58,212 nt of DNA. Origin: a candidate division FCPU426 bacterium. Its GTDB lineage: Bacteria; Oederibacteriota; Muellerivitia; Muellerivitales; Muellerivitaceae. Shown piece by piece: positions 1 through 58,212 of the stretch (its first letter is position 1; each line of letters starts with the position of its first letter). The stretch lies in assembly GCA_003152075.1 (NCBI GenBank), contig PLZG01000092.1:1-58212 (forward strand), in the 5' to 3' direction. The position numbers and the translations under genes are program-made. The notes under the pieces are model-generated. The model saw only the letters and a program-made list of their open reading frames with translations, was not told the DNA's origin and made no database searches.

Positions 1-1332
<1,332 letters not shown>

Positions 1333-1432
1333 TCGGCGGTCCACAATCGGCAGTCGTCAGCTTTTGTTTAAGTCTTAAATCTTTAGCTGTGAACCGTCGA
1401 CTGTCGACCATCGACTTCCTTTGGAGACGTTC

Positions 1433-2983
1433 TTGAACCACGACACGGTCATCGTCCTTGATTTTGGCGCCCAATACAGCCAACTGATCGCCCGCCGGGT
1501 CCGTGAATGCAAGGTCTACTGCGAAATCCTGCCTTTCAACGCATCCCTTGACAAAATTCTCGAGAAACAGCCTAAAGGAATCATCCTTTCCGGCGGTCCG
1601 GCCAGCGTTTATGCCAAGGGTGCTCCCCATGTCTCAAAGGAACTCTTTGAATTGGGGATTCCAGTTCTTGGTATTTGCTATGGCATCCAGATGATCTCTT
1701 ACGGCATGGGGGGGAAGGTTCAGAAAGCCGCTAAGAGGGAGTTTGGCCTATCTCCCTTGAAGATAAAAGACCATCGCAGCCTATTCGCAGGTCTTCCTTC
1801 CACTCTCCAGGCCTGGATGAGCCATGGGGACCATGTGACCAAGCTACCGGCAGGCTTCAAGGTCTTGGCTTCCACGGCAAATTGCCACCTGGCGGCGGCG
1901 GTGAATGAGCAAAAGAGGATCTACGGCATCCAGTTCCACCCCGAAGTCGTTCATACGGAAAAGGGCACCAAGATTATTGAGAATTTTGTACGCAAGGTCT
2001 GCTTATGCCGACCCACCTGGAACATGGATGCTTACGAGAAGACGGCCGTTCATCAAATTCGCGAGCAGGTGGGGAATGGACGGGTGATTTGCGGAGTTTC
2101 CGGCGGGGTGGATTCCACCGTCACGGCAGCCCTAATCCACCGGGCCATTGGCAACCAGCTTTCCTGCGTCTTCGTCAATAACGGCGTCCTGCGCCTGAAC
2201 GAGGCCGAGCAGGTTGTGGCCATGTTCAAAAAAAATCTTAAGATTCCTCTTCATTATGTGAACGCCGAGAAACAATTCCTCGACCTGCTTCACAACGTCA
2301 GTGAACCCGAGAAGAAACGCAAGATCATTGGACGCACCTTTATCCGGGTCTTCGAGAAAGCCGCCAAGGATCAACAGCGAAAAAAAGGGAAATTTGATTT
2401 CCTTGCCCAAGGAACCTTATACCCTGATGTCATCGAGAGTGTCTCTGTCAAAGGGCCCTCGGCCGTCATCAAGAGCCACCATAACGTTGGTGGACTGCCC
2501 AAGGATTTGAAGTTTAAACTGGTGGAACCCTTGAGGGAGCTTTTTAAAGACGAAGTGCGGGAGCTTGGGGAGCGCCTTCATATTCCTTATGACCTGCTTT
2601 GGCGTCAGCCTTTCCCCGGGCCGGGCCTTGCCGTCCGGCTGATCGGCCCTATCACCCGGCTGGAACTGGATATCTTGCGCCGCGCGGATGCCGTGGTGCA
2701 GGAGGAAATCAAAAAAGCCGGGTTATACCATTCCATCTGGCAGTCCTTTGCCGTTCTAACGCCATTGAAATCGGTGGGGGTCATGGGGGATGAGCGTACT
2801 TACGAGAACGTTTGCGTGATCCGTGCGGTGCATTCCACGGACGGTATGACCGCTGATTGGGTGAAATTACCTTATGACCTCTTAGGCAGAATGTCCAACC
2901 GCATCATCAATGAAGTTCGGGGGATTAACCGGGTAGTGTTTGACATAACCAGCAAACCCCCCGGGACGATTGAATGGGAGTAA
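1433..2983 (+). CDS. guaA: GMP synthase (glutamine-hydrolysing)
   Basis: Converts XMP to GMP using ATP and glutamine, directly after guaB in the pathway and on the map. The N-terminal class I amidotransferase shows the nucleophile in GICYGIQ (about residue 83) and the His-Glu pair in GIQFHPEV; the ATP-pyrophosphatase domain has the P-loop GVSGGVDST; the end KPPGTIEWE is the conserved C terminus. I choose TTG at 1433 rather than TTG at 1421: the bases GGAG at 1423-1426 form a Shine-Dalgarno site six bases before 1433, and the upstream TTG would put that site inside the gene. This gives 516 residues, a normal length. No canonical ATG start is available. Confidence 0.96.
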   Translation: MNHDTVIVLDFGAQYSQLIARRVRECKVYCEILPFNASLDKILEKQPKGIILSGGPASVYAKGAPHVSKELFELGIPVLGICYGIQMISYGMGGKVQKAAKREFGLSPLKIKDHRSLFAGLPSTLQAWMSHGDHVTKLPAGFKVLASTANCHLAAAVNEQKRIYGIQFHPEVVHTEKGTKIIENFVRKVCLCRPTWNMDAYEKTAVHQIREQVGNGRVICGVSGGVDSTVTAALIHRAIGNQLSCVFVNNGVLRLNEAEQVVAMFKKNLKIPLHYVNAEKQFLDLLHNVSEPEKKRKIIGRTFIRVFEKAAKDQQRKKGKFDFLAQGTLYPDVIESVSVKGPSAVIKSHHNVGGLPKDLKFKLVEPLRELFKDEVRELGERLHIPYDLLWRQPFPGPGLAVRLIGPITRLELDILRRADAVVQEEIKKAGLYHSIWQSFAVLTPLKSVGVMGDERTYENVCVIRAVHSTDGMTADWVKLPYDLLGRMSNRIINEVRGINRVVFDITSKPPGTIEWE

Positions 2984-3141
2984 TAGAACCACAATGTAGA
3001 GTTGGACATTAACAGGGCCTAAAAAAATTCCTGGTAGTTTAAGAGACAAACGAACCTGTAATTCATTGCTATCATTTTGAGAATTTAAATCAACCGTCTA
3101 TCCACCTAAATCCCATCCACTAAGTCAACCGCGTTAATTCA

Positions 3142-3163
3142 AACACGTACAATTGCACGTGTT
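3142..3163. promoter_or_regulatory. 22-bp imperfect palindrome before sigma54-type activator gene
   Basis: Arms AACACGT (3142-3148) and ACGTGTT (3157-3163) are exact inverted repeats, and the centre contains CAATTG, so only one base pair of the 22 positions breaks symmetry. It ends 71 bp before the ATG of the activator gene at 3234. It could be an autoregulatory operator or enhancer-type site; the bound protein is unknown. Confidence 0.45.
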
Positions 3164-3233
3164 GTGTGACTAAGGTCATAAGTCCTTTTTTCGCTTCAAA
3201 TTATGATGTGGTGATTCCGAGCGGGAGGGTGTT

Positions 3234-4193
3234 ATGGAAATGAAAGAAGAAAATCCGGCGATGCTGATGGCACGAAGCCCCGAAATGCGCAAATTGATGG
3301 AATTGGCCAAGACTATAGCTCCGATCGATTCCACGGTGCTCATCACCGGCGAGAGTGGGACGGGGAAGGAAAGGGTAGCTCGCTTTGTCCATGACCATTC
3401 GGTCCACGCGGCTGGTCCCTTTATCGCCTTGAATTGCGGGGCTATTACCGAAACCCTGTTGGAAAGCGAACTTTTCGGCCATGCCCGCGGATCTTTCACC
3501 GGCGCGACGGGGGAACGCCCCGGACTTTTTGAGGCCGCTAACGGTGGGACCCTCCTATTGGATGAAGTCGGCGATATCACCCTTGCCATGCAGGTCAAGC
3601 TCCTGAGGGCGCTCGAGGAAAGGGAAATCCGCCGGGTCGGCGAGAATAAAAGCCGTCCCATTAACGTGCGAATCTTGAGCGCCACCAACAAGAATCTGAA
3701 GGAGGAGGTGGAGGCGAAAAGATTCCGTGAGGACCTTTATTACCGCCTGAATGTGGTCGAGCTGGCTGTCCCACCTTTGCGCCAGCGAAAGGAAGATATT
3801 CTTCCCCTCGCACGGTTGCTTCTCGCGGAAGCCGCCGTTCACATGAGGCACCCTGTGGACGGGTTGACCGCCTTGGCGGCGGACCAATTGGTCGCCTACG
3901 ACTGGCCCGGCAACGTGCGCGAGCTGGCCAACGCCATGGAGCGAGGAGTCGCGGTGGCCAAGACGAACCGGGTTGATTTAGGGGACCTTCCCCTCGAAGT
4001 TCGAACGGGTTTGCCGCTAGTTTCCGACAAGGGAGTACCCCGGTTTTTAAGGGATGTGGAGATGGATTGTATTCTGGGAACCTTGGAAAAAACAAAAGGG
4101 AACCGGAAGAAGGCCGCTGAATTGATGGATATAGGCGTAGCCACGCTTTACCGGAAACTCAAAGCTTACAAACTGCATGTGGTGACAAGTTAA
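3234..4193 (+). CDS. Sigma54-dependent type AAA+ activator without sensor domain
   Basis: A 319-residue bacterial enhancer-binding protein consisting of almost nothing but the AAA+ ATPase and a Fis-type helix-turn-helix. Walker A GESGTGKE lies at about residues 39-46, the sigma54-contact loop reads GSFTGA (86-91, usual GAFTGA), Walker B is GGTLLLDEVGD, sensor II region is YDWPGNVRELANAME, and the C-terminal HTH is GNRKKAAELMDIGVATLYRK. The ATG at 3234 follows a GGGAGGG Shine-Dalgarno by four bases. There is no receiver, PAS, GAF or V4R domain, so activity would have to be set by expression or a partner protein. It is closely similar to the AAA+ part of the XylR-like gene at 18200. Target promoters are not identifiable here. 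Confidence 0.9.
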   Translation: MEMKEENPAMLMARSPEMRKLMELAKTIAPIDSTVLITGESGTGKERVARFVHDHSVHAAGPFIALNCGAITETLLESELFGHARGSFTGATGERPGLFEAANGGTLLLDEVGDITLAMQVKLLRALEEREIRRVGENKSRPINVRILSATNKNLKEEVEAKRFREDLYYRLNVVELAVPPLRQRKEDILPLARLLLAEAAVHMRHPVDGLTALAADQLVAYDWPGNVRELANAMERGVAVAKTNRVDLGDLPLEVRTGLPLVSDKGVPRFLRDVEMDCILGTLEKTKGNRKKAAELMDIGVATLYRKLKAYKLHVVTS

Positions 4194-4243
4194 AATTATT
4201 TCCTCGTTCTTCCACTTTTAGGCAAGAAGCCCAAGCTTTATGG

Positions 4244-4271
4244 TGAACCCCATTATTTTGGTGTTCATTTT
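4244..4271 (+). terminator. Weak terminator-like hairpin after sigma54-type activator gene
   Basis: TGAACCCC at 4244-4251 pairs with GGTGTTCA at 4260-4267 with one mismatch, loop of eight A/T-rich bases, followed by four T. Stem is short and the T-run brief, so termination here is only possible. Confidence 0.3.
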
Positions 4272-4415
4272 AAAAGGTTAAGTGCCAATTTGCGGCTAAG
4301 TGGGGTTGGTTTTTAGTTATAATTCCCCCATGTACCGATTCACTTCTGGAAAAATTAATTTAAATAAATCGGCACAATACCGACCTCTTCTAAACCTTTT
4401 CATTAGAATGTCGGC

Positions 4416-7400
4416 ATGAACCGCCCCGAATTCGTCCATCTTCACCTCCACAGTCAGTTCAGCCTCCTCGAGAGCACCATCCGTTTTGAGCCATTAATGG
4501 CCCGCTTGAGGGAGCTGCAGATGCCCGCGGTGGCCTTGACCGACAAGGGAAACCTGTTTGGCGCTATCGCCTTTTATCAAAGCGCCCTCTCCCACGGCTT
4601 GAAACCCATCCTGGGTTGTGAAATTTGGGTGGCCCCCACCTCCCGCTTTGAGAGAAACAATGTTCCCCATGGTCGGCAAGTGGCCTATTCCCTCGTTCTT
4701 TTGGCCGAGAATGACGAGGGCTACCAGAACTTGATGAAGCTCTCGTCGGCAGGGTATTTACAGGGGTTTCACCAAATTCCCCGGGTGGATAAGGAACTCC
4801 TGGCCCGGCACAGCAAGGGCCTCATCGCCCTATCGGGCGGGGAAGACAGCGAGATCAACTCCTTTATTCTCAAAGACGAGAACCCCCTAGCCACGCGAAT
4901 CGCCGGGGAATACCAAGAACTCTTTGGCAAGGACCATTTTTTCCTGGAGATCCAAGACCACCGCAAGCCAGCCGACGCCAAACTTCGCAAGACGTTGGCG
5001 GAGATAGCCCAAAAAACCGCTATTCCTCTGGTAGCCGCCAATGACGCGCGTTACATGCGCCGGGAGGAAGCCACCTACTATGAGGTGCTTCAATGCCTGG
5101 GGCGGGGCGAGGTTTTATCCAATCCCAACCGTTTCATCCTGGGGTCAGACGACTATTACGTAAAGTCCGCCGAGGAAATGGGGGAGCTTTTCAAGGAAAC
5201 ACCTGAGGCCCTTCGGAAAACTTTGGAAATTTCCGAACGGTGTCACGTGACCTTTGAATTCGGCAAAACCCTCATGCCGACCTTTCCCGTGCCGGACAAG
5301 GGTGTTACCGAGGACGGCTACCTGGAAAAACTCTGCCGGGACAATTTGGAAAAACGCTACGGACCCAAGGCCCAAGACCCGGAAGTAAAAGGCCGCATGG
5401 ACGAGGAATTGGCCATTATCCGCAAAACGGGTTTCAGCGGTTATTTCCTGATCGTATGGGACTTCATCGCCAAGGCAAAACAAAAGGGCATTCCCGTGGG
5501 GCCGGGAAGGGGTTCGGCAGCAGGAAGCCTTGTGTCCTATCTTATCGGCATCACCGAGGTGGACCCCATCAAGTACGACCTGCTATTCGAGCGGTTCATC
5601 AACCCCGAGAGGGTCAGCGCCCCGGATATCGACGTGGACGTCTGCGACCGGCGGCGGGACGAGGTTCTGAGCTATATCACCCAAACCTACGGCCAGGACC
5701 GGGTTGCTTCCATCGTGACCTTTGGGACCATGGCGGCCAAGGCGGTTATCCGGGACGTGGGCCGGGTGATGGAAATTCCCCTGGCCGATATCGACCGTAT
5801 CGCCAAGATGATTCCTTGGGAACCCAAGGTGACCCTGGAAGACGCGGCGGGAAAGGTGCCCGAATTAAGGGCTATCGCCCACGAGCAGGGGCCCTTCCGC
5901 AAACTTTGGGATGTCTCCCGCGCTTTAGAAGGTCTCGTCCGCCATGTTTCCACCCACGCGGCTGGGATCATCATCGGCAATGAGTCTTTGTTTGAACAGG
6001 TTCCCCTCTGTAAGGGAAGCGGGGATGAGGTATTAACCCAGTACGACATGAATGCCTTGAAGGACGTGGGACTTTTAAAGCTCGACATCCTGGGCTTACG
6101 GACCCTTTCGGTCATCGACGACGCCGTCCAACTCATCAAGAAAAACCGCAAGTTCGATTTGAAACTTTACGAAATACCGCTGGACGACCAGCCAACTTTT
6201 AAGCTTTTGAAGGAAGCCAAGACCGGGGGCATTTTTCAGTTGGAATCCCGCGGCATGAGGGATTACATCCGCAAGCTGGAACCGGAAAATATCGAGGATT
6301 TGATCGCCCTTCTCGCCCTTTACCGCCCGGGCCCCCTGGGAAGCGATATGGTGGATGATTTTTTCCATCGGAAAAAGGGGTTGGTAAAGTTTGAATACCT
6401 TCACCCCAAATTGGAACCCATTTTAAAAACCACTTATGGAATCATCCTTTACCAGGAACAGGTCATGCGCATCGCCAAGGACCTGGCGGGGTTCACATTG
6501 GGGCAGGCGGATCTGCTGAGGCGGGCCATGGGAAGCAAGAACCCGGAAAAAATGGAGCAGATGAGGGGAAAGTTCCAGACCGGAGCCAAGGAAAGACATA
6601 TCCAGCCCGAAATCGCCGAGTCCATATTCAACCAAATGGCCAAGTTCGCGGGTTACGGTTTCAACAAGTCCCATAGCGCGGCTTACGCGTTGGTGGCCTA
6701 CCAAACGGCTTATTTGAAGGCGCATTTCGGGCCGGAATTCATGGCGGCGCTCCTCTCCAGCGAGGCGGGGAACCAGGACAAGATTTCCCAATACATTTTC
6801 GAGTGCAAGAAAATGGGAATCAAGGTTTTACCGCCGGACGTTAATGAAAGCTCGGACACCTTTACAACGACGCCTCAAGGACAAATTCGCTTCGCCCTAT
6901 CGGCCATCAAGAACGTGGGCACGCCGGCGGTGAAGTCCATAGTGGAAATGAGGCAAAGGGCGCCTTATGAGTCTCTATTCGATTTTTGCAGGCGGGTGGA
7001 CTTGAAGGCCTTTACCCCCAAAATGGTGGAATGTCTCATTCTGGCCGGGGCGTTTGATTCCATGGGAGCCTCACGAGCCACCTTAAAAGCCTCGGTGGAA
7101 AAAGCCTTCCGGGCGGCCCAATTGGTGCAGGCCGATTCCCAGAGGGGACAGACCTCAATGTTTGAGATGATCACGGCCGAAAAAAGCGATTCGCTCACAG
7201 AGGTAAAGGAATTTTCCGCCGCCGAAGCGCTCATTGCCGAAAAGGAAGTGCTGGGTTTCTACCTTTCGGGACACCCCTTGTCCGAGCATGAGTGGGAATT
7301 GGACCATTACGTGACCCCCCTGCACGAGCTGGAGGAATTGCCGGATGGTTTTGAGATAAGGGTTGCTGGGCTGGTACGGGGGTTAAGCACCAACACCGTC

Positions 7401-7853
7401 AAGAAAACCAAGGAACTTTACGGGCGTTTCGTGCTGGAGGACCTCCATTCCCACGTGGAAGTCATCGCATGGCCGGAGGTTTACCGCAAATACCAGAACC
7501 TGCTGGTCAAGGACAAGCTGGTGGCACTGAAGGGCCGATTGGATAAATCGGGGGATCGGGTGCAGATTATCGCTAACGAAGCCATTGATATGAACGAGAT
7601 GGCGGTCAAGTGGGCCAAGGGCATTCAACTAAGCATGAACGTGGTAGGGCTGGATGACAGCCTTTTGCCCAAGGTGAAGGCTGTTTGCGAGAGGTATCCG
7701 GGGAAGGCCAAGGTCTTTTTCCACATGCAAACCACCCATCATGGATTAATGGTTATGGAAGCAGGGGCGAATTTGACGGTGAAGCCCACGCGTGGCTTCT
7801 TGAAGGAGATTTACGCCCTGTTGGGGGAGGATAGTATCGAGATTGAGCTTTAA
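4416..7853 (+). CDS. dnaE: DNA polymerase III alpha subunit
   Basis: The replicative polymerase subunit of the cytosolic holoenzyme. At 1145 residues it is normal for the DnaE1 group. The N-terminal PHP domain begins FVHLHLHSQFSLLES; the C-family palm carries PDIDVDVCDRRR around residues 403-412, with the catalytic Asp pair, preceded by the GPGRGSAAGSLVSY motif; helix-hairpin-helix and OB-fold (VAGLVRGLSTN region) follow. The ATG at 4416 has no strong Shine-Dalgarno sequence but starts at the conserved N terminus of the family. A copy of the 30-nt palindrome lies 33 bp after its stop. It appears to stand alone between the activator and methyltransferase genes. Confidence 0.97.
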   Translation: MNRPEFVHLHLHSQFSLLESTIRFEPLMARLRELQMPAVALTDKGNLFGAIAFYQSALSHGLKPILGCEIWVAPTSRFERNNVPHGRQVAYSLVLLAENDEGYQNLMKLSSAGYLQGFHQIPRVDKELLARHSKGLIALSGGEDSEINSFILKDENPLATRIAGEYQELFGKDHFFLEIQDHRKPADAKLRKTLAEIAQKTAIPLVAANDARYMRREEATYYEVLQCLGRGEVLSNPNRFILGSDDYYVKSAEEMGELFKETPEALRKTLEISERCHVTFEFGKTLMPTFPVPDKGVTEDGYLEKLCRDNLEKRYGPKAQDPEVKGRMDEELAIIRKTGFSGYFLIVWDFIAKAKQKGIPVGPGRGSAAGSLVSYLIGITEVDPIKYDLLFERFINPERVSAPDIDVDVCDRRRDEVLSYITQTYGQDRVASIVTFGTMAAKAVIRDVGRVMEIPLADIDRIAKMIPWEPKVTLEDAAGKVPELRAIAHEQGPFRKLWDVSRALEGLVRHVSTHAAGIIIGNESLFEQVPLCKGSGDEVLTQYDMNALKDVGLLKLDILGLRTLSVIDDAVQLIKKNRKFDLKLYEIPLDDQPTFKLLKEAKTGGIFQLESRGMRDYIRKLEPENIEDLIALLALYRPGPLGSDMVDDFFHRKKGLVKFEYLHPKLEPILKTTYGIILYQEQVMRIAKDLAGFTLGQADLLRRAMGSKNPEKMEQMRGKFQTGAKERHIQPEIAESIFNQMAKFAGYGFNKSHSAAYALVAYQTAYLKAHFGPEFMAALLSSEAGNQDKISQYIFECKKMGIKVLPPDVNESSDTFTTTPQGQIRFALSAIKNVGTPAVKSIVEMRQRAPYESLFDFCRRVDLKAFTPKMVECLILAGAFDSMGASRATLKASVEKAFRAAQLVQADSQRGQTSMFEMITAEKSDSLTEVKEFSAAEALIAEKEVLGFYLSGHPLSEHEWELDHYVTPLHELEELPDGFEIRVAGLVRGLSTNTVKKTKELYGRFVLEDLHSHVEVIAWPEVYRKYQNLLVKDKLVALKGRLDKSGDRVQIIANEAIDMNEMAVKWAKGIQLSMNVVGLDDSLLPKVKAVCERYPGKAKVFFHMQTTHHGLMVMEAGANLTVKPTRGFLKEIYALLGEDSIEIEL

Positions 7854-7885
7854 CTAGCCGCGAATTTGGTGAATAAGATATTGGG

Positions 7886-7917
7886 TTGTCCATCCGACGG
7901 GGACCCTTCGTGGACAA
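7886..7917 (+). repeat. Palindromic intergenic repeat, copy 1
   Basis: TTGTCCA...GACGGGGACC...CGTGGACAA, 32 nt, starting 33 bp after the dnaE stop and 39 bp before the methyltransferase ATG. The arms fit the family consensus with a two-base insertion in the left arm. Confidence 0.85.
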
Positions 7918-7956
7918 CGAAAAAGACAAAAAAGGTGACCGGGAAAAAGGAACAGA

Positions 7957-8760
7957 ATGGCCCAATCCAGATTTAACGACGACATCACCGCTAAGGCTTA
8001 CCAAGACCTTCTTCTGCCCTTGATCTTCAACCCTTGGGGCCGGTTGCTCATTGGGAAGGCTGGCCTCAAGTCGGGCGACCAAGTCCTGGATGTGGCCACG
8101 GGACCAGGAACCTTGGCGCGTTTGGTATCCGAGACCTTGGGTTCCGAAAGCCGAGTGGTGGGTGTGGATAGCAGTCCCCAGATGTTAGCCCAGGCGAAAG
8201 CCAAACCACCTATCGTCAATGGCGCTGACTTATCCTACCTGGAAGCTCCGGCCGAAACCCTTCCTTTTCCGGGAGCCCATTTTGACGCGATCGTTTGCCA
8301 GCAGGGTTTGCAATTCTTTTCAGACCAACTGGGAGCGCTGAAGGAAATGAGAAGGGTACTGAAACCCGGGGGACGCCTGGCCCTGGCCTTGTGGAGGGAT
8401 GAAACGGCGATGACCTTTTTCGTGGCGATCCATGACGCGCTGGAGGGCACACTGGACGATGCGCTCCAAAGGGCGGCCTTGGGTTGGTTGGATAAATCCC
8501 ATCTTCAGGATTTACTGGCAGGTGCTGGATTCAGCGACCCGGTCGTGACCGAGGAAACATTAACCGTGACCCTTGAGCGGGGATTGCCGCAAGCACTTGA
8601 ATGCGCGATGGGAACCACCTCCGGGTTCGCGATCCGGGCTATGAATGCGGAAGAACGAGCGCGTTTTGAACGGAAAGTTTCCGAAAATTTGGATCCATGG
8701 AAAAAAGGTCAGGCTATTCTCGCTCCGGCCCGAGCTTTGGTGGCCGTGGCCATAACCTGA
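7957..8760 (+). CDS. Class I SAM-dependent methyltransferase
   Basis: A 267-residue cytosolic methyltransferase of the UbiE/Methyltransf_11 type. Motif I is GDQVLDVATGPGTLARLV, the acidic SAM-ribose position is VDSSPQML, motif II/III runs VCQQGLQFFSD, and the post-III segment is LKEMRRVLKPGGRLALALW. The C-terminal third has no motif that fixes a substrate, so it could act on a quinone precursor, a small metabolite or a lipid. ATG at 7957 follows AAGGAACAGA, a usable Shine-Dalgarno site. The palindromic repeat flanks it on both sides, beginning only 3 bp after its stop codon. No operon partner is evident. Confidence 0.88.
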   Translation: MAQSRFNDDITAKAYQDLLLPLIFNPWGRLLIGKAGLKSGDQVLDVATGPGTLARLVSETLGSESRVVGVDSSPQMLAQAKAKPPIVNGADLSYLEAPAETLPFPGAHFDAIVCQQGLQFFSDQLGALKEMRRVLKPGGRLALALWRDETAMTFFVAIHDALEGTLDDALQRAALGWLDKSHLQDLLAGAGFSDPVVTEETLTVTLERGLPQALECAMGTTSGFAIRAMNAEERARFERKVSENLDPWKKGQAILAPARALVAVAIT

Positions 8761-8763
8761 AGT

Positions 8764-8793
8764 TTGTCCACGACGGGGACCCGTTGTGGACAA
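8764..8793 (+). repeat. Palindromic intergenic repeat, copy 2
   Basis: Nearly perfect consensus copy: TTGTCCACGACGGG, GA centre, CCCGTTGTGGACAA. Only one base of the right arm departs from full complementarity. It starts 3 bp after the methyltransferase stop. Confidence 0.9.
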
Positions 8794-8836
8794 AGAAATA
8801 CCTGTTGGGATTTCCAAAAGGGCTCGAAAGTTGATG

Positions 8837-9022
8837 TTAAGGGCCTTCTTTTTTCTCGCCCCGAATATGATCCTCAAAAAAGTTGGGTGATGCGTCTTTC
8901 TCGATATTGCTTTCCTGGCTTGTCCCCGAGGCATGGCCGACACCTTTATTGTTTTTGCTGGGTGGTTTGGCCTCCTTTTTCGGGAGGGGTAATGATCCTG
9001 GCTTATTATTATGTTTAAGCAT
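8837..9022 (-). CDS. Small hydrophilic protein of unknown function
   Basis: A 61-residue protein on the minus strand. On that strand the ATG at 9022 is preceded by AAAGGAG (9035-9029) at six bases, the best ribosome binding site in the neighbourhood. A competing longer minus frame beginning TTG at 9027 would overlap this site and is not supported. The product is Lys/Pro/Asn-rich, without Cys, signal peptide or membrane span, and looks disordered (PLPKKEAKPPSKNNKG). It is unrecognised. It lies tail to tail with the methyltransferase gene and its palindrome, and upstream of nothing obvious on the minus strand. Expression needs confirming. Confidence 0.55.
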   Translation of the reverse strand: MLKHNNKPGSLPLPKKEAKPPSKNNKGVGHASGTSQESNIEKDASPNFFEDHIRGEKKEGP

Positions 9023-9131
9023 TTCAAACTCCTTTAATTGAATTTTGACCCGACCCAGCTTGAGCAGGTTTGGGATCCTTGTTGTGAGTTAATAGGGCGA
9101 TGTGGGCTTTAACGCTTTTATCGACCCCTTT

Positions 9132-9749
9132 TTAGCGATGACCTATAACTTCGGGGATTAAATTTTCCTTGAAATTCTTTTCCGCGAAATGCCAGTTCAA
9201 GATCTTCCAAAAAGCTTCAATATATTTGGCCCGGGCGTTGCGGTAGTCGATGTAATAGGCATGCTCCCAGACGTCGCAGGTGAAAAGGGGTTTGTGCCCG
9301 CTGGTCAAGGGGGTGGCGGCATCTGCGGTAACTTCGATCACCAGGCTATTGTCCGCGGGGTTCAAGGAAAGCCATGCCCAACCAGAACCGAACTCTTTGA
9401 TTGCCGCGTCGGTGAATTGCTTCTCGAACCCGGCCCGGGAGCCGAAGCTTTTCTCGATGGCCTGGGCCAGGGGGCCCGCGGGGGACTGGTTTTTCTCAGG
9501 GGAAAGGCTGTTCCAATAGAAAGAATGGTTCAAGTGTTGGGCCGCGTTGTTGAAAAGCGAGCCGGTAGACTTCTTCACCAGAGCCTCCAGTTCCAAACCC
9601 TCGTTTTTCGTTCCCGCTACCAGCTTGTTCAGATTGTCCACGTAACTCTGGTGGTGCTTCCCATAGTGATACTCGAGGGTCTCGGCGCTGATATGGGGTG
9701 CCAAGGCATCCTTGGCGTAAGGCAATTTAGGCAATTCAAACTTCGGCAT
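9132..9749 (-). CDS. sodB: Superoxide dismutase, Fe type
   Basis: Dismutates superoxide in the cytosol. The 205-residue product begins MPKFELPKLPYAKDAL and carries the metal ligands in LEYHYGKHHQSYV, NAAQHLNHSFYW and DVWEHAYYIDYRNARAKY. The Gln in NNAAQ occupies the position typical of iron enzymes, so Fe is more likely than Mn. I use the ATG at 9749, six bases after AAAGGAG on the minus strand, rather than the upstream in-frame ATG at 9812, which would add a non-homologous leader. It is divergent from bcp, with about 360 bp between the two start codons. Confidence 0.93.
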   Translation of the reverse strand: MPKFELPKLPYAKDALAPHISAETLEYHYGKHHQSYVDNLNKLVAGTKNEGLELEALVKKSTGSLFNNAAQHLNHSFYWNSLSPEKNQSPAGPLAQAIEKSFGSRAGFEKQFTDAAIKEFGSGWAWLSLNPADNSLVIEVTADAATPLTSGHKPLFTCDVWEHAYYIDYRNARAKYIEAFWKILNWHFAEKNFKENLIPEVIGHR

Positions 9750-10112
9750 AACGGCTCCTTTTAACAACCGGATTTTGATTTTTGATTGAATATCTTCCTG
9801 TAAATGAGGCAAGAAACGGGCCTTATCTAACCCATGGAAAAAACATTAATTTGCCCAAAATTGGGGTTTGAAAGATCAAAACGATTGGCCCGGTTCTCAT
9901 ATTGATATTCAATAATTACTTTTACCGGAAATATTTCGCCGGTGGATTAAACCCCGAAATGAGAAATAAAAATCCTCCGGTTTGGATTTCTAAAGGAAGA
10001 CGAGCGTGATTTGGCGGCACTCCAAGTATTTGGCCAAAATCGGCCAAACTATCTTGATTCTTTTCTCTACCTTCTTCTAATGTGGCGCATCAAATCAATT
10101 TAGGAGAGTCTT
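9750..10112. other. Divergent intergenic region between sodB and bcp
   Basis: No gene is supported here. Both oxidative-stress genes must be promoted from this stretch. It contains CCCAAAATTGGG (9854-9865), a small palindrome on the sodB side, and a better one near bcp listed separately. Confidence 0.5.
10029..10048. promoter_or_regulatory. Operator-like palindrome upstream of bcp
   Basis: Exact inverted repeat TTTGGCC (10029-10035) and GGCCAAA (10042-10048) with a six-base AAAATC spacer, 64 bp before the bcp ATG. Placement suggests a peroxide- or metal-responsive regulator site; no regulator is identified. Confidence 0.4.
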
Positions 10113-10565
10113 ATGCCACTTCAAGCCGGCAGCCCCGCCCCGGATTTCAAGTTGAAAGCGGTTGATGGAAGTACCGTCGAGCTTTCCAGCTACAAGGGTA
10201 AGAAAAACGTCATCGTTTATTTTTACCCCAAAGACGACACGCCGGGTTGTACCAAGGAAGCCTGCAATTTTCGGGACGACATCTCCAAAATATTGGCGAA
10301 GGACGCGGTGGTTCTGGGTATATCCACGGATAACCTGGAAAGCCACGATGCCTTCAGCAAAAAGTTTAATTTGAACTTTCCGCTTTTAACCGACGCGGAC
10401 GGCGCTGTTTCCAAGGCCTACGACGCCTTCAACCCGGAAAAAAACATGAGCCGCCGGGTGACGGCGGTGATCGACAAGGAAGGAAAGATCAAAAAGTATT
10501 TCGCGACAGTGAACCCGGAGGGCCATAGCCAGGAAGTTCTTGGGGTTTTCAACACAACCCTTTAA
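10113..10565 (+). CDS. bcp: Thiol peroxidase of the Bcp/PrxQ type
   Basis: Reduces H2O2 and organic peroxides in the cytosol using a two-cysteine mechanism. The motif DTPGCTKEACNFRDD has both the peroxidatic Cys (PGCT) and the resolving Cys five residues later, typical of atypical 2-Cys Bcp proteins. Other family marks are FKLKAVDGSTVELSSYKGK at the N terminus and RVTAVIDKEGKI near the end. The 150-residue length is normal. ATG at 10113 follows AGGAGAG. Together with sodB upstream and sodC downstream it forms an oxidative-stress group; the sodC start lies 56 bp after the bcp stop, so the two may be co-transcribed. Confidence 0.95.
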   Translation: MPLQAGSPAPDFKLKAVDGSTVELSSYKGKKNVIVYFYPKDDTPGCTKEACNFRDDISKILAKDAVVLGISTDNLESHDAFSKKFNLNFPLLTDADGAVSKAYDAFNPEKNMSRRVTAVIDKEGKIKKYFATVNPEGHSQEVLGVFNTTL

Positions 10566-10620
10566 TCCAGCCGGTCCCCGTTTTGTCTTTTGTGTAAAAA
10601 TTCAAGGAGGTAACGGTCAA

Positions 10621-11196
10621 ATGAAAAAAATAGTTCTGTCTTTGTTGCTGGTCTTTTCAGCTGGGGTTGTCAGCGCGGAGGGTGTGGCCGGAGCGCCAAT
10701 AACCGTCGCTACGGACGCAACGGCATCCAAGCCCGCCGTGGAGGCGGCTCCCTTGTCGGCGATGTGCACTTTGTCGCCGGCTTCGGGAAGCAAGGTCGCC
10801 GGTTGGGTGAAGTTCACCCAAATGAAACATTATGTCCTGGTGGAAGGCGATGTTACGGGATTAACCCCGGGAAAGCATGGGTTTCATATCCATGATAAGG
10901 GGGATTGCTCAGCTGCCGACGCGACTTCAGCCGGGGGGCATTTCAACCCCACGAAACAAGAGCATGGCCGTCCCAACAGCGCGAAGAGCCACATGGGCGA
11001 TTTAGGCAATATCTCCGCCGACTCCAGCGGCGAAGCGAAAATTAAATTCAAGGATAAGATCATCCGGTTGTCAGGCGAAAATACCATCGTGGACAGGGCC
11101 ATCATTGTCCACGCGAATTTGGACGATGAAAAGACCCAGCCCGTAGGGAACGCGGGCGCGAGGGTTGCTTGTGGGGTCATCCAGTTGTCCAAATAG
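10621..11196 (+). CDS. sodC: Cu,Zn superoxide dismutase, exported
   Basis: Periplasmic superoxide dismutase, 191 residues. An N-terminal signal peptide (MKKIVLSLLLVFSAGVVSAEG, cleavage likely after VSA) is followed by a short linker and the SOD fold. Metal ligands are visible in GFHIHDKGDC, GGHFNPTKQEHG and HMGDLGNI, and the conserved Arg lies in NAGARVACGVI with the second disulfide Cys. ATG 10621 is preceded by AAGGAGGT; the in-frame start upstream at 10540 would overlap bcp and precede the signal peptide, so it is rejected. A perfect-stem terminator follows at 11243. Confidence 0.95.
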   Translation: MKKIVLSLLLVFSAGVVSAEGVAGAPITVATDATASKPAVEAAPLSAMCTLSPASGSKVAGWVKFTQMKHYVLVEGDVTGLTPGKHGFHIHDKGDCSAADATSAGGHFNPTKQEHGRPNSAKSHMGDLGNISADSSGEAKIKFKDKIIRLSGENTIVDRAIIVHANLDDEKTQPVGNAGARVACGVIQLSK

Positions 11197-11242
11197 GAAC
11201 GATCATTCCAAAGGTCCGTGACGGTTTGTTTCCAAAGCATTG

Positions 11243-11279
11243 AACAAAAAAGCCCTAGCTCCTGCGGGGCTTTTTTGTT
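11243..11279. terminator. Rho-independent terminator after sodC
   Basis: Thirteen-base perfect stem, AACAAAAAAGCCC (11243-11255) against GGGCTTTTTTGTT (11267-11279), with an 11-base loop. The A and T tracts make it usable on either strand. Confidence 0.85.
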
Positions 11280-11333
11280 TTAAGGCTCAATGGTTAGGGA
11301 TCAAGGAAACCGGGGTCCGGCCTGGCCCCGATC

Positions 11334-11363
11334 CTGTCCACGGCGGGGACCCGCCGTGGACAA
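11334..11363 (+). repeat. Palindromic intergenic repeat, copy 3
   Basis: CTGTCCACGGCGGG, GA, CCCGCCGTGGACAA. The left-arm change (GGC for GAC) is matched by a compensating change on the right (GCC for GTC), so pairing is preserved. Confidence 0.9.
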
Positions 11364-11595
11364 ATTTTTTCGGGGGCCCTTCAGCCTACTCAAACTGCTG
11401 AATCAAATCATTCATAATCTTTTTCGTTCCCAGGCGGACGACGCTATCCGGCCTCAACTTTCCTCCTTTGGACTGGCCGGATCGGAAACCGGACAGGATG
11501 ATTCCGGTTCTTGTGCAGAAAGAGCCGCTGGAAATACGCTTTTGGACACCCATTTCAGAGGGCGAAATGGAAAACTGGAGAAAATCCTAAAAGTA
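11364..11595. other. Non-coding stretch after sodC
   Basis: No convincing gene. The open frame that crosses this region also runs through the palindromic repeat and has no ribosome binding site or recognisable product. Probably decayed sequence. Confidence 0.4.
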
Positions 11596-11799
11596 TGCTG
11601 AAAAAGTCCCGCTACGATGGACTTTCACCACATTTTCCTCTTTTTGAGAATTTATGTAAATGTGGCACGTCCCCGTTTTCCATTGAAATTTTAAAACAGC
11701 TAAACGGGGGTTCATAAAACATTCAAGGTAACCCCCAAATTCCTGTGGAATTTTAGGGGTAGGCGAGCTGCTGTGTAGCCCTATTTTAGTTTTTCAGCA
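11596..11799. mobile_element. Possible MITE-like remnant with short inverted ends
   Basis: TGCTGAAAAA at 11596-11605 is the exact inverse of TTTTTCAGCA at 11790-11799, bounding a 204-bp A/T-rich stretch without a gene. Ends of the type GCTGAAAAA are common in insertion-sequence remnants. No clear target duplication is seen, and 10 bp of symmetry is modest evidence. Confidence 0.35.
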
Positions 11800-12014
11800 G
11801 CCTGCTAAAACGAATTCTTTAAGAGGAAATTTACCCTTTCCCCAAAACCTTCTCGGCCTGATTGCTTGGCGGTTTTCACGTCCCTGAATTCTTTAACGGG
11901 GTGTTAAAAAATGGTTTTCCACCCTGTCTACGGCCACAGGCGTGGCGCGAATCTTCTTACCTCCATTTCATCTTAAAATTAATTTACCGTATCGACAAGG
12001 AGTCAAGGCAATGA

Positions 12015-12332
12015 GTATCTTTTCCTCTTTCCTCAACGTATAAAAAGTGGACCCTCATCCAAGGGAAGACAAGCGGTTTATGGATCAGCACGGCGGCGGG
12101 AGAAGTTTTTTCCGTAAACGCCTGGAAATTCCGGTTCGTTGTCCGGGAGGCTTATCAAAAGAAATTCGGACCTCGCCGGCTGCTCAAGGGGGTCTTGTCG
12201 GAAGCCCAAAACCCGGAGCTTGTATCCCGGATGAAGGAAAGCCGGATATTCGTCGACGGGACGAATCTAGTGGCGTCTTTCCAGCTGGGGGACCGGTTGC
12301 GGGTGAGGCTTTCCAACCAGCCCTTGTTATAG
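12015..12332 (+). pseudogene. Fragment of an NAD kinase-like gene
   Basis: In the frame ending with the stop at 12330-12332 the sequence encodes about 105 residues that look like the C-terminal part of an ATP-NAD kinase: KTSGLWISTAAGE resembles the family's substrate loop (xSGLxxSTxTGS), and the tail VDGTNLVASFQLGDRLRVRL resembles the conserved beta-rich end (VDGxxxxxxxxGDxxxV). An in-frame stop at 12012-12014 precedes it and no plausible start codon or ribosome site exists, and the N-terminal GGDGT domain is absent. I read it as a decayed relic. The assignment rests on motif memory and could be wrong. Confidence 0.45.
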
Positions 12333-12887
12333 GCCCTTAAAAGGGTTTTCGTCATTCACAATTTGCTCGATGGACGCGGAAGCGGGCCAACCGACCACCC
12401 TTTTTATCACCACACTCTCGGTCAAGAAATTCTTCAGGTAGGTGTGGCGGACGATCTTAAAAAATTGTTCCAGCTCGGGGCCGACATGGTTGTTTTCAAG
12501 TTTCAATAAATTCAAGGCGAGGCTGAAGGCCATTTCCACGAATTCATGCCGCATAGCGTCATCCCGGTCGGAAAATTCGTTGTATCTCTTGATCCCTTTC
12601 AGGTAAACCTCGGCGGCCATTTTGTCGTTTTGTCCCTGGTAATATTTTCCCATCAGGTAATAAATCTCCAATTCCCGCAGTTCCAAATGGTCGATGCTTT
12701 CAAATTGTTTGACCGCCTCAATTTCATCCAACCGGGAGACGCCTTGATGGCTGAAGTAATGGTTCAAGCAGAACTTGGCGAATCGCGCCCGGAGGACGTA
12801 GTCGTTCGGGTTTCGTTTGACGGCGTCCTTGAATTTTTTAAACTCAAACCTGTGGGCTATTTTGAGGAAGATATCCATGAATGTCAT
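12327..12887 (-). CDS. Helical TPR-like protein, function unknown
   Basis: A 186-residue protein on the minus strand with ATG at 12887 preceded by AAGGAG at eight bases. It has no signal peptide and is all alpha-helical in character, with repeats that resemble tetratricopeptide units: RNPNDYVLRARFAKFCLNHY, then LRELEIYYLMGKYYQGQNDK and VYLKGIKRYNEF. Such proteins usually serve as scaffolds. The 3' end overlaps the end of the converging NAD kinase-like fragment by a few bases. Nothing in its position suggests a specific partner. Confidence 0.75.
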   Translation of the reverse strand: MTFMDIFLKIAHRFEFKKFKDAVKRNPNDYVLRARFAKFCLNHYFSHQGVSRLDEIEAVKQFESIDHLELRELEIYYLMGKYYQGQNDKMAAEVYLKGIKRYNEFSDRDDAMRHEFVEMAFSLALNLLKLENNHVGPELEQFFKIVRHTYLKNFLTESVVIKRVVGWPASASIEQIVNDENPFKGL

Positions 12888-13271
12888 TTAACGGCTCCTT
12901 TTACGGCGAACTCGGCCTTGTCCGGGGAAGGCCTAGGCCTTCTCTTCTTTTGGATTTTCTTAACTTTCACCCTAAATTAAAGCAAGTTCTATACCCCATG
13001 GGGATTTCAGGGAAGCCCCGCCAATCCTTTAACCGGCCTGGGGAAACAGCATTTCGGCCCAACCTTGAAATATTCAACGGAATTTGTGAGTAAGTAATCG
13101 ATCAAAATGATTTTTTGACCCTCATTTTGATTGTTTGCGATTGTTTAGTTAGTCATAGGCGGATGTATGATAAAAAATGCATATCCGCTGTCCATGGCGG
13201 GGACCCGCGGCGGGCAAGAGAAAATGGTTATAGGGAATTACCCCGTTCACTTTTGCAACTTGGGAGGCGCA
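12888..13271. other. Intergenic region before GIY-YIG gene
   Basis: Apart from palindrome copy 4 (13188-13217) I see no gene. Short frames on the + strand lack ribosome sites and cross the repeat. Confidence 0.4.
13188..13217 (+). repeat. Palindromic intergenic repeat, copy 4
   Basis: CTGTCCATGGCGGG, GA, CCCGCGGCGGGCAA. Arms are partly degenerate. This copy lies upstream of the GIY-YIG gene rather than after a + strand gene. Confidence 0.75.
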
Positions 13272-13628
13272 GTGAAAACGAACGCAGACTTGAAAAGAGA
13301 ATACAAAGAAACGCCTATTCCGATGGGTGTTTTTTTGGTTCGAAATACTCAAACTAATGAATTTATCATTGACGCCAGCCGTAACCTCGGGGGTTCTATC
13401 AACATGTACAAGTCTGTCCTGAAATGGGGCAAGGTCAATGACCCGTTGATGAAGAACCCCAAAGTCCTGGAAGACTATCGGACTCAGGGAGAGGAAACTT
13501 TTGAGTTTAAAATTTTGGATACCTTGAAGCCAAAGCGGGAACCGAGTTGGGACCCCGGGGAGGATTTAAAGGCTCTTGAGAAGATTTGGTTCGAAGAATT
13601 GAAAAGCAAAGGTTGGACGGCTTATTGA
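13272..13628 (+). CDS. GIY-YIG nuclease family-like protein
   Basis: A 118-residue protein with the layout KREYKETPIPMGVFLVRNTQTNEFIIDASRNLGGSINMYKS, which resembles small GIY-YIG domain proteins that start KxxYKxxxxPMGVFxIxN...GKxxIGSS.NL. The second strand reads FIIDASRNL rather than YIGSSxNL, so the catalytic Tyr and Gly are not conserved and nuclease activity is doubtful. I choose GTG at 13272 with GGGAGG four bases upstream; the longer frame from 13167 would run through a palindromic repeat. The palindrome copy 5 starts immediately after its stop codon. Confidence 0.7.
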   Translation: MKTNADLKREYKETPIPMGVFLVRNTQTNEFIIDASRNLGGSINMYKSVLKWGKVNDPLMKNPKVLEDYRTQGEETFEFKILDTLKPKREPSWDPGEDLKALEKIWFEELKSKGWTAY

Positions 13629-13658
13629 TTGTCCACGAAGGGGACCGGTCGTGGACAG
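13629..13658 (+). repeat. Palindromic intergenic repeat, copy 5
   Basis: TTGTCCACGAAGGG, GA, CCGGTCGTGGACAG. It begins at the very next base after the GIY-YIG gene stop codon. Confidence 0.85.
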
Positions 13659-13783
13659 CCAAATACCTCAATGTTGGCCATTGAAACTGCCGCTTTTTCA
13701 GTATTTTTGGATTAAATGGGTTTGAAACCGTCAAGAAGTTAGATCATAAGACCCCATCCCTCCGGGGCGGAGACTAGACGGGT

Positions 13784-14584
13784 ATGAACATTAATTTTCA
13801 CTTACGGATTATTTTACTTTTGGCCCTGGCCCTTATTGGGACGGTAACCGGCTGTTCCAAGTCCTTTACCATAACACCAACTTCCCCTGAGATGGCGCCC
13901 ACCGACACCCATACTTTCACTTCGACGGCGACCCCCGTCCCGCCAACGCCCACCAAAACCTTTACCCCTAGTTTTACCCCCACACCCATCGTTACTGCGG
14001 CGATCCCAACCCACACCTTTACCTCGACTTTTACACCCACCTCCACCCCCACTGTGGCGGCCACCACCTATATCTTTACACCGACTTATACCGTCACTTC
14101 TTGTCCCACGGGCGCGAATGAGGTCTTTGTATATGGGGGGTCTATCCCGACGACCGTCGCGTCCGCAGGCACCACAGTCACCGGCATAACTTTATGGCCC
14201 CAGGGGGATATCAACAGCGTGATCAATCAAACGAACCAGGTCCAATTCACTTTCACGGTGACCGGAAATCTCGGAACCCATATCAGTGAGGGTCAACTTT
14301 GGATCGATAACAATGGAACTGGCATCGTGGGTCCGGGTGACACCCTTTTGGCAACCCTCCCCGCCGGGCTTGGACCCCTTTTCACACCAGGATCATTTAC
14401 AGGTAGCCCCTTATTCAAAACAGGCGTTTATTCGGGCCCTAACCTCATCATCGCTTACGTCACCACACCTGGAGCCTCTGGAACCATCCAAACCACTATC
14501 TCCTATATGGGCGGCTCCTCACCTTGCAGTTTCTATTGGGCTCTTTTGCTACCGTTCACAGGCCCAACGCTCACCGTTAAGTAA
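13784..14584 (+). CDS. Thr/Pro-rich surface lipoprotein
   Basis: A 266-residue exported protein. The N terminus is a lipoprotein signal peptide with lipobox VTGC (Cys at about 24). Residues 30-105 are a low-complexity linker built from FTPT/STFTPT-like units, probably extended and possibly glycosylated. The C-terminal 150 residues (NEVFVYGGSIPTTVASAG onwards) resemble a beta-sandwich of the extracellular type, with several Asn/Gly/Thr turns, and include GDTLLATLPAG. I do not recognise a family for it. Such TPT linkers are frequent in some uncultivated bacterial phyla. Palindrome copies flank it on both sides. Function may be adhesion or surface display. Confidence 0.8.
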   Translation: MNINFHLRIILLLALALIGTVTGCSKSFTITPTSPEMAPTDTHTFTSTATPVPPTPTKTFTPSFTPTPIVTAAIPTHTFTSTFTPTSTPTVAATTYIFTPTYTVTSCPTGANEVFVYGGSIPTTVASAGTTVTGITLWPQGDINSVINQTNQVQFTFTVTGNLGTHISEGQLWIDNNGTGIVGPGDTLLATLPAGLGPLFTPGSFTGSPLFKTGVYSGPNLIIAYVTTPGASGTIQTTISYMGGSSPCSFYWALLLPFTGPTLTVK

Positions 14585-14663
14585 AAACCAATCGTTTAGT
14601 GAAAAGACGGACTAGAATCACACCCCGTATCATTCAAAAGGTGGATAAAATCAGGTGAAATTA

Positions 14664-14693
14664 TTGTCCGCGATGGGAACCCGGAGTAGACAA
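14664..14693 (+). repeat. Palindromic intergenic repeat, copy 6
   Basis: TTGTCCGCGATGGG, AA, CCCGGAGTAGACAA. Outer and central bases are conserved; the middle of each arm has drifted. Confidence 0.75.
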
Positions 14694-14733
14694 AGAAGCG
14701 AAGTGGGCAACGTTTAATTTGAGGAGGAGATTA

Positions 14734-15000
14734 ATGAAATCTCTTGTGGTATTTTTTTTAATCAATGGGTTCATTTTGACCGGGTTCCAAGGCACTTCCC
14801 ATGCCCAAACCAATCCAAAGCCAACGAGTAGCCCAACTCCGACGGTCCAAAAAGCAGGCAATGGAGGGGCGGACACTCAGCCGAAAAAAGAGGAATCAAT
14901 TTCCGAGGGGTTAGGAATTGTAATTCCGGTCGCGATAATCGGAATTATCGCGGGGCTGCTCGCTATCGTGTTCGCTGACGCCGCAAAAAAATCCTCTTGA
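14734..15000 (+). CDS. Small exported membrane-anchored protein
   Basis: An 88-residue protein with an N-terminal signal peptide (KSLVVFFLINGFILTGFQGTSHAQ), a Pro/Thr-rich spacer (TNPKPTSSPTPTVQ) and one C-terminal transmembrane helix (GIVIPVAIIGIIAGLLAIVF) ending in a short Lys-containing tail. ATG at 14734 follows GAGGAGG at about six bases; the upstream in-frame TTG overlaps that site. The topology would leave the spacer outside the cytoplasmic membrane with a cytosolic tail. Family not recognised. It sits between two palindromic repeats. Confidence 0.75.
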   Translation: MKSLVVFFLINGFILTGFQGTSHAQTNPKPTSSPTPTVQKAGNGGADTQPKKEESISEGLGIVIPVAIIGIIAGLLAIVFADAAKKSS

Positions 15001-15038
15001 AGCGACTGATGGGGCTGATTAAATAGAGTGGAATTTGC

Positions 15039-15068
15039 CTGTCCACGACGGGAACCCGTCGCGCACAA
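15039..15068 (+). repeat. Palindromic intergenic repeat, copy 7
   Basis: CTGTCCACGACGGG, AA, CCCGTCGCGCACAA, 38 bp after the small membrane protein stop. Confidence 0.85.
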
Positions 15069-15321
15069 CCAAACGTGCTTTGTTCTCCACCCTCCCACAG
15101 GCCTACTCATCCAAAACCGAACGGAAGAGCTTTTTGCCGGACTCTCATTATGATAGGTCTGGAAATAGGGATTCAGATTCTTAAATTATGTATCTAATAA
15201 TTTTTTAAAGGGCCATACTCGTTGAACTAGGACATTTCTCCAAATCGTTTTTTGGCCAAATGAAGAGAGGGCCAAAAAGTGACCTTCCCCAAGACAGTAC
15301 TCCTCCTGAAATGAGTCGGCG

Positions 15322-15783
15322 TTGAAAACCCAGATTGAAAATAGGGATTTTGAAGTCATGATGGTGGAAGATAACCTGGCGGACACCATCCTCATGAAGG
15401 TGGCTTTCAAGGAAAACCGGATACCGGGCAACTTGAATGTCTTGGGCGACGGCGAGCAGGCTCTCGACTATTTGAACCGGCAGGGCAAATACACCGACGC
15501 TAAGACGCCGGACTTCATTCTTTTAGACCTCAATCTTCCCCGGATGGACGGGCGGGAATTCTTGAGACAGGTCAAGCGCGAAGGCCTTTTCAAGTCGATT
15601 CCCGTCATTGTCCTAACAAGTTCAAAATTGGAGTCGGACATCCGGGAAGTTTATGAAATGAACGCCAACTGCTATGTCGTCAAGCCTTCGAATTTGGACG
15701 GTTACATCGAAACCGCCAAAATCATTCAGGCTTTTTGGATGAATTTGGTCCAGTTTCCCCCCCGACTTAACTCCTTAAACTAA
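15322..15783 (+). CDS. CheY-like response regulator (Rcp1-like), first of pair
   Basis: A 153-residue single receiver domain. The acidic pocket is MMVEDN, the phosphoacceptor Asp lies in FILLDLNLPRMDGREF, the switch Thr in VIVLTSS and the conserved Lys in VVKPSN. The long insertion DYLNRQGKYTDAKTPDFILLD is typical of Rcp1-type regulators that pair with phytochrome-class kinases. There is no output domain, so it acts through protein contacts. TTG at 15322 is the only reasonable start; the paralogue downstream has a TTG at the same place. A receiver-kinase gene follows, a likely partner. Confidence 0.88.
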   Translation: MKTQIENRDFEVMMVEDNLADTILMKVAFKENRIPGNLNVLGDGEQALDYLNRQGKYTDAKTPDFILLDLNLPRMDGREFLRQVKREGLFKSIPVIVLTSSKLESDIREVYEMNANCYVVKPSNLDGYIETAKIIQAFWMNLVQFPPRLNSLN

Positions 15784-15969
15784 AGTCAGTTTCCCAAATC
15801 AAAGAGAACTGTCGATCTGGTTCGAGTCCAACATTGGGAGGCTGGAAAATGTTGGCTTAGGCTTGCTTGCGCGTTGCGGTTTATCTCTAACTTTGCAATT
15901 CTCTTAACGGTCGAGAGTGGCCAAAAGCGATTTTCGGATGGACGGGATCCCCCCTAAAAGGAATCGACA

Positions 15970-16437
15970 TTGAACAAGCAAATTGAAAAAAGAGATTTTG
16001 AAATCCTGATGGTCGAAGACAACTCGGGGGACGCCCTCCTCATTAAGGAGGCTTTCAAGGAGAGCCATATACAGTGCCACTTGATTGTCGTGGGTGACGG
16101 CGAGGAGGCCCTCGACTATTTGAATAGGCGGGGCAACTTCGCCGACGCTAGGACTCCGGACTTCATTCTTTTAGACCTCAATCTTCCCCGGATGGACGGG
16201 CGGGAATTCTTGAAACGGGTCAAGAGCGAAGGCCTTTTTAAGACGATTCCCGTCATTGTCCTAACGAGCTCAAGATCGGATTTGGATATCCGGGAGGTTT
16301 GGGAATTGAACGCAAACTGCTATATCGTCAAGCCCTCTGATATGGATGGGTATATCGCGGTAGCTAAAAAAATTAATGACTTTTGGATGAACTTGGTCCA
16401 GCTTCCTCCCCCCCCCCGTCCGAACCCTGAGGCTTAA
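15970..16437 (+). CDS. CheY-like response regulator (Rcp1-like), second of pair
   Basis: A 155-residue receiver domain closely similar to the one at 15322 (for example the stretch FILLDLNLPRMDGREFL is identical), so the two arose by tandem duplication. Acidic pocket MVEDN, phosphoacceptor Asp in LLDLNLP, switch Thr in IVLTSS, Lys in IVKPSD. TTG at 15970 with AAGGAA nine bases upstream is the start. The C terminus ends in a proline run that is absent from the first copy. It lies 54 bp before the receiver-kinase gene and is probably in the same regulon. Confidence 0.88.
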   Translation: MNKQIEKRDFEILMVEDNSGDALLIKEAFKESHIQCHLIVVGDGEEALDYLNRRGNFADARTPDFILLDLNLPRMDGREFLKRVKSEGLFKTIPVIVLTSSRSDLDIREVWELNANCYIVKPSDMDGYIAVAKKINDFWMNLVQLPPPPRPNPEA

Positions 16438-16491
16438 GTTTCGCCGACGACACTCCGCTGTCAGTTATGGTTGAACCATAGGAGACTGGCC

Positions 16492-17811
16492 GTGATTGAG
16501 AATGAAACGCGCGTCAACATTCTTTTAGTGGATGATGAGCCCGCCAACCTGTTGGCCCTGGAAGCAGTATTAGAAAGCCTGGGCCAGAACCTGGTGAAGA
16601 CCAGCTCCGGGGTAGAGGCCTTAAGACATCTCATTGACAAGGATTTCGCCGTCATCCTTTTGGACGTGATGATGCCGGGGATGGACGGTTTTGAAACAGC
16701 GGAATTGATCCGCCAGCGCGACCGCAACCGCCATACACCCATCATTTTCCTGACGGCGATTGGAAAGACCGAAACGGCGATGTTCCAAGGCTACGCGTTG
16801 GGGGCCATCGACTACATGGTGAAGCCTTTCGACCCGGGGGTGCTACGGTCCAAGGTATCGGTTTTGGTGGATATTTACCTCAAGACCCAGGAAGTGATCC
16901 GGCTAAATGATGAGCTCAGGCTCGAAAATGAAAACCGCAAGCGGACCGAGGAGGAATTGCGCCGGTCCGAAGAGATGCTAAAAAACCTCAACGCCAACTT
17001 GGAAGCGAGAGTCGCCAAACGCACGGCGGCGGTCGAGGAAAGCAGCCGCCAACTCACCCGGATTAATGAGGAGCTGGAGCAGTTCGTCTACGCGTCCTCC
17101 CACGACTTGCAGGAGCCCTTGCGGACGATGACCAGTTTCCTGGAACTGATCGAGCGCCGTAACCGCGACAAGCTCGATGAGGATTCAAAGCGGTTCATTG
17201 AATTCGCCGTCAAAAGCGCCGAACACATGCGCAGCCTGATCAATGGCCTGCTGGAGTACTCCCGGGTGACCGTGAAGGAAAAAAAATTCAAGAACGTCGA
17301 CTGCAATTTGGTGGTGAAACGGGTCCTCGAACAGCTGTACGCCTCCCTCCAGGAAAGCGGAGGCAAGGTGGAATGCCTGCCGCTGCCGGAGGTTTACGGC
17401 GAGCCGCTATTGTTAGGACAGCTTTTCCAAAATCTGATCGGAAACGCCCTGAAGTTTCGTAACGAACTTCCTCCCCGGGTGGAGGTGGGGGCGGAAAAGC
17501 GCGAAAGAGAATGGCTTTTTTGGGTTAAGGACAACGGTATCGGCATTGAACCGCGTTTCTTCCAGCAGATTTTCCGTCTTTTCCAACGGCTCCATAGCCG
17601 TGCGGAATATCCGGGAGCGGGCCTGGGCCTGGCCGTGTGCCGGAAGACGGTGGAACTTCATGGCGGAAAGATTTGGTGTGAATCCGAATTGGAAAAAGGT
17701 TCCAGCTTTTACTTTACCATTCCTATTTACGATCCCTTTTCCAGGCTTGCCGACGAAGAGTCGAATTTGGAAACCGTTCCCGAAAGCAAAAAGTCCGAAA
17801 AAAGGGTGTGA
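16492..17811 (+). CDS. Receiver-histidine kinase hybrid, cytosolic
   Basis: A 439-residue protein with an N-terminal receiver (VDDEP pocket, phospho-Asp in AVILLDVMMPGMDGF, Lys in MVKPFD), a coiled coil around residues 140-195 rich in Glu/Arg/Leu, then a HisKA domain with SSHDLQEPLR and a HATPase with N box LFQNLIGNALKF, G1 VKDNGIGIEP and G2 GAGLGLAVCRKTVELHGGKIW. No membrane helix. The HDLQEP type of H box is common in phytochrome-class kinases. GTG at 16492 is preferred: TAGGAG ends seven bases earlier, while TTG at 16471 would put that site inside the gene. It probably phosphorylates the two Rcp1-like proteins upstream. Confidence 0.9.
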   Translation: MIENETRVNILLVDDEPANLLALEAVLESLGQNLVKTSSGVEALRHLIDKDFAVILLDVMMPGMDGFETAELIRQRDRNRHTPIIFLTAIGKTETAMFQGYALGAIDYMVKPFDPGVLRSKVSVLVDIYLKTQEVIRLNDELRLENENRKRTEEELRRSEEMLKNLNANLEARVAKRTAAVEESSRQLTRINEELEQFVYASSHDLQEPLRTMTSFLELIERRNRDKLDEDSKRFIEFAVKSAEHMRSLINGLLEYSRVTVKEKKFKNVDCNLVVKRVLEQLYASLQESGGKVECLPLPEVYGEPLLLGQLFQNLIGNALKFRNELPPRVEVGAEKREREWLFWVKDNGIGIEPRFFQQIFRLFQRLHSRAEYPGAGLGLAVCRKTVELHGGKIWCESELEKGSSFYFTIPIYDPFSRLADEESNLETVPESKKSEKRV

Positions 17812-18162
17812 ACTAGGCCGCCGGAGGTGGCGGCAGGGCGTTGTCCACGACGGGAACCGTAGTGAACAAGAAAAGAATCGCGGGACCCCGTAATTTAAAA
17901 ATATTAAACCCTGGAATTAGGTGGCAAAGTGTAGGGCGGTATTATGAAGGACAAATTACTCGGAGACATAGCCAGTCAAAATAACTTGGAAAATCTTCCT
18001 TTATTGCTTAGATTTATACTCTAATTAACGCTACTATCATTCTGATCGAGCGGCTTTCTTGCCGCTGATCCCCGGCCCCGGCGAATGTCTTAATGGAATC
18101 CGTCCCAAGCTTTTAGCTCCTCTTGGTTCACAAAACTCGGCCCTTCAAATCATGATTATTTC
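17812..18162. other. Intergenic region before XylR-like gene
   Basis: Contains palindrome copy 8. A 26-codon frame at 17944 has no ribosome site and is not supported. The region presumably holds the promoter of the XylR-like gene. Confidence 0.4.
17841..17869 (+). repeat. Palindromic intergenic repeat, copy 8
   Basis: TTGTCCACGACGGG, AA, CCGTAGTGAACAA, 29 bp after the kinase stop. One base shorter than the consensus in the right arm. Confidence 0.8.
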
Positions 18163-18184
18163 AATCACTAGAATACTAGTGTTT
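18163..18184. promoter_or_regulatory. Palindrome upstream of XylR-like gene
   Basis: CACTAG (18166-18171), four-base AATA spacer, CTAGTG (18176-18181), with flanking AA/TT also symmetric. It ends 15 bp before the ATG, so a bound protein would block transcription or initiation. Possible autoregulatory site. Confidence 0.35.
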
Positions 18185-18199
18185 GCCAAGGGACAGTTT

Positions 18200-19825
18200 A
18201 TGCGTGTGGCAGATCTCGAATTAAAAAAATTTTTGGAATTAAACCCAGGAGGGGGAACGGCTCATTTCTCCGGCCAAAGGGCTTTGATCTTCGATGCCGT
18301 GTCCCATTGGGTTCTTCGTAAAGAACTTATTGATAACTTCGGTGAGAAGACGGCCCAGGGTCTCCTTACCCGATACGGTTATATCCACGGCAGACGTTTG
18401 GCCAAAACCCTGAAAAACAAGTTCAAATGGGATAGCGACGAGGACTGGCAAAAGGCCGGAGCCCGGATTTATGTTTTGCAGGGCCTTTTTACGCTGGACC
18501 CGAATGCACCATCCCCCTTTGGTCTTGAGGGTGGTTCTTTGCGCGATTCCTATGAAGCCGAGCAGCATCTTCTTCTGAGGGGCCGATCGGATAAGCCTGT
18601 TTGCTGGAACCTTTGCGGGCACATCAGCGGTTACCTGAGTTTTGCCATGGATAAGGAAATATACGCCCTTGAGGTTAAGTGCATTGGAAAAGGTGACTCG
18701 ACTTGCCATCTGATAATCAAGTCTGAGGAAGAATGGGGCAGCGCGGTTAGCGATGAACTGGCATTTTTCAAGCTGATCGGAATAGACGACGACTTGGGGT
18801 ACTTCACAACCACGCTGAAACGCAAGGAAAGTGAATTGGCCGAGAGAACACGCAAGCGGGCGATATTGGCCAAAATTGAGGAGGCCCCAGCGGAACTCGT
18901 AGCACGAAGCCCCGAGATGCGCAAATTGCTATTCTTGGCCAAGACCGTCGCCGTCACCGACTCCCCAGTGCTCATTACGGGCGAGAGGGGCATGGGGGAG
19001 GAACGCATGGCGCGCTTTGTGCATGATCATTCCGCCCATGCGGCAGGTCCCTTTATCACCGTGAATTGCGGGGCTATCACTGAGGCCCTTCTGGAAAGCG
19101 AACTTTTTGGTCATGCCCGCGGGGCCTTTCCTGGAGCCACAAAAGACCAACCTGGACTCTTCGAGGAGGCCAACGGCGGGACGCTTTTCTTGGACGAGGT
19201 CGGCGAGATTACCCTTCCCGTGCAGTTGAAGCTTCTTTGGTTGCTTCAGGAGAGGGAAGTTCGCCGAGTAGGTGATATTAAAAGCCGTCCTATCAACGTG
19301 CGGCTTGTAAGCGCAACCAACAAGGATCTGACGGTCGAGGTGGGGGAAAAAAGATTCCGGGAGGATCTTTATTCCCGCCTTAATGTCGCCAAGTTACCTG
19401 TTCCCCCCTTGCGCCAGCGTCGGGAGGACATCCTCCCTCTCGCGCGGCTGTTTCTGGTGAAAGCCGCGCTTCAAATGAAGCGGTCGGTGGACGGATTGAC
19501 TCCCGCAGCGGCGGACCAACTTCTCGGTTACGCCTGGCCCGGCAATGTGCGCGAGCTGGAGGATTCAATGGAACGGGCGGTTGCACTTGCCAAGACGAAT
19601 CTCGTGGATGTTCTGGATCTTCCCCCCGAGATGCGCCTGGGGATGCCCCTTATTCCCAGCAAAGTAGCGCCCCGGCTTCTGAAGGATATCGAGAAGGATC
19701 ACATTCTGGAAGTCCTGAAAAAAACAGGCGGCAATCGGATAAAAGCCGCTGAATTGATGGGCATGGGCGTGGCAACCCTCTACCGAAAACTCAAAGCTTA
19801 CAAATTGGATAAGGAGAGATTTTAA
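18200..19825 (+). CDS. XylR-like sensor-AAA+ regulator with altered Walker A
   Basis: A 541-residue protein with the XylR/DmpR layout: N-terminal XylR_N segment (GQRALIFDAVSHWVLRKELID...GLLTRYGY), a V4R ligand domain (VCWNLCGHISGYLSF...CIGKGDSTCH, residues about 134-172), AAA+ domain (235-460) and Fis-type HTH. The Walker A motif is GERGMGEE (261-268) instead of GESGTGKE, so the ATP-binding Lys is Glu, and the sigma54-contact loop is GAFPGA instead of GAFTGA. Walker B (GGTLFLDEVGE) is intact. ATP-driven sigma54 activation is therefore doubtful. ATG at 18200 follows AAGGGA by six bases; the frame upstream is non-homologous. Paralogue of the gene at 3234. Confidence 0.9.
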   Translation: MRVADLELKKFLELNPGGGTAHFSGQRALIFDAVSHWVLRKELIDNFGEKTAQGLLTRYGYIHGRRLAKTLKNKFKWDSDEDWQKAGARIYVLQGLFTLDPNAPSPFGLEGGSLRDSYEAEQHLLLRGRSDKPVCWNLCGHISGYLSFAMDKEIYALEVKCIGKGDSTCHLIIKSEEEWGSAVSDELAFFKLIGIDDDLGYFTTTLKRKESELAERTRKRAILAKIEEAPAELVARSPEMRKLLFLAKTVAVTDSPVLITGERGMGEERMARFVHDHSAHAAGPFITVNCGAITEALLESELFGHARGAFPGATKDQPGLFEEANGGTLFLDEVGEITLPVQLKLLWLLQEREVRRVGDIKSRPINVRLVSATNKDLTVEVGEKRFREDLYSRLNVAKLPVPPLRQRREDILPLARLFLVKAALQMKRSVDGLTPAAADQLLGYAWPGNVRELEDSMERAVALAKTNLVDVLDLPPEMRLGMPLIPSKVAPRLLKDIEKDHILEVLKKTGGNRIKAAELMGMGVATLYRKLKAYKLDKERF

Positions 19826-19893
19826 CACGGTGCTAGTGAAGTGGCGTTACCTACCACACGATATCCTTTTTAAAAATATTCCGGGGGAGATTA

Positions 19894-19980
19894 ATGCTGG
19901 GAAAATATCTCAAAACGGGCTCCGAAAAAAACCTTCCCGTCCCCCAAGCCGGCCGATGGGGCGGGGACCATCAAATTTAA
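19894..19980 (+). CDS. Possible 28-residue leader peptide before LacI-type gene
   Basis: A 28-codon frame with an excellent GGGGGAG site five to six bases before ATG 19894, ending 34 bp before the LacI-type regulator start. The peptide (MLGKYLKTGSEKNLPVPQAG...) has no regulatory codon run and no known family. It could be a translated leader or chance. Confidence 0.3.
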   Translation: MLGKYLKTGSEKNLPVPQAGRWGGDHQI

Positions 19981-20014
19981 GAGATAAAATATACAGCGGG
20001 GTATGTGAAAAGAA

Positions 20015-21079
20015 ATGATGAATAGGATCAAATCCAGGCCCACCTTGAAGCAGATCGCGAAATTTTGCGGCGTTTCCCATACAACCGTGTCCATGGTCGT
20101 CAACCGGAATCCCCGCATATCCTCCGTTACCACTGAAAAAGTGATGGCGGCCATCAAAAAGTTCAACTATTACCCGAACCTGGCGGCCCGTGACTTGGTT
20201 ATGTCCCGGACCAATACCATCGGCATTTTCGGGACCATGTTCGATTCCCCCTATTACAACGAGATCATCCGCGGGATCGAAATGGAATGCCGCCACTTCA
20301 ACGTGGATTTGAAAATTTACAATTGCAATGGCACACTGGAGGACTTCAACGACATCTACGACCGCATTCTGGGGGAACGGAGGATCGATGCAATCATCGC
20401 TTTATCCGTGCCAATGGAGGACGCCGTTCTGGAAAGGTTCCAAAAGGAAGAACTTCCGCTCATTATCCTCCAGCCCGTTGCCATCGAAGGCCCTAACCAT
20501 TTATTGGAAAAAATACCGATCCTTCAGGCGGAGGATCGAAAAGGTACTTATAAGGCGGTCACCTGCCTGATTTCCTTGGGACACAAGAAAATCGGATTCG
20601 TGAACGGCCCGGAAGACCTCAAAATCTGTCAGGACCGCCTGACAGGTTATCGGGAAGGACTGCGGGACAACAATATCCCCTTCCTGGAAGATTTCGTGGC
20701 TTATTCCCATTTCCGTCCGGATGCCTTCACGATGGAGGCCGGCTTCCAGTTGGCAAATGGGCTTTTGGACAAGTTTCCTGATTTAACGGCTATCTGCTGC
20801 GTGTCCGACACCATGGCCATCGGCGCCATCAAGGCCGTGCGGCGAAAGGGACGTTCGGTGCCGGAGGACGTCTCTATCATCGGCTTCGACGACACCTATG
20901 TGGCACGTTTGGCGGACCCCGCCTTGACCACCCTTCACCAACCCCTTTTAGAAATGGGAAAGTCCTCGGTCACCATTGCCTATTCGATACTGAATAAAAA
21001 ACCGGTCGAGTACCTGCATAGGGGTTTTGACGTGGAACTCATCATTCGGGAATCCACGGGTAAACCGCGCAAAAAATAG
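20015..21079 (+). CDS. LacI/GalR-family transcriptional regulator
   Basis: A 354-residue DNA-binding repressor. The N-terminal HTH is TLKQIAKFCGVSHTTVSMVVNRNPRISSVTTEKVMAAI, with the hinge helix YYPNLAARDLV, and the periplasmic-binding-like core runs NTIGIFGTMFDSPYYNEIIRGIE to LHQPLLEMGKSS. The ligand is not evident; no transporter or catabolic gene is adjacent. ATG 20015 (Met-Met) is used; 20018 is equally possible. It is not in an obvious operon and may regulate distant genes. A palindrome copy lies 43 bp after its stop. Confidence 0.92.
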   Translation: MMNRIKSRPTLKQIAKFCGVSHTTVSMVVNRNPRISSVTTEKVMAAIKKFNYYPNLAARDLVMSRTNTIGIFGTMFDSPYYNEIIRGIEMECRHFNVDLKIYNCNGTLEDFNDIYDRILGERRIDAIIALSVPMEDAVLERFQKEELPLIILQPVAIEGPNHLLEKIPILQAEDRKGTYKAVTCLISLGHKKIGFVNGPEDLKICQDRLTGYREGLRDNNIPFLEDFVAYSHFRPDAFTMEAGFQLANGLLDKFPDLTAICCVSDTMAIGAIKAVRRKGRSVPEDVSIIGFDDTYVARLADPALTTLHQPLLEMGKSSVTIAYSILNKKPVEYLHRGFDVELIIRESTGKPRKK

Positions 21080-21122
21080 CGGGGATAGGTTCCATCACAA
21101 AAGTGAGAGAAAGATGGAAAGG

Positions 21123-21152
21123 TTGTCCACTACGGGGACCCCGGTTGGACAG
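21123..21152 (+). repeat. Palindromic intergenic repeat, copy 9
   Basis: TTGTCCACTACGGG, GA, CCCCGGTTGGACAG. The inner arms no longer pair well. Confidence 0.75.
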
Positions 21153-21781
21153 TAGGAAGCCCGTATATTCTCCGAAATTAAGAACTTTTAATGAGGGGGC
21201 AGATCATCTGGGAAATCCCTGGTTAAACCAATTCCTAAATAAAGACTCGGAGAGAACTCGGGGTCTTCTTCTATCCTTTTTTGTTCCAGTCAAAAGCATT
21301 CATTGAGAAGAGAAGGGTGTAAAGGGGGGTGAAAGCCCTGTATGCCCATTCTGAGGATTGACAGGACGGGGCTGGCCTAAGAGCGGCTTTGTTCCTCTGA
21401 TTCCGGGATATTGGCAACCGATTTTTTATGGCAACTGTTTCGTTTGTAACGGTTGCCACAACCAAACCTTGCCGTTCGCCAGGTAGGCTCTCGGCAGGTG
21501 TCAATCTATCGGGTGCGCCCAAGGCTTGAACCTCACCTGGTGTTTCGGCATAGGGGGGCGGGCTTAATTCGGTATCCCACTTTTTCCCCGAGCCGATCAA
21601 AGTGACACCCAATCAGATCAAATTGATTCACTCCTGAACCAACCAACCCCAAAGTTCAGCGTCACTGCCAATTTTTTAATTCTTTCCCCTGTCCGCGCGG
21701 GGCATGATATTTGCTTTGTTACCATTCATGACTTCCATAAGAAGGTTTATGGTTTTCAAATTTATCTTAAGAAAGATACCC
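21153..21781. other. Long intergenic region before ice-binding-like gene
   Basis: About 630 bp without a supportable gene. It holds a weak terminator-like hairpin (AAGACTC at 21242-21248 against GGGTCTT at 21261-21267, then a T-run), and a good hairpin at 21429-21458 listed separately. The rest shows no motif I recognise; the minus-strand frame at 21271-21612 looks non-coding. Confidence 0.4.
21429..21458. repeat. Stem-loop in long intergenic region
   Basis: TGGCAACTGTT (21429-21439) pairs with AACGGTTGCCA (21448-21458), eleven pairs with one G-T wobble on the RNA level and an eight-base loop. GGCAACCG upstream at about 21412 offers an alternative partner for CGGTTGCC, so two structures compete. 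No T-run, so not a terminator. Could be structured leader RNA or an operator. Confidence 0.35.
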
Positions 21782-22576
21782 ATGAAAAGATTTTTGGAAA
21801 CCAAGATTTTATTTTTGGCTTTATTCCTGGCGGCGATTCCCGTCCTTTATTTAACGGGATGTTGCAACAACAGCCTGGTTGGCGCGAAGGGGATGTACGG
21901 GACCGGCCTGGGCCCGGGTCCGGTGGAAATGGGAAAGGCGGGAAATTTCGTCATCCTCGCCAAAACCGGGGTGGATACGGTTCCGACCTCAAAAGTAACC
22001 GGGAATATTGGCGTGAGCCCGATTGACCGGACGGCCCTAACCGGTTTTTCCGAAACAATGGATAGTTCCAACGTTTTTTCAACCTCCGCTCAGGTGACCG
22101 GAAAACTTTACGCGGCTGATTACACCGCTCCCACCCCCGCGAACCTTACCACCGCCATCAGCAACATGCAAACGGCCTATACCACCGCCGCCGGACTACC
22201 GGCGAAGGTCACCGAACTGGGCGCGGGAAATATCGGGGGCCTTACCCTGGCTCCGGGAGTCTACAAATGGGGGACCGGCCTTACCATTCCGACGGACGTG
22301 ACGCTCGCCGGAGGCGCTAATGACACCTGGGTTTTCCAAATCGCGCAAACGTTGGACCTGGCGGCGGCCCACTCGGTCCTGTTGAGCGGAGGAGCCAAGG
22401 CTTCCAATATTGTTTGGCAGGTCGCGGGAGTCGTGACCCTTAACACGACCTCGCACATGGAGGGAACCATCCTGGCGCAAACAAAGATCGACATGCTGGC
22501 GGGCGCCTCCATCAACGGCAGGCTTTTCGCCCAAAGCGCGGTTAACATTAAAAGCAGCGTCGTTACCCAACCCTAG
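21782..22576 (+). CDS. Ice-binding-like lipoprotein (DUF3494 type)
   Basis: A 264-residue lipoprotein with lipobox LTGC followed by CNN, then a repeat-poor beta-helix domain beginning MGKAGNFVILAKTGVDTVPTSKVTGNIGVSP, the hallmark of the ice-binding-protein-like (DUF3494) family. Further family marks are LTPGVYKW-like LAPGVYKWGTGLTIPTDVTLAGGANDTWVFQIA and HMEGTILAQTKIDMLAGASINGRLFAQ. In many bacteria this fold is an adhesin or surface protein rather than an antifreeze. ATG at 21782 starts the signal peptide; the longer frame from 21704 adds a non-typical leader. It is followed 65 bp later by an outer-membrane barrel gene. Confidence 0.88.
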   Translation: MKRFLETKILFLALFLAAIPVLYLTGCCNNSLVGAKGMYGTGLGPGPVEMGKAGNFVILAKTGVDTVPTSKVTGNIGVSPIDRTALTGFSETMDSSNVFSTSAQVTGKLYAADYTAPTPANLTTAISNMQTAYTTAAGLPAKVTELGAGNIGGLTLAPGVYKWGTGLTIPTDVTLAGGANDTWVFQIAQTLDLAAAHSVLLSGGAKASNIVWQVAGVVTLNTTSHMEGTILAQTKIDMLAGASINGRLFAQSAVNIKSSVVTQP

Positions 22577-22641
22577 TTTTAAGGATGTTTTTTGAAAGGG
22601 TCAGGGTTTAGGGCAGTGAAAATCCAAATTGGGAGAAGAAA

Positions 22642-23184
22642 ATGAAAAAAATATTGAGTTTGGTGGCGGGTCTGATGCTGGTTGCCTCACTATCCTTCGC
22701 CGACGAAGGGAAGCCGGAGGGAATGTACCTGGGCCTCGGCGCGGGCATGGATTTTCCGGGATACAATTGGTGGTCCGGAACGCCAGTGGGTTTGGGCGGG
22801 AAGATTTTCGGGGGTTATTCGTTTGATCGGTCCGCCGCCATCCAGCTGGATTTGGATGGGGCGATTTATTCCTACTCCAACGGCAACAGCACCTTTGATC
22901 TTTATATATTGCCGGAATTTAAATACACCTTTGATAACCCGGGTTTCCAGCCCTACCTTTTGGTCGGCGGGGGATTAAACCTGTCCCTCAACTCCGGGGG
23001 AGGAACTTCAACCTCCGCTGGTTATTTCGCGGGTGTCGCCGGTGTCGGGTTCCAGTTTGACTTGGGGGGCAGCACCTCGCTTTTCTTGGAGGGTAAACTC
23101 CATATGGCCTTCGTGAGCGTCGCGGGCGCCTCGGATGTCGCCGATGATTTTCCCTTTACCGCCGGATTAAAGTTCCCACTTTAA
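22642..23184 (+). CDS. Outer-membrane beta-barrel protein
   Basis: A 180-residue protein with signal peptide (MKKILSLVAGLMLVASLSFA, cleavage before DEGK) and alternating hydrophobic beta strands rich in Gly, Tyr and Trp, such as MYLGLGAGMDFPGYNWW, KIFGGYSFDRSAAIQLDL, FQPYLLVGGGLNLSL and AGVAGVGFQFDLGG. Size and strand pattern fit an eight-stranded OmpA/OmpW-like barrel. The last residues (AGLKFPL) replace the usual terminal Phe by Leu. ATG 22642 has GGGAGAAGA nearby. Last gene before the tRNA fragment and the mobile region. Confidence 0.85.
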   Translation: MKKILSLVAGLMLVASLSFADEGKPEGMYLGLGAGMDFPGYNWWSGTPVGLGGKIFGGYSFDRSAAIQLDLDGAIYSYSNGNSTFDLYILPEFKYTFDNPGFQPYLLVGGGLNLSLNSGGGTSTSAGYFAGVAGVGFQFDLGGSTSLFLEGKLHMAFVSVAGASDVADDFPFTAGLKFPL

Positions 23185-23223
23185 CCGGGTGCTGGCGAAG
23201 CCGCGCTGAATTTTCACAAAAGT

Positions 23224-23278
23224 CTCAAAATCTATCGACCTCACGGTCATGTCGGTTCAAGTCCGACCTCGGGCACCA
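23224..23278 (+). tRNA. 3' part of tRNA-Leu(CAA), probable attachment site
   Basis: From the anticodon loop CTCAAAA (23224-23230, anticodon CAA) the sequence is a proper class II tRNA: 3' anticodon stem TCTAT, variable arm GACC-TCAC-GGTC (23237-23248), T arm GTCGG-TTCAAGT-CCGAC (23251-23267), acceptor strand CTCGGGC, discriminator A and encoded CCA (23276-23278). The required 5' half (GCCCGAG, D arm and matching anticodon stem ATAGA) is not upstream. The break in the anticodon loop is a typical tyrosine-recombinase integration point. It is therefore a tRNA fragment, not a working gene. Confidence 0.8.
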
Positions 23279-23340
23279 ATTTTTTCTTTTTTTAAAACTG
23301 TGAAAAACCTTAAAAATCATTGTCCCTAGCAGGCTTTGAG

Positions 23341-23380
23341 AGCCTCCGCTCGTAAAATTTTTACGCGCGGAGGCTTTTTT
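23341..23380 (+). terminator. Strong terminator at edge of mobile region
   Basis: AGCCTCCGCTCGTAAAA (23341-23357) pairs with TTTTACGCGCGGAGGCT (23359-23375) with one mismatch, followed by TTTTT. A/T pairs near the tip will open to give the loop. May isolate the inserted element from upstream transcription. Confidence 0.85.
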
Positions 23381-23386
23381 GTTTGT

Positions 23387-23414
23387 GGCAGTCAGAGGCA
23401 GTCAAGGGCAGTCA
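23387..23414. repeat. Three 10-bp-phased GGCAGTCA repeats
   Basis: GGCAGTCA occurs at 23387-23394, 23397-23404 and 23407-23414, exactly one helical turn apart, about 110 bp from the tRNA fragment. Spacing and place fit arm-type recombinase/excisionase sites or iterons; the binding protein is unknown. Confidence 0.5.
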
Positions 23415-23531
23415 AAACCGGTAAAAACTGGACACCAAAGACTCGTATAAGACACGGGATGGACACCAACCGAAGGGCAAAAGTCTATTGCAAAATCTAT
23501 TGTGTCCTCTCCGAGTATTTATCAGAGGTCG

Positions 23532-23548
23532 ATAGACAAATAGTCTAT
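23532..23548. promoter_or_regulatory. Operator-like inverted repeat upstream of traD-like gene
   Basis: ATAGAC-AAATA-GTCTAT. Related AGTCTATTGC words are at 23482-23491 and 23542-23551, with AATCTATTGT at 23494-23503, so a regulator could bind several times ahead of the coupling-protein gene. Confidence 0.4.
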
Positions 23549-23640
23549 TGCTCTCCACCCCTGTTTAGACTTGCATGATTACTGAACCTTGTTAATTCTA
23601 AATGTGATTTGGAGTTACTCTGAGGTCAGGTTAGGGATTA

Positions 23641-25449
23641 ATGTTCAGGAATTTCTTTAAGGCAGTTGAGAAGCATACACCGCCTGTCCTTATGGGATTT
23701 GGGGTCTATTCGGCTCTCAAGTTCACGCTGGAGGTCTCTGGAGTAATTGGGGTGTCTTTAACCCCATTCGACACGCTATCGGCCCTTTCTGTTGGATTTC
23801 TCTACCTTTTCGAGAAGCATGTCCCCATGAACCACATTTTGGCGTTAGCCCCCGCTGTTATTGCCCTTTCCTTTTTTCATGACTTTTTCGGAGTGTTCCT
23901 TGGGGCCGATGGGTTTACGGGGGATGTGGTACTAGGACTTTCTGTTGTGATTGGGGTTTGCGTTTATTTCATCCACTTTGCAATGAGAAAAATCCCTGAA
24001 CAGGAAGGGGAATCCCCAAAGCATGAAGGGGGAAGATATTCACTTTACCTAGATGCGGAGAACAAGTTCTTTATTCCCGCAGAGTTGCTCAAATACCACA
24101 CCGAAGTAATCGGATCTTCCGGTATGGGGAAAACAAATATCTTCAATTACCTCATCGAACAGGGAATTAGAAACGGTCTTGGAATGTTTGTGTTCGATGC
24201 CAAATCCAATTACAACAAAACCATTCCGTATTACGCTTCAAAACACAAAAGACTTAACGACTTTAAATATTTTGATCTCGCAGACATAAAGAGGAGCCAA
24301 ACCTACAATCCAGATTTCAAAGACAAACCGGACGAGGTTTTTAACGGTCTAATGAAGTCGATTTTTTATGGGCCAGTAACGCAGGAATATTACCGCGACC
24401 AAGCCAGCGACATTTTAAGCAATCTAACCAACCTTCTATTCCTAGAATTCAAGCACGTTACCCGCATGGATTACCAAAATCTTATTTCAAACGAGATAAG
24501 GTCTTTTAAAACCATAGAGCATTTAGCCAAACGGCATAAGGATTCTGTTTCAGGAAAATACTTCCTTGAGAAATGGGTCAAGATGGCCGAGAAGGATAGG
24601 GAAATGAACCTATCAGGACTTACGAGCAAATTGGCAAGGTTTACCAGCCGCGAATGGTCCCCTCTAATCAATACCTTAAACCCGGATATCAAAATGCGTG
24701 ATGTTGTTGAAAAACAGCAAATTTTCTTATTTGGTACTTCTTCATTGGTGAACCAGGAAGACTCAAAACCAGTAATCATTTCGGCTTTGATCGACTTAGC
24801 GGGGGTTATTGGTCGTCGGCTTATTGAAAAGCCAGAAATCCCATTTTTCGTATTTTTGGACGAGTTCTACACAGCGGCATATCCAGGCTTAAATGACCTT
24901 ATATCCCTTGGCCGGGAAGCCAATGTTTGCTTTTTCCTTGCCCATCACAGTTTGGGTCAGCTTGGAGCCGTAAGCCAGGAATTTAAGGACGACATTCTTA
25001 CCAATACAAATCACAAGATCGTTATGAACATCACGGAGAAGGACACTGTAGATTTCTTTGCCTCTATTTTCGGAACAAAGGTAACCAAGAAGGACGTTTA
25101 CTCTTACGACACCCGCATGGCCCAAGCAAGGGGAAGAACCGAGAAAATGGATGAAGAATTCATCATCCACCCCAATTATTTAAGGGGAATGAAACGCGGT
25201 GAAGCTGTCTGTCGGATCGTTTATGTAGGAGGGCCTAAGGTTTTTAAGATGAAACTCAAGGAAATCAAACCGCCGCCAAGAGAATTTGATTACGTGGGTT
25301 GTGTCCCGATCAGAAATAACCATTTAAAACAAAACGAAACCAACATTGTCGAAGTCCCGGATGCCCCGAAACAACAAAAGAAAGCGACTAAGGGAGAAGC
25401 TCCTGTTTTGGAAAAGATCGAATCCGAATTACCAATGCACAATGAATAG
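23641..25449 (+). CDS. TraD/VirD4-type conjugative coupling ATPase
   Basis: A 602-residue membrane-anchored ATPase that would link a relaxed DNA substrate to a type IV secretion channel. Three to four hydrophobic segments occupy residues 14-115; Walker A GSSGMGKT is at 158-165, the FVFDAKSN strand at 183-190, Walker B FFVFLDEFY around 402-410, and the C-terminal motor continues with FLAHHSLGQLGAVSQEFKDDILTNTNHKIVMN, as in TraG/TraD proteins with a TraM-recognition domain. ATG 23641 follows an in-frame stop directly, so the start is fixed. It opens the mobile region and is followed 24 bp later by a replication-relaxation-like gene. The matching VirB4 and VirB8-like genes lie at 55-57 kb. Confidence 0.9.
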   Translation: MFRNFFKAVEKHTPPVLMGFGVYSALKFTLEVSGVIGVSLTPFDTLSALSVGFLYLFEKHVPMNHILALAPAVIALSFFHDFFGVFLGADGFTGDVVLGLSVVIGVCVYFIHFAMRKIPEQEGESPKHEGGRYSLYLDAENKFFIPAELLKYHTEVIGSSGMGKTNIFNYLIEQGIRNGLGMFVFDAKSNYNKTIPYYASKHKRLNDFKYFDLADIKRSQTYNPDFKDKPDEVFNGLMKSIFYGPVTQEYYRDQASDILSNLTNLLFLEFKHVTRMDYQNLISNEIRSFKTIEHLAKRHKDSVSGKYFLEKWVKMAEKDREMNLSGLTSKLARFTSREWSPLINTLNPDIKMRDVVEKQQIFLFGTSSLVNQEDSKPVIISALIDLAGVIGRRLIEKPEIPFFVFLDEFYTAAYPGLNDLISLGREANVCFFLAHHSLGQLGAVSQEFKDDILTNTNHKIVMNITEKDTVDFFASIFGTKVTKKDVYSYDTRMAQARGRTEKMDEEFIIHPNYLRGMKRGEAVCRIVYVGGPKVFKMKLKEIKPPPREFDYVGCVPIRNNHLKQNETNIVEVPDAPKQQKKATKGEAPVLEKIESELPMHNE

Positions 25450-25473
25450 TAATTAAAGGGAAAAGGTTGGGTT

Positions 25474-26286
25474 TTGAATAAAAACATTGAAATAACCGAA
25501 GAAGAGTTAAGCCATTTAGCGTGGATTCATTCAAATAAATTTACGATTCCAGAATTATTCCATAAAAGGTTCATCCAACCAAGGACCTACCGAATGGCCT
25601 GCCATGTCCTCAGAAACCAGTATTTGAAAAGGGGGTTCCTCGAAATGACCAAGGCGGAAAGCACCACCTTTCAGGACACCTTGTATTACTTAACTGCGGG
25701 GGCCATTCAAATTTTGGACGAGAAGGAAAAGATACTGGTGAGGTCAACAAATTATCCCGTTAAGGTCAATCCGCATGAAAGGAACCACGACTTATCAGTC
25801 CAGGCAATCCGAATCGCATTTGAAAACAATAAAGAGCTTGGGAGGTTATTTTGGTTGTCTGATTTTGAAATGCGATCTGGAATCACCCCGGCAATTAAGA
25901 AAACCTTCCTGGCAGGGGAGTTGGACAAAGAGGAATGGCGGTCTAATTGGGTAAATATCCAAATCAAGGGACGCCGGACCCCGGATGGCTATTTTGAAGC
26001 GGATTTAGAAGGGAAAAGATATGGATTCATTTTGGAATTTGAGAATGTTCCTAACCCTGAGGCGAAAATAAGCAGGATGATCGAATACTTGGACGAATCC
26101 TTCCCCGAAGCATTAAGGCTAGTAGTTTCGGCAGATGCCAAAAACGCGGTGAGAATGATTAACATTCTTCGTTCCAAAATTAGCGACCGGGAAAAACATC
26201 GTTGGTATGTAGGCAATTTGGAAAAAGCCGTTACTTTGCCTTTTAAAAAGATTTGGCATCAGATTAACCACCCAGTTATTGAGTAA
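25474..26286 (+). CDS. Replication-relaxation family-like protein
   Basis: A 270-residue protein. Residues about 25-75 resemble a winged helix (FHKRFIQPRTYRMACHVLRNQYLKRGFL) and the middle carries NHDLSVQAIRIAF and the segment RRTPDGYFEADLEGKRYGFILEFEN, the layout of replication-relaxation proteins (PF13814 type) found on Gram-positive and other plasmids and ICEs. The E-x-E / P-D residues recall a PD-(D/E)XK-like core, so DNA binding or nicking is possible. TTG at 25474 is the start, with AAAAGG ten bases before. Directly downstream of the coupling protein, it is the best candidate for a DNA-processing partner, since no classical relaxase is visible. Confidence 0.65.
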   Translation: MNKNIEITEEELSHLAWIHSNKFTIPELFHKRFIQPRTYRMACHVLRNQYLKRGFLEMTKAESTTFQDTLYYLTAGAIQILDEKEKILVRSTNYPVKVNPHERNHDLSVQAIRIAFENNKELGRLFWLSDFEMRSGITPAIKKTFLAGELDKEEWRSNWVNIQIKGRRTPDGYFEADLEGKRYGFILEFENVPNPEAKISRMIEYLDESFPEALRLVVSADAKNAVRMINILRSKISDREKHRWYVGNLEKAVTLPFKKIWHQINHPVIE

Positions 26287-26310
26287 CCAATTTTTGGTAT
26301 TTTGGTGGAT

Positions 26311-26339
26311 TTGACAGTACGCCATATATGGCGTACTCT
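26311..26339 (+). promoter_or_regulatory. Promoter with palindromic operator for XRE two-gene module
   Basis: TTGACA (26311-26316), 17-bp spacer, TACTCT (26334-26339). The spacer is almost filled by a perfect 22-bp palindrome, AGTACGCCATA/TATGGCGTACT (26316-26337), overlapping both hexamers. Binding there must exclude RNA polymerase. The XRE protein of the same unit is the obvious candidate. Confidence 0.75.
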
Positions 26340-26353
26340 AAAGGGGTGGAAAC

Positions 26354-26647
26354 GTGGATCATGTTGAAACCGAAGAATTTATTAAGTTCCTACATTTCCA
26401 TTTCAACGCTAAAGAAATGGAATCTTACCGACTTCTTGTTAAGGAGTTTCTGGGGTTTAAGGACCGGCGCGGGTTAATCGAAGGGTACATCTACAAGGAC
26501 GATGAGAAAAAATATCACTTATACTTTTATTATGGCCGAAATTCCTTCTATACCGTGACCGCCCACCTGGAACGAAAAGGCGAACCTAAAAAGGGATTTT
26601 CTGAAACGCTAAAAAACTACATCGCTTATCTGGAAAAGGAGGGGTAA
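26354..26647 (+). CDS. First gene of XRE module, possible toxin
   Basis: A 97-residue protein of unknown family. GTG at 26354 has AAGGGG seven bases upstream. It has no membrane span; the middle is beta-rich with YHLYFYYGRNSFYTVTAHLE, and the C terminus is basic (KGEPKKGFSETLKNYIAYLEKEG). It is followed two bases later by an XRE protein, and both are led by a promoter with a palindromic operator. This small protein plus HTH layout is typical of type II toxin-antitoxin modules with the toxin first (HigBA order), but the sequence does not show RelE/HigB signature residues, so toxin function is inference. Confidence 0.6.
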   Translation: MDHVETEEFIKFLHFHFNAKEMESYRLLVKEFLGFKDRRGLIEGYIYKDDEKKYHLYFYYGRNSFYTVTAHLERKGEPKKGFSETLKNYIAYLEKEG

Positions 26648-26649
26648 TT

Positions 26650-26997
26650 ATGAAAACAACCAACAAAAGTAAATTTGTTCCTCGCTTTTTGACCGAGAAG
26701 GAATCAATGGAGAGGCTTAAAAAGAATAGGCCTGATTTGTACGAAACCTTAAAAAAACCTTCTCCTAAAGCTTGCCTGGGGGCCAATGTTTCCACTTTGC
26801 GGCAGAAGAAGGGAATTAGCCAAAAGGAGTTAGCCGACAAAGGGAAGGTTGGTTTCCGCACTTTACAACGAATCGAAGAGGCGCAGCCGAACTCAAATCC
26901 GACAATGAACGCCATTGAAGGAGTAGCAAAGGCTTTAGGGGTTGAAGTTCAGGATCTCTTTAAAACGGTTGATCTTACGAAAACTTTTGGGCGGTAA
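26650..26997 (+). CDS. XRE-family DNA-binding protein, possible antitoxin
   Basis: A 115-residue protein with a 45-residue charged N-terminal extension and a C-terminal Cro/C1-type HTH: ANVSTLRQKKGISQKELADKGKVGFRTLQRIEEAQPNSNPTMNAIEGVAKALGVEVQDLF. AAGGAGGGG precedes the ATG at 26650. It likely represses the promoter at 26311-26339 through the 22-bp palindrome. It could be the antitoxin of the unit or simply the regulator of the following genes, which continue at 4-bp spacing. Confidence 0.82.
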   Translation: MKTTNKSKFVPRFLTEKESMERLKKNRPDLYETLKKPSPKACLGANVSTLRQKKGISQKELADKGKVGFRTLQRIEEAQPNSNPTMNAIEGVAKALGVEVQDLFKTVDLTKTFGR

Positions 26998-27000
26998 CCA

Positions 27001-27636
27001 ATGGGGCGGGATGGCAAAAGTTTTAAAAAGGGTTATATCCCGCTTAAATCCTCAACCGAGTACCGAACCTCAAAATTGGATTTAGCTAGAAACATTAAGG
27101 TGTTTGATAAACTTTGGAAAAGAGGCCTTTTACCCAAAGACTTCAAACAGCATTACTTCCTTACTTGGCTTGCATATAGCAATGGGAACGCATCAAAGCT
27201 TTCAAAGGCTTTAGGCCTTCATCGAAATACCATTATTTGGGTTTTTAAAAACCTCAAGATCAATAAGACCTATAAATTTCGGATACTTTGGCGTAACCAC
27301 CAAATGAAATCCCTTAAACAATCTTTTCATAAACAGTTCAATTCGTTCTTCAAAAAGATGGGTGGGAAACCCTCATTTAAACCTTTAGAGAATAAAAGCC
27401 TAGTAGCCTTGTGGCTGATGAAAATGCCGCCCAAGGCGGTAAAGACTCATTTTGTTTTATGGGCTTTAAGGAGTGGCTTTACCCGCAAACAAGTAAGCCA
27501 GAAACTCGATATTTCTGAAAGATCAATGCACAGGATTCGATTCAATGGTGCCCAAAAAAGTTCAAAAATGGGACAATGGCTTGCTCCATTAAAGCCAACC
27601 GTAAAAGATTGGTACCCTAATCGTAAAGTTACTTAG
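27001..27636 (+). CDS. Basic protein with two helix-turn-helix-like segments
   Basis: A 211-residue, very Lys/Arg-rich protein. Two similar halves each contain an HTH-like stretch: NASKLSKALGLHRNTIIWV around residues 65-83 and TRKQVSQKLDISERSMHRI around 160-178. The repeated layout suggests internal duplication, for example DFKQHYFLTWLAYSNGN against AVKTHFVLWALRSGFTR. Likely a DNA-binding protein, role unknown. ATG 27001 lies 4 bp after the XRE gene stop, so it belongs to the same transcript. Confidence 0.65.
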   Translation: MGRDGKSFKKGYIPLKSSTEYRTSKLDLARNIKVFDKLWKRGLLPKDFKQHYFLTWLAYSNGNASKLSKALGLHRNTIIWVFKNLKINKTYKFRILWRNHQMKSLKQSFHKQFNSFFKKMGGKPSFKPLENKSLVALWLMKMPPKAVKTHFVLWALRSGFTRKQVSQKLDISERSMHRIRFNGAQKSSKMGQWLAPLKPTVKDWYPNRKVT

Positions 27637-27644
27637 GACGGGTT

Positions 27645-27815
27645 ATGCCTGTATTTCAAAAAGGGGATTGGATTTCCCATAAACAAATGAAAATTGTAGG
27701 GAGGATCCTATCGGTGGATGAGAGAAACCAGGAGTACGAAGTTCGTGTGGCCGAAACATTACCGACACAGAATTGGGTTTTATCAGAAGTTGAGTTTTAT
27801 CAGGCGAGGCCATAA
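27645..27815 (+). CDS. Small protein in XRE-SRAP operon
   Basis: A 56-residue protein (begins MPVFQKGDWISHKQ) between the double-HTH protein and the SRAP gene, 8 bp after the former and 2 bp before the latter. AGGACGGG precedes the ATG. The composition is compatible with a small SH3-like beta-barrel: VGRILSVDERNQEYEVRVAE has alternating hydrophobic residues and a turn. No family recognised. Tight spacing on both sides is the main evidence that it is real. Confidence 0.6.
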   Translation: MPVFQKGDWISHKQMKIVGRILSVDERNQEYEVRVAETLPTQNWVLSEVEFYQARP

Positions 27816-27817
27816 CC

Positions 27818-28600
27818 ATGTGTGGGCGCTATACAGTTAAAACAAAAGATAAAAAACTCGCTGCCCAATTCCAGGCCAGCCTTCTTGAATCCTTTGATAA
27901 TCACTTTAACATTGCCCCAACTTTTAGAGTCCCTGTTGTCTTAATGGACACCGAGAAGAATGAACGCGTCTTAAAGAGGGATTATTGGGGTCTTGTTCCG
28001 TATTGGGCTAAAAACCCTAAGATCGCTTACCAAACTACCAATGCCAGGGCGGACACTGTCTCGGAAAAACCATCCTTCAAACGAGCCTTCAAAAAAACGC
28101 GTTGTCTAATAATTATGGATGGATTTTTCGAGTGGGAGCGATCCGTAACCCCCAAACAACCCTATTACATTTCTATGAAGGACGAACAGCCTTTTGCTTG
28201 CGCGGGGCTCTATGAAACATGGAAAGTTCGTTGGGAGGAGGACAAGAGAGACATCGAAAAAGCTGAAAAGACCGGGAAGAAACCTAAGGCAGTAAAATGG
28301 CCGATCAATCTTGGCGGGAAGAATTACAACGAGGGTGAGGAATTGGAATCCTGCTCAATCATAACGACCGAGCCTAATCCGCTTATGGCCAAGATCCACG
28401 ACCGGATGCCGGTAATAATTGACCCGAAAAACTATGAAGTTTGGCTTGACCCCAAAATGCACGACGAGGGTGTCCTCAAAACCTTATTAAAACCCTATAC
28501 AGATACAAAGATGCAATGCTGGCCCGTGAGCCAGGTCGTTAACAAGGTGGGGGATGATGACACCGAAAATTGCATCAAGGAAGTGAAGGTGCAATCGTGA
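27818..28600 (+). CDS. SRAP-domain protein (YedK/HMCES type)
   Basis: A 260-residue SOS-response-associated peptidase family protein. It starts MCGRYTV, so after Met removal Cys2 becomes the catalytic N terminus that crosslinks to abasic sites in single-stranded DNA. Other conserved marks are NIAPTFRVPVV, WGLVPYWAK, TTNARADTVSEKPSF, FFEWER and the His in IHDRMPVII. A Lys-rich insertion (about residues 143-175, DKRDIEKAEKTGKKPKAVKW) is longer than in short bacterial members. On a conjugative element it may protect transferred single strands. It overlaps the next small gene by four bases. Confidence 0.92.
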   Translation: MCGRYTVKTKDKKLAAQFQASLLESFDNHFNIAPTFRVPVVLMDTEKNERVLKRDYWGLVPYWAKNPKIAYQTTNARADTVSEKPSFKRAFKKTRCLIIMDGFFEWERSVTPKQPYYISMKDEQPFACAGLYETWKVRWEEDKRDIEKAEKTGKKPKAVKWPINLGGKNYNEGEELESCSIITTEPNPLMAKIHDRMPVIIDPKNYEVWLDPKMHDEGVLKTLLKPYTDTKMQCWPVSQVVNKVGDDDTENCIKEVKVQS

Positions 28601-28803
28601 AGGATTTTCCGTTTTGGAGGGGGGCAATTTACACCGCTAAGACTGCCCTTGCCTTAAAAGCCGTGGGGGAAGACCTCTCCCAATTCCAGAAACAGTCTGG
28701 ACTTTTTGGCGATGAGGAAGCCAAGCTTTCGGAGGCCCAAGTGGCTACCCTTCGGAAGCAATATTCCGAAAAGATGAAAAAACTTTTCACAGAAAGAATT
28801 TAA
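28597..28803 (+). CDS. Small protein overlapping SRAP gene
   Basis: A 68-residue protein starting GTG at 28597 inside the SRAP stop region (GTGA overlap), so translationally coupled. The sequence KDFPFWRGAIYTAKTALALKAVGEDL and QKQSGLFGDEEAKLSEAQVATLRKQYSEKMKKLF is helical and charged, without motif. I do not recognise the family; its coupling to SRAP suggests a shared task in DNA damage handling. Confidence 0.6.
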   Translation: MKDFPFWRGAIYTAKTALALKAVGEDLSQFQKQSGLFGDEEAKLSEAQVATLRKQYSEKMKKLFTERI

Positions 28804-28805
28804 AA

Positions 28806-28919
28806 ATGAAAGAATCTTTTACTTCGTCGGATGATAACCCGACCCAAGATGGTTTGAGAATTCTGCCGAAGTTCATTACAAGGGAGATTTTAAGAGAAGG
28901 ATTGATTCGTAGGAGGTAA
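28806..28919 (+). CDS. Very small ORF, possible peptide
   Basis: A 37-codon frame starting 3 bp after the preceding stop. The product ends LPKFITREILREGLIRRR, a basic amphipathic helix. The ribosome site AAAGAA is weak. Placement in a tight operon makes it plausible; nothing else supports it. Confidence 0.35.
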   Translation: MKESFTSSDDNPTQDGLRILPKFITREILREGLIRRR

Positions 28920-28948
28920 AATCAGTTGATAAAAATTGGAGATATTAA

Positions 28949-29290
28949 ATGGATAAATTATTTTTTGCCTTCGTTACAACTGGACCTCTTAAGGGTCGTA
29001 AATACATTGTTAAAACTGACTCCAAAATATTAATCGGCAGGGGCAAAGAATCAAACATCAGGATTGATTCGGATGATTTTTGCTCGCGAAAACACGCTTT
29101 ATTGTATTGGGTAGAAAGCAAATGTTTTTTGGAAGATCTTAATAGCACAAACGGAACTTTTCTCAATAAGAAAAAAATCGTCGGTAAAAAAGAAGTCAAA
29201 AACAAAGATATTATTGGCTTAGGCAATACTCAGTTATTGATTGGAATTAAAGAATTGCCAACTATTCAAAATCGAGATTCTCGCAAATGA
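28949..29290 (+). CDS. FHA-domain protein
   Basis: A 113-residue protein that is a single forkhead-associated phosphothreonine-binding domain. The conserved residues are all present: IGRGKESNIRI (Gly-Arg), CSRKHALLYW (Ser-Arg-x-His) and DLNSTNGTFLN (Asn, Thr-Asn-Gly). GGAG lies seven bases before ATG 28949. Its stop overlaps the start of the kinase gene by four bases (ATGA), which indicates translational coupling. Role: recognises a threonine phosphorylated by the adjoining kinase, on the kinase itself or on a substrate. First gene of an AT-rich cassette unlike the G/C-richer flanks. Confidence 0.9.
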   Translation: MDKLFFAFVTTGPLKGRKYIVKTDSKILIGRGKESNIRIDSDDFCSRKHALLYWVESKCFLEDLNSTNGTFLNKKKIVGKKEVKNKDIIGLGNTQLLIGIKELPTIQNRDSRK

Positions 29291-31041
29291 AAATTGGAAC
29301 AATTACCAGTGTCAAGTTTTTTGGAAATGAGAAATTTGCCGTTGGAAAAATACTTGAAGGCGGAATGGGAACGGTCTATCAACTCATTCCCATACGAATG
29401 GGAATGCCTGTATTCGCCCTTAAAACTTTAAAAGGCAATATGAAGATACGGGACTTTGATCGTGAATGTGAAGCTTGGCTTTCGGTTTCTCAGCACAAGA
29501 ACGTAGCCAGAGCGTTTGCTTTCGGCAATTGGGAAGGAATGCCATCCATCCTAGTTGATTGGTACGGAAAATCATTGGCCGAATTAAAAGCAGAAGAATG
29601 CAGCAACCATTTTATTATTGAAATTATAACTGGACTTTTTTCTGCTCTAAATTTTACTTACAAAACAACTGGAATGATTCATCAAGACATTAAACCCGCC
29701 AACGTGCTTATCGATGATCAAGGTTGTATAAAACTTGGCGACTTTGGACTTGCCCGTTGTGGAGTTAATGATATAGAAGTGAAGGAGAGTGAAAATTTAG
29801 ATTACGCAAACCTCAGTCGCACTTCGTCAGGAGTGTTGGGCGGAACTCCATTTTATATGGCACCTGAACTTTTTACGGGAGAAAAACCTTCCATCAAAAC
29901 AGATATTTTTTCTATGGGCGTAACCATATACCATTTTCTTACTGGGGAACATCCTTATTTTGGTTCTGAAACAAACGGCAAACTTTCAAAGCAAATTAGA
30001 ATGGAACCGCTGAGACGATTCTTAGATAAAAATGATAAAGATTTATTAAAAGCAATAAATGTCATTATTGCCTGTCTTTCTATCGATCCGAAAGGCAGGC
30101 CTAATAATTACCAAGAAACGGGAATGGTAGTTGAGGCAAAACTAGAAAAAGAAAACCAAGATAAGGAAACCGACTCAAAGGTTAGAGCAGTAGTTGCCAA
30201 AGCAATGTTGTACATAGATAAGGGTGATATTCAAATTGCAGATAATCTTCTTTTGGAAAATCTTTCTAAATCTGCCGAAAATCCAATTTTATTAAATTTT
30301 CTAGGCAGTCTTAGACTCAAGCAAGGAAGAAATAGCGAAAGTTTAAGTGCTTTCAAATCGGCCTTTGAAGTCCTAAAAAAGAAAAAAGGCCTTTTTCGAA
30401 GCGATCTTTTTCTTGAACCAGCGATTAACTTAGCAGGTCTGCTTCTCGAATCGAAAAATTTTAATGATGCCAACAAAATATTAAAATCAACATGGAGTTG
30501 GGCAAAAGAACACTCCAATGACGAAGATGATCTTTCTTTTCTGTTTTACGACAAGTATTGTTTCGGTGAATTCGGATGGATGTTTTTGAACGATGGGGAT
30601 TTTGGCCGTGCCTCAGTTTACCTTGAAAACGTGATTTCAAAAAAAGAGACAGGCCATATTTTCACTTATTATCTTTTAGAAGCGGCCTGGCTTTCAGATC
30701 AAATGAAAGAATACGCCGACTTGGTTGGTAGGAGAATTATTTCAAGAAAAGACCCATTTAATCCTTTACAACCTGATTTAGCTTCCGCTTTCGCAAATAG
30801 AATTACATCTGAATTTGTAAACCCCCAATTGAGGCAGCAACTTTGGGGAAGCCAAAGAGCGGGTTTAAGGGATTACATAAAATTGGAGGATGAATCAGGT
30901 CTAAAAAACGGTTCCCTAGTTATACCCAAAACTTTTGAAGCTCAAAAAATACTTATTCTTTCATTGGATAATATTTTAACGGGAGGTAAACACAATGGGT
31001 TTATTAGACAAATATCTCAACCCCGTTTGGGACAAAGTTAG
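29287..31041 (+). CDS. Ser/Thr protein kinase with C-terminal TPR-like region
   Basis: A 584-residue cytosolic kinase. Gly loop EGGMGTVY (24-31), Lys46 in VFALKTL, catalytic loop IHQDIKPANVLI (131-142; HQD instead of HRD, so it lacks the RD arginine), DFG at 152-154, and the P+1/APE segment GGTPFYMAPELF. The kinase ends near residue 285; the remaining 300 residues are helical repeats (AKAMLYIDKGDIQIADNLLLENL, NPILLNFLGSLRLKQGRNSESLSAFKSAFEVL) of TPR type. There is no transmembrane helix, unlike PknB. Coupled to the FHA gene by four bases, and overlapping the next gene by 47 bases, so the set is one transcript. Confidence 0.92.
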   Translation: MKIGTITSVKFFGNEKFAVGKILEGGMGTVYQLIPIRMGMPVFALKTLKGNMKIRDFDRECEAWLSVSQHKNVARAFAFGNWEGMPSILVDWYGKSLAELKAEECSNHFIIEIITGLFSALNFTYKTTGMIHQDIKPANVLIDDQGCIKLGDFGLARCGVNDIEVKESENLDYANLSRTSSGVLGGTPFYMAPELFTGEKPSIKTDIFSMGVTIYHFLTGEHPYFGSETNGKLSKQIRMEPLRRFLDKNDKDLLKAINVIIACLSIDPKGRPNNYQETGMVVEAKLEKENQDKETDSKVRAVVAKAMLYIDKGDIQIADNLLLENLSKSAENPILLNFLGSLRLKQGRNSESLSAFKSAFEVLKKKKGLFRSDLFLEPAINLAGLLLESKNFNDANKILKSTWSWAKEHSNDEDDLSFLFYDKYCFGEFGWMFLNDGDFGRASVYLENVISKKETGHIFTYYLLEAAWLSDQMKEYADLVGRRIISRKDPFNPLQPDLASAFANRITSEFVNPQLRQQLWGSQRAGLRDYIKLEDESGLKNGSLVIPKTFEAQKILILSLDNILTGGKHNGFIRQISQPRLGQS

Positions 31042-32410
31042 CCAAATTCAACCGCAGGGAATATTTGAACTCTCAACTATTATCTGCACGCACCAATTTC
31101 TTCGTAAAAGATTGAACGATGAAATGGTCGATCCACTTGATAACATTTTATTAAAAGAAGCAAAAAGATTTAATAAAAAGAGTGACGGAGCAGAGGTACT
31201 GATTTCTGATAAATTAAAAGAACTTTTGATCGATGAAATCGAAATTGGATTTCTTTGCTCCGTTCGCGGAAAAGTCTGGGGAAAAATAGACTTTAAATAT
31301 TTAGAATTATCTCTGCTCCCTGATTGCGCAGGCATTATTGCCTTAATCGAAAATAATGCTCGGCTAGGTAATGAATGCACAATTGGTTTAGCAGATACCG
31401 GTTACTCACGGGAACGAGAAGAATGTCGTGTCCAAATAATTATTAATTGGATGAAATTAATTAAGATAGACGACCCAGAATTTGTTAATTTTATTTCAAT
31501 GAGATACTTTGATAAAAAATGGCGCACTGTTTTAAAGTCTTTCCCCGAAGAATACTCTGAAAGTATTTTAAGGGAAACCTCGGAAACCCTTTTGGCGAAA
31601 ACCCGTAAGGAATTTATCGCCTTCAGCAAGCCATGCCAAAAATTTATTTTTCCCATAGCAACTGGTATCGCCAAAAAAATATACGAACAAAATATTACGG
31701 AACAAAAATCCCAAGTAGATAAAAAGCTAAGTTCTTCTGATCGTAGCAGAAATATGCCTCTTTGTTTTATCTCCGCAAAAGGCCTTCAGGAAATAGTGAA
31801 TGATGTCGCAAACAAAACAATGATTGTTTACAAAGATTTAAAGATAGATCACTATGAATTAACGAGACTTACCAGGGTCAAAAAAGATTGTCCGGTTGGC
31901 ATTTTGGTAAGGACTACTCTTTTGGATTGCTATGTTTATGCCTACACAGTTGTTCTTTCTACCGCCGTTATCATTCAACCCGAAAATTTCTTTAGCTGTT
32001 ATGTTGATAAAGAATTTGAAAAACATTTCCGTGACCAATACGGGGTAGAAATAGGAAAAAATGGGTTAAGTGGTGAAGAATATTTTCAATATGAAAATAA
32101 TGAACAGGCCACAGAAAAACCTACTGTTGGTGATCATTGGCTAAGGGTGCTTCTGCAAATGCGGAAAACCGCGGGTGATTATTCAAAGAGAATAAGCACG
32201 AATAAAAAACCTGAACCAATTACGTTATTTGACGCCACGACAGTTCTAAAACATGTGTGTTGTAGCCCTACTTGGAAAAATTTGTTCACTAAGTTTTCAT
32301 TAGAAAACGAAAAAGAAATTAGGTTAAAGGTAGAAAAACTTGTTGAAAAGATTAATTGGGAAAAAGTTCTTTCGAGGGAAAAATATGTTTCTGCCGATTT
32401 GCCGGAATAA
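30995..32410 (+). CDS. Unknown protein of FHA-kinase-TIR cassette
   Basis: A 471-residue protein with no family I can name. GGGAGG precedes ATG 30995 by eight bases, so the overlap of 47 bases with the kinase gene is real. No signal peptide or membrane helix. Visible features are a charged helical N-terminal half, FSKPCQKFIFPIATGIAKKIYE near residue 210, and a Cys-containing C-terminal stretch FDATTVLKHVCCSPTWKNLF. It could be the substrate of the kinase or the sensor of the system. Codon use is A/T-rich like its neighbours. Confidence 0.8.
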   Translation: MGLLDKYLNPVWDKVSQIQPQGIFELSTIICTHQFLRKRLNDEMVDPLDNILLKEAKRFNKKSDGAEVLISDKLKELLIDEIEIGFLCSVRGKVWGKIDFKYLELSLLPDCAGIIALIENNARLGNECTIGLADTGYSREREECRVQIIINWMKLIKIDDPEFVNFISMRYFDKKWRTVLKSFPEEYSESILRETSETLLAKTRKEFIAFSKPCQKFIFPIATGIAKKIYEQNITEQKSQVDKKLSSSDRSRNMPLCFISAKGLQEIVNDVANKTMIVYKDLKIDHYELTRLTRVKKDCPVGILVRTTLLDCYVYAYTVVLSTAVIIQPENFFSCYVDKEFEKHFRDQYGVEIGKNGLSGEEYFQYENNEQATEKPTVGDHWLRVLLQMRKTAGDYSKRISTNKKPEPITLFDATTVLKHVCCSPTWKNLFTKFSLENEKEIRLKVEKLVEKINWEKVLSREKYVSADLPE

Positions 32411-32452
32411 ATTTAAAATTTTGGTCCGTTAAATAAGGGGTTAGGGGGGGGA

Positions 32453-33121
32453 ATGGCAAGAGTTTTTATTTCACACAGTGAAAAAGATTTAGAACTTAAA
32501 AATTTCATCGCAGGTTTATTTGCCTCTTCAGACGTAACTGCTTACTTTGCGGAATGGGAGAAAGTGATCGATAAAAACCCCGTAGATGGAATTAAGATTG
32601 AAAATGATATTAAACAATCGGACGCTTTGTTTATATTGTTGAGCCAAAACGTAGAAAATTTAAAACATACTAGGGACTGGGTTCAATGGGAGACAGGTAT
32701 TGCAAAAGGCGCAGGAAAAGAAATATGGGTTTTTGAACCAGCTGGTCAATTGGGAAGCATTACTGTAGTAACACCTTCCTTGCATCATTTAGTAATTTAC
32801 GCAACTAATGACCCGTGGCACACATATCTGGCTTCAGCAGTTAGAGCCTTTGGGAAAGCCAAAACTGTGGGCGTTTCAACGTTACTAGGTATAGCCATTG
32901 GCGCTTTGTTGGGTGGAGAACGAGGCGCTGTAACAGGTGGAGCACTTGGCCTTGGTCTCTCTCTAGCAGCGACTGATGATTTAAAAAAACCAGCAGGATT
33001 AGATTTTAAATGTGGTAACTGTCAGGGTTCTTTCAAAATACATGTACCGGAAAGATTACAAAAACTGAGATGTCCTATTTGTAATTCAATTAATGAAATG
33101 GCCTGGCCTAAGTTGTCTTAA
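32453..33121 (+). CDS. TIR-like domain, glycine-zipper and zinc-ribbon protein
   Basis: A 222-residue protein in three parts. Residues 1-130 are TIR-like: RVFISHSEKDLELKNFI (beta-A and BB region), SDALFILLSQN, and WVQWETGIAKGAGKEIWVF, where Glu80 of QWE sits where the NADase catalytic Glu of bacterial TIR effectors is found. Residues 139-172 are a Gly/Ala-rich hydrophobic stretch (STLLGIAIGALLGG...TGGALGLGLSLAA) able to insert in membrane. The end is a zinc ribbon with CGNC and CPIC (Cys 187, 190, 207, 210). Likely the effector of the cassette, by NAD cleavage or membrane damage. Confidence 0.8.
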   Translation: MARVFISHSEKDLELKNFIAGLFASSDVTAYFAEWEKVIDKNPVDGIKIENDIKQSDALFILLSQNVENLKHTRDWVQWETGIAKGAGKEIWVFEPAGQLGSITVVTPSLHHLVIYATNDPWHTYLASAVRAFGKAKTVGVSTLLGIAIGALLGGERGAVTGGALGLGLSLAATDDLKKPAGLDFKCGNCQGSFKIHVPERLQKLRCPICNSINEMAWPKLS

Positions 33122-33184
33122 CCGCAAGATTCTTTTCCAAAATTCTTGACCCTTAATAAAGCTCGCCGGAGGGACAATTTCCAA

Positions 33185-33718
33185 ATGTCAAATCTTGAAT
33201 ACATTCTCGTTATATTTTTTGGTCTTGTTTCAGGCGTCCAGTTAATAAATTCACAATTTCAACAAGGAATTGGAACTGCTGTTATTGGTGTGTGCATTGT
33301 CCTGCTTTTTCACTTTATTTTTAGAAAGCAAAAGATTCAGCAAACACCTCTAAATTGTGTGAAGATTTTTTTAAAAAAGAGGAGCAAGTCCGCCATAAAA
33401 TTAAGTGGAAGAAATTATCTTTCGATCGAACTCGTTTATGCATGGGAAAACAGGAGCATGGAGGCGTTTGACATTGCTTTCAAAAATGGGCGAAAAGATT
33501 TCTTGGATATAAAAGAAAGAATCAACGGATATAACTCATTAAAAACAAAAGAACAATTAGTTAAAATATTAGAAGATTATTCAGTTCTCTTCAGAATCAT
33601 GGCGGGAGAAGGAATTAATATGGTTGCAGGCAATGCAATCGTTTTAAGTTCTTTGAACCCGGAATTTAAAAACTGCGAAGACTTAAATGAGTTTGAAGTG
33701 GATAGACCTCTAATTTAA
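33185..33718 (+). CDS. Two-helix membrane protein next to TIR gene
   Basis: A 177-residue protein with two N-terminal transmembrane helices (YILVIFFGLVSGVQLI and GIGTAVIGVCIVLLFHFIF) and a 125-residue charged cytosolic part (RGKDF... ERINGYNSLKTKEQLVKILEDYSVLFRIMAGEG). ATG at 33185; the longer frame from 33146 starts with TTG and lacks a site. It lies 63 bp after the TIR-like gene in the same direction. Unknown family. It may be a membrane anchor or second effector of the cassette, or independent. Confidence 0.65.
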   Translation: MSNLEYILVIFFGLVSGVQLINSQFQQGIGTAVIGVCIVLLFHFIFRKQKIQQTPLNCVKIFLKKRSKSAIKLSGRNYLSIELVYAWENRSMEAFDIAFKNGRKDFLDIKERINGYNSLKTKEQLVKILEDYSVLFRIMAGEGINMVAGNAIVLSSLNPEFKNCEDLNEFEVDRPLI

Positions 33719-33795
33719 TTAGTAGTTGTGTCTTTCCATGCAATGGCTGAAGAACCTTGTTAAAATCGCTTAATAAACTCACATCAAATTTAGTA

Positions 33796-33801
33796 TATAA
33801 T
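33796..33801 (+). promoter_or_regulatory. Candidate -10 box before peptide-ATP-grasp genes
   Basis: A perfect TATAAT in an A/T-rich stretch, 42 bp before the short peptide gene. No good -35 hexamer is seen at 17 bp, so confidence is limited. Confidence 0.35.
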
Positions 33802-33842
33802 TTAGTCCGCTACCTATTATTTAAGACCACATTGGAGAAAAA

Positions 33843-34064
33843 ATGAAGTCCAATCTAATTGAATCAACTCTGATATACACTAAAAACAATGGAGCCAAAG
33901 TAGGGTCTTTACCAAACATGATTTATAACGAAGAACTCGGTGCTTGGACAATCCCGCATTTGGGTAAATACGTTCCAATTGTCACAACGGAATTGAGTTC
34001 CGTTATAAGAGCAGGTTCCAAGAAAAATGACATAGAAACGGGAGAAGATGTAAAAGGAACGTGA
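33843..34064 (+). CDS. Candidate precursor peptide of graspetide type
   Basis: A 73-residue peptide with GGAG five bases before ATG, placed 12 bp ahead of an ATP-grasp ligase gene. It has no signal peptide and no Cys. The C terminus is rich in donors for side-chain cyclisation: Thr, Ser and Lys (VTTELSSVIRAGSKK) followed by an acidic stretch DIETGED (63-69) and KGT. Graspetides link Ser/Thr/Lys side chains to Asp/Glu carboxylates, so this is a plausible core. It lacks the microviridin TxKYPSD motif, so it would be a new class. Modification is inference from context. Confidence 0.6.
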   Translation: MKSNLIESTLIYTKNNGAKVGSLPNMIYNEELGAWTIPHLGKYVPIVTTELSSVIRAGSKKNDIETGEDVKGT

Positions 34065-34076
34065 TAGAAATATCAC

Positions 34077-35021
34077 TTGGTTAGCCCTCGAATTCTCTTA
34101 ATTTCTAGCACATTGGATTTTAGTACTGATTACATTGCCGTTGGACTAGGTCAATTAGGCGTGCCATTTGTCAGATTGAATCGCGACACTTTGGCCGATT
34201 CCGAAATAAATTTTTTCCCCACAAAAAGGACTTTGGAATACCGATCAAAACAATTACGGTTTAGTATCTCCGATTCCAAGCTTAAAGCTGTTTATTACAG
34301 GGCTCCTACATTTTTAAGAGAACTAGGAAATCAAAATCTTACTCTAAATGAAAAACTAGTCGTTTCACAATGGGCTACATTTTGTCGAGCCCTATCGGTT
34401 TTTGAAAAAGCAAAATGGATTAATTGGCCAGCTGCAACCTATTTAGCAGAGATCAAACCTTATCAACTCTCAATGGCCGAAAAAATCGGTTTCAAAATAC
34501 CCAATACCATAATCACCAATAATCAAACCGCAGCAAAAAAAATAAAATCAAAAACTATTGCGGTAAAGAGCCTTGATACGATTGTAGTTTCTGGTAAAAA
34601 TAAAACTGGATTTTTTTATACAACAGAATTTAAGAAAACCGAACTTTCCAAATTTGCCATGCAAAAAACACCTGTAATCATTCAAAGTTTTTTGAAAGAA
34701 AAAATCGACATCCGCGTTACAGTGGTAGGGAAAAAAATATTTTCTGTCAAAATATTGTGTGACGGTTTCGGTGTCGAAGGTGACTGGCGGTTAAAAAAAG
34801 CCAACCTCAGATATATACCTTTTGATCTTCCCAACGACATAAAAAGAAAATGTTTTGCATTAACGAAACGCTTGGGACTTGTTTTCGGCGCAATAGATTT
34901 TGTTTTAGTGAAAGGTAAATACTATTTCCTGGAAATAAATCCAACCGGTGAGTGGTCATGGTTACTTGACACCGCAAAGCTTCCGATAGATTCTGCCATT
35001 ATTAGAGAATTAACGCTTTAG
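34077..35021 (+). CDS. ATP-grasp ligase, MvdD/graspetide-synthetase-like
   Basis: A 314-residue ATP-grasp enzyme. The N-terminal domain (RILLISSTLDFSTDYIAVGLGQLGVPFVRLNRD) and middle part (KAVYYRAPTF, AVKSL, VIIQSFLKEKIDIRVTVVGKKIF) match the RimK/MvdD group; the Mg-binding end FLEINPTGEWSWL (284-296) is the graspetide-synthetase signature E-x-NP-x-G-x-W-x-WL. Such enzymes form ester or amide macrocycles on a precursor peptide. TTG at 34077 is the only usable start after the peptide gene. No second ligase or acetyltransferase is adjacent, so a single ring type is likely. Confidence 0.85.
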   Translation: MVSPRILLISSTLDFSTDYIAVGLGQLGVPFVRLNRDTLADSEINFFPTKRTLEYRSKQLRFSISDSKLKAVYYRAPTFLRELGNQNLTLNEKLVVSQWATFCRALSVFEKAKWINWPAATYLAEIKPYQLSMAEKIGFKIPNTIITNNQTAAKKIKSKTIAVKSLDTIVVSGKNKTGFFYTTEFKKTELSKFAMQKTPVIIQSFLKEKIDIRVTVVGKKIFSVKILCDGFGVEGDWRLKKANLRYIPFDLPNDIKRKCFALTKRLGLVFGAIDFVLVKGKYYFLEINPTGEWSWLLDTAKLPIDSAIIRELTL

Positions 35022-35030
35022 GGAGTAAAT

Positions 35031-35645
35031 ATGTTATTTCCAAATGATTACTTCAAATCCGAGGACCTACTCATTGGTCAAATAAATGCAAAACTTTCTG
35101 AACCTCCACCCAAAACTCTGCTCAAGCTTGGCTTCCGAAGACTTGAAGAATTAAATAATAAAGAAATAGAGCGAAAAAAAATCATTGAGGAAAAAGCTCG
35201 AACAAATTTATTGGGTTTGAGCGTTGGATTTCCCCTCGTATTTACAGGCGGAAGTTTTATGTTTAAGGTCGCAATAACGGTCAGCGGTTGTTTTAGTTCG
35301 TTTGTTTTAAAGTCACTTCTAGCAAGTGGTATTGCATTCATCCTTTTAGGCGGTTGGTTTTCGTTGCGCGCATTAAGAATACGAATGGTTTATTCCATTT
35401 ACCTTCATGACGAACTAGAGTTTATAAAAATACCAAATAAACGGTTACGCATAAAAAAATATTGCGACGAGCTTTGGCGAAGTATAGAAGTGAACCTAAG
35501 ATATACGATGATCCAATCAAATTATGTAGACGGAAGCTACGTCTATATCAGTATAGGAATAATTTGCCTCGCGTCTTATATTTTTTACGTTTTCTTTGGC
35601 TTAGATGGGACCACTAAACTAGCGATAGCAACTGGTATTAAATAA
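35031..35645 (+). CDS. Membrane protein of ATP-grasp cassette
   Basis: A 204-residue protein with about three membrane segments (LLGLSVGFPLVFTGGSFMF, LLASGIAFILLGGWFSL, YVYISIGIICLASYIFYVFFGL), a charged N-terminal helix (FRRLEELNNKEIERKKIIEEKA) and a cytosolic central loop. GGGAG precedes ATG 35031 at eight bases; the gene is nine bases after the ligase stop. There is no transporter ATPase or protease motif. It could export or sense the modified peptide, or be a pore held in check by it. Family not recognised. Confidence 0.75.
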   Translation: MLFPNDYFKSEDLLIGQINAKLSEPPPKTLLKLGFRRLEELNNKEIERKKIIEEKARTNLLGLSVGFPLVFTGGSFMFKVAITVSGCFSSFVLKSLLASGIAFILLGGWFSLRALRIRMVYSIYLHDELEFIKIPNKRLRIKKYCDELWRSIEVNLRYTMIQSNYVDGSYVYISIGIICLASYIFYVFFGLDGTTKLAIATGIK

Positions 35646-35749
35646 AAAAACTCAATCGGTCTCACAAGGGAAAGCGTAAGATTATTAATTTTGGATAAGA
35701 ACTTATAAAAGTGTACTTCCAAACTTGTTCGCCACGAGGGGATTAGTAA

Positions 35750-36349
35750 ATGACTGAAATTATTGTAAGCAAGATAAAACGTATCTATTCCGCCGTTGGT
35801 GAAATGAATGAAAAAGATTTAAATACATTGACTCCTATACCCGTAAAGGAAGGGGATTTTAAAGGAGTTAAATTTAACGTCAGAAATGACTTAACCGATG
35901 AGCAGTTAACTAATTATTGCTATTCGGCCATACATAACGTTTCTAATTTAAAAGACAACATAACTAAGTGGGCAAAAAATAATGGCAAGGATTCTCAAAA
36001 AATTCTTGATGAGTTTAATAAATCACAGGAATTAAAAGTTTTATCAGATTTGTCGAATCAGGATAAACATGGCGGTGATGATCGAGATGGTGGCTTTTCT
36101 AAGTTATATCCAAAGTTAAATAATGTTAGGCGATTATTACAAATATCATCTACAGACCCTAACACACCAGCCCAAATAGGACCTTTGCTCGATGGAAAAA
36201 TTAATATCGTTGGAAACAATACCAAACTTGTTATTACTGGAGATATTTTCGACTCAAACGGACAGTTGGTTGGTGATTTAAATGATTATTTGGGAAAGGC
36301 TTTAGTTATTTGGGAAAGTATTCTTAAGAGTTATGGATTAAAATTTTAA
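35750..36349 (+). CDS. Hypothetical protein of accessory region
   Basis: A 199-residue soluble protein with a mainly helical N-terminal two thirds and a beta-rich end (GKINIVGNNTKLVITGDIFDSNG). The segment LSDLSNQDKHGGDDRD contains an N-x-x-KH arrangement that recurs in uncharacterised proteins of host-interaction or HEPN-like helical folds, but the R-x4-6-H RNase motif is not clear. ATG 35750 has no strong site. Alone between the ATP-grasp cassette and a DUF4236-like gene. Function unknown. Confidence 0.6.
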   Translation: MTEIIVSKIKRIYSAVGEMNEKDLNTLTPIPVKEGDFKGVKFNVRNDLTDEQLTNYCYSAIHNVSNLKDNITKWAKNNGKDSQKILDEFNKSQELKVLSDLSNQDKHGGDDRDGGFSKLYPKLNNVRRLLQISSTDPNTPAQIGPLLDGKINIVGNNTKLVITGDIFDSNGQLVGDLNDYLGKALVIWESILKSYGLKF

Positions 36350-36432
36350 AGACTGTTCTCGATTTCAGTATCCAACTATTCGATTTGAAGAATACTCAGA
36401 GTTCTGAGCTTTCCACTACGGGGAGTAATAAA

Positions 36433-36741
36433 GTGAGTTTTCGATTTCGCATAGGCCCCTTTACATTCGGTAGCACGGGCGTTCGCTTGAGCTTATGGGG
36501 TCGTGGAATGGGGGCTTCAATCCCGTTGTCGGGGAAAGGTCGCTCTTTTGGCAAGGTGCGCGTGGGACCGATTACCAAGTATTTCTCTGGCAAGCGTTCG
36601 ACTGAAGCATGGGAAGACGATCCAGCCACTGAACGGCAGAAGAATTTTGCGAACGATTTGAACATCAAATACCCGAAAAACGTAACCAAGGGTGAGCTAT
36701 CCGATATGATTTCAAAGGCAAGGGGTAAGAAGCCAAATTGA
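36433..36741 (+). CDS. DUF4236-like small protein
   Basis: A 102-residue protein starting GTG at 36433, seven bases after GGGAG. The N-terminal half SFRFRIGPFTFGSTGVRLSLWGRGMGAS resembles DUF4236 (FRFRKSxxxGPGxRLNxSxxG). The C-terminal part ATERQKNFANDLNIKYPKNVTKGELSDMISKARG resembles the short helical module that recognises or accompanies nucleic-acid proteins (Q-x-x-x-A-x-x-L). Upstream in-frame start at 36385 lacks a site. Palindrome copy 10 begins 34 bp after the stop. Confidence 0.65.
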   Translation: MSFRFRIGPFTFGSTGVRLSLWGRGMGASIPLSGKGRSFGKVRVGPITKYFSGKRSTEAWEDDPATERQKNFANDLNIKYPKNVTKGELSDMISKARGKKPN

Positions 36742-36775
36742 TTCCGGTCAAGTCAACTGCTATTGAGTTCTAAAC

Positions 36776-36805
36776 TTGTCCACCACGTGGACCCGAATTG
36801 GACGA
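36776..36805 (+). repeat. Palindromic intergenic repeat, copy 10 (in mobile region)
   Basis: TTGTCCACCACGTG, GA, CCCGAATTGGACGA. Degenerate arms, but same position after a stop codon and same orientation as the chromosomal copies. Confidence 0.6.
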
Positions 36806-36867
36806 TCATTTTAGCAAGCAGGTCTTTTAAAATTCTTTTCCAATATATAATTAGACAGGGCAATTAA

Positions 36868-38124
36868 ATGCGTCACTTATTTGATCAATATGAGCAGCCC
36901 GAAAACAGGCTGACACATGCCCTAGTTATGGGTTTATCTCAAGACAATAAACTTTTAAAAGCCTTTGTGCTGTATTTTCTGGGACGGAAAATACCTAAAC
37001 GAGAACGATTGGTAATCGTAGAACAGACAGTTCCTGGAAAAGCAGAACCTACGGAAGAGCAAGCAGAAAAGAAGGGCCTTCCGGACGCATTTATATATAG
37101 CGAGAAATCCGGGTGGGCTTTAATCATAGAAAGCAAAATAGAAGCGGCACTTACAATAGATCAACTTGAACGGCATTTAAAAACGGCCAGGAAACACAAC
37201 TTCACTAACGCTCGAGTGCTTGTCCTGGCAACAGAAAATAAACTCAAAAACATTCCTAAGAAATACAAGGCAGCTTCTTGGCCTACAATTTATACCTGGC
37301 TTTCAAAACATCGTAAGAAATCACAATGGGCTCGTCTCATAACCGAGTACATTGAAATCTTGGAGGCGAAAATGGCGCAAAAAGAACAGTTGAAAAGTGG
37401 AACTTTAACAAAGTTTTCTGGTGTTCCTTTCAAAAACGAGAATCCATATACCTATATTCAAGCCAAACGAATACTGGAACTCATCATGGATGAACTAAAG
37501 AAAAGGAAGGGTATTAAAAATCTAGGTGTGGACTCTAATCATCCTGGACGCCCAGCTATAAAAAGCGGCAAAGATAATTCCGTCTGGGATTTTATGAAAC
37601 TTAGGTCATCTTCTATTAATGACGCTTTTACAAGACATCCTCATTTGACTGTTGTCATTAATGCTGAAACGGTTCAAGTTTTGGTCACTATGCCCAATAG
37701 GGTAAAAAACAAAATTAGGATAAGCGTTTTTGGAAAAGACATTGAACCTTTCGCATCTTTAATTGAAAAAATCGCCAAGAATATGAAGTCCGTTACCAGG
37801 ATGGAGCCCACTGCAATGCCTTACTTACAAGTGCTCCAAAGACATTATAAAAGCCAAAGTAGCACTCCAATTGTAGATGCAATTTTGCGGTATGACATTC
37901 GAACTGTATTGAAGAAGCAAGAGTCGAAACAACCAAAAATCCAACCACAATGGATTCAAACCACCTATGACGTAATGACGCATAAAAAATCAAACATACA
38001 ATTCGAATTTGGGGTCATTTTCCCTTATCAGGATTCAAAAATATTGTCGAAGCCAAAGGCTATTGATGCATTTGAAAAGGCGTTTGTGGCTATAAAACCG
38101 TTTTTGGAGATGGCTATCAAATAA
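36868..38124 (+). CDS. PD-(D/E)XK nuclease-like protein
   Basis: A 418-residue protein. Residues about 65-100 hold GLPDAFIYSEKSGWALIIESKIEAALTIDQLERH, with the Asp, the E-x-K pair and the downstream Gln typical of PD-(D/E)XK superfamily nucleases (PDDEXK_4 type). The C-terminal 230 residues have no motif I know (KRILELIMDELKKRKGIKNLGVDSN onwards). AGGG precedes ATG 36868. In this setting, next to other accessory genes, it could be a DNA-cleaving defence protein. It has no methylase partner. Confidence 0.8.
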   Translation: MRHLFDQYEQPENRLTHALVMGLSQDNKLLKAFVLYFLGRKIPKRERLVIVEQTVPGKAEPTEEQAEKKGLPDAFIYSEKSGWALIIESKIEAALTIDQLERHLKTARKHNFTNARVLVLATENKLKNIPKKYKAASWPTIYTWLSKHRKKSQWARLITEYIEILEAKMAQKEQLKSGTLTKFSGVPFKNENPYTYIQAKRILELIMDELKKRKGIKNLGVDSNHPGRPAIKSGKDNSVWDFMKLRSSSINDAFTRHPHLTVVINAETVQVLVTMPNRVKNKIRISVFGKDIEPFASLIEKIAKNMKSVTRMEPTAMPYLQVLQRHYKSQSSTPIVDAILRYDIRTVLKKQESKQPKIQPQWIQTTYDVMTHKKSNIQFEFGVIFPYQDSKILSKPKAIDAFEKAFVAIKPFLEMAIK

Positions 38125-38753
38125 GATGAGTTGTCGTATTGGCGAGAAAAAAATTGTCACAATAGGGCGATATCTCATAAGGGTCTCGAATGCTTGGAGC
38201 TATTCAAATTGAAAAACGATCTGTTGCCCTTTTTAAATAGTATAAAAGAACTTTTTCACACTGAAATGGATCGGCAGACTTCCGCCTGTTTATATGGGTC
38301 TGCGGCCACAGACAATTGGGTCGCAGCAAGAAGCGATTTAGACCTATTTGCACTTGTTCCCGAGGAAAAAATAGAGCTTTTTGGGGAAAAGATAAAAATA
38401 TGGAAATCGATACCGACTAATCCAGGCCTGGATGGGTTTGTTCTTTATTCGTCGGGCAACGTTCCTATGGTTAGAGAATTTAAAAAATTCGAGAAAGCGA
38501 TTCGGCTTACGGCGAATTTCATCCCGTTTATTGATCTATGGAACGTTAAGAATCAATCCGTACATCTTTTTGGTCAAGATATGAAAACATTCGTTCGGGA
38601 GATCAATCGAGAAGAACTAAAAGACTGGGCGATCAAGGATATAGAGAATCACTGGATTCCGATTATGAGCTATGGAGTTTCGCTTTGTGACCTTACCCCC
38701 GAAAACTGATCCAAAAATATGTTAGCTTTGGAAATCAGATTCGGGAGGAAAAA

Positions 38754-39023
38754 ATGGCGAAGAAACGGTTTTTGTCCGAGCAGATAGTGGCTATTCTCCG
38801 CGAGGCGGAGAAGGCTCCCTCCGTTGAAGAAGTCCTTCGAAAACACGGTATTTCCGAGCAAACCTACTACCGCTGGAAACGCATGTACGGAAACCTTGGA
38901 ATTTCCGAGGTCCAGCGGATCAAGCAGCTGGAAGAGGAGAACCGGAAACTCAAACAATTGGCCGGGGATCAAGCTCTAGCGATCCAAGTCCTCCAAGAAC
39001 ACATAAAAAAAAAGGGGTACTGA
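38754..39023 (+). CDS. IS3-family transposase OrfA
   Basis: An 89-residue protein with the transposase HTH (KRFLSEQIVAILREAEKAPSVEEVLRKHGISEQTYYRWKRMYG) and a leucine-zipper-like coiled coil (IKQLEEENRKLKQLAGDQAL). GGGAGG precedes ATG 38754. The 3' end contains the heptamer A-AAA-AAG (39008-39014), where minus-one frameshifting would join OrfA to OrfB to give the active transposase. OrfA alone binds the ends and regulates. Confidence 0.92.
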   Translation: MAKKRFLSEQIVAILREAEKAPSVEEVLRKHGISEQTYYRWKRMYGNLGISEVQRIKQLEEENRKLKQLAGDQALAIQVLQEHIKKKGY

Positions 39024-39040
39024 CCGAGGAACAAAAAGGC

Positions 39041-39850
39041 ATGGTGGAAGCCTTGAAGGCACAAGAAGTGCCAGAAAGACGAGCCTGCAAGGTTTTGGGT
39101 GTGAGCCGGTCTAGCTTTCGGTACGAGGTTAGGCCGGAAGACCCGTTGAACCAGGTGATCCGGGAAGAAATGGTCAAGCTGGCGCAAAGGAATCGACGGT
39201 TCGGAAGCCCACGGATGTTGTGGATGTTGGAACGCCAGGGATTCGACGTGAATCACAAGAAGGTGGAGAGGTTGTACAACGAAGCAGGGCTTCAATTGCC
39301 GCGCAGGAGGCCCAGGAAGAAGCGAGTTCAAAGGGAGTGGAAAAGGCCACATCCAGCCTTGGGCTCCAACGAGGTTTGGACGATGGATTTCGTGCATGAC
39401 CTGACGTGGTTCGGCGGGAAGGTGAAGTTCCTGACGGTGCTGGACGAAGGATGCCGGGAATGCTTGGAGATCCGGGCGGAGAAGCGGCTGAGGAGCCGCG
39501 ACGTGTTAGAAACTTTGGATGAGTTGATGACGGAGCATGGGGCACCAAAATACATGCGGGTGGACAACGGACCGGAGTTCGTGGCCTGGGAGCTTAGGAA
39601 CTGGCTTGAAGAGAAGGGTGTTCAAGTGCTATACATCGAACCGGGGAGCCCTTGGCAGAACGGGTTCATCGAAAGTTTCAACGGAAAGTTCAGGGACGAG
39701 TGCCTGAATCAGGAAATTTTCCTGTCGAAAGCGGAGGCTCAGGTGGTCGTGGATTGGTGGAGGCAGGTGTATAACTGGCAGAGGCCGCACAGCAGTCTGG
39801 GTGGCAAGACGCCGATGGAAGCAAAGATGGAAAAGTTGGGCCTTAACTAA
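39041..39850 (+). CDS. IS3-family transposase OrfB (DDE integrase)
   Basis: A 269-residue protein, with a HTH_21 segment (FGSPRMLWMLERQGFDVNHKKVERLY) and an rve integrase core: first Asp in WTMDFVHD, second in MRVDNGPEFV, Glu in NGFIESFNGKFRDECLN. The frame is open upstream to the slip site at 39008-39014, so the real product is probably OrfAB made by minus-one frameshift rather than initiation at 39041. No frame disruption is seen; the element may be active. Confidence 0.92.
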   Translation: MVEALKAQEVPERRACKVLGVSRSSFRYEVRPEDPLNQVIREEMVKLAQRNRRFGSPRMLWMLERQGFDVNHKKVERLYNEAGLQLPRRRPRKKRVQREWKRPHPALGSNEVWTMDFVHDLTWFGGKVKFLTVLDEGCRECLEIRAEKRLRSRDVLETLDELMTEHGAPKYMRVDNGPEFVAWELRNWLEEKGVQVLYIEPGSPWQNGFIESFNGKFRDECLNQEIFLSKAEAQVVVDWWRQVYNWQRPHSSLGGKTPMEAKMEKLGLN

Positions 39851-40197
39851 CTTAAATTTGGATCGAATATTGGGGGAAGGTCACATCGTCTGAAACTAAA
39901 GTTTCACTATCCACCCTTATCATTACGGCCAGCGGAGTAGCTCGAGCGCTCATGCTCGCAAGGGGAAATATTTGTAATTCCAAGCGCGAGTCATTGCAGT
40001 GGCTTTCGGGCGAGTGCGGCGAAATTAAGGAGATGATTAGTCTGCTTATAGAAGACTTTGAGAATTCAGATGATTTAGCCGTAAATTTCACCCTTCGGCA
40101 GACTGCTTCTTTAGGAAGGTCTTATTTACGTCTACTTCAAGAGGTAAAGCCCTAACCAACTCGCGGTGTATTTTTTTAGATGGGGAGGTTTTCGAAT

Positions 40198-41256
40198 ATG
40201 GGAAATTGTTTATTTACGGATGAAGAAGCACGTATAGTTATGTTTCCAATGAATGGAAAAATGAATGGGAATTTATTATATAAATCGGAAATTTGTGGAT
40301 ATTACGGAATTTCTGAATCTTTAGAAAGATTTTTAAAAGCAAAGCCATTAACTGATCAAATGAAGGCGAAGTGTGCCTACCAGTGTCTGAAATTGATGAA
40401 AAGCAATCCCGAAAAAGCGTCATTCTGGGTAAATAAAGAAAACGAAAATTCAATGTTTCAAATTCTAAAAGAAGAGAACTTGGATTCAAATTGGCTTATT
40501 TATGTTTTCGAAGACGTAATCAATGAATCTGTAGATCATGCAGAAAAACCAAATGATTTATTACAAATCTTAGCCCAAAAGTTGAATCTCAAAGGGGCCT
40601 TTGATGAAGTTTCGATATCTAAAAAAGATATGCTAATGGCCAGAATTGATAATGTGGCTGAATTGTTTAGAGTCGTTGATTATTTGGAAAATAAAAATTA
40701 TTTAAAGGTTCAATATCCTCTTGGGGATGGTGGTGCCGAACATAAAATGCACACAATTTTTAATTTAAAACTTAGATTTAATATTCAAGGCTGGGAAGAG
40801 ATTAAAAGAAGGTCTGCTTTCCAAAACACAAACAAAGTTTTGATTGCCATCCAATTTATTTGGCCCGATGAACAGGAGTTGCGGCAAGAGGTTCTTTTAG
40901 CGATAAAAGAAGCGTGCAAAAGTAATGGATATGAAGCTGACGTAGTGAATCAGGATCATACTGGGAACGTTAGCGATCAAATTATTTCCGACATTAAGAA
41001 GTCGAGGTTCGTTGTCGCGGAATTAACTTACAATAACCGTGGTGTTTATTTTGAAGCCGGGTTCTCTCGTGGGTTAGGTTTGCCTGTTTTTCATTTAGTT
41101 CGTAACGGCCATATTGATGGCGAGGATAAAGAGGGAAAGAAAGTTCATTTTGACATTCAACAACTAATGTATAGAAAGTGGACTAACCCGGAAGAATTAA
41201 AGAATGGATTGAAATCTTGGATTGCTGCAACAGTTGGACCATACGAAGTAAAGTAA
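40198..41256 (+). CDS. Protein with C-terminal nucleoside deoxyribosyltransferase-like domain
   Basis: A 352-residue protein. The C-terminal 145 residues (VLIAIQFIWPDEQELRQEVLLAIKEACKSNGYEADVVNQDHTG...SRFVVAELTYNNRGVYFEAGFSRGLGLPVFHLVR) have the Rossmann-like fold and Tyr-x-Glu-x-Gly signature of nucleoside 2-deoxyribosyltransferase/TIR-like NAD or nucleotide hydrolases. The N-terminal 200 residues are an unassigned helical sensor-like region. GGGGAGG lies ten bases before ATG 40198, which I prefer to ATG 40180. It follows the split nucleotidyltransferase and may be an accessory defence effector; that is inference. Confidence 0.75.
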   Translation: MGNCLFTDEEARIVMFPMNGKMNGNLLYKSEICGYYGISESLERFLKAKPLTDQMKAKCAYQCLKLMKSNPEKASFWVNKENENSMFQILKEENLDSNWLIYVFEDVINESVDHAEKPNDLLQILAQKLNLKGAFDEVSISKKDMLMARIDNVAELFRVVDYLENKNYLKVQYPLGDGGAEHKMHTIFNLKLRFNIQGWEEIKRRSAFQNTNKVLIAIQFIWPDEQELRQEVLLAIKEACKSNGYEADVVNQDHTGNVSDQIISDIKKSRFVVAELTYNNRGVYFEAGFSRGLGLPVFHLVRNGHIDGEDKEGKKVHFDIQQLMYRKWTNPEELKNGLKSWIAATVGPYEVK

Positions 41257-41277
41257 GTTGGGATCATGGAACGCAAC

Positions 41278-41307
41278 CTGTCCACGACGGGGAGCCAAAT
41301 TGGACAA
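41278..41307 (+). repeat. Palindromic intergenic repeat, copy 11 (in mobile region)
   Basis: CTGTCCACGACGGG, GA, GCCAAATTGGACAA, 21 bp after the deoxyribosyltransferase-like gene. The left arm is consensus; the right arm has diverged. Confidence 0.7.
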
Positions 41308-41392
41308 GAAATAAGTATCCGTTAAGCCGTTCGATTTAGGGGGTAGAAAGTATGGTGTGCAAAAGGAATGATTGTTAAATAGTCCGGAAAGG

Positions 41393-41421
41393 TTGACATT
41401 CCATGCTATGGTAAGTAATTA
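41393..41421 (+). promoter_or_regulatory. Promoter with embedded palindrome before metal cluster
   Basis: TTGACA (41393-41398), 17-bp spacer, TAATTA (41416-41421). The spacer contains CCAT-GCT-ATGG (41401-41411) with flanking TT/AA symmetry. It leads the small His/Cys membrane protein gene and perhaps the transporter genes. A Fur/Zur- or MerR-type regulator is a reasonable guess. Confidence 0.5.
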
Positions 41422-41454
41422 TACCGACAGCTTTTCAAGTAATTAGGAGTCGCA

Positions 41455-41745
41455 ATGCGTTCCCAGAAGTGGATTAAACCTTTAGCATTGTCACTCATGG
41501 TGATTTTCACCATGGCGGTTACTGCTGAAGGCTTTATTCATCACCACCATGCAAAGACTGAGGATCAGGACTGTAGCTACTGTAGTTTTCACAAAGCGAC
41601 TTCCCAATCCGATATTTCGGTTTCTCCCCTTCATTTAGTTCCTCTTTTTTCCGTTTTCTTTGCGGTTTTAATTTCTCAACAATCGGTTCATACAATCCTG
41701 TTTTCTTCCAATTCAGGCAGATCTCCTCCAGCCGTCCTTTCTTAA
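41455..41745 (+). CDS. Small His/Cys-containing membrane protein, first copy
   Basis: A 96-residue protein: N-terminal signal/TM helix (LALSLMVIFTMAVTAEG), a metal-binding loop FIHHHHAKTEDQDCSYCSFHK with four His and a CxxC, and a second hydrophobic stretch (LVPLFSVFFAVLISQQSV). It has the same design as the protein at 46443 (GFxHHHxH...DxxCxYCxxH and a SPP near the end) and resembles the small DUF2946-type proteins that accompany metal uptake or efflux genes. ATG 41455 follows AGGAG. It begins the metal cluster behind a palindromic promoter; probable role is periplasmic metal binding. Confidence 0.8.
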   Translation: MRSQKWIKPLALSLMVIFTMAVTAEGFIHHHHAKTEDQDCSYCSFHKATSQSDISVSPLHLVPLFSVFFAVLISQQSVHTILFSSNSGRSPPAVLS

Positions 41746-41771
41746 AATAAGCGGGAAAACAGACCAGGGCA

Positions 41772-41800
41772 TGAGTGCGTTTTAAGCACTCAGTTCTTTA
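41772..41800 (+). terminator. Hairpin between first small metal protein and ABC genes
   Basis: TGAGTGC (41772-41778) and GCACTCA (41786-41792) form a perfect seven-pair stem with loop GTTTTAA, followed by a weak T-rich stretch. May attenuate transcription into the ABC genes. Confidence 0.45.
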
Positions 41801-41935
41801 GTTACACAAATACCCGATTCAATCATTTCCCAAAGTTCCAAATCTCTGATCTTAATTTTCCCTCTTAAACGGACAGCCGTTTATTTCCCTATTTTTATTT
41901 TTAAATTTAAACCGTTTTAAGAACGTGAGGAAAAA

Positions 41936-42631
41936 ATGAAGGTTCTAGAGATTAAAAACCTAAAGAAGTCTTACCTGTCACCCGAAGGTGAACGCCACGA
42001 CATTGTGAACGTAAGTTTCTTTTCCCTTGGTGGAGGCGATCAGTTGGCATTGGCAGGCGAAAGTGGTTCTGGAAAAACTACTTTTTTAAACCTTATAGCC
42101 GGAATCCTAAAGCCCGACGAAGGAGACGTTACACTCGCAGGTAAACATCTGCCCACACTAAGCGAAGGTCAAAGGGATTTGTTGCGAGCCCAATCTCTTG
42201 GATACATTTTCCAAACCTTTAATCTTTTGCAGGGATATACGGCCTTGGAAAACGTGAAGCTAGGCATGATGTTTGGCCGGGGTGTTGACGCCTCTTATGC
42301 CACATCCCTGCTTGACCGAGTAGGGCTAAAAGCGCGGCTCAACTATTTGCCGAGGCAAATGTCCGTGGGCCAACAACAGCGAGTAGCGGTCGCCAGGGCC
42401 TTGGCAAACCATCCAAAACTGGTTTTGGCTGATGAGCCTACGGGTCATCTAGACCCTGTCCGGGCCATGGAGTCCCTTACTTTAATTCGCCAAATCTGCC
42501 GGGAGAACGGCGCAGCCCTTCTTTTGGTGAGCCACGACAAGGAAATTCTCGCCAAGTTTGAACGGATTGAAAATCTTAGCCGCATTAACCGTGTTCCCGC
42601 AATGACTGGAAGTGGAGGACACAAGAAATGA
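41936..42631 (+). CDS. ABC transporter ATP-binding protein, LolD/MacB type
   Basis: A 231-residue ATPase. Walker A GESGSGKTT, Q-loop FQTFNLLQGYTALENV, signature MSVGQQQRVAVARAL (MSVGQ in place of LSGGQ), Walker B LVLADEPTGHLD and switch LLVSHDK. It overlaps the FtsX-like permease gene by four bases, so they form one transporter at the cytoplasmic membrane. Such pairs move lipoproteins or drive periplasmic machines rather than import solutes. In several bacteria a very similar pair sits in zinc-regulated operons with DUF3299 proteins, as here. Confidence 0.93.
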   Translation: MKVLEIKNLKKSYLSPEGERHDIVNVSFFSLGGGDQLALAGESGSGKTTFLNLIAGILKPDEGDVTLAGKHLPTLSEGQRDLLRAQSLGYIFQTFNLLQGYTALENVKLGMMFGRGVDASYATSLLDRVGLKARLNYLPRQMSVGQQQRVAVARALANHPKLVLADEPTGHLDPVRAMESLTLIRQICRENGAALLLVSHDKEILAKFERIENLSRINRVPAMTGSGGHKK

Positions 42632-43902
42632 ACCTGTTAGAAAAATTAAAAAATTTAATCTTTCTGGTGAAGCGGAGCCTTAAACAGCACGCTCTTTCCA
42701 CAATGATTACGGTTTTTTCAGTCGCCTTGGCGACAGGATTGACCATGGCTGTTTTTTCAATCCAACACCAGACTCGGGGAGCCTTTACGGGAGGGCGTGT
42801 TGGCTTTGACGCGGTTTTGGGGGCCAGGGGAAGCCAATTGCAATTGGTTTTGAACGCTGTTTACCAGTTGGAAACTTCTCCCGGAAATATACCTTGGGCG
42901 CTTTACGAGGAAGTTAAGAAAGACCCGAGGGTGGAACTAGCCATTCCCTATGCCGTGGGGGACAACTATTTCGGTTATCGGATCGTCGGGACGACCGGGG
43001 ATATTTTCACCAGGTTCGAATATCAAATGGGAAAACACCTGGAAGTGATGAATGGGGGAAGGTTTTTTGACCCACTCCAAAAAGAAGCAGTCATCGGTAG
43101 TTTTGTGGCCCAGAAACTTGGACTCAAGGCGGGGTCAACTTTCAAACCCTATCACGGTCTTTTTTTCGACCCCAGCATGCAACATGAGGAAGTTTTCCAA
43201 ATCGTGGGCGTGTTGAAAACTACCAATACTCCCTCGGACCGGGTCATTTGGATTCCCATTGATGACGTGTACCGCATGAAGGGACATGTATTGCGGGGAA
43301 CCGGAAAAGAATACACGGCAAAGCAAGGCGTGGAAATACCGGACGCCAGCAAAGAAGTTTCCGCTGTCATGTTGAAATTCCACAGTCCCCAGGCTGGTTT
43401 TATGCTCGACCAAACCATTAACCGCCAGGGCAAGGTGGCGACCTTGGCTTGGCCCATCGGGAAGGTAATGGCAGAACTTTTCGACAAGATGGGATGGGTG
43501 ACGAAAATCCTTACCTTGGTAGCCTACCTGGTGATGTTAGTGGCGGCAGGTTCCATCCTTTCCAGCTTGTACAACACATTGAACGAAAGGCGAAGGGAGT
43601 TCGCCATATTGCGGTCCCTAGGTGCCAGACGCTCCACCGTATTTTCTGCCATCGTTTTGGAGGCAACCGCTATCGCCGGAATGGGTTCCGTCGTGGGGTA
43701 CGGTGTTTATCTGGCTATTTTTTCAATAGCCGCCTTGGTAGTGCGCCAACAGACAGGCGTTGTAATGGATGTTATCCAGTTCCATCCCTCCTTATTGTCC
43801 GTGCCAATCGGCATGACGATCTTGGGAGCGGTTTCCGGGCTGGTCCCGGCGATCAAAGCTTATTCCACTGATGTGGCCCGAAATTTGGACCCCCTATCTT
43901 AA
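42628..43902 (+). CDS. FtsX-like ABC permease
   Basis: A 424-residue MacB/LolC-type permease with the four-helix layout: first TM at LSTMITVFSVALATGLTMAVFS, a 230-residue periplasmic MacB_PCD-like domain (VGFDAVLGARGSQLQLV...), then three C-terminal TMs (ILTLVAYLVMLVAAGSIL, AIAGMGSVVGYGVYLAIFSIAALV, LLSVPIGMTILGAVSGLVPAIKAY) with the cytosolic NERRREFAILRSLGA coupling segment that contacts the ATPase. It is translationally coupled to the upstream ATPase. Likely one complex with the periplasmic protein that follows. Confidence 0.93.
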   Translation: MNLLEKLKNLIFLVKRSLKQHALSTMITVFSVALATGLTMAVFSIQHQTRGAFTGGRVGFDAVLGARGSQLQLVLNAVYQLETSPGNIPWALYEEVKKDPRVELAIPYAVGDNYFGYRIVGTTGDIFTRFEYQMGKHLEVMNGGRFFDPLQKEAVIGSFVAQKLGLKAGSTFKPYHGLFFDPSMQHEEVFQIVGVLKTTNTPSDRVIWIPIDDVYRMKGHVLRGTGKEYTAKQGVEIPDASKEVSAVMLKFHSPQAGFMLDQTINRQGKVATLAWPIGKVMAELFDKMGWVTKILTLVAYLVMLVAAGSILSSLYNTLNERRREFAILRSLGARRSTVFSAIVLEATAIAGMGSVVGYGVYLAIFSIAALVVRQQTGVVMDVIQFHPSLLSVPIGMTILGAVSGLVPAIKAYSTDVARNLDPLS

Positions 43903-43926
43903 AACCTATTAAAAAGGAGAACTGAA

Positions 43927-44418
43927 ATGAAAAAAGTTAAAACATTACAGGTTTTAGTTTCTGTCGTAATGATGTCGTTATTTCTCTTACTGGCCGCTCA
44001 AGTATCCGCACATGAGCACCATCCGCCGCATCATGGCACTTTGGTGGTTTTAGGAGAGGAGTTCTCCCATGTGGAGCTTCTTTTGGACCCCGCTACAGGT
44101 CAACTGGACGCTTTTATTTTGGACGGGGAAGCCGAGAATCCGGTGAGGATTTCCCAAAGTTCCCTTCAAATCCGCATAAAAGGCAAGGCGAAGGATTGGG
44201 TGCTGAAACTGAAGCCCATTTCCAACAGCCTGACCGGGGAAACCAGGGGTGACACTTCCCAATACCAAGCTGTTTCCTCCAGGTTGAAGGGGGCGACCAA
44301 GTTTCAAGGGGAGATTATTTATATCAAGGCCAAGGGAACGGATTTTAAAAACGTCTGGTTTTTATATCCGGAGGGAAATGAAGGCGTGAAAAAACCGAGT
44401 TGGGTCAAAGGAATATAA
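43927..44418 (+). CDS. His-rich periplasmic protein of metal cluster
   Basis: A 163-residue exported protein with signal peptide (LVSVVMMSLFLLLAAQVSA) followed at once by a His cluster, HEHHPPHHG, a likely Zn or Cu binding site in the mature N terminus. The rest is a beta-rich domain (VELLLDPATGQLDAFILDGEAENPVRISQSSLQIRI) resembling the small periplasmic proteins that accompany zinc-regulated ABC genes. AAGGAG precedes ATG 43927. It is between the permease and the DUF3299-like genes, so a metal chaperone or sensor is probable. Exact family not fixed. Confidence 0.8.
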   Translation: MKKVKTLQVLVSVVMMSLFLLLAAQVSAHEHHPPHHGTLVVLGEEFSHVELLLDPATGQLDAFILDGEAENPVRISQSSLQIRIKGKAKDWVLKLKPISNSLTGETRGDTSQYQAVSSRLKGATKFQGEIIYIKAKGTDFKNVWFLYPEGNEGVKKPSWVKGI

Positions 44419-44450
44419 AACAAGTTCTACTTATTTCGGGAGGGGTCGCA

Positions 44451-45065
44451 ATGAAGGAAGAATTGATAAAACTCGTGGGCCGATGGGGCTTTCGATTGGG
44501 AATTGTCCTGGTTTTAGGTGGGTTGATTACCGTTGGAGAGATAAAAGGACAGTCCCCGGCCCCGAATCAATACCCCATCAAACCTATTGACCTGAAATCC
44601 GCTCCGGCAACCGTTTATACCCAACTTGAGGGCCACCCGTTAGTGACTTGGAACACCTTGGCGCATTTTCGTTATGACGCACCGAATATCGAGGAGGAAA
44701 TCGACCCCAATCTGAGGCTGAAGAAGAAAAGGTATCCGGTTCCTGGATTTGTCAAAGCCTTGGATAAGGCTTCTGTCGCAACCTATGGGTTCATGATTCC
44801 CATCGATACGGATGAGTCAGGGAATAAGGTGTTGTCCTTCATCCTGGCCCGGAGCCAAGCAACTTGTTGTTACGGGATTACTCCTCAGATGAACGAATGG
44901 ATGTTCGTAACAATGGCACCAGGAAAGCCGGCGGAGTTGATGATGGATGTACCGGTAACTGTTTTTGGCGTCTTGTCGGTTGGAGAGGAAAAGAAGAAAG
45001 ACATGGGTTGGAGCCTTTACAGGATGGTATCAGCCAAAGTTATTGTCCCGAAAGGCCTTTGGTGA
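44451..45065 (+). CDS. DUF3299-like exported protein, copy 1
   Basis: A 204-residue protein with a signal-anchor (WGFRLGIVLVLGGLITVG) and a DUF3299-type domain: TWNTLAHFRYD, YPVPGFVKALDKASVATYGFMIPI, FILARSQATCCYGITPQMNEWMFV and MMDVPVTVFGVLSVGE. The conserved Cys-Cys-Tyr-Gly is a good metal or redox site. GGGAGGGG lies seven bases before ATG 44451; the longer frame from 44400 overlaps the previous gene and adds nothing homologous. It is the first of three adjoining paralogues. Confidence 0.88.
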   Translation: MKEELIKLVGRWGFRLGIVLVLGGLITVGEIKGQSPAPNQYPIKPIDLKSAPATVYTQLEGHPLVTWNTLAHFRYDAPNIEEEIDPNLRLKKKRYPVPGFVKALDKASVATYGFMIPIDTDESGNKVLSFILARSQATCCYGITPQMNEWMFVTMAPGKPAELMMDVPVTVFGVLSVGEEKKKDMGWSLYRMVSAKVIVPKGLW

Positions 45066-45691
45066 AAGAGATAAAGCGACTATTTCGGAAAGTCCATTTT
45101 ATTTTTTGGGGAGGAATATTTATTTTTGGGTTTGGTGTTTTGGTTCAAGCGGGAGCCAAGGGTAAGAAAATGGGAGCCGTTACGTCCTCTTGCCCGGTGT
45201 CCGTTGCACGGGAATCCAAAGCCGCACCCGTAACCGTTTATTCCTTGGTCGAAAACCATTCTTTGGTTAAGTGGGACACATTGGCTAATTTTGACGCTCC
45301 GAACCCCGGCGATGAGGAGGACATGAAAGTAAGCGAGGAAAATAAAAAATATCCTGTTCCGGGTTTTATCAAGGCGCTGGACGGCAAAAAGGTCGCGGCC
45401 ATCGGTTTCATGGTGCCATCGGAAACTGATGAGGACGAAAAAGACGAGAAGGCGATTTCATTCTTCCTGACGAGAACCCAAGGAAGTTGTTGCTTTGGAC
45501 TTGTACCAAGGATTAACGAATTTATTTTTGTCCAGATGCAGAAAGGGAAAAAAGCGGAAATTGTAATGGATACCCCGATAACGGTTTTTGGAACCCTTTC
45601 GGTAGGGACGGCAGATTTGAGCGACACCGGAAGAAGTCTTTACCGGATGGTCGCGGAGAAGACCGCTGCTCCTAAAGAACCGAATTGGTGA
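45062..45691 (+). CDS. DUF3299-like exported protein, copy 2
   Basis: A 209-residue paralogue of the previous gene. GTG at 45062 overlaps the preceding stop (GTGA), so it is coupled to copy 1. The signal-anchor is IFWGGIFIFGFGVLVQAG; the domain has VKWDTLANFDAPN, YPVPGFIKALDGKKVAAIGFMVPS and FLTRTQGSCCFGLVPRINEFIFV (CCFG instead of CCYG) and ITVFGTLSVG. It carries a longer acidic segment (ETDEDEKDEKA) than its siblings. Role presumably the same, with a different partner or metal preference. Confidence 0.88.
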   Translation: MKEIKRLFRKVHFIFWGGIFIFGFGVLVQAGAKGKKMGAVTSSCPVSVARESKAAPVTVYSLVENHSLVKWDTLANFDAPNPGDEEDMKVSEENKKYPVPGFIKALDGKKVAAIGFMVPSETDEDEKDEKAISFFLTRTQGSCCFGLVPRINEFIFVQMQKGKKAEIVMDTPITVFGTLSVGTADLSDTGRSLYRMVAEKTAAPKEPNW

Positions 45692-45698
45692 ATAAACA

Positions 45699-46418
45699 AT
45701 GAGAACTTATAAAGTGGTTATCGGGAAATTGTCGGGCAAAAAGATAAAAGTTACCTATCAATCCGTCATTCCCCCACGCGATTGGAAATTTTGGACAATG
45801 ACTGTAATCACTTTTGCTTGGTTTTTCCTATTGGCTTTCATTCTTATGAAATCAACGTACATGCCGACAATTAGCCAGTGGTGGAAAGACCAGAGTGCTT
45901 TGGAACAATTTGGCAAAATCAACGATGCGCGGGTAGCGGAATCTAAATCCGCCCCCAAGGTCGAATTTCCCAAGGATGGAAGTTACTACCAATTGAACTT
46001 TGATGTTCTTAGTGGTTTCCCGGCCGAGGCACCCGACCTGGTTAACCCAAGGGTTGATCCCCGCCTTAAAAGGAAAAAACCGGATTCAACAGTACCGGAG
46101 TCCATAAAGGCTTTAAGCGGCCAAAAAATATCGGTGTCCGGCTTCATGATCCCCATGCTCATGGACAGGGACAAGGTTTCGTCTTTCATTCTTGCCCAAA
46201 GCCGAATGACTTGTTGTTACGGAGTTATTCCCAAACTCAATCAATGGATTTACGTCAGGATGGATAACGGGAAAACAACCGAATCGACAATGGATATTCC
46301 CGTTACTGTCTTTGGAACTTTTAGTGTTGGCAGTGAATTTGACGAGCAAAACAAGGGTTGGTGCCTGTATCGGATGACTTTCGACAAGATAGAAGTCCCG
46401 AGGAAGTCATGGTTTTAA
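45699..46418 (+). CDS. DUF3299-like exported protein, copy 3
   Basis: A 239-residue paralogue with a longer N terminus: a cytosolic stretch (TYKVVIGKLSGKKIKVTYQ) precedes one transmembrane helix (MTVITFAWFFLLAFILM), so it is membrane-anchored facing the periplasm. The DUF3299-type domain reads ESIKALSGQKISVSGFMIPM, FILAQSRMTCCYGVIPKLNQWIYV and DIPVTVFGTFSVGS. Seven bases separate it from copy 2. Three tandem copies in one transcript is unusual; the extended N terminus may place this one in an inner-membrane complex with the ABC pair. Confidence 0.88.
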   Translation: MRTYKVVIGKLSGKKIKVTYQSVIPPRDWKFWTMTVITFAWFFLLAFILMKSTYMPTISQWWKDQSALEQFGKINDARVAESKSAPKVEFPKDGSYYQLNFDVLSGFPAEAPDLVNPRVDPRLKRKKPDSTVPESIKALSGQKISVSGFMIPMLMDRDKVSSFILAQSRMTCCYGVIPKLNQWIYVRMDNGKTTESTMDIPVTVFGTFSVGSEFDEQNKGWCLYRMTFDKIEVPRKSWF

Positions 46419-46442
46419 TCTGGATCATTACTTGAGGATTAA

Positions 46443-46733
46443 GTGAGACTTAACAAAAAGATTCTTAAATTTCTTCTTATGGGTCTAGCCCTTGCGCTCT
46501 TTTTGATCGTAGGCGGTGAGGGATTCGTGCATCACCATAAGCATGATGAGGCACATGATCGTAATTGCGCTTATTGTCATTGGAATCATACGGGGTCCCA
46601 AGGCGTTACCAATTCGGTTCAACCGTTACTTTTTCCTCTCTTCTTTTTCTTCTTGTTCTTTGCAAAGAAAGTCGAAACCGTATTTATAAGCCTCTTTTTT
46701 TATACCGGAAAGTCCCCGCCTATCTTCTCGTAA
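46443..46733 (+). CDS. Small His/Cys-containing membrane protein, second copy
   Basis: A 96-residue homologue of the gene at 41455: helix LLMGLALALFLIVGG, binding loop FVHHHKHDEAHDRNCAYCHWNH (six His and CxxC plus His), second hydrophobic stretch FPLFFFFLFFAKK, and KSPPIFS at the C terminus. GTG at 46443 has GAGG five bases upstream. It lies between the third DUF3299-like gene and the TonB-dependent receptor. The two copies bracket the transporter and DUF3299 genes, which suggests duplication of a functional unit. Confidence 0.8.
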   Translation: MRLNKKILKFLLMGLALALFLIVGGEGFVHHHKHDEAHDRNCAYCHWNHTGSQGVTNSVQPLLFPLFFFFLFFAKKVETVFISLFFYTGKSPPIFS

Positions 46734-46831
46734 TTGAATTTGTCGGCTCCTGACATGGGAGCTTGATTAATTTACGAGCGGAATTCCAGCAATTTATGTT
46801 TATCAAATCTTTTAAAGGATAGGGGATAAAA

Positions 46832-49234
46832 ATGACGATTCATAAAAAAATACTGTTTTTATTTTTTCTTTTTTTTAGTTTGTGTTTTTCAAGTGCTAAC
46901 GCAACGGTAGACGGCGCTTTGTCGGGGACGATTACAGATGATAAGGGGGTCGCAATCCCGAACGCCAAAGTAACGGTTAAAGGAAATGGCATTGAAAAAG
47001 ATGCTACTACTACAGCGACCGGCATGTTTCAGTTCTTTCCTTTGACCTTGGGGGAATACAAGGTGGCAGTCGAGGTTTCCGGCTTCAGCCCTTATCAGGG
47101 GGTTGTGGAGGTATCGGGAACCTCTGAGCCGCTTGATATTCAATTAGCTTCGGCAGGAAGCGGGGAAATGAAGTTGGAGGTCAAGGCGAAACGCCACTTG
47201 ATTACTCCCTCTTCGACAAGCGGTAAGGAATTGAACCAAGAAGACATTGAACAATTACCTCAAGGAGCCACTGCTTCATTACCCAAACTGTTGGTGAACA
47301 CCAACGCGGGCATGGTGGAAGGGCCTTTTGGTCAAGTCTTCACGCGGGGAAATCACGCAAATCTGCAATATCAAATTGACGGTATCCAACTTCCCGATTC
47401 GGTGGGAGGTTCTTTCGGGGAGGCTTTTACGCCGCTTGACATCGACCATATGGAAATTATCACAGGAGGTTTACCCTCCGAGTATGGGACTAGGCTGGCC
47501 GGTGTCGTCAACATCGTTACGAAGTCCGGCACCACCGAACCGGGGGGTCTTTTGGGTTTGAGTTATGGAACTAATAACCAAACTGCACCATTCCTTACTT
47601 ATGGCGGCGCAGATGGTTCCGGAACATTCCATTATTTTCTTTCGGCCAACGGTTTATACACCGAAAGGGGAATCGACACCCCTAACCCGGCAATTCCAAC
47701 GGATGATTCGCAGGGCGGACATGATTCTGTCCATAACCAGAGTTACGGCGGTGGGCAATTCGGCAAGTTTGATTGGCAGGTGGATAACGACAATAAATTG
47801 AGTCTGGTGGGCTTCAATGAACAGAAGTTAATTCAGATTCCCGTATATCCAACCTCATTCGACGCCAGCAGTCCTTTTTTCAACACCTACACGGACCCTT
47901 ATGGCAACGGCCCTTTTCCATACGTGCCTAATGGAACGAACGATTCCCAATTCGAGTCGAACCAATACGTGGAATTAGCGTGGAAGCATTCCTTCGGGGA
48001 CAACTCTTTCTTGCAGGTTTCGCCCTATTGGAAACAATCTCACGTCACTTTCAACAACGACTTCGCCAACGACTTGGCCGCCTCAACGGTATTTGCTGGT
48101 ACACCACAGGGCACGGCGGATTCCTTTTCGGAAGACCGCACCAGCAACAACCTTGGTTTCCAGGCGAACTATACGCTTAGGGCGGATAACAACAACCTGA
48201 TCAAGATGGGGGGTCAGTTTCTTTGGACCCAATCTTCTGGGCCGATTTCCATTACCGATGTTGACAACTCAAGCGGTACGCCGGTTACGACGGCTACAGG
48301 CGATAACGCGACGGATAACGGCTACCAAGAAGGCGTATTTCTTCAGGACGACCTGACCGTTGTTAAAGGATTGATCTTGAATGCCGGATTAAGGTTTGAC
48401 GCTACCCAATTCGTTTTTCCAGATGCCACGGCTACCGATTACTTGTTGGAACCAAGGGTCGGGTTGACCGTATTGGTGGGTGACAACACCAAGTTCCACG
48501 CATTTTACGGAAAATTATTCATGCCAGCGCCGCCGGAGGACCTCAGAGACACCTTCAACAATCTTGGTCAGGGGCAATTGACGCCTTATGACATCAAGGC
48601 GGAGAAGGACGACTACTTCGAAGTTGGAGTGGCCCAGCAAGTAGGCAATGAGTTGGTTTCCGTCAACGCCTACTACAAGGATGCTACGAACATGTTGGAC
48701 GAAACCCAACTTTTGAACACCGCCATTGCCCAGCCTTACAATTTTGAGAAAGGCTATGCCTATGGCATTGAACTGTCGGTCAACGGAAAGATAGATGACC
48801 AATGGTCCGACTTCGCCAACTATTCCTATGAAATCGCCCAGGGCGAAGGAATCAACGGTGGGATTTTCGCTTTTCCAGCGGGAACAACCTACGGGCCTAC
48901 CGATTACCAGTACTTGGATCATTGCCAGATTCACACGGCCAGCGGGGGTTTTACTTATAACCCTGGGGATGTTTGGTTCACGGCACAGGGACTTTTCGGC
49001 GGGGGTTTGAGCACGGGGGATAACAACAGCCTAAGGCTTCCCTCCCACTTCACTTTGGACGGCACGTTGGGCTATGCCTTCAAAAAAGAGAGTTGGTTCA
49101 ACGGTTTGAAAGTCAGCCTTGACGTATTGAATGTTTTTGATAACACCTACCCGATTTTTATCGCCAATGGTTTCAACGGGAATCATTACGAAGCGGGCAG
49201 GCAGTTTATTTTCCGCCTGACGGAAAAGCTGTAA
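46832..49234 (+). CDS. TonB-dependent outer-membrane receptor
   Basis: An 800-residue receptor. Signal peptide (ILFLFFLFFSLCFSSANA), a CarboxypepD_reg-like domain (GTITDDKGVAIPNAKVTVKGNG, residues about 30-110), a plug with LNQEDIEQLPQGATASLPKLLVN and IDGIQLPDSVGGSFGEAFTPLDIDHMEIITGGLPSEYG, then a 22-strand barrel-type region rich in Tyr/Asn/Gly ending ...HYEAGRQFIFRLTEKL. Ligand would be a chelated metal, likely zinc given the cluster. A strong hairpin follows before exbB. AAAGGAT is the Shine-Dalgarno candidate upstream of ATG 46832. Confidence 0.93.
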   Translation: MTIHKKILFLFFLFFSLCFSSANATVDGALSGTITDDKGVAIPNAKVTVKGNGIEKDATTTATGMFQFFPLTLGEYKVAVEVSGFSPYQGVVEVSGTSEPLDIQLASAGSGEMKLEVKAKRHLITPSSTSGKELNQEDIEQLPQGATASLPKLLVNTNAGMVEGPFGQVFTRGNHANLQYQIDGIQLPDSVGGSFGEAFTPLDIDHMEIITGGLPSEYGTRLAGVVNIVTKSGTTEPGGLLGLSYGTNNQTAPFLTYGGADGSGTFHYFLSANGLYTERGIDTPNPAIPTDDSQGGHDSVHNQSYGGGQFGKFDWQVDNDNKLSLVGFNEQKLIQIPVYPTSFDASSPFFNTYTDPYGNGPFPYVPNGTNDSQFESNQYVELAWKHSFGDNSFLQVSPYWKQSHVTFNNDFANDLAASTVFAGTPQGTADSFSEDRTSNNLGFQANYTLRADNNNLIKMGGQFLWTQSSGPISITDVDNSSGTPVTTATGDNATDNGYQEGVFLQDDLTVVKGLILNAGLRFDATQFVFPDATATDYLLEPRVGLTVLVGDNTKFHAFYGKLFMPAPPEDLRDTFNNLGQGQLTPYDIKAEKDDYFEVGVAQQVGNELVSVNAYYKDATNMLDETQLLNTAIAQPYNFEKGYAYGIELSVNGKIDDQWSDFANYSYEIAQGEGINGGIFAFPAGTTYGPTDYQYLDHCQIHTASGGFTYNPGDVWFTAQGLFGGGLSTGDNNSLRLPSHFTLDGTLGYAFKKESWFNGLKVSLDVLNVFDNTYPIFIANGFNGNHYEAGRQFIFRLTEKL

Positions 49235-49262
49235 GGAGTAGTTCTCTTAAGCGATCAGGTGA

Positions 49263-49305
49263 ACGCCGACCGGTTTTCAGGGGCCGGTTGGCGTCTTACC
49301 ATTTT
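49263..49305 (+). terminator. Hairpin between receptor and exbB
   Basis: ACGCCGACCGG (49263-49273) pairs with CCGGTTGGCGT (49284-49294), eleven pairs including one G-T, loop of ten bases, then ATTTTT after a six-base gap. Likely a partial terminator that lowers exbBD expression relative to the receptor. Confidence 0.6.
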
Positions 49306-49330
49306 TAATTTTGAATAAGAAAGGGAAAAA

Positions 49331-49966
49331 ATGGACGGATTATTAGAAGGATTCAAACTGATATTTAGGGGTGGTTTTATGATGGTGCCGCTTTTGGCTT
49401 CGTCGCTTATCGCTTTGACGGTCATCATCGAGCGTTGGAAAGCGCTCCATAAAAGGTACGTGACACCATTAGGATTTACGGCTGAAATCCTGAAAAAAGT
49501 GAAAGAGGGTAAGGTGTCCGAGGCGACAGAATCTTGCCAAAAAAAAGAAATCCCTGTGGCCGCAATCTTAAAGGCGGGGCTTGAGCATTTTAAAAACCCT
49601 GCGGCTGAAATGGAAATTGCCATGAAGAACGAGGGTGAGAGTTGGGTACCTATCCTTGAAAAAAGGGTTCACGTCTTGGATACGACCATCACCATAGCCC
49701 CTTTGATGGGGCTCTTAGGAACCATCATCGGCATGATGGGCTCTTTCAAGGTTTTGACTCAAAGCGGGGTAGATGATCCCTATTCCATCACGGGTGGCAT
49801 CGCCGAAGCCTTGGTCGCGACGGCCACGGGTTTAGTCATCGCGCTAATTTGCGTCGTCGCCCACAACTATTTCAACACGGTGATTAAAAATTTCATTTAT
49901 GAAATGGAATCGGCGGCTTCCCGGCTGATTGAGGTTCGCATGGCCTCGGAACGGAGAAAAGGCTAA
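49331..49966 (+). CDS. exbB: ExbB/TolQ-type proton channel protein
   Basis: A 211-residue three-TM protein: first TM FRGGFMMVPLLASSLIALTVIIER, a cytosolic loop, then TM2 TITIAPLMGLLGTIIGMMGSF and TM3 GIAEALVATATGLVIALICVVAHNYF. The conserved GTIIGM and ALVATATGLVIA stretches are typical of MotA/TolQ/ExbB. It uses the proton gradient to energise TonB. Its stop codon overlaps the exbD start by one base (TAATG), so they are coupled. Dedicated copy for the receptor upstream is likely. Confidence 0.95.
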   Translation: MDGLLEGFKLIFRGGFMMVPLLASSLIALTVIIERWKALHKRYVTPLGFTAEILKKVKEGKVSEATESCQKKEIPVAAILKAGLEHFKNPAAEMEIAMKNEGESWVPILEKRVHVLDTTITIAPLMGLLGTIIGMMGSFKVLTQSGVDDPYSITGGIAEALVATATGLVIALICVVAHNYFNTVIKNFIYEMESAASRLIEVRMASERRKG

Positions 49967-50376
49967 TGCAAATCCGTCAAAGGCCGGTTAAACGGGTCAG
50001 GATTGAAATCATCCCCATGATCGACGTCATTTTCTTTTTATTGGTTTTTTTCATGGTGACTTCCCTGGCAATGACCCGAATCAATAGCATTAAGGTGCTC
50101 TTACCCAAAACAACAGGAGCGCCGGAAAACATGAAGCAAAACATTATCCTTTCGGTCAAAAAAGACGGTTCCCTAATGGTAAACAAGATGCCGGTAACCT
50201 TGGACACATTGGGGGGGCGTCTGGTTTATGAGATGCAAGCCGAACCACAAGGGGTTGTCATTGTAAACGCGGATGAGGGGGTGGGGTATGGCTTGGTGGT
50301 TCAAGCTATGCAAAAGGCAAAAGAGGCAGGTGTCCGTAAATTTGCTTTGGCGGCTGAAGCGGGGAAGGAGAAATAA
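49966..50376 (+). CDS. exbD: ExbD/TolR-type protein
   Basis: A 136-residue protein with one N-terminal helix and the functional Asp in IEIIPMIDVIFFLLVFFMVTS, where D carries protons through the ExbBD channel. The periplasmic domain follows (INSIKVLLPKTTG, ILSVKKDGSLMVNK). Adjoins exbB by a one-base overlap and tonB by two bases after the stop. The three form the energy-transducing complex for the TonB-dependent receptor. Confidence 0.95.
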   Translation: MQIRQRPVKRVRIEIIPMIDVIFFLLVFFMVTSLAMTRINSIKVLLPKTTGAPENMKQNIILSVKKDGSLMVNKMPVTLDTLGGRLVYEMQAEPQGVVIVNADEGVGYGLVVQAMQKAKEAGVRKFALAAEAGKEK

Positions 50377-50378
50377 AA

Positions 50379-50972
50379 GTGCCACTAACTTACTCCAACC
50401 TAGCGGATGATCGACAACAGCTATCCCGAGCGGCTGGAATAGCCGTAGCATTGGAATTGGCGTTCTTTCTCTCTTTGGGATTGGGGCATCTTCCAATTTT
50501 TCATAATCCTTTTGATTCGGCCCAATACGTGGAAGCCCAAATTCTCCAATTGCCTGCGAATGCTCATTTAAGCGGAGCCACGGCCACCAAGGATGAGGAT
50601 GAAATTGTGTTTAATCCAAAACATAAGAAACTTAAACCAATCAAAAAAGAACAACCCAAAGCGCCGGAGCAAAACCAGGTCAATGAGGGTCCTGTCTTGG
50701 GTCCAACCCATGGGCCTGTAGCCCTTTATTCCCCGGCCCCGGCTATTCCATCTTATTTGAGAAACCAAAACCTGAAAACGAACGTAGTAATCGAATTTTT
50801 CATCACGGCCCAAGGACAGGTAACCCCAAGGCTACTTGATTCAAGCGGTAATGATGAACTTGACGCCATTGCCTTAAACACGGTGAAAAAGTGGCAATTC
50901 AAACCAGCGGCAAATGACAACGTGCCCATTGATTCAAAAACGAGACTTCGAATTTTATTCGAGGTTTATTAA
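50379..50972 (+). CDS. tonB: TonB-type energy transducer
   Basis: A 197-residue protein starting GTG at 50379 with AAGGAG eight bases before. One transmembrane helix (AAGIAVALELAFFLSLGLGHL) is followed by a Lys/Pro-rich spacer (HKKLKPIKKEQPKAPEQ) and the TonB_C domain (NLKTNVVIEFFITAQGQVTPRLLDSSGNDELDAIALNTVKKWQFKPA). It spans the periplasm and pulls on the receptor's TonB box. The N-terminal His/Ser motif of classical TonB is not obvious. Last of the exbBD-tonB unit. Confidence 0.93.
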   Translation: MPLTYSNLADDRQQLSRAAGIAVALELAFFLSLGLGHLPIFHNPFDSAQYVEAQILQLPANAHLSGATATKDEDEIVFNPKHKKLKPIKKEQPKAPEQNQVNEGPVLGPTHGPVALYSPAPAIPSYLRNQNLKTNVVIEFFITAQGQVTPRLLDSSGNDELDAIALNTVKKWQFKPAANDNVPIDSKTRLRILFEVY

Positions 50973-50983
50973 AGGAGTTTTAA

Positions 50984-51400
50984 ATGGAAGACCAAGTCGA
51001 GTTTGTTAACCACTCACGTTTGGACCGCGTGGGAGCCTTATTATCTTTCACCTGTGCGGTTCATTGCTTGGCATTTCCTCTTTTGGTGGTGGCTTTGCCT
51101 TGGCTTGGATTAAGTTTCTTGCTGGGTCGCAAGTTGGAGATTCTCTTCATTATGGGCTCCCTGTCCTTGGCGACGATCAGTTTTTGTTGGGGTTACCGGC
51201 TCCACAGAAAGATTCGATTGCTTCTGATTTTGTACCTTTGTACGGGAATGATTGTAATAGGGAAGCTTTGGATTGGTGATCCGAGAGGTTTGTGGTTGGC
51301 TGTTCCTGGTGCCTTGGGGTTAGCCGCAGGCCATTTGTTGAACCGAAAACTTTGTAAACATTGCGTTGAGTGTGGTCATTTACACCACGGCAACGAATAA
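50984..51400 (+). CDS. MerC-domain membrane protein
   Basis: A 138-residue protein with four membrane helices of the MerC layout: LDRVGALLSFTCAVHCLAFPLLVVALPWLGL (with the CxxxHC metal site), LEILFIMGSLSLATISFCWG, LLLILYLCTGMIVIGKLW and WLAVPGALGLAAGHLLNRKLCKHCVECGHLHHGNE, ending in a Cys/His-rich tail. MerC proteins carry Hg or other thiophilic metals; here no merR, merA or merP is present, so zinc or copper transport is more likely. GGAG precedes ATG 50984. Cytoplasmic membrane. Confidence 0.88.
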   Translation: MEDQVEFVNHSRLDRVGALLSFTCAVHCLAFPLLVVALPWLGLSFLLGRKLEILFIMGSLSLATISFCWGYRLHRKIRLLLILYLCTGMIVIGKLWIGDPRGLWLAVPGALGLAAGHLLNRKLCKHCVECGHLHHGNE

Positions 51401-51404
51401 AGAA

Positions 51405-52163
51405 ATGGAGAAGTGGCTCAGATCGGCTGTTGTTCCATTAACGTTTTTAGTGGTCGGCCAGGCTGGAATATGCCAAACGGTCAAAAAACCAGCGGGACCA
51501 GCCAGCGGATATAGTGTTCAAACGAGTATGCAATATTTGGATGACAAGAACCATACCGTGAAAATCACCCTAGCGGTCCAGAAGGCTGGGAAAGTTCTAT
51601 GGACGGATGCGGCTACTAGCCCACGAAAGAAATCTTCCATCATTATGGAAAACGGCAGGTCATTTTTTGAGTTGGAAAACGGGGAAATAAGGGTTTACGA
51701 CAGGAAAGGAAAAAGAATTTTAAGCCAAATGGGAAAATTCCTGGCGGTCTCCATTGGCGGGAACTACATCGCTTTCAACAAACTTCAGGCAGACGGTGGA
51801 TCGGGACCTAGTCCAGTTTTGATCCTGGGTGTTAAGACCTCGGAAAAGTATGAGGTTCGAATAGTCGAAGGTTCTTTGGTTGAAGCGGTGGCAGATGATG
51901 GAAAGCTCATTCTTGTCCGAACTGACCCACCGACACCTTCGCCAAGCGAATATTCAATGGTGGACAACCATGGCCGGGAAATTTGGGAGAAAAAGCAGTG
52001 CCAATTTTTAAGGGTGGAGAAAAAAGGAATGTGGATACTATGGGTAAAGAACAATGGGAAGACAGTGGAGTACAGCGAATTCAAGACGGGGAAAACCATC
52101 ATGGAAATGTCGATGCGAAAGTTCACCGCATTTTACAATCTTCCCCAAAATTTGCGGCCCTAA
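51405..52163 (+). CDS. Exported beta-rich protein of unknown function
   Basis: A 252-residue protein with a signal peptide (SAVVPLTFLVVGQAGICQT) starting at ATG 51405, four bases after the MerC stop; the frame upstream overlaps MerC. The mature part is made of repeated beta strands of WD/PQQ-like rhythm, such as KVLWTDAATSPRKKSSIIME, EIRVYDRKGKRILSQMG and YSMVDNHGREIWEKKQCQFLRVEKKG. Probably a periplasmic propeller-like protein. It overlaps the next gene. No Cys or His cluster, so no direct metal site visible. Confidence 0.7.
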   Translation: MEKWLRSAVVPLTFLVVGQAGICQTVKKPAGPASGYSVQTSMQYLDDKNHTVKITLAVQKAGKVLWTDAATSPRKKSSIIMENGRSFFELENGEIRVYDRKGKRILSQMGKFLAVSIGGNYIAFNKLQADGGSGPSPVLILGVKTSEKYEVRIVEGSLVEAVADDGKLILVRTDPPTPSPSEYSMVDNHGREIWEKKQCQFLRVEKKGMWILWVKNNGKTVEYSEFKTGKTIMEMSMRKFTAFYNLPQNLRP

Positions 52164-52453
52164 TCTTCGTACTGTTACTTTCGGTATCATCCTTAGTGGA
52201 AGCGAAACCCAAGAGAGCAATAAAACCGGTTGCCAAAATCACCCCTATTCCTACTACTCCCACTCCATCCGCGACACCTACTTTGGATGAGAGTCAGGCG
52301 GAAGCATTTCCGCCCCCTGAAACCGAAAAACCGAGTAGCGCAAAAACTTTTAACTGGTATTTACAACATGGCCCTGCCTGTCCTCATTGCCAAAAATTAG
52401 CCCGGCAGAGGCAAGCGGCAGAGGAACAACGGGAAAATCTTTTTAAGCCCTAA
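52040..52453 (+). CDS. Small exported protein with CxxC
   Basis: A 137-residue frame that overlaps the previous gene by 124 bases in another phase. It has a hydrophobic signal-like segment (FAALIFVLLLSVSSLVEAK), a Pro/Thr linker (ITPIPTTPTPSATPTLDE) and a Cys pair in HGPACPHCQKLARQRQ near the C terminus. The N-terminal 40 residues encoded in the overlap look unnatural, so the true start may be a non-canonical codon nearer 52110. Function possibly metal or thiol chemistry in the periplasm. Ends the metal cluster. Confidence 0.55.
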   Translation: MGKEQWEDSGVQRIQDGENHHGNVDAKVHRILQSSPKFAALIFVLLLSVSSLVEAKPKRAIKPVAKITPIPTTPTPSATPTLDESQAEAFPPPETEKPSSAKTFNWYLQHGPACPHCQKLARQRQAAEEQRENLFKP

Positions 52454-52519
52454 CGATGGAAACAAACACAGTATTTTCCTGAAAAACCTTCCGTTTTAAA
52501 TTAGCCAACCTCATAAAAC

Positions 52520-52570
52520 TTGACCCCCCTCCTGAATCAGGGTTATATCTAAGGTATACCCCTGTATACC
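52520..52570 (+). promoter_or_regulatory. umuDC promoter with SOS-like operator
   Basis: TTGACC (52520-52525), 17-bp spacer, TTATAT (52543-52548), followed directly by an 18-bp inverted repeat GGTATAC-CCCT-GTATACC (52553-52570), 21 bp before the umuD ATG. The layout is that of a damage-inducible promoter; the word differs from the E. coli CTG-N10-CAG and Bacillus GAAC-N4-GTTC LexA boxes. Confidence 0.7.
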
Positions 52571-52591
52571 TACCTATTTTCTGGAGGATTT

Positions 52592-53062
52592 ATGCCCACA
52601 CATGCTCACTACCTTGGTTCTGTCGAAGAGTGTCAAAACGTCCTTTTGACTTTGGTGTTACCACCTGTCCCATGTGGAGCCCCAGGCCCCCCGGAGTCCT
52701 ACCGGGAAAAGCGGGTTCAGATCGGGGACTTGATCGACCACCCTTACGCCTCGTACCTTTGGGTCGCTTCAGGGGATTCCATGACGGGAGCTGGTATCCA
52801 TTCCGGCGACTTTCTTCTGGTCGATAAGGCATTGATCCCCATACCCAACGACATTGTCATCGCGGCGGTCAATGGGGAACCCACGGTCAAGAGGCTAAGT
52901 TTCGAGGATAAAAAAGTTCTTTTGCTACCTGAAAACCCGCAGTTCAAACCCATTCCTATTGACCCCGAAGAGGGAGTCAAAATGCTGGGCGTCATCACCT
53001 TTACCATCCATCCCTTGAGAGGTTCCAATGGAGTACGTCGTCGCCTTAGTGGACTGCAATAA
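52592..53062 (+). CDS. umuD: UmuD-type self-cleaving S24 protein
   Basis: A 156-residue translesion-synthesis subunit. The cleavage site is Cys-Gly in VPCGAPGPPESY (residues about 28-29), the nucleophilic Ser lies in VASGDSMTGAGI and the general-base Lys in VNGEPTVKRL. RecA-stimulated cleavage would yield active UmuD'. GGAGG lies seven bases before ATG 52592. The 3' end overlaps umuC by 35 bases in another frame, so the pair is coupled. The promoter carries a palindromic operator consistent with damage control. Confidence 0.93.
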   Translation: MPTHAHYLGSVEECQNVLLTLVLPPVPCGAPGPPESYREKRVQIGDLIDHPYASYLWVASGDSMTGAGIHSGDFLLVDKALIPIPNDIVIAAVNGEPTVKRLSFEDKKVLLLPENPQFKPIPIDPEEGVKMLGVITFTIHPLRGSNGVRRRLSGLQ

Positions 53063-54296
53063 TTTCTATGTCTCTTGTGAGAGGGCCTTTAATCCCAGGC
53101 TAGACAAAAAGCCGGTTGTGGTTCTCTCGAACAATGACGGCATTGTTATAGCCAGGTCAAATGAGGCCAAGGCCTTGGGCTTCACGATGGGAGATCCTGT
53201 CTTTTTGAAGCGGGATTTCATAAAAGAAAACAACGTCATTGTTATGTCCTCGAACTACCCTCTTTACTTCGATATGTGCGACCGGGTGAGGGAAGTGCTG
53301 TCCCTCTTTACCCCCAAGCTTGAAAAATACTCCATCGACGAATGTTTCTTAGACCTGTCTGGTATGCCCGTGGATGAACTAACCGGCTATGGGCGGCGGA
53401 TCAAGGAGATGGTGGAAAGGTGTACTGAAATATCCGTGTCGGTGGGCATCGCCGGGACCAAGGTGCTTGGGAAAGTCGCCAACAAGATCGCCAAGAAGTC
53501 GGTCAAGGCCAAGGGGGTTTTGAATCTCTTTAAGTCCCCTTACCTTGAGAGGGCTTTGGCTCAAACCGACGTGGGTGACCTTTGGTTTGTGGGACCGGCC
53601 TATGAACGAATGCTCAAGGAGAACGGAATCAATAACGCCTTGGAATTCAGGGACGCCCCGGAACATTGGGTGAGGGCCAAGATGACGGTCGTTGGAGCCA
53701 GGATTCAATCGGAGTTAAGGGGAGTTTCTTGCCTACCTTTGGAGTTGGTTCCACCGGCCAAGAAGATGGTGGGTACGGCCCAAGGGTTTGGAGTCCTTAT
53801 CGAATCCTTAGAGGAGTTACGGGAGGCCGCGGCGACTAGGGCCTCGGAGGAAGCTTTGAAACTCCGAAAGGAGAAGCAATGCGTGAAGGAACTAACCATC
53901 TGGATTCAGACCAACCCTTTCGGGAATGATCCCCAATTTGGGGAAGCCCAGACGGTGGTTTTTCCGGTGGCCACCAACGACACCTCGACCCTGATCCGGT
54001 ATGTGGTGGCCGTGGTGGAGGGGCTTTATAAGCCGGGGTACAGGTACAAGAGGATAGGCTTGAACGCCGACAAGATGGAGCCGGAGGGTACCGTCCAGGG
54101 GCACTTGTTTGTTGCCGAAGACCCGAGGAGGCCGGTCTTGATGAGGGTCATTGACCAGCTCAACGAGGTCAAAGGAGCCGGCACGATCAGGATGGCGGCG
54201 GTTGGGATCAACCAAAGATGGCTGACGAAATTCGAGAAACAATCCCCACACTACACGACGAGGATTCGGGATTTGCCCATTGCTAGGGTCCCCTAA
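53028..54296 (+). CDS. umuC: DNA polymerase V catalytic subunit UmuC
   Basis: A 422-residue Y-family polymerase for error-prone lesion bypass. Catalytic acidic residues are in ALVDCNNFYVSCERAFNP and KYSIDECFLDLSG; the little-finger part begins after VGDLWFVGPAYERMLKENG, and the C terminus has MAAVGINQRWLTKFEKQSPHYTTRIRDLP, typical of UmuC. With umuD it forms polymerase V. Mobile elements often carry such operons (MucAB, RumAB), which may aid survival after transfer of single strands. Overlaps umuD by 35 bases. Confidence 0.95.
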   Translation: MEYVVALVDCNNFYVSCERAFNPRLDKKPVVVLSNNDGIVIARSNEAKALGFTMGDPVFLKRDFIKENNVIVMSSNYPLYFDMCDRVREVLSLFTPKLEKYSIDECFLDLSGMPVDELTGYGRRIKEMVERCTEISVSVGIAGTKVLGKVANKIAKKSVKAKGVLNLFKSPYLERALAQTDVGDLWFVGPAYERMLKENGINNALEFRDAPEHWVRAKMTVVGARIQSELRGVSCLPLELVPPAKKMVGTAQGFGVLIESLEELREAAATRASEEALKLRKEKQCVKELTIWIQTNPFGNDPQFGEAQTVVFPVATNDTSTLIRYVVAVVEGLYKPGYRYKRIGLNADKMEPEGTVQGHLFVAEDPRRPVLMRVIDQLNEVKGAGTIRMAAVGINQRWLTKFEKQSPHYTTRIRDLPIARVP

Positions 54297-54306
54297 AGTG
54301 GGTTGT

Positions 54307-54340
54307 CCATGGAAATGGCATTTCCGCGCCATGGAAATGG
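54307..54340. repeat. Direct and inverted repeat after umuC
   Basis: CCATGGAAATGG appears at 54307-54318 and 54329-54340. Between and across them GGAAATG (54311-54317) and CATTTCC (54319-54325) form an inverted pair. Starts 11 bp after the umuC stop. Confidence 0.6.
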
Positions 54341-54370
54341 AAAAATGAACTTTTCGGTTTGTTTGGGTGG

Positions 54371-54465
54371 GTTTTCCACTTCTGCGATGGCGAACCCCCC
54401 TATCTACGCATCAAGTGATGATGCTAGAACCGATAGGGGGGTTCGCCCTCTACGCAGTGGAAAAC
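54371..54465. repeat. 95-bp long hairpin in non-coding region
   Basis: Arms 54371-54404 and 54432-54465 (34 bp each) are inverted repeats matching at 29 of 34 positions, with perfect outer 10 (GTTTTCCACT) and inner 14 (GCGAACCCCCCTATC end). The 27-base loop contains its own stem GCATCA-AGTGA-TGATGC (54408-54424). Not followed by T-run. Candidate replication/transfer origin structure or recombination site. Confidence 0.8.
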
Positions 54466-54662
54466 CTTTAGAAATCAGAGAACTTGAATTGATGCGGAGA
54501 TAGAGAGAGTTGAGAAGAAGAAACACACAGAAACAGTAGTGGGAGGACGGGAGGGAAGTGGTAGGTGGAGTTAGAAGGGTACTAGGTAAGGCAGACCGGA
54601 GCAGGTGGAAGTAGTTTTAGGTGGGTGTTGGTAGTGGTAAAGACAAGGCAAAGAATCGAGGC
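54466..54662. other. Purine-rich non-coding stretch
   Basis: About 200 bp dominated by G and A on the + strand, with GGTGG/GGAGG-like runs and few pyrimidines. No gene. Lies between the long hairpin and a strong terminator. Confidence 0.4.
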
Positions 54663-54704
54663 AATAGGGCTTCCTGGTAAACCACCAGGAAGCCCTATTT
54701 TTTT
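54663..54704 (+). terminator. Perfect 16-bp stem terminator
   Basis: AATAGGGCTTCCTGGT (54663-54678) pairs exactly with ACCAGGAAGCCCTATT (54684-54699), loop AAACC, followed by TTTTT. Strong rho-independent terminator. Confidence 0.85.
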
Positions 54705-54882
54705 AGACAGCTTGGGAAACAGGCTTGGGGACTTCTTTGAGAACAGAAGGGTGGGAGACAGACCAGAGGAGATACCGGATAAAGACATAAAGAAAGACAT
54801 CACTAAGAACTTAGAAGGCTGTTTAAGGGGGGAACGAAAAAGGGAAGCACTTTTTCGTGGGCCTTCCCCCTGGGTCAAGCTA

Positions 54883-54976
54883 CCCCACAAAACCCGTGGG
54901 GCATCTTGACCGCACCCCTTTCCCCTGGGGGCCTTGCCCCCAAGCCCCTTACCAAAAGGGAAAGACCCCCTTTTGG
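54883..54976. repeat. Three consecutive GC-rich hairpins
   Basis: CCCCAC/GTGGGG (54883-54901), TGGGGGC/GCCCCCA (54926-54942) and CCAAAAGGG/CCCTTTTGG (54952-54976). Such non-coding hairpin strings are common on plasmids. They end just before the truncated VirB4 frame becomes homologous. Confidence 0.6.
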
Positions 54977-55078
54977 AATTCCGAAAGGAAGACCTCCCTA
55001 GCCAAATTCTCTCTATATATAACCCTCTTCTCAGACAGTCATAAGAAGCTTGTTTCAAGCTATGAGAGCTTGAGCAGG

Positions 55079-56575
55079 ATGTTCAAAAACGTTCATCCTT
55101 TGTCGGGTTATGCCGAACAAAAGAACCTATTTCTTTCCACTTTGCCCCAAGTCACCGATGCGGCAGGGCATGAGCATCTTCAAGCCACGGCGGTACTGGC
55201 AAACGCCGTTCCTTGTTTATCTGACCCTATAGCCGAAACCGATGGGGTTCCTTTGGGTAAAACCCTATCAGGTCAAATGGTTCAACTCGATTTATGGAGC
55301 CGTGAAACCGAAAACTGGAACGTGCTGGTGGTGGGTTCTTCCGGGACTGGGAAGTCTTTTACCATTAACCAGCTTCTCATTAAAAATCTCGCCTTAAACC
55401 CATACGTCATGATTATCGACAAGTCCCAATCCTATAAAACACTCTGCCGATTGGCCGGGGGCCGTTACCTCAATTACGACCTGGACAGTAAACACCACTT
55501 GAACATCTTTGATTATCCCTTGGACGAGATTAAGTCTACGGAAGGGGAAATCGACCCGGATCATATCGCCAGCATCATCATGTATTTGGGGGTTGTGCTT
55601 GCCAACATAAAGGAAAACCGGATTGAGGAATCAGAGGAATTGGACAAGGCAATCCTTCAAGAGGCGGTAAAACAAACCTACCGAAATTGTATTGGTGAGG
55701 GAAGGGTTCCACTTTTAAGTGACCTCAAGGAATCCCTTTTAAAGACATCGGTGGACAAAAAAGTTCCTTCCGAATTCCAATACATTTGCCGCAAGCAAGC
55801 CGAAGTCCTGAAGCTTTATACCGGCAAAGGAATGTACGCCAACCTGACCGACCGGGAATCGACCGTCAAAGCCGATAACTCCTTCATTGTTTTTGACACT
55901 TCCGGTATCAGCGATAACGACAAGAAAGCCGTCGGCTTGGCGGTGTTTACCATCTCAAACTACTGCTTATCCAAAGCCAAACAAAACAAAGAATTGAACC
56001 GCCTCTCCCAACTGGCAATGGATGAATGCTGGTACTTGGCCCAATACCCTGCCGGGTTAGCCTTCCTTCTTCGTATTGCCAAGACCGCCCGACATTTGAG
56101 GCTCCAGCCAATATTTGCCACACAGGAAATCGGAGAGTTTTTCGGTGTTAAAGGTGTTGAAGCCATCTTGAAGAACACCTCCACCAAAATCCTTTTGAAG
56201 CTTGTTGGGGATGACATCGAACACGCCAAGGGGCTCCTACAGTTAAATCCTAACCAAGTGGAAAAGGTGATGAACCTCCATTTGGTAAAGGGAGTTTATT
56301 CCCAGGCATTGATTCACCAGACCCTAAGGCAGGGAATCGTGAACATTTATCCAGACGAGTTGGCTTACCACATTGCAACAACCTATGGCCCCGAGGCGGC
56401 TATCCGAGACCTTTACCTTGAAACTTACGCGCCCGATGAAGACCCCGTTGCAACCCTTGGGGCTATCGCCAAGTGGATCGAGGACAAGGAGACGAACACG
56501 ATTCTAAAGCTAGTAAATAAGGAAAAGGGTGAAACGCCCATTGCCAGGAAAGTCGAAGAGGTAGAAATGAAATGA
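55079..56575 (+). CDS. VirB4/TraC-type ATPase, 5'-truncated
   Basis: C-terminal motor of a type IV secretion ATPase, 498 residues from ATG 55079. Walker A VVGSSGTGKSFTINQL, the strand MIIDKSQSY, Walker B LAMDECWYLA and LQPIFATQEIGEFFG are as in VirB4/TraC. Full proteins are about 800 residues; here the N-terminal domain is missing. Homology begins upstream of the ATG, around LYITLFSDSHKKLVSSYESLSRMF (from about 55010), and stops at the hairpin region, so the gene was probably cut there. No good ribosome site precedes 55079. It may be inactive or work with a separate N-terminal part elsewhere. Confidence 0.8.
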   Translation: MFKNVHPLSGYAEQKNLFLSTLPQVTDAAGHEHLQATAVLANAVPCLSDPIAETDGVPLGKTLSGQMVQLDLWSRETENWNVLVVGSSGTGKSFTINQLLIKNLALNPYVMIIDKSQSYKTLCRLAGGRYLNYDLDSKHHLNIFDYPLDEIKSTEGEIDPDHIASIIMYLGVVLANIKENRIEESEELDKAILQEAVKQTYRNCIGEGRVPLLSDLKESLLKTSVDKKVPSEFQYICRKQAEVLKLYTGKGMYANLTDRESTVKADNSFIVFDTSGISDNDKKAVGLAVFTISNYCLSKAKQNKELNRLSQLAMDECWYLAQYPAGLAFLLRIAKTARHLRLQPIFATQEIGEFFGVKGVEAILKNTSTKILLKLVGDDIEHAKGLLQLNPNQVEKVMNLHLVKGVYSQALIHQTLRQGIVNIYPDELAYHIATTYGPEAAIRDLYLETYAPDEDPVATLGAIAKWIEDKETNTILKLVNKEKGETPIARKVEEVEMK

Positions 56576-57165
56576 CAGAACCGGAAAAAACAGAAGGAGT
56601 TGAAGTCCTTGATTTAGTTGAGAACGGGCCAAAGAAGAGCCGCTATACCGGGAAAATATTGATTGCGCTTGTCATTGTGATCTTGGGTTCGGGATCAACC
56701 CTTTATTGGGGAAGGGCAGTGCCGAACGACCAAACCAAGGATAACCAGGGGACTAACACAAAACCAAATGGGGAGGATGCCCAATACGCCGACATTAGGA
56801 ATTTCGCAGAAAAGTTCACCATCATGGCATTCAACGTCAGCTACACCGACGTCAACCATCAAGTGGACAAGGTAGCCAATTTGATGAGCGACAACATGAT
56901 GTCCTATTACCAGGAGGCTTTCCTTGACCCCAAATGGATCGCCTTCTTATCGGATAACAAAGCCTATGTTTCTTATCAAAAGATTGACCGCTCAAGTGTT
57001 GAAAGCACCGATGGAACTCACTATTGGGTCCGCGTTATCGGCAAAAACCTTTTCAATTCGGATGCCAGGGGGCCGGGGTCTCAAATTGAACTCCCATTTC
57101 ACATTGTGGTGGTGGTCAAAAACGACAACGGAAAATTGATCGTTACTGATTTTCAAAGGCTCTGA
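56572..57165 (+). CDS. VirB8/TraE-like secretion subunit
   Basis: A 197-residue protein with a short cytosolic N terminus, one transmembrane helix (ILIALVIVILGSGSTLYWG) and a periplasmic NTF2-like domain (IRNFAEKFTIMAFNVSYTDVNHQVDKVANLMSDNMMSYYQEAFLDPKWI). Topology and size fit VirB8, TraE or DotI-type bridge proteins of type IV systems. ATG 56572 overlaps the VirB4 stop by four bases (ATGA), so the genes are coupled and transcribed together. Assignment is from fold layout, not exact motif. Confidence 0.7.
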   Translation: MTEPEKTEGVEVLDLVENGPKKSRYTGKILIALVIVILGSGSTLYWGRAVPNDQTKDNQGTNTKPNGEDAQYADIRNFAEKFTIMAFNVSYTDVNHQVDKVANLMSDNMMSYYQEAFLDPKWIAFLSDNKAYVSYQKIDRSSVESTDGTHYWVRVIGKNLFNSDARGPGSQIELPFHIVVVVKNDNGKLIVTDFQRL

Positions 57166-57166
57166 T

Positions 57167-58212
57167 ATGGAAGAAAATGCCCTTCATATTAACCCTGAAT
57201 TAGCCAAACGATGCCTACAGTCAGCTCACCTTTTAATGGAGAAAAACCGTTTCTCCGAGGCCATTAAACTCTTTGATGAAGTAATTAGTAGGCATCAACC
57301 CCAAAACATTGAGGCCCATATTGAGGCCGCGAAGATTTACGTCAGGTACAAAAAGCCCAATTCAATAATGAAAGTCATCAAACGACTTCACGACTTTTCT
57401 CCCAAGACACCGGAAAGCCTTGTTTTGCTTGCCAGAGCCCAATTTCTTTTATCCCAATATGCGGATTGCCAAGTGACTTTAAAGGAAGTTTTTGCTCAAA
57501 AGCGGGATTACCCGGAAGCCGTGGCATTGGAAGCGGAACTCTGTATCCACACCGGGAAGTACGAAGCCGCAGTTGAGAAATTTGAATCCTTAAGTCTTCG
57601 TTACCCCAAGGATTACAACTATCTGACTCTATTAGCGGTTTCCCACTACTTAATAGGACAAACCCACCGAACCATAACCCTTTGTACAACGATTATGAAG
57701 GCAGGCTTCTCCGACCCCAAGGTCTCGAATCTTTACGAAATGGCGAAAAAGAGGCGGCGGAACGAAGCCCTGGGAAAATTGAAGAAGGTTAAACCCCTCA
57801 AATGGCTTTTCGCTCAATTATTCGACCCATTCCTTGAAAGTGAAATGAGAGCCCAATCCGATAGCCAAACCACCCAAGAAAATCTAGTCAATGAAACCCT
57901 GGTTGACCACCGCACCGGGCTATTAAACGACAGGGCTGCCGCCCAGCAGATCCCGACCCTTGCCCAAAGAAGAAAAGGTCATTTCTTTCTGGCTATGGCC
58001 GATATCGACTTCTTCAAATCATTCAACGATGTCCATAACAACCACCAAGTCGGAAACGCGGTTTTGAAGGCTTTGGCAAAGGCGGGCCAGCAGATATTTA
58101 GCAAGGGCAGGATTTGGCGCTATGGGGGCGAAGAAATTGTCTGGGCATTTGATGGGACGGAAGAGGAGGCGCTCGAAAAAGCAGACCAATTTAGGAAGTA
58201 TTGCGAAGAGAA
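57167..58212 (+). CDS. TPR-GGDEF protein, 3' end outside window
   Basis: A frame open to the window edge (348 codons seen). Residues 1-210 are tetratricopeptide-like helices (AKRCLQSAHLLMEKNRFSEAIKLFDEVI, PESLVLLARAQFLLSQYADCQVTL). From about 240 a GGDEF domain starts: DHRTGLLNDRAAAQQ, ADIDFFKSFNDVHNN and WRYGGEEIVWAF, where the signature is GGEEI instead of GG(D/E)EF. The Mg-binding D-x-D is present. It may be a weak diguanylate cyclase or a nucleotide sensor. ATG 57167 is one base after the VirB8-like stop, so it is part of the transfer operon. Confidence 0.8.
   Translation, partial: MEENALHINPELAKRCLQSAHLLMEKNRFSEAIKLFDEVISRHQPQNIEAHIEAAKIYVRYKKPNSIMKVIKRLHDFSPKTPESLVLLARAQFLLSQYADCQVTLKEVFAQKRDYPEAVALEAELCIHTGKYEAAVEKFESLSLRYPKDYNYLTLLAVSHYLIGQTHRTITLCTTIMKAGFSDPKVSNLYEMAKKRRRNEALGKLKKVKPLKWLFAQLFDPFLESEMRAQSDSQTTQENLVNETLVDHRTGLLNDRAAAQQIPTLAQRRKGHFFLAMADIDFFKSFNDVHNNHQVGNAVLKALAKAGQQIFSKGRIWRYGGEEIVWAFDGTEEEALEKADQFRKYCEE

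Follow-up and report, generated by a model that had tools for sequence, protein, structure and literature searches.

A three-gene locus of the window (the whole 58,212-nucleotide contig PLZG01000092.1 of a candidate division FCPU426 bacterium) encodes a short peptide, an ATP-grasp ligase of the graspetide synthetase family and a small membrane protein. As judged from sequence, the conserved C-terminal core of this peptide is very probably cross-linked by graspetide chemistry. The gene context of the trio suggests a role in defence, against phages or mobile elements, to which we give slightly less than an even chance. The three genes that a sequence-only reading had located at 33843-35645 are all present on the plus strand:

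33843..34064, plus strand: precursor peptide, 73 aa plus stop; open reading frame with a GGAG Shine-Dalgarno sequence a few bases 5' of the ATG.
33924..33947, plus strand: conserved leader element Y28-x4-G33-x-W35; 14 aligned precursors all share the Y, G and W.
34017..34061, plus strand: predicted core SKKNDIETGEDVKGT, residues 59-73; pattern [ST]KKxD[ILV]ETGEDxKG in 16 of 16 peptides, with codon-level purifying selection.
34077..35021, plus strand: ATP-grasp ligase of the graspetide synthetase family, 314 aa, TTG start; assigned by the TIGR04187, MvdC and MvdD models and by structures.
35031..35645, plus strand: membrane partner with three transmembrane (TM) segments, 204 aa, with long pre-membrane helices; supported by hydropathy, AlphaFold and co-inheritance with the ligase.

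Twelve bases separate the stop codon of the peptide from the TTG of the ligase, and nine separate the ligase from the membrane protein gene. In related loci the ends of neighbouring genes often overlap by 4 bases, suggesting that the trio is probably a translationally coupled operon. A scan for promoters and terminators gave nothing exceeding chance. As already remarked in the sequence-only reading, the unit includes neither a protease nor an ABC exporter: a scan of neighbour proteins revealed no peptidase, ABC exporter or methyltransferase. No second ATP-grasp protein occurs among the ten neighbouring proteins scanned, and the locus carries a single ligase gene.

The ligase matches the TIGR04187 (E=2.7e-54), MvdC (5.5e-43) and MvdD (1.7e-32) models, in each case under the curated cut-off (NCBIfam), which places it in the superfamily but outside every named member. 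Its nearest solved structures are AMdnB (E=5e-26), MdnB/C-type ligases, CdnC, an MvdD-like protein and PsnB. Models and structures both identify it as a relative of the graspetide synthetases, in agreement with the assignment first proposed from its C-terminal end, FLEINPTGEWSWL. Residues R213, D274, E286 and N288 are invariant in 11 relatives; we take the last three to occupy the positions that usually bind metal and ATP in the C-terminal lobe of ATP-grasp enzymes. A DNA search identified no relatives in E. coli.

The peptide gene lies directly 5' of a ligase of the same subfamily in all 16 related loci, which belong to several phyla. Every peptide terminates with the [ST]KKxD[ILV]ETGEDxKG pattern followed by one variable residue. 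The alignment of peptides encoded beside related ligases, recommended by the sequence-only reading, thus defined a core shared by 16/16 loci; the lack of a conserved peptide, which that reading named as a refutation, was not observed. The homologues support both the reading of DIETGED as an acceptor stretch and its distinctness from the microviridin TxKYPSD motif. Mean identity, calculated for 15 of the 16 loci with the core taken as the last 16 residues, reaches 77% for the core; it is 48% in the ligases, 35% in the leaders and 27% in the membrane proteins. Codon differences within the core, summed over all pairs, include 696 synonymous and 393 non-synonymous changes, an excess indicating that the protein sequence is under selection and does not reflect recent copying. 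Conserved Ser/Thr/Lys donors and Asp/Glu acceptors are found in the adjacent precursor in 16/16 cases. Position 59 is exclusively Ser or Thr, as one would expect if it serves as an ester donor, and the putative acceptors D63, E65, E68 and D69 are unchanged in all compared peptides. Together with the five predicted donors (S59, K60, K61, T66 and K71), these four acceptors would allow as many as four rings.

One instance of the core pattern is present in the window, compared to none in 100 shuffles. A tblastn search of plasmids using a homologous peptide alone returned nine records, all with an adjoining ligase of the same subfamily; eight had previously been found via the ligase, and the new one is a Xenorhabdus megaplasmid. 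Scanning all viral contigs for the pattern gave two matches, both already known as ligase carriers. The core provides a fixed 14-residue target for structure work and mass spectrometry.

The sequence-only reading envisaged a new graspetide class. The core is indeed distinct from that of microviridins. However, its ligase, its leader layout and the fact that it includes a membrane protein connect the trio with repeat-core and thuringinin loci (PMC8939145), and "new class" is therefore too strong. Microviridin MdnB-MdnC and chryseoviridin CdnC have full-length ligase homology in common with the trio, but the core here is SKKNDIETGEDVKG rather than TxKYPSD, and one ligase is present instead of two, which places the trio outside the microviridins. 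Unlike microviridin and chryseoviridin loci, it also includes neither an acetyltransferase nor a C39/ABC gene. The best NCBIfam model for the ligase is TIGR04187, that of the tgmB systems of Streptomyces (graspimiditides); here, however, there is no O-methyltransferase partner, the precursor is unrelated and the ligase score is under the family cut-off.

The nearest published layout is that of the thuringinin-type loci (Lee groups 3-6; Makarova precursor cluster 13), which likewise carry a single ATP-grasp, a precursor and a membrane protein with no known exporter. Their cores are repeated (T-x-T ... E-x-x-D), whereas the trio has one short C-terminal KKxDxETGEDxKG and no repeats. An uncharacterised membrane protein (cluster 18) is specific to thuringinin loci and has been proposed to function in transport (Makarova et al., PMC8939145). 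A possible link of this protein to the membrane protein of the trio would run via a set of distant repeat-core relatives. These relatives, found in Croceicoccus, Sinorhizobium, P. aeruginosa and other Pseudomonas-family genomes, Agrobacterium and a Leptospira phage, have an identical three-gene order and precursors with several TKTxxxxExDD-like repeats. Comparison of the repeat-core and ETGED leaders gave an hhalign score of 21.9 (best of 100 column shuffles, 18.2). With the graspetide leader types PFFARFL or Phhx(1,2)h as reference, the repeat-core relatives carry PFLxxxA and the ETGED group H[IV]L...A plus YxxxxGxW. The membrane proteins of the two groups are linked at 94% by profile comparison. 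In the Leptospira phage LalZ_80412 (L012:3682-5583), the membrane protein of the repeat-core version matches phrog_21292 (unknown function) while the ligase matches phrog_2599, whose annotation as S6 glutaminyl transferase is likely a mislabel.

Rosaritide and corallotide provide examples in which a co-occurring partner protein can be needed for synthesis, and their Lys-acceptor isopeptide KxxxD rings are a further likeness (PMC13097080). Their partners are a SurA-like protein and an oxygenase, whereas that of the trio is a membrane protein. A 2026 survey described 19 further graspetide groups (25-43), some with proteins of no known family (PMC13097080). The ETGED core could already figure in the supplementary group tables of this or other surveys; among the listed titles, no graspetide paper with ETGED was found.

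Three membrane regions are predicted by hydropathy and three long helices by AlphaFold in the protein encoded at the end of the unit, in line with its initial description as a 3-TM protein. In the model of the window copy (pLDDT 76.6), the helices span residues 34-84, 87-116 and 137-189 and are presumed to extend from the cytosolic side through the membrane; the P. lini protein (residues 1-195) gave a better model. The window protein has no Pfam match, SLATT included, and the membrane protein has none in PADLOC or PHROGs. Structure searches of the PDB and a viral library with the two AlphaFold models retrieved nothing better than E ~0.2, and no recognisable relative or fold was found outside trio loci. 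PycTM and SLATT defence effectors are likewise small multi-TM proteins with helices before the membrane, but kinship with PycTM (PF18967) was rejected (hhalign 0.5% and 0.3%, no Pfam match).

A tblastn search of plasmids with the window membrane protein, too divergent a query, gave no match. The same search with a repeat-core membrane protein identified five plasmids, in all of which the gene adjoins a graspetide ligase; it therefore appears dedicated to such loci. A viral scan with the repeat-core profile returned nothing. Ligase and membrane protein are co-inherited and co-vary, their distances being strongly correlated (Mantel r=0.94, 0/10000 permutations).

The gene pair is rare and scattered. 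A ligase-based search identified it on plasmids of Rhizobium, Agrobacterium, Martelella, Azospirillum and Mesorhizobium and in two viral contigs. Genomes that carry it are those of Caulobacter, Pseudomonas lini, Komagataeibacter, one Rhodocyclales bacterium, one Bryobacteraceae bacterium and one KSB1 bacterium. Among sampled Gammaproteobacteria only the seed genome carries it (1/369); in Alphaproteobacteria it is limited to the seed genome (1/385) plus one distant relative. No relatives were found in the 44 other genomes of the window's own phylum (1/45 with the window genome). The ligase tree mixes classes, grouping Azospirillum, Komagataeibacter, Rhodocyclales and Pseudomonas on one side and Rhizobium with Caulobacter on the other. 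Two copies are prophage-borne, one located between Mu-like G (virion morphogenesis) and I genes and the other near a terminase. Upstream of a prophage-borne trio, a fusion of a Mu-like gpF head protein with an ADP-ribosyltransferase domain was observed (L032:2277-3674; PF01129/PF03496, E=2e-17).

Several copies neighbour known defence genes. In Caulobacter, a complete Thoeris-like pair (L016:2404-4487; SIR2-STALD ThsA, E=1e-152, and TIR ThsB, 2e-65) is located ~1.3 kb upstream of the trio. AbiE adjoins the trio in Martelella and, together with a Lamassu pair, in Rhizobium ZX09; neighbours elsewhere are a Dsr1-like SIR2 protein (Agrobacterium), PD-Lambda-4_A (the Rhodocyclales genome) and AbiD (P. 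lini). Of 71 flanking proteins, at least 13 have PADLOC model hits at E<=1e-20, compared to 2 of 81 in size-matched control stretches of the same replicons (Fisher p=0.002). The control is small, some of the models are generic (kinases, UvrD helicase) and the loci are not fully independent, since the plasmid pairs L004/L005 and L006/L007 have common flanks; the excess is thus good but not conclusive evidence. Peptide, ligase and membrane protein themselves have no HMM match in PADLOC-DB 2.0.0.

The neighbours of the window copy are only weakly defence-like. It resides in a low-GC island (23641-41000; mostly 0.36-0.42 and ~0.36 around the trio, compared to mostly 0.46-0.54 outside) together with genes for a TraG/TrwB-like conjugation coupling protein, an HTH antitoxin-like gene product, an SRAP protein, an FHA and Ser/Thr kinase pair, a TIR-like protein, a PDDEXK (PDC-S26-like) nuclease and an IS3-type transposase. 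At 28949-33121, an FHA protein, a Ser/Thr kinase with a TPR-like tail, a 471-aa protein and a TIR-like protein with a zinc-ribbon-like part at its C-terminal end are encoded in a row, which possibly represents a kinase/TIR conflict system in its own right. A kinase-TPR gene is also close to the trio in Komagataeibacter (L020).

The plasmid, prophage and anti-phage-gene settings of the trio in very different bacteria suggest that the presumably cross-linked peptide is used in phage defence. We therefore favour, tentatively and at a little under even chances, a graspetide system complete in itself that travels as cargo of mobile elements and acts inside the cell as a module for phage defence or mobile-element conflict. 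The Y-x4-G-x-W region in the N-terminal part of the peptide would dock on the ligase, which would phosphorylate the side chains of D63, E65, E68 and D69 and join them to those of S59, K60, K61, T66 and K71, so that the final ~15 residues would form a small macrocycle, either caged or hairpin in shape. Since no leader peptidase or exporter is present, the product most likely remains in the cell and acts jointly with its 3-TM partner at the inner membrane. A core so close to invariant suggests a single fixed binding partner rather than a diversifying antibiotic under arms-race selection; this partner might be the membrane protein or a conserved component of the cell or of the phage. The module would most likely protect against phages or against rival mobile elements; in it, the membrane protein would be the effector or would guard a toxic peptide. 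The sequence-only reading had suggested signalling or defence rather than protease inhibition; gene context backs defence, while nothing specific was found for signalling.

Genomic islands hold many non-defence cargoes, and the invariance of the core would also be consistent with a protease inhibitor whose target is fixed. No precedent for a role of graspetides in phage defence was found in the literature searched, and the graspetide passages of one paper pairing the two topics do not include this system. It is a more doubtful proposition that the trio is the first graspetide-based anti-phage system, spread by plasmids and prophages, in which an intracellular peptide with a fixed core and cross-linked side chains gates the 3-TM protein or is guarded by it. 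If true, graspetide chemistry would gain a new biological job, with a core more conserved than its own synthetase travelling with anti-phage genes, and a small three-gene system would tie peptide macrocyclisation directly to phage immunity.

The best surviving alternative, although unlikely, is an exported graspetide, the membrane protein being a non-ABC exporter and the product acting outside the cell as a protease inhibitor or antibacterial. All characterised graspetides are reported to be protease inhibitors, and the membrane proteins of thuringinin loci, which include no known exporters, are those for which transport was proposed (Makarova et al., PMC8939145). However, with three TM helices and long pre-membrane helices the protein is small for an exporter, no leader peptidase accompanies the trio, the core hardly varies across phyla, and the trio sits in defence islands and prophages.

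Scarcely better placed, and likewise unlikely, is a toxin-immunity or addiction system in which the cross-linked peptide would be toxic inside the cell or to neighbouring cells; immunity conferred by the membrane protein would then stabilise plasmids and prophages. Carriage by such elements, the tight coupling of three genes with overlapping ends and a membrane gene dedicated to trio loci are all consistent with it. However, immunity proteins usually co-diversify with their peptide, whereas here the core is fixed and the membrane protein diverges more than any other part.

A graspetide trio of routine housekeeping or regulatory function, present in islands merely through mobility, would agree with the mixed cargo of islands; the very rare and patchy occurrence of the trio and the strong excess of defence neighbours make this improbable. 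The least credible alternative is that the ligase attaches the peptide to other proteins without internal cross-link, as in pupylation: KG followed by Q or E at most C-termini recalls the GGQ/E end of Pup, but the final residue may also be D, H or T, a variability that led us to disfavour Pup-like tagging, and the enzyme is a macrocyclase-family ATP-grasp and not a GS-like PafA.

Three decayed copies were also observed. The Xenorhabdus ligase is cut by an IS630 element (L053:4986-5563), IS66 lies between the Mesorhizobium ligase and membrane gene (L011:3944-5529), and the Martelella membrane gene is split between two frames (L006:4924-5608).
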